A DNA stretch of 31,445 nt from IMG/VR virus record IMGVR_UViG_3300023115_000069, positions 1 to 31,445 of that record. One strand, written 5' to 3'. Shown here one piece after another: positions 1-31,445 of the stretch. The DNA comes from a virus. The number at the start of each line of letters is the position of its first letter. Position 1 is the stretch's first letter. The notes beneath the pieces are model-generated. The model saw only the letters and a program-made list of their open reading frames with translations, did no database searches and had not been told where the DNA came from. The position numbers and the translations under genes were made by a program.

Positions 1-1706
1 ATGATTTTGAAGGATCTGCGTTATCGACGCTGATCGACACACTCGCTTATAACACCTACTATACGGCGTTCAACACCAATATGGTGGTCAATGAACTATT
101 CATTGATTCAGCGACCTTGAGGGACAACGTAGTAGCGATTGCGAAGCAATTAGGATACAGACCTAAGAGCATTACGTCTCCTACGGCATATATTTCTTTT
201 ACAGTTACTTATAGCAATCCCACATCTGATACTGAACTTTTCTTGAAGAAGGGCACTGGGTTCATTGCTTCTTATGACAACAACATCTATCAGTATGTTG
301 TGACCGATGATGTCAAAGCACAAGTATCAAACCAAACTGCAGTTTTTGAAAATGTTCCTGTTAGAGAGGGAACGCAACTAGTCAGTACGTTTACTGTCAA
401 TACTTCACTCAAGTCACAGAGATTTGTACTTGACAATAGAAATATTGACACCAATACCATTAGAGTCAAGGTATTTCCAACTGGTGGATCGTTTAGTGAA
501 CCATATCTTGTAGCAGATAATATCTTAGGAGTTGATGCTAATTCGAAAGTCTTTTTCTTAGAGGAAATTGAAGATGAAAGATATGAATTGTTATTTGGAG
601 ATGGTGTTCTAGGCAAGAAACTTGATAACGGCGCAAGAATTGAAGTTTCTTATATCACCACATCTGGTCCAGAGTCTAATGGTGTTAGAACATTTGTATT
701 CTCTGGTGTCCTAGAAAATCCCGATGGTGTTTCTCCAAACTCTTTCAATGTTACTATCAATTCGACAGTAGCATCATCTGGTGGTGAGGATATGGAATCT
801 ACCACCAGAATCAAGTACAATGCCCCTAAGGCATATGGCACACAGGACCGCGCTGTAACCGCCCAGGACTACGCTTCAATCGTTCGTAGGGTATATCCTG
901 CCACCAGTGACATCATCATCTTTGGAGGCGAAGATCAGGACCCTCCAGAGTATGGTAAAGTATTCATTGTATTGAAACCAGAAGACGCTTCTTACATTAC
1001 TTCTTTAACAAAGCAAGAAATTATTAGTGAACTGGAGAAATATGTTGTTGCTTCGGTAGAACCTGTTATTGTTGATCCATCTATTCTTTATGTTGAAGTA
1101 CATAGCAAGATTTATTACGACCGTAACGTTACTGATCAAACTCCAGCACAAATTAGAGATAAAGTAATCGGTTCTGTTCAAGATTATATCGACACATCAG
1201 ACACAGAAAAGTTCAACGGTAAATTTAGATACAGTAAATTCATTGGTGTAATTGATGATGCTGATCGCAGTATCAACTCTAACCTAACTGAAGTTACAAT
1301 GAGAAAGGATTTCTATCCACAACTCAATTCTACATTTTATTATGAGATTTGTTTCCAGAACGAATTTGATGAGGATTGCGACGGTCCAACTCTTTCTACT
1401 ACTGGTTTTAGGGTCACTGAATATCCTAACTTTGATGTCTATCTTGAAGATAGGGATGGCAAAATTGTCCTATATAGACTAGACACTGTAACTGGTGAAA
1501 AAGTTGTCCTCGACAAGGAAGTTGGGGATATTGATTATGTAAAAGGTGAGTTGAGAATGTACAATTTGACTATTATCAAGGGTTCATTCTTTGATAATAG
1601 AATCTCAGTTAGAGTAAAACCACTATCTAATGATGTCAAGGCACTCCGCGAGGTCTATCTTGATGTTGATGTAGCGAATTCAAGTTTCACCGCATATAAA
1701 GAGTAA
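1..1706 (+). CDS. gp6: Baseplate wedge protein, T4 gp6 type (5' end outside window)
   Basis: The reading frame is open from the first complete codon at position 3, so the ATG at 81 is an internal methionine and the true start lies upstream of the window. The residues before that ATG (DFEGSALSTLIDTLAYNTYY) continue directly into NELFIDSATLRDNV, which is the conserved N-terminal core of T4-like gp6. Further on, nt 924-968 encode the family motif GGEDQDPPEYGKVFI. In T4, gp6 dimers link neighbouring wedges into the inner ring of the baseplate and bind gp7 and gp53. The visible part is 568 codons (T4 gp6 is about 660 aa), so roughly 90-100 residues may be missing if lengths are similar. The stop is 4 nt before the start of the giant gene, suggesting co-transcription and possibly coupled translation. 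Family identification is by motif recognition and I consider it secure. Confidence 0.93.
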   Translation, partial: DFEGSALSTLIDTLAYNTYYTAFNTNMVVNELFIDSATLRDNVVAIAKQLGYRPKSITSPTAYISFTVTYSNPTSDTELFLKKGTGFIASYDNNIYQYVVTDDVKAQVSNQTAVFENVPVREGTQLVSTFTVNTSLKSQRFVLDNRNIDTNTIRVKVFPTGGSFSEPYLVADNILGVDANSKVFFLEEIEDERYELLFGDGVLGKKLDNGARIEVSYITTSGPESNGVRTFVFSGVLENPDGVSPNSFNVTINSTVASSGGEDMESTTRIKYNAPKAYGTQDRAVTAQDYASIVRRVYPATSDIIIFGGEDQDPPEYGKVFIVLKPEDASYITSLTKQEIISELEKYVVASVEPVIVDPSILYVEVHSKIYYDRNVTDQTPAQIRDKVIGSVQDYIDTSDTEKFNGKFRYSKFIGVIDDADRSINSNLTEVTMRKDFYPQLNSTFYYEICFQNEFDEDCDGPTLSTTGFRVTEYPNFDVYLEDRDGKIVLYRLDTVTGEKVVLDKEVGDIDYVKGELRMYNLTIIKGSFFDNRISVRVKPLSNDVKALREVYLDVDVANSSFTAYKE

Positions 1707-1710
1707 GTAA

Positions 1711-4700
1711 ATGCCCGCTGTAAAGACTAAGAGAATCTCTACTCTGATTGAGTCCCAGCTTCCTGAATTCATTTCTACTGAATATGAACTTTTTGCTAAG
1801 TTCGTTCAGAAGTATTATGAAGCGCAGGAAGTCCAAGGCGGCACATTGGATATCATTAGCAATATCCAAAAATATGCGGATATTGACTACTACGAGAAAA
1901 ATCTACTAAAGCAGAATGATATTCTTTCTGCTACAATCTCTGCTACTGATACTACCATTGTTGTAAATGATGCGAGTTCATTTCCAGCAAAGAACGGTTA
2001 CATCAGAATTGGCAATGAAATCATTTTCTACGCCACACGAACTGATACTGAGTTTCAAGAGTGTTCCAGAGGCGTTAGTGGTAATACAACTCTTGGAGAC
2101 TTGTATTCTGCTTCTAATTTTGAGACTACGGAGGCAGCATCACACGTCTCTGGGGAAAAAGTATTCAACGTAAGCAACCTATTTCTCTATGCTCTGGTAA
2201 AGAACTTTGAGAATCAATATCTTGGTTCATTCCCAGAGAAGTATCTTCGTGGTGAAGTTGATAAGAGAACTCTTATCAAGAACATTAACAAGTTCTACAA
2301 GGCAAAGGGAACTGATAGTTCAATCAAGTTCATCTTCAATACCATCGTATCGCAAGATGTAACTAACAAACCAGAAGTATACAAACCAAAAGACTATACT
2401 TACAAAGCATCAAAGTCTGATTGGGTCAATGTATATGCCCTAAAAGTAAAAGTAATTTCTGGTGATCCAAAAGATCTTATTGGAAAGAAACTCATTCAGG
2501 AAGCAACTGATGAGTATGGTTATGTTTCTGCTACGGTTGACAATGTAAAACCAGAAGGAACTTTTGACGGCGAGCAGATTTGGAACATTATCCTCGCTTC
2601 AGAGACAGTTACAGGAGAATTTGCTGTCTCAACTAAGACTCGTTTGGAGAGAGATCTATCTCAAAATGATGGTGTTGGAAAGAGAGTTGATGTTTTCTCC
2701 ACAATCGGATGGGGCAAAACTGGATCAATCCTTATTGGAGAAGAAGTAATTCAATTTACTGATAAGAACGTAACTCAATTTATTATCTCAAAAAGAGGTA
2801 ACACAACTTATAACCACCAAGAAGGGGCGTCGGTATACAAACCAGTCATTATTTCTGGTTCTAACGTAAGTCTTCTAACTCTTGGTGTAGTATACAATCT
2901 TGAAATTACAGATCCACAACCATATTCATTCACCGAAGATACTATTCAAGTATCAAATCCTGGATTTGAAACTCCAGATCCAAAAATTGTCAGGACTGGA
3001 ACAAACCAAACAAGATGGATTTTGAATCAGAATCTACCTATCAATGCTCCAACTCTACCAACAGTTGTAACACAACTAGGTCAGACTTCAACTGATGTGT
3101 CGGCAATTTTTGCTGATGATCAATATTACTATATCACATCATCTAGTTATCCATCACACAAGATCTTAGACGGTTCTACAGTAACAGAAGAAGTAAAGGA
3201 TCAAAAACTTCTTCGTATTATCAGGCAGCAAGCGACTAGAACTACAGAAAAGTACAAGACTCCTAAGACTGAAGTTGGAATTCTTCTCAATGGTGTTCGT
3301 TTGTATGGACATAGAGATCAAGAAAGTATTAGATTTGGTAAACTCGAAGAAGTAAGAGTAAACACTCAGGGTAGTGGATATACCAAACCACCATTTGTTC
3401 TTCTCGATGGTGTTCCAAACAAAGTTAGAGCAGTTCTTTCTGGTTCTGTTGTAGAAAGATATATTGTAGATACAAATGATACGTTCCCAAGAACTCCCGT
3501 TGTTGATGTAACTTCAGGCAGGGGAGCAGTTGTCAGTGCGGTTGTTACTGGTGATAAAATTACCAGTTTGGTAGTTGATGAACCAGGAGAGTATTACTCA
3601 TCACCTCCTATCGTTAGAATTACCGATAGAAATGGAAAAGGAAGATTTGCCGAATATACTTCAATTGTAGATACTAATGGCAGACTTGTTGGATTCAATA
3701 AGTTAGCAGAAGGAAACTTCTATAATCAAAATACTGTATCAGTTGAGATTATTGCTGTTGGATCTGGAGCTACTGCTACACCTCTCCTTAAAGAATGGAA
3801 CTTTAATAGATACGAAAAACTAAAATCAAAACTAGATCCAGAGAATGGATATGTATTCAAGAACTATAATAATGTTCTTGAGTATGGTTATGGTCAAGTA
3901 GCAAACCCCAAGGCACTAAGAGTCGCTCTAAATGACAACCTCGGACAATCTGGACTAGAACCAGCAAGCAAGACACACTCACCAATTCTTGGTTTTGCTT
4001 ATGATGGCAATCCAATCTATGGTCCTTTTGCTCATGAGAATCCATTAGATCCTCAATCTCCTATTGTTAGGATGACATCTAGTTATAGTAGAAATGGATC
4101 TCGTCCTGGTGGACCATCTATCAATACCTATGCTCTAGGTTCTTTTGTAAATGATTACACTTACAACCATAAGAGCGGTTCTCTAGATGAAAATAATGGT
4201 AGATATTGTATCACGCCAGACTTTCCAGAAGGAACTTACGCATACTTCTTGACAATTGATAGCAATCAAACTCCAGTATATCCATATATCTTAGGAGAAA
4301 ATTTCTATTCACTTCCAGTAGATAGTAACTACAACTCAAATATCAATCAAAATGATGTTCCAAAAACAGCAAAGAGATTCTTTGTTCCTGGTATGCCAAG
4401 GAATGGAGAGGGAGTTTTTGCTAAAATCAATGAAGTAAAGTCTGGAACTATTGACTCTATTGTAATTGATCATTCGTCAGATAACTTCTCGGTAAACTCT
4501 AAGGTTTATTTTGATAACAGAGGATCTGAAGGATCTGAAGCAGAGGCGTTAGTAAAATCGGTTAAGGGAAAGCAAGTATCCTATATTGACAGTTATGAGA
4601 ACAAGGTAGTAAAACTAACCACAATTCAGAATGCTTATTTGTTTACTGACGATATTCTAAGACAACCATCATCTAATGCTTCTGGTCAAATCGTTGGTCA

Positions 4701-7700
4701 AGTAAGAAATGACAACGAAATCGTTCTCAAAAATGTTATTGGAACTTTTGATAATACTGGAACATTCTCCGCTGATATCAAGACATTCTTTATTCTTCTA
4801 GATCAAGATAGTTCCTACACTAAAGGTGCTATTCTAAGTTTGACAGATGGAATCAATCCAGCAATTGCTACAGCAGAAGTTCTGAATGGAACTAGTCAGC
4901 AAAACGTTGTTGAGATCAAGGTTCTCAGTGGAGATTGGTTACAGTTCAATCAAGGAGAATACTTCCTCCAATCAAACGACTTTTTCAATACTTCTGGAAC
5001 AAGACCAGTAGTTCTAACTTCTCTCAGTGACAATCTAGAACCATTTGAGGTAAATCAGAGTGTTGCTCTTGTAGAAACAGCGGATAATCATGGTCTTGGT
5101 ATTGATGATAAGGTCAACATCAGTATTTTCCCTGATGATTCTATCAAGACTAAAACATATTATCTAAGAAAGAGACTCTATCAGAAAGTAGTTTTCAAAG
5201 CGCCATCATATTCTTCAGAGATTGATGATACTGGTATTGGCAGATTCCAGATCTTGAATGGTGGAGCAGACTATGCTCCTGGAACTTATAATAACGTTCC
5301 TCTTACTGGTGGAACGGGAACTGGTGCTACTGCTAGCATCACCGTCTCCAGTGTTGGTGTTGTTTCAAGTGTTGTAATTCAGAACCAGGGTACAGGATAC
5401 AGAAAGGCAGATTATCTATCTGTTGATGATGAATCACTGGAGAGATCTGTTGCTTCACAAAGTACATCCAGATTTACTGTTTATGTTGACCATGTTGGAT
5501 TTGCTTCTGGATCAACCAAACTAAATGTAAAAACTTCCAACAAACTTGCTGAAGGTGATTTGGTATTGATTGGTGATGAAGTTATTGAAGTATCTTCTAT
5601 CAATGGTAATGAGTTGACTGTATTAAGAGGAAGAGAAGGATCTGTAGATAAAGATCACTATAATGGTCAACCAGTAACTTTATACAAACCAAAATACAAT
5701 TTTGCCGATGGATTCCAGATTGGATCCAATAATACCTCTGGATTTATTTTATCATATGATTCTGCCACTCAGGAAGCGATTATAGTTTACAATTATGAAG
5801 TTCAACTGACCAACGCAGAAGACATTAAGATAAGCACCACTTTCTTTGATTCAAGTGTGCCATCCAGATCTGTTTCCGTAAAGACAGCAGATTCTATTGG
5901 ATATAAATTTGAATTCTCTGAAGATAACGTAACATTTGTTCCAAATCCAACAATTGATATTCAAGAATTCTATCGTTATAAGTTTGACACCTCGCACTCA
6001 TCACTAACTGGAACTTACTTTGATCTAAGTCCAAGTAAGAACTATAATCTTATTACTCAAGAAAAACTAGCAACAACTGTTCTTCCTGGAAATTCGGGAG
6101 CATTTACAGAAGTCAAGTTTGGTTTTGGGTCAAGAATTGCTTCAAATAACTACACTTCTAAAGTTGGAACTGATTTTACTAATTTCTACTATTTTGATAA
6201 AAATCAAATTGTAGATTCTGAAGGAAGTTACTTAAAGATTGTTACCGATCCACTTCAAGGGGAAAAGACAGTAATTTATGTAACACCAAATAGATTTGTA
6301 TATAATGTTCCATCAGAACCTCTTTGGGATGGATCTGGAACTATCAATTACACAACTACAGGTCAATTCGCAGTTGGTGAAATCAATGATGTAAAAATTA
6401 CTAATCTTGGATTGAACTATAAAAAAGTTCCAATTATTATTGGTGTAGATCCAAATCAGAATTTCAAAGCATCGGCAACTGTTTTGTTTGACGAAGCGAC
6501 ACAAACTATCACTGGTATTAGAACCGACAATAAAGGATCAAACTACGTAAATCCTAAAGTTGTTATTGTCGATGGAGATGGCGTTGACGCCGAATTCAAT
6601 ATTGTGGTTAGAAACGGAGAGATTTTTTCAATCACGGTAAAGAGTCCTGGTGTTGGGTATACCTATGCTCCAGTTGTGGAAATTATCGAATCTGATATTG
6701 AAGCATATGTTGATAGTGATACAATTGGTCTTCCACAAAGTATCAGTATTGTTAGAAATGGTGGATCTTTCCATCTAGACAAAACTGTATCATCCAAGTT
6801 TACTTCGAAATACACAGTATCACTAACTTCTCTAAATGGAACTTTCAACAAAGGAGAAACAGTAGTTCAGAAAATTGGTTCTACCGAAGTTTCTAGATCT
6901 GTTGTATCTGAGTGGAGAATTGGAACTAATTTACTCAAACTAGAAAATGTAAGGGGTATTCTCAGAGAAGATGTAGAAATTGTTGGATTATCCTCAAGAT
7001 CCACAGGAACTGTAAAAACTATTTTTGTAAGTTCGTTTGGCGAAAATATTACAGCATTCTTTGATAATGTTGGATACTATACTTCAGATAGAGGAAGACT
7101 TGGCGTATCAAATCAAAAGATAACAGACAGTTTCTTCTATCAAGATTATTCATATGTTGTAAAATCTAAAACTCCTATTGATCAGTGGCGTGAACTGATC
7201 AAGTCAACTACTCACCCAGCTGGATTCAAATTATTTGGTCAAGTTGACATCGAAACCAATGCTGGTATTGAGATGCCAGCAGAAACACCAAAGGCATCTC
7301 ACTTCAGTGTTATTCAACTCTGGGATCCAGAAAAGAACAAAATTACTATTGAAAATACTAGAAGGACAATCACACAAACTGTCCAAAAGGTAGAAAATCA
7401 AAGAATTAGAAAAGGATCTGGATCTGCTTCAACATCAGAATTCAACTTCAACGAATCTCGCGCATTTACAGTTACGCTAGCAGCACCATTTGATGGTTAT
7501 TATGATAACCAAGGAAGATTACAGGGAACAACCAGTTTCCAAATTTTGAATAATGGATTACCATTTACCCCAGCAAGTGCTAAGAATCTTATTATCACAT
7601 TAGACGGAGTTTTACAGGAAGCAGAAGTTTCATATACTATTTCTGGTGACACAATAACTTTTGCTAAACCACCTTTAGGACCATACCAAAAACTAACTGG

Positions 7701-10700
7701 CAATAACTTATCAGAACTTACCAGTTATCCTGGTGTAACTTTCTATGGTCGCTATTTCACTTTCAAAGACACACAATATAATACAAGATATTTCAAAAAA
7801 CTTAGAAATATTTTCCAAAGAAATGGAAGATGGTTAGACTCCGCTAATCAGATTGAAAGAAATAGAACCTTTATTGTCGAAGAATCAGTCGGTTACGGTA
7901 TATTCAAACATCCAGGATTGGACTGGAGTACAAAGAAAGATGATTATGAAAGAGATCTTGGATATATCTTAGATGCTTATGAGCACGATGTTAGATTTGG
8001 CGGTAACGTAAAAACTGTTGATTTTACCACTATTTTCAATCAAGATACTGATTATGATTATATCACTAAGAACAAAGTAGAATCTTTAGACATCTTTAAG
8101 TATGCGACAAATTTAGCAAAACTTGCGATAAGAAATTGGGATGTTGTTGAAAATAATGTTTCATACATCCAAGGTTCAAAACTTGTTACAGTTCAAGATA
8201 CTAACAGATTAGCAGTTGGCATGTACATCAGTTCTGGTAGGGCATTCTCTGTCAATACGAGAATTGTTTCAATTGATAGTGCCACACAAGTTACTCTTTC
8301 ACATGCTGCTCTTGCTAATTCTGGTGGTGGCGGAGGAGCTCCCGATGGCATTACCCCGTTGAGCGGATCAACATCTGGAAATTATACATTGCCAACAAAC
8401 ACAGGTGCTGTAGAACCAGGAAATACATTTGCTGTCACACCAGGAGATGAACTAGTTGCTCCAACTTCATTCTCTGGTTCTGATACTGCTACTTTCTATA
8501 TGAGTGGTATCAATTCTGGAACATATTACGATGCTTCAAATCTAATCTTCAATAATAAACAATATTTACAGGAAGAAATCAGTGAATATATTTACGATAC
8601 TTATGTTCTTCCACAAGCGGATAAACAAAAATGTTCTAGAGATTTAGGATATCTTATTGATAGCATTGTTTATCATCTAAGATTTGGTGGTAACGAAAAG
8701 GTTGTAGAGTTTGCCAGACTTTACTACACCAATGCTGGATATCCATATGGAGAAACACTAACATATATTAATAGAAGTGCTGAAGAGACAGCAGCTGCTA
8801 TTGATGCTTGGGAGAAACTTGGTGAGAAAATGATTCTCGCCATTAGAAATTCTCTTGGCGCTGGAACATATACCAGCATCACTCCATATACCGATTTGAC
8901 AATTGCTGTTGATTCTATAAGTCCAGTGTGCGCCGAAGTAGCTTCTTCGATCACCACAATGATTGATATTGTCAAGAATATTCTTGCCAATGGAACAGGT
9001 GCTGTTGATGCTGTTGGTGTAAATTCGAATAAATCTGGATATTGGACAGATACAAAGACATATACAAATTATAACCTAATTCCAGATCCACTTCTACCAG
9101 CACAAGAGTGTGATGATGTAGTATCTTCCGTAGATGGATTGTATGACAATGTTGAAGATGTCTTGAATAAGATTTCTGTCACAAGATCTCTACCAGATTA
9201 TGTTGACGGCGAAAACAAAATCTTCGAGATGTATTGGGAAGATGGATCAGAAGTTAATACAGAAGAAGATGAAGATCTTTTCTTGTCAATCAATGCTGTA
9301 TTACAACGACCAAAATATAATGCCGAATATCCTGGTCAAGATGCTTATTATATTGACAGAACTACGATTCCCAACAAATTAGTATTTGATGTTGCTCCAA
9401 TCTGGGATCAAGATTTTGGTGCCAAGAATATTGGAGAACCAACTGCTGTAGAAAAAGTTGTTGGTATTGGCGTAGGAAACTACAAGAGACTAACTGTTGA
9501 CTACGATTTGGTTGATGGTGTAAAGACTGGTCCATTCCTGATTCTTGATGTTGAAGATCTCACTGTTCAAAGTATTGACGACAAAGAATATTTGTATGTT
9601 TTTGTGGATGGCGTTCTTCAAAGAGAAGGTTATAGTTATGAAGTAGCAGGTCCAAACATTTACTTCAACGTTCCTATCAAAAAGGAAATGAAGATTGATA
9701 TGAGATATCTCTATGGTAGAGATGTTGGTCAGATTCTAAATGTTTATGATTTTGCTCCAGATTCTTATTACACAAAATCATTTGTTACTATTGACACTAC
9801 TGCGGGGATTGATACTCTTCTTGGTTATTATTGGATGGGAAATCAAAGAGGTCTTCCAGTTCAGGCATTCCAAGTAAGACAAAATGGAACATATAATGTT
9901 TTAGGAGAACTTTCAAATATTCGTGCTGTTGGCAATCAATTACAATTTGATTGTTTTGGATATGAATGTGAACTTGATACATCTTTAGATATCACATTTG
10001 CTGTAAAAGGAAGATATACATTAAATACCCAAGTTTCATTCTCTGATTATTCTATCACATATGAAAGTGATGAAGATGGAAGATTGCTTCTTTCAACAAA
10101 TGACCAAGTTTGGTCTGGAACAATTATTGGTAAGAGTTACAGAAAACCATTTGTAAATCTTTCAAATGGTGATAATATCAGAGTAGAAGGTGAAGATAAG
10201 TTTAGAAGGATTAGAAGACTTCCTGGAACAACCACCAGTAAAGAGCAAAGACCACAAGAACAAGTTTCAAACTCTATGTTTGGATCTGTTGAAGTCGAAA
10301 GATATAATGGCATTACTCGTGGCGAAGGTTTAAGTATTGTCGCTATTATTGAAAATGGTGTAGTTGTCGATTTACAATGGAATCAGCGTAGTTGGGATCC
10401 ATTGACTCAACCAACCGCATATCAATACTTTACTCCTCCAGTTATTCATTTTATTCCATTAGATGGAAATGGTGGTGGAGCAAGAGCAAACGTTCTTGTA
10501 AGTAAGGGTCAAGTCATCAGTGTTGATCTTATCGATGGTGGTTCTGGATATACTAAAGCACCAAAAGTAGAGGTTGCTCGAAGATATGATATTCTTGCTG
10601 ACAGAGACATTGGTGTTTCACTAATCAATGTTGGTATCAATCCATTTGTAGAAAGTGCTGGACTAACAGCAACTTCTGTAATCAACGTCATTGGAAATCA

Positions 10701-12000
10701 AGTTTCTGGTATCAATACATTTACTTCGGTATTTTTTGATAGTCCTGTTGATGCTGATAGAGTTATTACTGCGGAAATTCAACTACTAAGAAATTCTGGT
10801 GAGAATCTCAGTAGAGAACATATCGAATTCTTAGATACTATTGAACCAGACGCAGATGAAATTGAAGTAGTAACAGTATCAGAAGAACCAACTTTAGTAA
10901 CAGTAGAGATTCAAGATATTATCTCTAATACTACAATTTCTACAAATAGGCAGATTACAACTACTGTACAGAATCTACTGCCAAATGATGCGCTATCAAA
11001 TGTCAACTACTACGCTACTGGTGCTTATCTTGATGTTGACCTTGATCCAACTGATAATATTGTATACATTGCCGACACCAGTAAGTTCAAGACAAATGGA
11101 TATCTTCTCATTGGTGATGAAGTTGTAAGGTATCCCAGAAAACTAGCAGATAGATTCCTCAAGGTTCAAAGAGGTCAAGATAATACAACTGCGAAGGCAT
11201 GGTTAGCAGGAACATTTTTGCGTCAAATCCCAGATCTAGTATCTGTGGCATTTGGTGGTGTTGCTACGATTCAATCTGAAGCGATTGTTTCTATTTCTGG
11301 TGGAGCAGTAACTGGTCAGTCAGAAAGAGAAACTGAGAGACAAATTCTTTCCCCATCAACTTCATTATCAGAACAAACCATAACAGAAGTTCTAATTATT
11401 CCACCTCCAACTGGAGTTGTTGATGGATATCAAGAATCTGTCTTTATATCAGATCCAGTAAAGACAAGACTAAATGGATTTGTTGATATATCGAATGATT
11501 ACGGAGTAGTTCAAAGAAGTGGCAATGTCATCTTCGTGAAAAACTCTTTGTTTGGTGCTCCTGGCGAGTACATTGGATCTTATACTAAGACAAATGCTGG
11601 ACCAACATTGAAGAATTTTGACCAGTTAGTTGATGATGGAGTTTGTAATGTTTCTGGAATAACTTTCCTTGAGTTAGAATTCCACTATCCATCTCTATCA
11701 ATTAGAGATTTTATTGATAGAGGTTCATCTAGTTATATGTTAGATGGAACATATTTCAACCTAACTATACCATCTAATCAAAACCCAGTTGCGATCAGTT
11801 CTTCCGTTGGAACAATTGGAGGTCCAATTATTGTTCAAGATACTACTTTCTTCCCAGATAGTGGTTATCTGTTCACCAGCGGTGGATCGGTTATACAATA
11901 CACCAGCAAAACATCAACTACTTTTGAGGGTTGCTCTCTAACCAGAGGTCCAAACTCCATCACTGTGGGAGATGAGTTGATCCCATTTGATATTACCTAA
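1711..12000 (+). CDS. Giant baseplate wedge protein in the gp7 position (3,429 aa)
   Basis: Gene order gp6 - this gene - gp8 places it where T4 has gene 7, the wedge initiator. Residues about 16-315 resemble the C-terminal region of T4 gp7 (start LPEFISTEYELFAKFVQKYY, then KAKGTDSSIKFIFN), and residues about 1740-1850 carry the matching end (QDYSYVVKS...WRELIKSTTHPAGFKLFG, compare T4 WKSDVIRFVHPVGFGF). Between the two halves lie about 1,400 residues of mainly beta modules. These include five IGdE/RG-type modules over the whole protein, G-S-G-Y modules, and a YHYH-like domain at about 711-872. The rest to the C terminus holds two helical RD-GY-GGN modules (2075-2143 and about 2271-2430), three GVLQ-type modules (about 1938, 2511 and 2611) and a closing IGdE-like module. 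T4 gp7 is 1,032 aa, and its N-terminal two thirds has no counterpart that I can see. ATG at 1711 follows the gp6 stop by 4 nt, with no strong Shine-Dalgarno sequence. I am confident it is a virion structural protein, and moderately sure of gp7 homology. Confidence 0.88.
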   Translation: MPAVKTKRISTLIESQLPEFISTEYELFAKFVQKYYEAQEVQGGTLDIISNIQKYADIDYYEKNLLKQNDILSATISATDTTIVVNDASSFPAKNGYIRIGNEIIFYATRTDTEFQECSRGVSGNTTLGDLYSASNFETTEAASHVSGEKVFNVSNLFLYALVKNFENQYLGSFPEKYLRGEVDKRTLIKNINKFYKAKGTDSSIKFIFNTIVSQDVTNKPEVYKPKDYTYKASKSDWVNVYALKVKVISGDPKDLIGKKLIQEATDEYGYVSATVDNVKPEGTFDGEQIWNIILASETVTGEFAVSTKTRLERDLSQNDGVGKRVDVFSTIGWGKTGSILIGEEVIQFTDKNVTQFIISKRGNTTYNHQEGASVYKPVIISGSNVSLLTLGVVYNLEITDPQPYSFTEDTIQVSNPGFETPDPKIVRTGTNQTRWILNQNLPINAPTLPTVVTQLGQTSTDVSAIFADDQYYYITSSSYPSHKILDGSTVTEEVKDQKLLRIIRQQATRTTEKYKTPKTEVGILLNGVRLYGHRDQESIRFGKLEEVRVNTQGSGYTKPPFVLLDGVPNKVRAVLSGSVVERYIVDTNDTFPRTPVVDVTSGRGAVVSAVVTGDKITSLVVDEPGEYYSSPPIVRITDRNGKGRFAEYTSIVDTNGRLVGFNKLAEGNFYNQNTVSVEIIAVGSGATATPLLKEWNFNRYEKLKSKLDPENGYVFKNYNNVLEYGYGQVANPKALRVALNDNLGQSGLEPASKTHSPILGFAYDGNPIYGPFAHENPLDPQSPIVRMTSSYSRNGSRPGGPSINTYALGSFVNDYTYNHKSGSLDENNGRYCITPDFPEGTYAYFLTIDSNQTPVYPYILGENFYSLPVDSNYNSNINQNDVPKTAKRFFVPGMPRNGEGVFAKINEVKSGTIDSIVIDHSSDNFSVNSKVYFDNRGSEGSEAEALVKSVKGKQVSYIDSYENKVVKLTTIQNAYLFTDDILRQPSSNASGQIVGQVRNDNEIVLKNVIGTFDNTGTFSADIKTFFILLDQDSSYTKGAILSLTDGINPAIATAEVLNGTSQQNVVEIKVLSGDWLQFNQGEYFLQSNDFFNTSGTRPVVLTSLSDNLEPFEVNQSVALVETADNHGLGIDDKVNISIFPDDSIKTKTYYLRKRLYQKVVFKAPSYSSEIDDTGIGRFQILNGGADYAPGTYNNVPLTGGTGTGATASITVSSVGVVSSVVIQNQGTGYRKADYLSVDDESLERSVASQSTSRFTVYVDHVGFASGSTKLNVKTSNKLAEGDLVLIGDEVIEVSSINGNELTVLRGREGSVDKDHYNGQPVTLYKPKYNFADGFQIGSNNTSGFILSYDSATQEAIIVYNYEVQLTNAEDIKISTTFFDSSVPSRSVSVKTADSIGYKFEFSEDNVTFVPNPTIDIQEFYRYKFDTSHSSLTGTYFDLSPSKNYNLITQEKLATTVLPGNSGAFTEVKFGFGSRIASNNYTSKVGTDFTNFYYFDKNQIVDSEGSYLKIVTDPLQGEKTVIYVTPNRFVYNVPSEPLWDGSGTINYTTTGQFAVGEINDVKITNLGLNYKKVPIIIGVDPNQNFKASATVLFDEATQTITGIRTDNKGSNYVNPKVVIVDGDGVDAEFNIVVRNGEIFSITVKSPGVGYTYAPVVEIIESDIEAYVDSDTIGLPQSISIVRNGGSFHLDKTVSSKFTSKYTVSLTSLNGTFNKGETVVQKIGSTEVSRSVVSEWRIGTNLLKLENVRGILREDVEIVGLSSRSTGTVKTIFVSSFGENITAFFDNVGYYTSDRGRLGVSNQKITDSFFYQDYSYVVKSKTPIDQWRELIKSTTHPAGFKLFGQVDIETNAGIEMPAETPKASHFSVIQLWDPEKNKITIENTRRTITQTVQKVENQRIRKGSGSASTSEFNFNESRAFTVTLAAPFDGYYDNQGRLQGTTSFQILNNGLPFTPASAKNLIITLDGVLQEAEVSYTISGDTITFAKPPLGPYQKLTGNNLSELTSYPGVTFYGRYFTFKDTQYNTRYFKKLRNIFQRNGRWLDSANQIERNRTFIVEESVGYGIFKHPGLDWSTKKDDYERDLGYILDAYEHDVRFGGNVKTVDFTTIFNQDTDYDYITKNKVESLDIFKYATNLAKLAIRNWDVVENNVSYIQGSKLVTVQDTNRLAVGMYISSGRAFSVNTRIVSIDSATQVTLSHAALANSGGGGGAPDGITPLSGSTSGNYTLPTNTGAVEPGNTFAVTPGDELVAPTSFSGSDTATFYMSGINSGTYYDASNLIFNNKQYLQEEISEYIYDTYVLPQADKQKCSRDLGYLIDSIVYHLRFGGNEKVVEFARLYYTNAGYPYGETLTYINRSAEETAAAIDAWEKLGEKMILAIRNSLGAGTYTSITPYTDLTIAVDSISPVCAEVASSITTMIDIVKNILANGTGAVDAVGVNSNKSGYWTDTKTYTNYNLIPDPLLPAQECDDVVSSVDGLYDNVEDVLNKISVTRSLPDYVDGENKIFEMYWEDGSEVNTEEDEDLFLSINAVLQRPKYNAEYPGQDAYYIDRTTIPNKLVFDVAPIWDQDFGAKNIGEPTAVEKVVGIGVGNYKRLTVDYDLVDGVKTGPFLILDVEDLTVQSIDDKEYLYVFVDGVLQREGYSYEVAGPNIYFNVPIKKEMKIDMRYLYGRDVGQILNVYDFAPDSYYTKSFVTIDTTAGIDTLLGYYWMGNQRGLPVQAFQVRQNGTYNVLGELSNIRAVGNQLQFDCFGYECELDTSLDITFAVKGRYTLNTQVSFSDYSITYESDEDGRLLLSTNDQVWSGTIIGKSYRKPFVNLSNGDNIRVEGEDKFRRIRRLPGTTTSKEQRPQEQVSNSMFGSVEVERYNGITRGEGLSIVAIIENGVVVDLQWNQRSWDPLTQPTAYQYFTPPVIHFIPLDGNGGGARANVLVSKGQVISVDLIDGGSGYTKAPKVEVARRYDILADRDIGVSLINVGINPFVESAGLTATSVINVIGNQVSGINTFTSVFFDSPVDADRVITAEIQLLRNSGENLSREHIEFLDTIEPDADEIEVVTVSEEPTLVTVEIQDIISNTTISTNRQITTTVQNLLPNDALSNVNYYATGAYLDVDLDPTDNIVYIADTSKFKTNGYLLIGDEVVRYPRKLADRFLKVQRGQDNTTAKAWLAGTFLRQIPDLVSVAFGGVATIQSEAIVSISGGAVTGQSERETERQILSPSTSLSEQTITEVLIIPPPTGVVDGYQESVFISDPVKTRLNGFVDISNDYGVVQRSGNVIFVKNSLFGAPGEYIGSYTKTNAGPTLKNFDQLVDDGVCNVSGITFLELEFHYPSLSIRDFIDRGSSSYMLDGTYFNLTIPSNQNPVAISSSVGTIGGPIIVQDTTFFPDSGYLFTSGGSVIQYTSKTSTTFEGCSLTRGPNSITVGDELIPFDIT
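1756..2655 (+). other. gp7-like core, N-terminal half
   Basis: Residues about 16-315 of the giant protein. Helical segments such as FAKFVQKYYE and FENQYLGSFPEKYLRGEVDK, followed by FYKAKGTDSSIKFIFN, parallel T4 gp7 segments around FCEAYIQYLSDGYG and FYSTKGIEASYKFLFK. The following stretch DPKDLIGKKLIQ resembles T4 SLTEDLVGQTIY. An IGdE-type beta module (residues about 78-153) interrupts the helical part. The comparison is from memory of T4 gp7; a profile-profile alignment was not possible. Confidence 0.68.
1942..2172 (+). repeat. IGdE/RG beta module, copy 1
   Basis: Residues about 78-153 of the giant protein, with the pattern ASSFPAKNGYIRIGNEIIFY, then CSRG, then a closing GEKVF. It shares the pattern 'D.S.F...GYi.IG.E.i.Y......f....RG.......G..V' with four other copies in the same protein. 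Confidence 0.7.
2689..2844 (+). repeat. IGdE/RG beta module, copy 2
   Basis: Residues about 327-378 of the giant protein: TGSILIGEEVIQFTDK, then ISKRGNTTYNHQEGASVY. It directly follows the N-terminal gp7-like half. Confidence 0.7.
3844..4323 (+). other. YHYH-like domain inside the giant protein
   Basis: Residues about 712-872. HSPILGFAYDGNPIYGPF, then MTSSYSRNGSRPGG, LDENNGRYCITPDFPEGTY and finally VYPYILG follow the order of conserved blocks in the YHYH family (DGfPIYGp..., SSY..., LDe.NGr..vTPefP.GTY.Y, YPY..G). The namesake Tyr-His-Tyr-His is not present: the equivalent stretch reads EYGYGQVANPKALR. An upstream segment at about residue 521 (EVGILLNGVRLYG) may be the start of the same domain, separated by a G-S-G-Y beta insert. 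Function unknown; the family itself has no well-defined activity that I can cite. Confidence 0.65.
5500..5691 (+). repeat. IGdE/RG beta module, copy 3
   Basis: Residues about 1264-1327 of the giant protein: GDLVLIGDEVIEV, then VLRGREGSVDKDHYNGQPV. The closest of the five copies to the general pattern with a terminal H..G..V. Confidence 0.7.
6928..7260 (+). other. gp7-like core, C-terminal half
   Basis: Residues about 1740-1850 of the giant protein. The run FYQDYSYVVKSKTPIDQW, followed by RELIKSTTHPAGFKLFGQV, parallels T4 gp7 SRSYYVMKIKSNLPSSRWK followed by FVHPVGFGF. It lies about 1,400 residues after the N-terminal half, whereas in T4 the two parts are separated by only about 100 residues. 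Confidence 0.65.
7933..8139 (+). repeat. Helical RD-GY-GGN-RNW module, giant protein copy 1
   Basis: Residues 2075-2143: ERDLGYILDAYEHDVRFGGN, then a spacer and LAKLAIRNW. The same pattern occurs once more in this protein and twice in the gene starting at 27734. A G-S-K-L-V-T-V beta module (nt about 8161-8316) follows immediately. Confidence 0.7.
8521..9000 (+). repeat. Helical RD-GY-GGN-RN module, giant protein copy 2 (full unit)
   Basis: Residues about 2271-2430. In order: YYDASNLIFNNKQYLQEEI, CSRDLGYLIDSIVYHLRFGG, MILAIRN and VCAEVASSITTMIDIVKNIL. All four blocks recur in the same order in the gene starting at 27734, so this appears to be the complete unit, predicted to be mainly helical. 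Confidence 0.72.
11032..11226 (+). repeat. IGdE/RG beta module, copy 4
   Basis: Residues about 3108-3172 of the giant protein: IADTSKFKTNGYLLIGDEVV, then VQRGQDNTTAKAWLAGT. It keeps the IGDE core and the RG, with W-L-A-G replacing the usual H..G. Confidence 0.68.
11803..11997 (+). repeat. IGdE/RG beta module, copy 5 (C-terminal, diverged)
   Basis: Residues about 3365-3429, forming the C terminus of the giant protein: VQDTTFFPDSGYLFTSGG, then TSTTFEGCSLTRG. It closely echoes copy 1 in its FP..GY and F.xC..RG parts but lacks the IG.E core. Confidence 0.62.
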
Positions 12001-12007
12001 ATATTGC

Positions 12008-12021
12008 TATAAATATAAATA
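12008..12021 (+). promoter_or_regulatory. Putative T4-like late promoter, two overlapping TATAAATA boxes
   Basis: Two exact copies of the T4 late promoter box TATAAATA, at 12008-12015 and 12014-12021, share two bases in the 58-nt gap between the giant gene and gp8. The gp8 ATG lies 37 nt after the second box. In T4 such boxes are read by RNA polymerase carrying the late sigma factor gp55. The downstream CTCAGG (12023-12028) resembles sequences after the two other promoter candidates in this window. Confidence 0.72.
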
Positions 12022-12058
12022 ACTCAGGCACAAACTACAACGTCGGAACGGAAAACCA

Positions 12059-13870
12059 ATGGCTGCTATTATCTCTGATAAATTTAGAATTTTTAACGCG
12101 AAGCAATTCCTAGAATCGCTAACTGAGGGTGCTACGGATACTAGTGCCGAGCGTTCCCGAATGTACTTCTTTGTGGGTCGTCCACAACCCTGGAGGTCAT
12201 ACTTAGAGGTTTACTCTAAGTCAGCAACCAACTTCACAGTAGGAAATGAAGTTTTTGTTGGAACTTATGGATCAACCGCATTCCGTGCTACAGTTGCTGC
12301 CGTTTACGATAGTGCCCTCCTCCTAACCGACATTTTTGGAGCAAATGGAGTAAACTCTGTTCCTGCTCTAGGCAGCACTCTTCTAGAAACAGCAGACGCT
12401 GGTTCATCAACAACTGGTGCTACTGCTAAGACTGGTGTTTATCGTTACGCAACAGAAGACGTTCCACCACTTCCTCTAGATAACCAAAGAGAAAAGATTG
12501 CTCTTTATGACGAGATCATCGCAGCAAAGCGCATTACAGATGCTTTCGCAAGAACAGTCATCCGTCGTTACAACTGGGATTTAGTTGCTAATCCTAAGTT
12601 TGATATGTGGAAACCAGACTACTCTGCTACTCCTGGTGGCGGTGGTCAGATTGGTAAGCAAACAGCAACTGGTCAAAATACGATTGCTGATGCTAAGTTC
12701 TATGTAATGAACTCAAATTACGAAGTATTCAAGTGCCTCTATAACGGCGAGAATCCAGCAAATGCTACTGGTCAGAACGCAACCGAAGAGCCTCTAACAA
12801 CTGGAGGCAACTATGATGCTGGTACTGGACTCTATACAGAAACCACTGGTGCTGGATATGTATGGAAGTACATGTATACCATTCCTACCGATGATGTTCT
12901 AAAGTTCTTGTCATCGGACTTCATGCCAATTGTTCTACCAGCAAACTCATCTCGTGTAAACGTTGTTGGACAAGCAGTTGCTGGTGCTTGTGATGTAGTT
13001 CTAATCGAGGACGGTGGAACAAATCTTCCCGCTTCGCAAACTCTATACACCAGCATCAAAGGAGATGGAACTGGTGGTGTAGTAGAAATCGTAACAAACG
13101 GAGCAGGAACGATCACTTCAGCATCTATTGCTGCTCGTGGTCAAGATTATACCTATGCTAATGTTCTTCTTGGCAATGGTAATCTCTTCAGCGATCAAGG
13201 TCTAACTTCTGCTGTCACTACCGCAGCTGGTGCTACTGGAGCATTAGAAGTAATTCTGCCTCCTCAAGGTGGTCATGGTTCTGATCACGAGACAGAACTA
13301 AACGGTAAGCGCGTGATGACCAACATTCGCCTAACCTACGCTGAAGGTTCTGGTGATTTCCCTGTTGATAATGACTTCCGCAGAATCGGAATCATTCAAG
13401 ATCCATACAACTATGGAACAACTACTTTCTCCACTTCAGATACACTATCTGGTTTGAGAGCAGTCAAGATCACTGGAGCAAACGCAGATTATATTGTTGA
13501 CGAGCAAATTACTCAAACTGTATCTGGTGGAACTGCTAAAGGCACTGTTGTTTCTTGGACTCTAGACTCTGGTTCTACAACCGATGGTATTCTTAAGTAC
13601 ATCCAAACAAACGATGCTCACACCGATCAAGGTGTTGTAAGAGCATTTGAGAGCAATGGAGCAAACGCTATTACTGGTGGTCAATCTGCTGCTTTTGGTA
13701 ATGTGGCAACTGGTTACGCAAGCACTGCTCTTGGAGTAACGTTTGCTGCTGGTTTAGCAACTCCAGAGATTGAAAATAATTCTGGTGAGGTTATCTACAT
13801 CGAAAACCGTCGTCTCATTACTCGTGCTCCTGACCAGATCGAAGATATCAAACTAGTCATCGAGTTCTGA
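12059..13870 (+). CDS. gp8: Baseplate wedge protein, T4 gp8 type, enlarged (603 aa)
   Basis: The N-terminal part has SDKFRIFNAKQFLESL and MYFFVGRPQPW, like T4 gp8 SKFRTEKMLNFYNSI and ITFGRSEPW. The middle has VIRRYNWD, FKCLYNGENPA and GAGYVWKYMYTIPTDDVLKF (T4: GDGYVWEYLFEIPPDV). The end, SGEVIYIENRRL...DQIEDIKLVIEF, parallels T4 SGEMIYMENRPP...DQTEEINILFTF. In T4, gp8 is a dimer in the baseplate wedge that binds gp7 and gp10. At 603 aa it is nearly twice the T4 length (334). The extra sequence appears in three places: residues about 50-135, 302-412 (a G-x-D-Y beta module) and 463-579. It has its own late promoter region upstream and a strong terminator downstream. The segment GGAACGGAA before the ATG is only a weak ribosome binding site. 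Identification is secure. Confidence 0.93.
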   Translation: MAAIISDKFRIFNAKQFLESLTEGATDTSAERSRMYFFVGRPQPWRSYLEVYSKSATNFTVGNEVFVGTYGSTAFRATVAAVYDSALLLTDIFGANGVNSVPALGSTLLETADAGSSTTGATAKTGVYRYATEDVPPLPLDNQREKIALYDEIIAAKRITDAFARTVIRRYNWDLVANPKFDMWKPDYSATPGGGGQIGKQTATGQNTIADAKFYVMNSNYEVFKCLYNGENPANATGQNATEEPLTTGGNYDAGTGLYTETTGAGYVWKYMYTIPTDDVLKFLSSDFMPIVLPANSSRVNVVGQAVAGACDVVLIEDGGTNLPASQTLYTSIKGDGTGGVVEIVTNGAGTITSASIAARGQDYTYANVLLGNGNLFSDQGLTSAVTTAAGATGALEVILPPQGGHGSDHETELNGKRVMTNIRLTYAEGSGDFPVDNDFRRIGIIQDPYNYGTTTFSTSDTLSGLRAVKITGANADYIVDEQITQTVSGGTAKGTVVSWTLDSGSTTDGILKYIQTNDAHTDQGVVRAFESNGANAITGGQSAAFGNVATGYASTALGVTFAAGLATPEIENNSGEVIYIENRRLITRAPDQIEDIKLVIEF

Positions 13871-13887
13871 TTTATCAGACTTCTAAG

Positions 13888-13917
13888 AATCCCCCGAGAG
13901 ATCGGGGGATTTTTTTT
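13888..13917 (+). terminator. Intrinsic terminator after gp8
   Basis: A GC-rich stem ATCCCCCGA / TCGGGGGAT (9 bp, extendable by one A-T pair) closed by a GAGA loop at 13898-13901 is followed by a run of eight T. It begins 18 nt after the gp8 stop and is the only classical rho-independent terminator I found in the window. It should end transcripts from the gp6-gp8 block and so separate them from the DUF4815 gene. Confidence 0.92.
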
Positions 13918-13924
13918 ATCTCTA

Positions 13925-13936
13925 CTAAATACTAGG
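13925..13936 (+). promoter_or_regulatory. Putative late promoter variant CTAAATA
   Basis: CTAAATA at 13925-13931 is followed directly by CTAGG at 13932-13936, 35 nt before the ATG at 13966 and just after the terminator. It differs from TATAAATA in the first bases but matches the candidate at 27690. A promoter is expected here because the terminator would otherwise leave the next gene without transcription. Confidence 0.5.
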
Positions 13937-13956
13937 GACTAGATACTAGTATTTGG
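13925..13956 (+). promoter_or_regulatory. Inverted repeat next to the ribosome binding site
   Basis: AAATACTAG (13927-13935) pairs with CTAGTATTT (13946-13954) over a 10-nt loop. A T-G wobble and a C-G pair can extend the stem to 13925/13956, which reaches into the purine-rich GGCGGAG (13955-13961) likely to be the ribosome binding site, 4 nt before ATG 13966. The right arm includes the perfect palindrome ATACTAGTAT. It could be a DNA operator or, in read-through transcripts, an RNA hairpin; initiation at CTAAATA would remove its left arm from the mRNA. Confidence 0.4.
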
Positions 13957-13965
13957 CGGAGTACG

Positions 13966-16900
13966 ATGCCTCAGAAGACGAACCTTAATGTAAATCCTTA
14001 TTATGAGGACTTTGACGCGAATAAGAATTTTTATAAGATTCTATTCCGTCCTGGTTACTCCATTCAAGGTAGAGAATTAACACAAGTTCAGTCGATCCTC
14101 CAGAATCAGATTGAGAGTTTTGGTAGGTATGCTTTCAAACAGGGAGAACTCGTAATTCCTGGTGAAGTTGGATTGAACACCAAGCTAGATTATGTAAAAT
14201 TGTCTTCTGTTTCAGAAGTTGCTGTAAACGTAGGCAATGATATTGTTTACAAAAAGTATGATATTACTCAACTAGTAGGTCAACAACTAAGAGGTTTGAC
14301 TTCTGGTGTTATTGCTTCTGTTCTATCCGCCAATCTAGCAACAGAAGCATCTGCCGACACACTGTATGTAAGTTATCAAAACAGTGGAAATTCAAACACA
14401 GAAACTACTTTTAGACAAGGAGAAACTCTAGAAGTAATTGATGGAGTCAATACTCCATTGATGGTTGTGGGAACAGATGGTAGTGTTCTTCCAACAAGTA
14501 TTAGTGTAACCGATCCTGATTCTGGTATTACATCGTCTTTAGAAAGTCCAGCAATGGGATATGCTTCTGCTGTAAAAGTAGAAGAAGGAATTTATTTTGT
14601 AAATGGATATTTCGTCCGCAATGATGCTCAATTATTAGTCATTGATGAGTATTACAATAAACCATCAGCAAAAGTTGGTTTTACCATCAAAGAAGAAATT
14701 GTAACACCAGAGGAAGATCCAAGTCTTTATGATAACGCAATTGGATCATCTAACTACACTGCTCCTGGTGGACATAGACTAAGAATTCGTTTAGAGCTAA
14801 AAGAGTTTGCTCTTGATGCTATTACAGATAAGAATTTTATTCAACTCCTCACGGTTTCTAGAGGACTAGTTCAGAGAAAAGTAAGTGTTGCCGATTACAA
14901 CATTATTGAACAGACTCTCGCAAGAAGAACATATGATGAGAGTGGAGATTATGTTGTAGATAATTTCTCAATTGATATTCGTGAATATGCTCAAAAAGAC
15001 AGCAATAGAGGAATCTATGCTGTGGATGAATTTGGTCTTTATAACGGATATAGTGCCAGCGAAGCAGCAAGAAAAATGATTGCTAGCGTTAGTCCTGGTA
15101 AAGCATATATCAAAGGTTATGAAATTGTAAACAAAGAGACTAAGTATCTTGAAATCAATAAGGCAAGAGAAAGTCTTACAACTGATAATGCCACCATCAA
15201 AACAAAAGGTCTTCCAACTTACAGCATCACTAATGTTTATGGAAGTGTTCCTCTCAACAAAGAAGGATCACAACTAACAGCATATCCAACAGTATACTTA
15301 TCAACTCTATTCAATGATGGATACGTTGGTCTTAGCAATAGAGAGTCCGATTCTAACTATCGCCAGACTGTTGATAAGAGAGGAACATTCTTTGATTCTA
15401 ATGTTGGAGTAAAGACTGTAACTTTAGAGATTGTTGACGTTAATATTCCTATCAGTTCGATCATTTCATCTGATCTAGATAATACTTTTAGTAAGTTATG
15501 GTATGTCAAGACAAGAGCTGGCACAAATATTGTCAGTAGTGTAGATGTACTATCATATACAAAGGTTTTCAAACCAGCAAGAAACCCAGGAACTACAGAA
15601 GAGTCTAGATTCCTGGAGGTTACTGTTTCTGGTCTAAAGAGCGACCTCGAAAATGTTTTCATTGAATATGATGAAAGTTCACAAGATAAGACAAGAAAAG
15701 TATTCTTGACTCAAAATGATGCTTTGGGTGATGAGAAAGAGGATCTAGCATCCACAACTTTTGCTATTATTGTTGATTACAGTGATACACTCACTCCAGT
15801 AATTGGAACTGCCAAACCAAGTAACTTCTTCTTACAAGAAAGAGGAAATGGATTCAATTCAGATTCCGACATTGTTTTGTCCAAAGGAATTGAGGCAGAA
15901 GGAACAGAATCATATAATGCTACGTTTGGCATGTCGTATTTTGATCCCCAATTCTTCACAAAGATCAAACTAGAAACAATTCCTGCTGCCAACTCTTATG
16001 GAATTGGTACATATGTTTATGGTTTGACTAGTGGCGCTTATGGAGTTGTAGAAGGTGGTCCATCTGGAGTTTATTCCACGGGAAGACTTCTTTACGTAAA
16101 GACTCTTTCTGGAAAATTCCTTCCTGGTGAAACTATCAGAGATGAGGGTGGAAACCTTGTAAAAATTGCCACCGAGAATACCATTTCTCATTTTGTTGTG
16201 TTAGAAAGAGGTCTTGGATACCCACAAACATCAACACTAAAAGTTGATGGTGTATCATACGACCAATCAAAGATTGAATTAGGATTCAACGGTCAGGGAG
16301 TTTATAGAGTAGATATTGTTGATAGAACTTCTGTTTCTAACGAATATGCCAGACCACCAGTAGTTTCTGTTGATTCTGGAGAAACCACTCCAACAACCCC
16401 AGCAGTTATTATTCCAGTTTTGAATAGAAATACTGTAACTACTTATACCCCACAAAATGTAAAATCTCTTGGATGTTCATATGGTTCTGGCAATGCCAAT
16501 ACATTCACAGCTGATGTTCTTGTAGATGATAGAGAATACGCAGAACTATATGATGTCACTGACTTTACCTTCTTTGGAGCAAAAGGAACTAAGTATCTAG
16601 AATCAACTAGTTTTAGTGCTGATGCTAGTTCTATTGTTCAGCAGGGAGATCTCATCCAATTCTCTGATAATTCAAATAACGTTATTAGAGCAATTGTTCA
16701 ATACTCAACAATTCAAAAAGGATCATCAAAATCCAGAATTTATATTGACGAAACCCTTTACGATGATGTTTCTGGAACAAGCGTTGTAAGACTTCGCCCA
16801 AGAGTTCAAAATCCAAATGCTGGCACACTACTCTTCCCAACTGGCAGCAAGTCTGTCCAGAGCATTTCTGCTGGTCCAGACGATAGCAAAATCACATATT

Positions 16901-19900
16901 ACTTTAGAAGAGATTTTGTTACATCTGGTTCTACTGGTGGAGGACTGATTACATTTGCTGCTCAACTTCCATTTGGAACTCAAAGATTTACGGCATTCAA
17001 TGAGAAAAATTACATTATTACTGTTCTAAACAAGAATAGTGCCGATAAGGTAGAGACTGGAGATATCATTTATATTGATTCAGATAATGTAGAGATCACC
17101 TCCGCAACTGATACTGCTAGTGGTCTCACATCTGGAAGCATCAAGTTTAATCTTCCAACATCATATTTCAATACAAACTATGCTGGTGTGGCAAACTATG
17201 TTGCTCCAGAACTAAAACTAACAGCAACACTTGAAGTACAAAATGCCAAACCAAGGTTGAAGACTGTTGTTAGAAATAAGAGAATCGTTGTTGATTCTGC
17301 TGGCGACAGAACAATCCCATTCAGAGGTACTGATTATGACAGTGACGTTGTAGAAACTCTGTCATATTCTGACGCATTCAAACTGAGATATGTTTATGAA
17401 GGAACAAGCACACAACCACCAGAGATTGATAGTGCTGGTAATCTAGTTTCTGGTTCTGATGTAACCAACAGATTTACATTTGACAACGGTCAGAGAGATA
17501 CAATTTATGATGTATCCCGTATCGTTATCAAACCAGGATTTGAAGTTCCCACTGGTCAGTTAGTAATTGCTTTTGATTACTTTGAGCAATCTCAAGGAGA
17601 TTTCTGTACTATCGACAGTTACTTACATGATGCTGGTGTTCCAGAAGATGAAATTCCATCTTTCAACTCATCTGTTCTAGGAAACGTTGAACTTAAGAAC
17701 GTAATTGATTTTAGACCAAAAGTAAACACTGCTACGATTGTTCCAGGATATCAAGATACTTCATCTCTAGAAGTAATTACAAGTAACTTCACTGGAGGCG
17801 GTTCTGTATATGCTGCTACCCCAGCTCCAGATACAAACTTAGAGTATACATTCAAATTTAGTCAAGTTCAATATCTTGATCGTATTGATGGTATTTTCCT
17901 CAATAAGAAAGGAGAATTTATCGTCAAAGAAGGCAACTCTTCTCTCAACCCATCCAAACCAGATCCAGTAAAGGATGCTATTCCTTTATTCTATGCTTAC
18001 ATCCCAGCATTCACCAATACTAGCAAGGATGTAAGAATTACCCCAGTAGAGCATCGTAGATATACGATGAAAGATATTGGTAAGTTAGAGAAGCGCATTG
18101 AGCGTCTTGAGTATTACACGACCCTTAGTATCCTTGAGCAGCAAGCATTGAATATGCAGGTCAAGGATGAAATTGGTTTAGACAGATTCAAGTCTGGATT
18201 CTTTGTAGACAATTTTGAATCACATAGTATCGGCAATCTTGTTTCTCCTGATTACAAGTGCTCTATTGATAGCAGACAATCTGTTCTAAGACCACAATCC
18301 AAAGAAGATTCATTGACTTTGAAAGAGGTATATACCAGACAAGATCAAAGATCTGTTGCTGGATATCAAAAGTCTGGTGATATCGTTACACTTCCATACT
18401 CAAAGATTAAACTTCTAGGAAACGAGTTTGCTTCTAAGACCATCAATCCAAACCCATTTGTTGTTGTTCAATATGTCGGTGATGGAATGGTATCTCCATC
18501 AATTGATCAATGGTATGATCAAAGTGTAGAACCACTTGTTGTTGATACAAATACAAGTATCTTTAATATCTTCTTAGCGAAAGATAATGTAAAAGAAAGT
18601 TTCTCCAGTCTACACAATTCATTCATTGTAAACTGGGTAGGATCTGCTCCCGCTTTCACTTCAATCAATTCACTTGGAGAACTAAACACCACTCAAGCAA
18701 ACTCTGGTGTCAAAGCAGCATCTGTTGGTAGTTCCTCAAACATCAGTCCTCAGAATAATGAGGTTGGTAAAGGAGTTCAGACAAAGACTGTTGGCGATAA
18801 CATCGTATCTACATCTCTACAATTCTTTGCTAGAAGCAAACCAATCAAATTTGTTATCAGCAGACTAAAACCAAATACCAAAGTTTCTGTTTTCTTAGAG
18901 GGTAGAAACATCAATCGTTGGGTAAACCCAGATCTAAGATTTACTGGAACTGCTGGAAACTCACTGTCTGCTTTCAATGGTGAAGTTGTTACCGATGAAA
19001 ATGGAAACGCTAGTGGATTGATTCTTCTACCTGCTGGCAAACCACCAAGAGAGAACGCAACTTGGGGTGGAGACATTGATAGTCTAGAGTATGATGATTC
19101 TGCCGAAGAGCTACGTTTTACAACTGGCATCTTGACACTGAGATTTACTTCCAGTTCCACAAATGAAGATAAAGCAACTGTTGATACTTACGCAGAAGTC
19201 AAATACTATGCCACTGGCGTTCTTCCAGAGAATCCAGCAAGTATTGTTTCCACAAGACCTTCATACTTCAAGTCCAATGAGGGTGTTCAGTTTGTAGATA
19301 GCAATACCGACAACCCAATCAGACCAAACCCATTGGCACAAACATTCAAGATCGAAAACTATGACGGTGGTTTGTTTGTAACTGGTCTAGATCTCTTCTT
19401 TAGCAAGAAGAGCACTAATATTCCAGTCAAGGCATACATTACCAATGTTGACTACGATAAACCAAGCAAGAACATCGTACCTGGAACAGAGAAAACTCTT
19501 TCCCCAGAAACATATCTCAAGTGTTTTGCTAACGGAAACCTATCAGTAACTCAAGGAGAATATGTCGTAGGAAGAAGTTCTGCTTCTTCTGGTCCTATCT
19601 CCAGAATTATTGATAAGAATGGTGTAGAACTAACACCATCATCCACTGGTGTATATGATCTGACAAATGAGCAGGTTTATACTCTTGTTCTTGCCAACCA
19701 CAATGGTCGTTCCTTTATTCAGAATGAAGAACTAGATATTCCTTCTGTTGAATTAGCAAACGATAAAAATGGAACAAATCTTGTTCTGACAATTGCTAAA
19801 GACAGTGGAAAACTATCAGACATTAGGATTACCAATCCTGGTGCTAATTATGATAGTGCTGTTCTAACCATTGAAAGTCCACAACTTCCTGGTGGTTCGG

Positions 19901-22116
19901 TTGCTACCGCTAAGATCAATGTGTCTGATGGTAAGATTTACAACGCTGATGTATCAATTGCTGGATTTGGATATACCGAAGCTCCATCAGTTGTCGTCAA
20001 AGGCGTCGGCAATGGCGCTGGAGGATGCGAAGTTGAGACCTTTATAGAGATTGACACTCCAGCAGTTAGAATGGGCGTAGCGACCGATTTCGAAGGTCTC
20101 ACGGAGTCTACAACACCAACTAGATTTGATTTTGAATACCCAGTATATCTTCAGAATGATACTGAGTATGCTCTAGTTGTTGAGACAGACTCAAGTGATT
20201 ATGAAATGTGGGCATCACGTCTTGGTGAAACAGATCTTGCTACCAGTACAGTTATTACAACTCAACCATCTCTCGGTTCTGTTTATAAGTCACAAAACAC
20301 AGAGAGTTGGACAGAGGATAACTTTGAAGATCTCAAATTTACTCTATACAGAGCAGAGTTTGATATTACAAGGCAAGCAGAACTCCTAGTTAAGAATGAA
20401 AATCTTGGATATGAATTGTTGGATGCTGAACCAGTTGAAACAAATGCTACTTCTGAATCTATCGCAACTTCTAAGTTGTTCAAGAATAACAACAGTGTTA
20501 TCAAGATCAACCATAGAGACAATGGATTTGAAGATAATGGAAAGTCTTATGTATTCTTCAAAGGTGTCTCCGATGTTGGCGGTGTGAATTCCGAGGTATT
20601 TAATACAAATCTATATCAAGTAACAAACTCTGGTGTTGATTCATATAATATCAAAACTATCACTAGTGCTTCTAAGAGTTCTTTTGGTGGTGGTAGTTCT
20701 GTATACGCTACGTACAATAGAAAATTCGAAGTTCTATATCCACAAGTCCATTACCTAACAGTAACTGGAACTAAGATTGATACTTCAGTAAAAACAACTA
20801 ATATCATTCCTGTTGATTCATCAACTACAAATTACACTTCATATTCACAGACTGGATTCGAGAAGACATTCTTGAACGAAGCACATTACTTTGATAACCA
20901 AAAGGTAGTTGCTTCCGAGATCAATGAGACTCTAAATGGTATTGATAGATCACTTACCTACAAGATGACTCTATCTTCAACTGTTTCATACCTATCACCA
21001 GTTGTTGATTTGTCCAGTGCTTCTGTCAAGACTGTATCGAACAGAATTGAGAACGCAAATGGTCAAGAAAACAGATATGGAAGAAGAGATCAGATTCTTG
21101 AGTTCTATCCTGTCTATAACTTCGCACTATCAACTGTGACACCAGGAGTATCTTATCAGACTAACCAGAGCATCAAGGGATCTACATCTCAAGCATCTGG
21201 AACGATCTCTAAGGTAGATGGAAATAATATCTGGGTTAGAGTTAGAACTAAGCAAGGATTTACTCTAAATGAGACAGTCGAACTAACTCAATTTGCCAAC
21301 ACTCAAGGTGCTCCAGTTGTTACTGTCGGATCCAATCCATCCCTAGTAACGCCTATTATCAACAGCTCAACTCAGTCTGCTGCTGGTGAGTCAATTACAA
21401 TCGTTGCTAGAAATCCAGTTGAGTCTAAGATTCTAGAGACATATGATAACCGCATTACTGGTAAGTCTGTCATCTGGAATAGAACCACGAGACAACTAAC
21501 TCTCAGAACTGATCTACAACCAATCAATGATGATTACACTTCGAGAATTATTGATAGCAACTTGTTTGCTAGAGCGAATGAAGTGGTAGATCAACTTCCA
21601 GATATCTTTAGAGTTGGTGATATTATCTCATATCCAAACCAACCAGATGACGAGGCATTCTTTCTAGAAGTTCAAAGAGTTTCTTATTCTAATGGTGTTG
21701 ACTTTGTTGCTGAAGATACTTCCAAGAATAGTTCTTCTGCTGCTAAGTATGTAACTAAGGAAATCTATATTACTAATCCTGCTACTGCTATTGATGTTCA
21801 TCTCCTAGCAAACGTAAAAGATATTTCAAATATTGAAGTTCTTTACAAGTACAAGAGAGCATCAAGTCAAGAAAACTTTGAAGATGCTGAGTGGTTCTAC
21901 TTCAATGAGTCTGGAAAACCAGATTCATTGGAAATAGCTACTGCTGACAACAGCATCTCAAGCGTTGTTGAAAAGCAATCATCATATCAAGATCTCAAGT
22001 ATAGCGTAGCAAGTCTACCTGAGTTCTCTTCATTCGCAATCAAGATTGTAATGAAGGGAGTAGATCCAGCATACGTTCCTAAGATTCAAGATATTAGAGC
22101 TGTCGCAGCATTCTAA
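13966..22116 (+). CDS. DUF4815-type virion structural protein (2,716 aa)
   Basis: The N terminus (NPYYEDFDANKNFYKILFRP, then GRELTQVQSILQNQIE) has the hallmark of the DUF4815 family, found in large structural proteins of T4-like marine phages. A short coiled coil at residues about 1369-1400 (GKLEKRIERLEYYTTLSILE) and the block RPNPLAQTFKIENYDGG near 1786 are also typical. Residues about 2023-2130 form a block with VYLQNDTEYALVV, EMWASRLGE and LKFTLYRAEFD, probably a beta sandwich. A G-x-x-Y beta module (about 1945-2022) seems spliced in just before it. The ATG at 13966 is supported by GGCGGAG 4 nt upstream. The position after gp8 corresponds to T4 genes 9 and 10, so a role at the baseplate edge is likely, but I cannot show homology to those proteins. 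The exact function is unknown. Confidence 0.88.
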   Translation: MPQKTNLNVNPYYEDFDANKNFYKILFRPGYSIQGRELTQVQSILQNQIESFGRYAFKQGELVIPGEVGLNTKLDYVKLSSVSEVAVNVGNDIVYKKYDITQLVGQQLRGLTSGVIASVLSANLATEASADTLYVSYQNSGNSNTETTFRQGETLEVIDGVNTPLMVVGTDGSVLPTSISVTDPDSGITSSLESPAMGYASAVKVEEGIYFVNGYFVRNDAQLLVIDEYYNKPSAKVGFTIKEEIVTPEEDPSLYDNAIGSSNYTAPGGHRLRIRLELKEFALDAITDKNFIQLLTVSRGLVQRKVSVADYNIIEQTLARRTYDESGDYVVDNFSIDIREYAQKDSNRGIYAVDEFGLYNGYSASEAARKMIASVSPGKAYIKGYEIVNKETKYLEINKARESLTTDNATIKTKGLPTYSITNVYGSVPLNKEGSQLTAYPTVYLSTLFNDGYVGLSNRESDSNYRQTVDKRGTFFDSNVGVKTVTLEIVDVNIPISSIISSDLDNTFSKLWYVKTRAGTNIVSSVDVLSYTKVFKPARNPGTTEESRFLEVTVSGLKSDLENVFIEYDESSQDKTRKVFLTQNDALGDEKEDLASTTFAIIVDYSDTLTPVIGTAKPSNFFLQERGNGFNSDSDIVLSKGIEAEGTESYNATFGMSYFDPQFFTKIKLETIPAANSYGIGTYVYGLTSGAYGVVEGGPSGVYSTGRLLYVKTLSGKFLPGETIRDEGGNLVKIATENTISHFVVLERGLGYPQTSTLKVDGVSYDQSKIELGFNGQGVYRVDIVDRTSVSNEYARPPVVSVDSGETTPTTPAVIIPVLNRNTVTTYTPQNVKSLGCSYGSGNANTFTADVLVDDREYAELYDVTDFTFFGAKGTKYLESTSFSADASSIVQQGDLIQFSDNSNNVIRAIVQYSTIQKGSSKSRIYIDETLYDDVSGTSVVRLRPRVQNPNAGTLLFPTGSKSVQSISAGPDDSKITYYFRRDFVTSGSTGGGLITFAAQLPFGTQRFTAFNEKNYIITVLNKNSADKVETGDIIYIDSDNVEITSATDTASGLTSGSIKFNLPTSYFNTNYAGVANYVAPELKLTATLEVQNAKPRLKTVVRNKRIVVDSAGDRTIPFRGTDYDSDVVETLSYSDAFKLRYVYEGTSTQPPEIDSAGNLVSGSDVTNRFTFDNGQRDTIYDVSRIVIKPGFEVPTGQLVIAFDYFEQSQGDFCTIDSYLHDAGVPEDEIPSFNSSVLGNVELKNVIDFRPKVNTATIVPGYQDTSSLEVITSNFTGGGSVYAATPAPDTNLEYTFKFSQVQYLDRIDGIFLNKKGEFIVKEGNSSLNPSKPDPVKDAIPLFYAYIPAFTNTSKDVRITPVEHRRYTMKDIGKLEKRIERLEYYTTLSILEQQALNMQVKDEIGLDRFKSGFFVDNFESHSIGNLVSPDYKCSIDSRQSVLRPQSKEDSLTLKEVYTRQDQRSVAGYQKSGDIVTLPYSKIKLLGNEFASKTINPNPFVVVQYVGDGMVSPSIDQWYDQSVEPLVVDTNTSIFNIFLAKDNVKESFSSLHNSFIVNWVGSAPAFTSINSLGELNTTQANSGVKAASVGSSSNISPQNNEVGKGVQTKTVGDNIVSTSLQFFARSKPIKFVISRLKPNTKVSVFLEGRNINRWVNPDLRFTGTAGNSLSAFNGEVVTDENGNASGLILLPAGKPPRENATWGGDIDSLEYDDSAEELRFTTGILTLRFTSSSTNEDKATVDTYAEVKYYATGVLPENPASIVSTRPSYFKSNEGVQFVDSNTDNPIRPNPLAQTFKIENYDGGLFVTGLDLFFSKKSTNIPVKAYITNVDYDKPSKNIVPGTEKTLSPETYLKCFANGNLSVTQGEYVVGRSSASSGPISRIIDKNGVELTPSSTGVYDLTNEQVYTLVLANHNGRSFIQNEELDIPSVELANDKNGTNLVLTIAKDSGKLSDIRITNPGANYDSAVLTIESPQLPGGSVATAKINVSDGKIYNADVSIAGFGYTEAPSVVVKGVGNGAGGCEVETFIEIDTPAVRMGVATDFEGLTESTTPTRFDFEYPVYLQNDTEYALVVETDSSDYEMWASRLGETDLATSTVITTQPSLGSVYKSQNTESWTEDNFEDLKFTLYRAEFDITRQAELLVKNENLGYELLDAEPVETNATSESIATSKLFKNNNSVIKINHRDNGFEDNGKSYVFFKGVSDVGGVNSEVFNTNLYQVTNSGVDSYNIKTITSASKSSFGGGSSVYATYNRKFEVLYPQVHYLTVTGTKIDTSVKTTNIIPVDSSTTNYTSYSQTGFEKTFLNEAHYFDNQKVVASEINETLNGIDRSLTYKMTLSSTVSYLSPVVDLSSASVKTVSNRIENANGQENRYGRRDQILEFYPVYNFALSTVTPGVSYQTNQSIKGSTSQASGTISKVDGNNIWVRVRTKQGFTLNETVELTQFANTQGAPVVTVGSNPSLVTPIINSSTQSAAGESITIVARNPVESKILETYDNRITGKSVIWNRTTRQLTLRTDLQPINDDYTSRIIDSNLFARANEVVDQLPDIFRVGDIISYPNQPDDEAFFLEVQRVSYSNGVDFVAEDTSKNSSSAAKYVTKEIYITNPATAIDVHLLANVKDISNIEVLYKYKRASSQENFEDAEWFYFNESGKPDSLEIATADNSISSVVEKQSSYQDLKYSVASLPEFSSFAIKIVMKGVDPAYVPKIQDIRAVAAF

Positions 22117-22125
22117 TTTCCGCGT

Positions 22126-22332
22126 ATGGGTTACATCAAAGTAAAAGGGCACGATGGTCTTGTAAGAGACGAAAACACAGGTGCCATCATCAATCAGAAC
22201 GCCTCTGCTATTGAAGCGAGGCGTAAAACAAAACACTTGAATTCCGCGTTGGAAGACATAAATATGTTGAAGGATGAAATCTCTGAAATCAAATCCCTAC
22301 TTAGAGAGTTAGTAAAAAATGCCAGCAATTAA
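22126..22332 (+). CDS. Small coiled-coil protein (68 aa), unknown function
   Basis: It begins 9 nt after the preceding stop and its last 14 nt overlap the start of the next gene, which argues for translation as part of the same transcript. The first half (MGYIKVKGHDGLVRDENTGA) is polar and glycine-rich. The second half (LNSALEDINMLKDEISEIKS) has leucine/isoleucine spacing suited to a short coiled coil, ending in LLRELVKN. No membrane segment or signal peptide is visible. Small proteins of this kind occur between structural genes of marine T4-like phages. A role as a virion component or assembly factor is a guess. Confidence 0.78.
   Translation: MGYIKVKGHDGLVRDENTGAIINQNASAIEARRKTKHLNSALEDINMLKDEISEIKSLLRELVKNASN
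22257..22264 (+). promoter_or_regulatory. Possible internal late promoter CATAAATA
   Basis: CATAAATA lies inside the 68-aa gene, 54 nt before the start of the 1,621-aa gene. It differs from TATAAATA only in the first base. It could give extra transcription of the fibre-like gene, but such AT-rich octamers may also arise by chance here. Confidence 0.3.
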
Positions 22333-25300
22333 TGTCGCTAGAACTGATACCTTTGAGATTCAAAGGCAGAAGATCAACCAGATCGGTGATCAAATTTTCA
22401 ATATCTCTCAGGGCGGTAGCGATCTTGCTACTGGTAATTTGAAGTTGGGAGATGGTACAATTTCAGCACCATCTCTTGGATTTACCACCAAATCTAATTT
22501 GGGTCTTTATAAGGCTACAGAATCTTCAATTGGTTTTGTTTCTTCTGATAAGAGACTTTTTAATATAGGATTAGAAAACCTAAAATCTTTTAGAGATTTT
22601 GTCTTTCAAAAAAATGTTTTATATGATGCTGGACTAGAAATATTAAATTCTGGTAGTAATTATGATCCTGGGTCATATACAGCAATTACTGTATCTGGAG
22701 GAACTGGTGTAGAGGCAACCGCAGATATTTTAGTTTCTGAATATGTTGGAGAAATAACAAATCAAGGATCAAATTATAATCCTGGAAATTATACTAATAT
22801 TGAATTATCTGGAGGATCTGGAACTGGATCTACAGTTAATTTTATTGTAGATCCAATAAACGGAAATATTATTGATAGTGGTAATGGATATCAAGCAGGA
22901 AATTATACTAATGTTCCACTAACAAATGGATCTGGTAGCGGAGCATTAGCAAATATTTCTATTATTGGTAGTGCTGTTTTATCTGGATCTATCGCAAACC
23001 CTGGATCTTCATATACACAAAATACTTATCAAAATGTTCCACTAACAAACGTTCCAATACAAACGTTTGTGGTTACTGCTGTTTCAAATCCAGGAACTCC
23101 TCCGCCAGATAATGTATATCAAATTGATGGGGTAACTCAAGCAACCTTATCTTTTGTTGTTGGTAATACTTACAATTTTGATGTTTCTGATGCGTCTGTA
23201 TCAACTCATCCACTAGCTTTTTCACAGCAAGATAATAATTTTCTTCCTCTTGAGGACTTCATTATTACTTCTTACGGAACAGCAGGAACTCCTGGTGCTT
23301 TTATTCAAGTCATCGTAAAACCATCCGCTTCTTTAGGAACAATCAAATATTATTGTACCGCTCATGCTGGAATGGGATCTACCATTTCGGTTATTTCTGG
23401 ATCTGAAGGAAATTATGGTTCTGGATCTAGTGCCAATATAACAGTCGATGCTTCTGGAAATGTAACCGATCTAGAATTTGTTTCTTACGGATCTGGATAT
23501 AAAATTGGCAATTCCGTAACTGTTTTTTCTGGAAATATTGGAGGAACTGGTTCTGGATTTATTTACACATTGTCATCAATTGTTTACAATGGAGAAGTTT
23601 CTTCAGTATCTATTGTAGATAGTGGATTAGATTATCAGAACGGTGATATATTATCAGCAAATGATTCTGATCTAGGAAATGTTGGTGGTTCTGGATTTGA
23701 GTTTTTTGTAAATACCGATCCTGGAATTGTAAAAAACTTAAGTTTTGTAGATAAAGGATCTGGTTATAGTGCTAATGATGTTTTGTCATTACCTGGAGCA
23801 TCAACAAATATATCTGGTTCCCTAAAGGGAATTGTGACTGGATTGACAACTACTTTAACTTCAGGATCATCTATTGTTACTCTTTCATCGACTTCTGGTA
23901 TTGTTGAAGGAATGGGAGTTTCTACAAGTATTGAATCTGTAGGAACTCTGGATTCTAATACAACAGTATTGTCTATCGATAGTTCAACCCAAATAACTTT
24001 ATCAACTCCAGCAACTGGCAGCGGATCAGCAGATTTAAGTTTTGTTTCTCCTGGTGATTTTACAGAAATTTTAGTAAATGATGCTTCTCAAATATATTCA
24101 GGATATAGCGTTACTGTGGTGAGCGGAGATGGATCTTTAGATCCAGCAGCTTCCGTATTGAGTGTTGATTATCAAACTAATATTGTTACTATAAACTCTG
24201 CCCCAATTTCTTCTGGATATGTTGTTTTAGATTTTAGTCCATCTTATGGAATTCCAACTACAAATTTTGAATACACTATTGGCAATATCGGAGCGATAGA
24301 AACTGTTACTGTCAATAATCCTGGTAATGGTTATAGTGTTGATGATATTTTATCTGTCTTATCATCAGACTTGATTCAACCAATAACATATAATGTATCA
24401 AATAAAACCGTTCAATTAGTTACACTAGATCAAACTGTTTCATCTTCAACATTTTCAGTAGGAGATTTTATTGAGTATAATTCTGGAACAGAAACAGCAA
24501 CATCCGAAATTTATAAAGTTAATTCTTCTGGTGGAAATATTGTTTCTCTTCTTGTTGATGGCGGATCTTTATCAGAAGAATCTTCTTTCAATAAAGTTGG
24601 AAGTGCTACTGTATATGATGTCAATACTGTAGAAAATCAATACAGATATTTTATTGATATTGGAAATGGTTCGGAAATAACACCAAACATTACGTTATAT
24701 TCTGGCAACATTTATACATTTGATTTTTCTGATAGTTCTAATTCTGGTCATATATTCAATCTTAGTACATTTAGGGATGGTCAATATTCTCCAAGTTTAG
24801 TAGACAACGTAAATGCTACTATAGTATCTGGATCTAGGCAAATTACAGTTACAGACACTTCCAACATTTCTGTGGGAATGGAAGTAACTGTTATTAGTGG
24901 TCAAGCTATCTTACAACCAGGAACAGTCGTAGAAAGTGTTGACGATGCCACAACATTGACACTTTCTTTAGTTCCAGTATCTGGTGGTCAGTCTGTTGTT
25001 TCATTTTCTGGAACTGCTTATTCTGATAATGTCACTAGAACTGGAAGCTCTTTGACCATAAAGATTACAGACGATACTCCAAATCTATACTACTATTGTT
25101 CTTCTGGTATAGGTCATGAAAATGAAGGTGGTGATGATAACGAAGAAGCTCTATTAACTATTGATCTAAACAATCCAAAAGTATTTGGATCTGGGTTTCA
25201 GTTGAGAGTTAATGAAATTTTAGAATCACAATCAATTTTCTTTGATATTATTTCTGGAAAATTATCATTGAGTGATATTGAATCTACAGATATTCAAACA

Positions 25301-27184
25301 AATACATTTACTGCCAGCACTTCAATTTCTACAAATAATGCTACTGTAAATACCCTCAATGTGACTTCTATATCTAGAAGTGGTAATATTGGCATTTCGG
25401 CAACCAATACTAATATATCATCTGGAAATTTCAATATTGGTTCTTCTATTAGCATGAATTCTAATGGTAATATTACCACATCAGGAATTCTAAAAACTAC
25501 AAATCTTTTGAATGTCAATGATAAGATTAGAATTACTGACAACAATATTTCTACAACAACTGGAAATGACCTAAATCTTTTACCATCTCCAGGAAGTTTA
25601 ACAAAAGTAATTTCCACAAAAGCATTTGTAATTCCAGTCGGTACAAGTTTAGAAAGACCAGATCAACTAACTGCTACCAGTGGAGCTATAAGATTTAATA
25701 CTACTACAGGACAATACGAGGGATACAATTCTTCCACTACCACTTGGTCTTCTCTTGGTGGTGTTAGAGATATTGACGGAAACACATATATTTTAGCAGA
25801 GTTAAATCCTGGCAGCAATGATAATACTTTATGGTTTTATAACGATAGTGTCAATACTCTAAAATTGACACCACAATTTTTAGATTTTAGAAGTGTAAAA
25901 ACAATTTCATCGGGAAGATTAGGTCTCCCATCTTTTACAGTATGGACAGCAAATACTCCAGTATCAATTGGTCAGTTTGTCAAATATAGAAATAATCTTT
26001 ATGAAGTAACTGGATCTGGAACAACAGCAACAGTTGGAAACGAACCAGTTCATGTTTCTGGAGCTCTTAATAATGGAACTGCTCAGTTAACTTGGTATTC
26101 TTCTGCCGTATCTCCACTTACATTTACAGAAATTGAAGAACTAAGAGTTGCTCCGAATAAAGATGCTGCTCTTGTCGTCAATGGTGGACTAAAATTAGGC
26201 GGAACTACATCCGAAGATTGGAATACTATTTCAACCCTGGTAGAAGATCTAACTATTGCTCCAAACCCTGGTAAAAGAGTAATAATCAAATCATATACTC
26301 ACCTTGCTATTCCTGCTGGTAATAATAATCAAAAAAATATTGCCACCGCTATCCCTGGATCGATTAGATTCAATACAGAAATTCAGCAATATGAAGGTTA
26401 TAGCGGAACTAACTGGTCCTCCCTTGGGGGAGTAAGGGACGTTGATGGAAACACTTACATTATTCCAGAAAGTGCTCCCGCAGCAAACGAGAATATTTTG
26501 TATTTCTACAATGATAATCTCAACACAATGCAGTTGACGAAGACTTCGTTGGACTTTACAAATATTGATACGATTACTACATCTGGTCTCAATAATCTCT
26601 CTATCGACACTCCTCTGGTAACTCTAAATTCAAATGATACAACAATTGATAACAGAGATGTAGACAGAACCTTTATTAGTACAAGTAAGCAGTTCTTGGA
26701 TCTAGGTCTTTCTTCTGGTCTAGTTGTTGATCCTGTATTGAGACTAGATGACCAAGGTGATGTTTATTTGAACACTACTTTTGGATCTGGAACTTTCAAT
26801 GGGGTCAAAGTTCTTGACGGTCAATTGAAAGAATTTGAATTGGCAGATTATGCTATAAAAACAACAACATTCCAGTTAGCAAAAGGTGGTGCTGAAACTG
26901 GATCGTTTGTTCTATATGATTCTGGATCTAGAAAAGGATGTAAAGTAACAGTGGTTTCTAGGTCTTCTTCTGGAAAAAGATCAATGACAGAGTATTCTGT
27001 TATAGATAATGGAACTGATATTTTCCACAATGAGTTTGGATCGTTGAATACATCTCTTGATCAATATACAGCATTGTTTGATTTCAACGCTAGCAATGAG
27101 ACTAGAATTTCTCTAACTCTTTCAAATGATCATGCCAATGGTGACATTATTACGTTCACAGTTCTCGTACAGGTAATTAAGTAA
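22319..27184 (+). CDS. Fibre-like virion structural protein with cupredoxin-like domains (1,621 aa)
   Basis: The N terminus (NVARTDTFEIQRQKINQIGD, then TGNLKLGDG) is of a type I associate with marine T4-like tail fibre or baseplate proteins; the KIN...GDG spacing loosely recalls the start of T4 gp10. Then follow, by residue: four G-S-x-Y beta repeats (about 104-247), a cupredoxin-like domain (263-362), three more G-x-x-Y repeats (about 365-500), two G-S-S-x-V-T-L modules (about 510-640) and a second cupredoxin-like domain (771-950) with a third such module inside. The C-terminal part has a duplicated IRFNT...YEGY...SSLGGVRD block (1084-1204, 1310-1425) flanking a carbohydrate-binding-like segment (about 1209-1262), and ends in a probable beta-rich tip (about 1510-1621). 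AGAGAG at 22303-22308 may serve as ribosome binding site. Host contact is likely from architecture and position, but unproven. Confidence 0.85.
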   Translation: MPAINVARTDTFEIQRQKINQIGDQIFNISQGGSDLATGNLKLGDGTISAPSLGFTTKSNLGLYKATESSIGFVSSDKRLFNIGLENLKSFRDFVFQKNVLYDAGLEILNSGSNYDPGSYTAITVSGGTGVEATADILVSEYVGEITNQGSNYNPGNYTNIELSGGSGTGSTVNFIVDPINGNIIDSGNGYQAGNYTNVPLTNGSGSGALANISIIGSAVLSGSIANPGSSYTQNTYQNVPLTNVPIQTFVVTAVSNPGTPPPDNVYQIDGVTQATLSFVVGNTYNFDVSDASVSTHPLAFSQQDNNFLPLEDFIITSYGTAGTPGAFIQVIVKPSASLGTIKYYCTAHAGMGSTISVISGSEGNYGSGSSANITVDASGNVTDLEFVSYGSGYKIGNSVTVFSGNIGGTGSGFIYTLSSIVYNGEVSSVSIVDSGLDYQNGDILSANDSDLGNVGGSGFEFFVNTDPGIVKNLSFVDKGSGYSANDVLSLPGASTNISGSLKGIVTGLTTTLTSGSSIVTLSSTSGIVEGMGVSTSIESVGTLDSNTTVLSIDSSTQITLSTPATGSGSADLSFVSPGDFTEILVNDASQIYSGYSVTVVSGDGSLDPAASVLSVDYQTNIVTINSAPISSGYVVLDFSPSYGIPTTNFEYTIGNIGAIETVTVNNPGNGYSVDDILSVLSSDLIQPITYNVSNKTVQLVTLDQTVSSSTFSVGDFIEYNSGTETATSEIYKVNSSGGNIVSLLVDGGSLSEESSFNKVGSATVYDVNTVENQYRYFIDIGNGSEITPNITLYSGNIYTFDFSDSSNSGHIFNLSTFRDGQYSPSLVDNVNATIVSGSRQITVTDTSNISVGMEVTVISGQAILQPGTVVESVDDATTLTLSLVPVSGGQSVVSFSGTAYSDNVTRTGSSLTIKITDDTPNLYYYCSSGIGHENEGGDDNEEALLTIDLNNPKVFGSGFQLRVNEILESQSIFFDIISGKLSLSDIESTDIQTNTFTASTSISTNNATVNTLNVTSISRSGNIGISATNTNISSGNFNIGSSISMNSNGNITTSGILKTTNLLNVNDKIRITDNNISTTTGNDLNLLPSPGSLTKVISTKAFVIPVGTSLERPDQLTATSGAIRFNTTTGQYEGYNSSTTTWSSLGGVRDIDGNTYILAELNPGSNDNTLWFYNDSVNTLKLTPQFLDFRSVKTISSGRLGLPSFTVWTANTPVSIGQFVKYRNNLYEVTGSGTTATVGNEPVHVSGALNNGTAQLTWYSSAVSPLTFTEIEELRVAPNKDAALVVNGGLKLGGTTSEDWNTISTLVEDLTIAPNPGKRVIIKSYTHLAIPAGNNNQKNIATAIPGSIRFNTEIQQYEGYSGTNWSSLGGVRDVDGNTYIIPESAPAANENILYFYNDNLNTMQLTKTSLDFTNIDTITTSGLNNLSIDTPLVTLNSNDTTIDNRDVDRTFISTSKQFLDLGLSSGLVVDPVLRLDDQGDVYLNTTFGSGTFNGVKVLDGQLKEFELADYAIKTTTFQLAKGGAETGSFVLYDSGSRKGCKVTVVSRSSSGKRSMTEYSVIDNGTDIFHNEFGSLNTSLDQYTALFDFNASNETRISLTLSNDHANGDIITFTVLVQVIK
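22628..23060 (+). repeat. Tandem G-S-x-Y beta repeats in the fibre-like protein
   Basis: Four diverged units of about 35 residues each, with cores NSGSNYDPGSYTAI, NQGSNYNPGNYTNI, DSGNGYQAGNYTNV and NPGSSYTQNTYQNV, each followed by a G/S-rich turn. The last unit is cut after NVPLTN, where the cupredoxin-like region begins. A closely related unit occurs in the giant protein at nt about 5250-5400 (NGGADYAPGTYNNVPLTGG). Confidence 0.78.
23105..23404 (+). other. Cupredoxin-like domain with full candidate copper ligand set
   Basis: Residues about 263-362 of the fibre-like protein. The segment NTYNFDVSDASVSTHPLAF supplies His297, and YYCTAHAGMGSTISVI supplies Cys346, His349 and Met352. This is the His ... 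Cys-x2-His-x2-Met order of type-1 copper sites, with the Cys-His-Met loop at the C-terminal end as in plastocyanins, though its loop is shorter than in plastocyanin. The fold call rests on these spacings and on the beta-rich pattern; copper binding is not shown. Confidence 0.6.
24629..25165 (+). other. Second cupredoxin-like domain, diverged and interrupted
   Basis: Residues about 771-950 of the fibre-like protein. NIYTFDFSDSSNSGHIFNLS parallels the His297 region of the first domain (His811), and LYYYCSSGIGHENEGG parallels its Cys-His loop (Cys927, His933), but no Met follows: Glu934/Glu936 occupy that place. The stretch between (about 833-900) contains SGSRQITVTDTSNISVGMEV, a beta module also found elsewhere in this protein and in the giant protein. 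Confidence 0.5.
25568..25930 (+). repeat. IRFNT/GGVRD block, copy 1
   Basis: Residues about 1084-1204 of the fibre-like protein: LLPSPGSLTKVISTKAF, then SGAIRFNTTTGQYEGY, SSLGGVRDIDGNTYI and TLWFYNDSVNTLKLT. The same order of segments recurs at 26246. IRFNT...YEGY...W is a pattern common in phage tail fibres. Confidence 0.8.
25943..26104 (+). other. Carbohydrate-binding-module-like segment
   Basis: Residues about 1209-1262: WTANTPVSIGQFVKYRNNLY, followed later by LTWYS. The spacing W...G..V.Y....Y resembles the CBM5/12 type of carbohydrate-binding module and similar modules of phage fibres. It sits between the two copies of the IRFNT/GGVRD block. Sugar binding is a suggestion only. Confidence 0.4.
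26246..26595 (+). repeat. IRFNT/GGVRD block, copy 2
   Basis: Residues about 1310-1425: TIAPNPGKRVIIKSYTHL, then PGSIRFNTEIQQYEGY, SSLGGVRDVDGNTYI and ILYFYNDNLNTMQLT. The most conserved part, SSLGGVRD.DGNTYI, differs from copy 1 at one residue. Confidence 0.8.
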
Positions 27185-27185
27185 A

Positions 27186-27686
27186 ATGGCAAGTAATCTA
27201 AAAGAGTTTGATTCTTTAGGTGGATTTTCTATTGATCAAGTATCAGTAATTGATGGGGATAGAAACGCTAAAGATCTAAACACACTAGAAATTAAAAACA
27301 GTTTTTATTCTGATAGCAAAACAACACAATATATTCTAAGAGGAATAAACACAGCAACTTTACAGTTAGATGATGTTGGAACAACAATTCCATTGGAAAA
27401 TTCCACTATCAATTTTATTACTGGACACTTCTTGGCAGCAAACCCAAGTGGTGTTGTATATACGGGAAAGATTGAAAGTTCTGTTTTGTGTGGATCTGCT
27501 GGAAATACTACTGTTCAGTCTAGTATGTTGACAATTATCAAGCATGATGTTCCTACTGGAGAGGCATGGGAAATTGATACATTTTCAGCAGCAAATAGAT
27601 TCAGTTATAATGTTGTGAGAACAGGAACAACACAGACGATCAAATGGGTTGTGTCAACACAAGTTGTTAGTATTGCGTGGGCGTAG
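27186..27686 (+). CDS. Small putative structural protein (166 aa), unknown function
   Basis: The ATG lies one base after the stop of the 1,621-aa gene, so the two are probably translated from one message. There is no signal peptide or membrane segment. The N terminus (MASNLKEFDSLGGFSIDQVS) resembles a short anchor, and the rest looks beta-rich (NSTINFITGHFL, then SSMLTIIKHDVPTGE, ending IKWVVSTQVVSIAWA). Its beta-rich second half recalls, in general style, the C-terminal tip of the preceding protein. I do not recognise the family. A virion role, perhaps as a small fibre or decoration protein, is inferred only from the neighbours. A late promoter candidate follows the stop. Confidence 0.8.
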   Translation: MASNLKEFDSLGGFSIDQVSVIDGDRNAKDLNTLEIKNSFYSDSKTTQYILRGINTATLQLDDVGTTIPLENSTINFITGHFLAANPSGVVYTGKIESSVLCGSAGNTTVQSSMLTIIKHDVPTGEAWEIDTFSAANRFSYNVVRTGTTQTIKWVVSTQVVSIAWA

Positions 27687-27689
27687 GTG

Positions 27690-27705
27690 CTAAATATAAC
27701 TGAGG
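27690..27705 (+). promoter_or_regulatory. Putative late promoter variant CTAAATA
   Basis: CTAAATA (27690-27696) is followed by CTGAGG (27700-27705) in the 47-nt gap before the ATG at 27734. Both parts match the candidate at 13925, and the TAAATA...CT(n)AGG layout also occurs at 12016. No terminator is visible between the preceding gene and this site. Confidence 0.55.
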
Positions 27706-27733
27706 ATAATAACGGCGGGAGCTAGAAGGCACC

Positions 27734-30700
27734 ATGAGTTTTCATATTAATTCCGATAAAGAAAAGATTAGAGGCGTAAACCCTAAACTCATCGGTGATA
27801 ATGAAGCTACTATTAGAGTTGGTACTGGAACTGACGAGCGAGAAGTATTTCGTGCTCAGTTAGATCCAAATACCAATTTGCCCAGAATTGGTATTAACAG
27901 AACTGGTCAAAGAGTAAATAACATTGAGATTACTGAAGCTGGTTCTGGATATACTCAAGTTCCTCTTGTAGAACTTTCCGCTCCACCTGTTGGTGGAACT
28001 CAAGCACTCGCTTCTGCGTTTATTTTCAATGGAAGAATTTCTTCTATTGCTGTAAATGATCCTGGCAGTGGATATACTTCACCTCCAACTGTAACTATTA
28101 CTGGCGGTAATGGTGCTGGTGCTGCTGCTGAAGCGTTTCTCGATACAGTTGACTTTGAACTTGATATCAATGGTGCTATTAGAACTTCTACATCTATCAT
28201 TTCTGATACTGCTAGAGTTCTAAACCTCGATATTGAAAATTTTGTTACTCCAGACTTAGCACTTAGAGCTCCAAGTCTAAAAACATATATGAATGGAACT
28301 GGCACTATTTGGAGTGCCAATGTAATTCTTCAAAAAGGAGATTATAGGTATTTTGGTCAAAACGTATATGAAGCACTGAATTCTGGACAAACTGGAAGTC
28401 TTGGACCAGAACACAGTGATGGTATTGAACTAAACGGAGAAGTAAGGTTCAAGCATATTGGTTTTAGAGTTGTAGATCCAAATAATGATCTATATCTACA
28501 AACTGGACAAGCTGGATTATTCCCACGTTCGATTACACCACAACTTGGTGATAGATCAGATAGAATTGCTACAACAGAATACGTCCTCAACCTAGCAACG
28601 AATGACGTTGGTGGTCGTATCTATGTTTCCGAGCAGATTGGTTCTGACTTGAATGATGGTCGTTCCGCTGTAAACCCAGTTAGAACCATCAAGAAGGCAG
28701 CACAACTTGCTTGGGCGACTCCTGGTGTCAAGGAAACCATCATCGTTTCTGGTGGTGACTATGTAGAAGATAACCCAATTTCACTTCCACCAGATGCTTC
28801 GGTTGTCGGTGATAACTTGCGTCTTGTTATTATTAGACCAGGAAATCCAAACAAGCACATCTTTAAGTTTGGTGATAAAAACTATGTAACTGGCGTTACA
28901 TACAGAGACCAAGTTGATTCAAACGGAGATCCAGTAGCAACTTGGGACTACGCAATGGTCTTTGACGACAAGCAAAGAATTTCCATTGACTACGATGCTA
29001 ATGGTGATTTTGGAACATCATTCCCAATCGGTCACCAAATCTTCGGTCCAAATCAATTTAGAGTTACTTTCCAGAATAACACAGGTCTTTCTGATCTACA
29101 GACTGGCGTTGAAGTTATTGGTGTCAACACTGGTGCTAGAGCAAATATTCTAGATGTTGTATTCAACTCAACAACTGGAGCAAATGCTTATGTTTCTGGA
29201 ACAATTGATGTTGAACTATCATCTGGTTCTTTCGTTGAGGGTGAGCAATACAACTACATTACATCATCAGTAACTGGAGCAGCAATTGCTCTAACTATTT
29301 CTCAGACTGCTGGAAATAACACTCTTAGATTTACCGATGATCCAACATCAACTATTCCCGTTGGAACATATGTTTTCCTAGATGATACAACTGATGCTAA
29401 TTTTACTCAAGGTTATTATCAGGTAGGATCTATTGATGACGCCAATGCTCCAACATACTGGGATGTAAACTTTGTTCCTGTTTTAGGATCTCCTGGATGG
29501 GATAGTTCTGTCTCGGCATCAATTGCTATCAATGAAGCAACTCCAGATATTGAAACATTTGATACTACCAGACTAAGATCAATTAGAGCTGAGGGTGAAG
29601 TTGTTTCTGTTGATGAAGATATTACAACAACTTTACCTATTGTAAGACTTGACTTCTCCCTACAAGGAGATCCTAGCATTGCTACTGGTGGTTTCCAAGA
29701 AGCACAGTTTGGTAGTGCTGAAGATCTTGGCGGTGTTGTTTTCTATACCAGTGATCTTGTGGGAAGAACCAATACCCACGAGTTCAAAGAGGGTCAGGAA
29801 ATTATCATCACTGGAATGCCAGTGGCAAACCCAGACCTTTCTGCGTTGAATGGTAAGCAAAGAATTTATAAAGTTATTGAGGATGCTGACGGTAGAGCAA
29901 GAAGATTTGTTATTCCTAAGAAGTTTCCAACACTTGCTACTCCAGATTTAGATCCTGGTGAATTTGCCACGGTTCAGTCTTATTCGAAGGTAGTTACACT
30001 TTCACTACTAAACTCACCAAACAAGTTCCAACTTACAACTCCAACTGATAGAAGATATCAGGATGCTTGTCAACTCATCAGAAACAACAGAGATTTTATT
30101 GCTGATGAAGTTGTAGGACGTATCAATGATGAGTTCAAGAAAGAATATTACTCAGCATATAACATTGATACAGTAAACAACACTTTTGATATTTTCCTAG
30201 GAACAAGCAACTTTACTCATACTTATGTAAGTGGTGGAACTGTATACTTTGGAGCAACTCCATACACGATCACAGATTTTGTTTGGGATAATATCAGCAC
30301 AGGTGTTGCTACCATTACTCTAAGCACTGCTCCTGGTTTTGTTGAAGATGATATTATTAGACTAGAAAATATTCTGGTATCCTGCGCGAATGGTCAAAAG
30401 TTATATCCAAGTTTCAGCATCCCCGTAGATGATGATCAGTGCCGTCAAGACATTGTTCACTTCCTGAATGCTCTAGTAAGAGACCTTGAGTTTGGAAGCA
30501 ACCACAACGTCCTAGAAGCGGGTTCTAAGTATATCACTGGAGCTAAGATTGGATATGTAGAGAACGAGATTGTTCAGACCGTCCGTGCTATTGAGTATGC
30601 CAGAGAGTTGGCAATCTACGCGATGTGTAATTGGAGGACTGGAAATAGAACGCAAGGTGATCCTCTGTATGCTCCACAGTATTCTACACTTGACAGATAT

Positions 30701-31445
30701 TTTGATGATACTGTTATTACAGCAACTGCTGGAACACCAGCTTGTTCCAACGTAGCATCTGCTATCACAACATTATCATACTTGTTCATTGATGTTGTTG
30801 CTAATAACACCAGTGGAACTTATCTAGACGCAGCATACTTGATCGCAAGAAACAAAGATCTCATTGCTCATCAAGCACTCCTAGATACTCAAGCACAATA
30901 TCCAACACTAGGTCTTTCAAATACACACGAAAGAAAGTGCCTCAGAGACATTGGATATGTTCTAAGAGGTCTTATCAGGGATCTGTGCCTTGGTGGAAAC
31001 GCTGGAACAGTTACAGCAGCAAAAGCATACTTCACTGCTAATGTTCTCTCTGGTGTTGATGTAGACCAGATCGCAGAAACAAGATATGCTTATACTAAGG
31101 TAAAAGATTACGCTATTGCTGCGATGCGTAATTGGACTGATGGCGCAGGAACAGCAGTAACAGTATCATCAGATATTCCACAATTTACAGATGGAACTAT
31201 CTTAGCAGATCCTGGAAGTCCCGATTGTGCTAATGTAGCAACATCTATCGATAGTCTGATGGGAATTCTTGATGGAATTCTTGAGTATGGTGAAGATGAT
31301 ACAAGTCCAACTGCTACTTCTCCATCATCTGTAATTGAGAATTATGGAAGTCTTTATGATATTTCTCAGGTTATCACCTATCCAGACAGTTACATATACG
31401 ATGCCAACAATCAAAGAGTAGCAATTCGTGGTGACTATGATGATT
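27734..31445 (+). CDS. Large fibre-like structural protein with beta-helix segment (3' end outside window)
   Basis: The frame is open from ATG 27734 to the window end (1,237 complete codons, no stop). GAAGG at 27725-27729 is a plausible ribosome binding site. The N terminus reads MSFHINSDKEKIRGVNPKL. Two G-S-G-Y modules follow (residues about 60-125: EAGSGYTQVPLVEL, DPGSGYTSPPTVTI). Residues about 293-420 look like the start of a pectate-lyase-type parallel beta helix (RIYVSEQIGSDLNDGRSAVN, then TIKKAAQLAW, IIVSGGDYVEDNPISLPPDA and VVGDNLRLVIIRPG), a layout frequent in phage fibres. Residues 775-1190 hold two copies of the helical RD-GY-GGN-RNW unit also found in the giant gp7-slot protein. 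A fibre or baseplate-peripheral role is likely; enzymatic activity is not indicated by any catalytic residue I could identify. Confidence 0.88.
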   Translation, partial: MSFHINSDKEKIRGVNPKLIGDNEATIRVGTGTDEREVFRAQLDPNTNLPRIGINRTGQRVNNIEITEAGSGYTQVPLVELSAPPVGGTQALASAFIFNGRISSIAVNDPGSGYTSPPTVTITGGNGAGAAAEAFLDTVDFELDINGAIRTSTSIISDTARVLNLDIENFVTPDLALRAPSLKTYMNGTGTIWSANVILQKGDYRYFGQNVYEALNSGQTGSLGPEHSDGIELNGEVRFKHIGFRVVDPNNDLYLQTGQAGLFPRSITPQLGDRSDRIATTEYVLNLATNDVGGRIYVSEQIGSDLNDGRSAVNPVRTIKKAAQLAWATPGVKETIIVSGGDYVEDNPISLPPDASVVGDNLRLVIIRPGNPNKHIFKFGDKNYVTGVTYRDQVDSNGDPVATWDYAMVFDDKQRISIDYDANGDFGTSFPIGHQIFGPNQFRVTFQNNTGLSDLQTGVEVIGVNTGARANILDVVFNSTTGANAYVSGTIDVELSSGSFVEGEQYNYITSSVTGAAIALTISQTAGNNTLRFTDDPTSTIPVGTYVFLDDTTDANFTQGYYQVGSIDDANAPTYWDVNFVPVLGSPGWDSSVSASIAINEATPDIETFDTTRLRSIRAEGEVVSVDEDITTTLPIVRLDFSLQGDPSIATGGFQEAQFGSAEDLGGVVFYTSDLVGRTNTHEFKEGQEIIITGMPVANPDLSALNGKQRIYKVIEDADGRARRFVIPKKFPTLATPDLDPGEFATVQSYSKVVTLSLLNSPNKFQLTTPTDRRYQDACQLIRNNRDFIADEVVGRINDEFKKEYYSAYNIDTVNNTFDIFLGTSNFTHTYVSGGTVYFGATPYTITDFVWDNISTGVATITLSTAPGFVEDDIIRLENILVSCANGQKLYPSFSIPVDDDQCRQDIVHFLNALVRDLEFGSNHNVLEAGSKYITGAKIGYVENEIVQTVRAIEYARELAIYAMCNWRTGNRTQGDPLYAPQYSTLDRYFDDTVITATAGTPACSNVASAITTLSYLFIDVVANNTSGTYLDAAYLIARNKDLIAHQALLDTQAQYPTLGLSNTHERKCLRDIGYVLRGLIRDLCLGGNAGTVTAAKAYFTANVLSGVDVDQIAETRYAYTKVKDYAIAAMRNWTDGAGTAVTVSSDIPQFTDGTILADPGSPDCANVATSIDSLMGILDGILEYGEDDTSPTATSPSSVIENYGSLYDISQVITYPDSYIYDANNQRVAIRGDYDD
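28610..28990 (+). other. Pectate-lyase-like beta-helix entry segment
   Basis: Residues about 293-419 of the last gene: IYVSEQIGSDLNDGRSAVNP, TIKKAAQ, then IIVSGGDYVEDNPI, followed by PPDASVVGDNLRLVIIRPG and YVTGVTYRDQ. The order 'IYVs...GsD.ndG...P..TI..A' followed by 'I.V..G.Y.E' is the usual start of parallel beta-helix domains in fibres. Confidence 0.6.
30056..30817 (+). repeat. Helical RD-GY-GGN-RNW unit, last gene copy A
   Basis: Residues 775-1028: YQDACQLIRNNRDFIADEVV, then CRQDIVHFLNALVRDLEFGS, ELAIYAMCNW and ACSNVASAITTLSYLFIDVV. An extra beta stretch (about 805-890) separates the first two blocks. Confidence 0.7.
30821..31303 (+). repeat. Helical RD-GY-GGN-RNW unit, last gene copy B
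   Basis: Residues about 1030-1190: YLDAAYLIARNKDLIAHQAL, then CLRDIGYVLRGLIRDLCLGG, DYAIAAMRNW and DCANVATSIDSLMGILDGIL. It follows copy A almost directly and matches copy 2 of the giant protein block by block. Confidence 0.75.

Follow-up and report, generated by a model that had tools for sequence, protein, structure and literature searches.

A large virion protein encoded in a 31,445-base IMG/VR virus record (hereafter the window, analysed over its whole length) contains a domain that is predicted to have the cupredoxin fold and that carries an intact His-Cys-His-Met set, the putative ligands of a metal site. Our preferred explanation, to which we give a probability of about 0.6, is that this domain is an adhesion or stability module of cupredoxin fold with a selected mononuclear site, probably for copper, in a tail- or baseplate-associated virion protein.

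The open reading frames of the window make up a cyanomyovirus tail/baseplate cluster. They encode baseplate wedge subunits (81-1706 and 12059-13870), a 3429-aa virion protein (1711-12000), a DUF4815 protein (13966-22116) and the carrier of the domain, a 1621-aa virion structural protein (22319..27184, + strand) that is a fibre-like mosaic. This protein matches the phrog_6005 virion structural protein over its whole length (E = 0, 1739.6 bits) and its orthologues in Kyanoviridae are annotated as structural or virion structural proteins. The same large gene lies upstream of the orthologues in Synechococcus phages S-RIM44, ACG-2014h, S-H9-1, S-RIM32, S-H9-2 and S-CAM4. Farther along the window, next to a phrog_5449 gene, a frame that stays open for at least 1244 codons (27713-31445) runs off the window end.

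The initial annotation had proposed a cupredoxin-like domain in this fibre-like protein, in a beta-rich segment of about 100 residues (23105-23404), with four residues in the order of type-1 copper ligands. All four are indeed present (codons starting at 23207, 23354, 23363 and 23372), and the segment is indeed a predicted beta sandwich; the domain itself is slightly longer, at 114 residues (domain 1, residues 249-362, 23063..23404, + strand). The putative ligands, all encoded on the + strand, are His297 (23207..23209), the first of the set; Cys346 (23354..23356), the thiolate, at the end of the penultimate strand; His349 (23363..23365), in a C-x2-H motif; and Met352 (23372..23374), the axial ligand. 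The 1621-aa protein has 3 Cys, 8 His and 7 Met in total; the C..H..M arrangement occurs once in it, and was not found in the other five long open reading frames of the window.

Structure prediction, which the initial annotation had suggested as a check, gave a confident beta sandwich whose best solved matches are cupredoxins and in which the four residues occupy cupredoxin places. The AlphaFold2 model, built from an alignment of 24 rows (window plus IMG/VR sequences), has nine strands, a pLDDT of 92.9 and a pTM of 0.85. In domain numbering, His49 stands before strand 51-55, Cys98 closes strand 92-98, and the loop that leads into strand 106-111 contains His101 and Met104. In a Foldseek search of the PDB, all 8 matches below 1e-3 were rusticyanin (E 7e-5 to 4e-4, TM about 0.5), with multicopper oxidases, plastocyanins and then Ig domains (E 1e-2) ranking after them; fold matches in a viral library were mostly marine phage structural proteins. 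The model thus points to a Greek-key sandwich of cupredoxin type in domain 1, with ligand order and strand and loop places laid out as predicted for a type-1 site.

In sequence the resemblance to cupredoxins is more tenuous. A profile-profile match to PF00127 proteins of the azurin and halocyanin types from marine genomes puts His, Cys and His in register and scores 29.95, where none of 200 column shuffles exceeded 23.3; hhalign gives domain 1 a probability of 59% (P 9e-5) against known cupredoxins. The window domain has no match to PF00127 (Copper-bind) itself, and 3 of 38 family members reach E 0.013, below the gathering cut-off. The plastocyanin model TIGR02656 gives the window domain 12.5 bits, below its equivalog cut-off of 87.85, and phage plastocyanin (PetE) was rejected as an explanation of domain 1 on these scores. 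PDB sequence searches, both single-sequence and profile, returned sub-threshold matches only, plastocyanin among them, together with noise from Ig chains and SUMO fusions. Pfam, NCBIfam and PHROGs assign no function to the domain.

How well is the putative site conserved? An alignment of 38 diverse homologues, 30-59% identical to the window domain and with a mean column identity of 41%, has just 8 invariant columns: G23, F39, H49, G75, C98, H101, M104 and G105 in domain numbering. Four of these (H49, C98, H101 and M104) are the putative ligands and the others are three Gly and one Phe; the chance that four residues chosen beforehand all fall among the eight is about 1e-5. The Met is always present even where the spacing between His and Met, usually 2 residues, is 3 (L095) or 4 (L087). 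The spacings of 2 to 4 span the lengths that this loop has in amicyanin and plastocyanin. An HMM that ends before the CxxHxxM motif gave 134 distinct hits, of which 120 still have CxxH(2-4)M downstream; every one of the other 14 is a second-domain paralogue. As to the conservation check that had been proposed together with the structural one, all 72 distinct first-domain homologues retain the four residues, and loss of Cys and Met was not found among them. Counting every locus, the set is intact in 199 of the 201 distinct full-length modules. These surveys differ in scope. A tblastn search of annotated phages yielded 37 records, none above 60% identity, and an IMG/VR homologue search yielded 80 loci. 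The scans of IMG/VR and of genomes used six patterns, one of which contains the motif, so the unbiased evidence is that of the tblastn set and the orthologue survey. The conservation of His, Cys, His and Met in domain 1 is well above chance. Membership in the Ig-like domains was rejected on the fold ranking and on ligand conservation.

The 1621-aa protein has a second cupredoxin-like domain (domain 2, residues 766-973, 24614..25237, + strand), which serves as an internal control. It matches the domain-1 HMM at E 4e-10, is interrupted by a module of about 65 residues and carries the variant set H811, C927-x5-H933-x2-E936. AlphaFold2 models it with a pLDDT of 90; its best Foldseek match is the cupredoxin AcoP at E 0.05, a comparison made uninformative by the inserted module. 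When ligands were surveyed in 46 orthologue representatives (90% clustering), C-x2-H-x2-M with the upstream His was found in 16, C-x5/6-H-x2-E in 10 and C-x6-H-x2-M in 3. Loop length covaries with the axial residue: short loops always have Met and long ones mostly Glu, the window domain being of the Glu kind. The upstream His and the Cys lie about 115 residues apart in sequence. Both are present in 29 of the representatives and neither in 14, with His alone in 3 and Cys alone in 0 (Fisher 3e-9); that they are kept or lost jointly over such a distance fits the prediction of a shared site. In a tree-based test the informative independent pairs all point in one direction and are too few for significance.

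Sites in the two domains also tend to complement one another. At least one complete H-C-H-M site is found in 73 of 80 orthologues, the remaining 7 having none. At 90% clustering, where the domain-1 site is intact both sites are so in 6 of 28 representatives, and where it is not the domain-2 site is intact in 13 of 18 (6 with both, 22 with domain 1 only, 13 with domain 2 only and 5 with neither; p 9e-4). The association is weaker at 80% clustering (p 0.13), and independent pairs taken with the tree give about 4 changes in opposite directions versus 0.2 in the same direction (p 0.06-0.13). ACG-2014i and ACG-2014e are missing domain 1 and have an intact domain-2 site. We treat this reciprocity as a trend and a lead. 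A protein chain would seem to need no more than one occupied site.

The initial annotation regarded copper-site-like domains in virion proteins as unusual, a view that the distribution of the module corrects for marine phages, since it is carried by 70 annotated phage records (found with a divergent query) and at least 600 IMG/VR stretches (found by pattern scan). The named records are all marine, comprising phages of Synechococcus, Prochlorococcus, Pelagibacter and Methylophilales as well as marine single-cell and fosmid records; the plasmid records searched contained no relatives of the domain. Fourteen phage records have from one to five module matches apiece, in fibre, 'virion structural' and neck-neighbouring genes. 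Among cyanophages, pelagiphages and methylophages the module has been shuffled between fibre and baseplate proteins. Other large cyanophage reading frames (L315, L316, L318, L319 and L322) contain a divergent group with His, Cys, His and Met, of the form GHPFY...YYYICQxHxxM.

Cells have the domain too. It lies at the C-terminal end of proteins that resemble lipoproteins, from SAR86, SAR92, OM182 and Marine Group II archaea, on contigs of up to 619 kb; of 41 genomes that are relatives of one SAR86 genome, 25 gave matches. These homologues all have the site and look exported, with an N-terminal leader and a lipobox-like Cys, as read by eye. Lipoproteins of the SAR86/OM182 type with the terminal domain include L186, L188, L195, L199, L203 and L205, and those of Marine Group II (L183, L187 and L189) combine it with collagen-like repeats. 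True PF00127 cupredoxins are encoded by separate genes in 6 of 8 of the domain-bearing cellular genomes. Some of the other cellular loci may belong to phage contigs within draft genome assemblies. A 431-aa reading frame on a contig of a Flavobacteriaceae draft genome (L197), which has tandem domains with C-x2-H-x3-M loops, may likewise be phage-derived.

Not every copy of the fold has the site. A third copy in the window, at about residues 1412-1490 of the 3429-aa protein (5944..6180, + strand; phrog_4406), matches the domain HMM with an iE of 1e-6 and has no C..H..M, and ligandless equivalents are found in 3,300-3,600-residue proteins of related cyanophages. ORF080 of the siphovirus P-SS2 (L314:2980-3318) is a free-standing, 112-residue copy of the domain that has lost His, Cys and His. 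Mass spectrometry of purified P-SS2 particles detected an average of 9 peptides of ORF080 (PMC2784084). We rejected this protein as virion proof of the metal site, given the loss of the three residues; its presence in particles without them indicates that the fold is a virion part and that the metal site is not required for this. Since ligandless copies exist, fold and site are separable, and the site, where retained, is selected for a reason beyond the fold.

Those copies, namely P-SS2 ORF080, the 3429-aa protein and its relatives, are also an argument for a rival explanation, in which a beta-sandwich spacer or adhesion fold akin to the phage Ig-like domains has been reused and the His, Cys, His and Met are a relic or have a non-metal role such as packing or a reactive Cys. 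Ig domains are, besides, the next fold matches. Relic residues, however, would not be expected to stay invariant while domain identity falls to 30-59%. The paralogous site in domain 2 vanishes as a unit, which is how an unselected site behaves; domain 1 behaves otherwise. We consider this explanation unlikely.

If the site does hold a metal, must it be copper? Another metal, most likely zinc or iron, could act as a structural clamp in the manner of the HxH iron sites of T4 gp37 or the zinc sites of PAAR proteins. The domain-2 variant with C-x5/6-H-x2-E, found in 10 of 46 representatives, replaces soft Met with Glu and so would suit harder metals, and iron is known in phage tail proteins (the gp37 HxH sites, reviewed in PMC11705849). 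A Cys, a Met and two His in a cupredoxin frame nevertheless make up the arrangement for copper, the Met of domain 1 is invariant, and the cellular relatives look exported; we therefore hold a non-copper clamp to be somewhat less probable again than the reused fold. Lowest of all we rank a copper 'Ferrojan horse', in which virion-bound copper would lure outer-membrane metal receptors of the host. The iron version of this idea has been published (PMC11705849), the hosts of the carrier phages (Synechococcus, Prochlorococcus, Pelagibacter and Methylophilales) all live in metal-poor seawater, and many genomes have several modules; but in known cupredoxins the site is largely buried, and we hold such a lure to be improbable.

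In the preferred explanation, that of a cupredoxin-fold module with a selected and probably copper-binding site, residues 249-362 would form a beta-sandwich module inserted in a large, fibre-like virion protein associated with the tail or baseplate. The H-C-H-M site, complete and of type-1 design, probably binds a metal; copper, as Cu(I)/Cu(II), is with somewhat less confidence the probable occupant. Free copper is kept scarce in the bacterial cytoplasm, so that loading after lysis is the likelier order: copper would be acquired as lysis frees the protein from the cytoplasm, or else in seawater. The bound metal may then pin the C-terminal loop onto the sandwich, and the pinned loop may stabilise or switch the exposed module, which would take part in attachment to the cell surface. 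Because ligandless copies occur in virion proteins, the fold does not itself depend on metal. That the site serves stability or attachment is a tentative suggestion that we would put a little under even odds. A more ambitious version strikes us as doubtful: fibres of abundant ocean phages would have working type-1 copper centres that load with copper outside the cell and switch attachment in response to redox state or metal, and surface lipoproteins of SAR86 and Marine Group II would be the cellular counterpart.

Occupied sites would make metalloprotein assemblies of a large share of all marine phage particles. Copper would then join iron, which has already been considered for phage tails, and infection in the surface ocean would be tied to trace-metal chemistry in a way that can be tested. 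The module is also a recognisable one for annotators: Pfam now misses it in many proteins labelled 'virion structural' or 'tail fiber', and likewise where it terminates widespread lipoproteins of SAR86 and Marine Group II. Domain 2, in which the site comes and goes, provides natural variants for comparison.

Cupredoxins, phage plastocyanin and tail-fibre iron sites are all on record. A search of open-access papers on cupredoxins or plastocyanin and phage tails turned up no description of a conserved site of cupredoxin type that is shuffled among virion proteins as a module. With the type-1 copper cupredoxins (plastocyanin and azurin of PF00127, rusticyanin, amicyanin) domain 1 has in common the predicted fold, the kinds, order and topology of the ligands and the C-x2-H-x2..4-M loop. 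Unlike them it falls below the Pfam and NCBIfam cut-offs, its copper site is putative, and it is part of a 1621-aa virion protein without a signal peptide. Cyanophage PetE, an auxiliary metabolic gene product (PMC3037559), has broadly the same fold and ligand set and occurs in the same virus group, but is a separate soluble electron carrier, whereas domain 1 belongs to a structural protein. The HxH iron sites of T4 gp37 and marine phages (PMC11705849) are likewise metal sites in a phage fibre, as is putatively that of domain 1; they are trimeric and octahedral, whereas the site in domain 1 would be intradomain and of cupredoxin type. Phage Ig-like domains resemble domain 1 in being beta-sandwich modules, optional accessories that are shuffled among fibre proteins, but they have no conserved set of metal ligands and are a weaker fold match. 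Relatives in cells are the lipoproteins of SAR86, SAR92, OM182 and Marine Group II (L183, L186-L188, L195, L201 and L203), which belong to the domain-1 sequence family and keep His, Cys, His and Met intact; they differ in being cellular and apparently exported, and in having the domain fused to cadherin-like, PEBP or collagen-like sequences.
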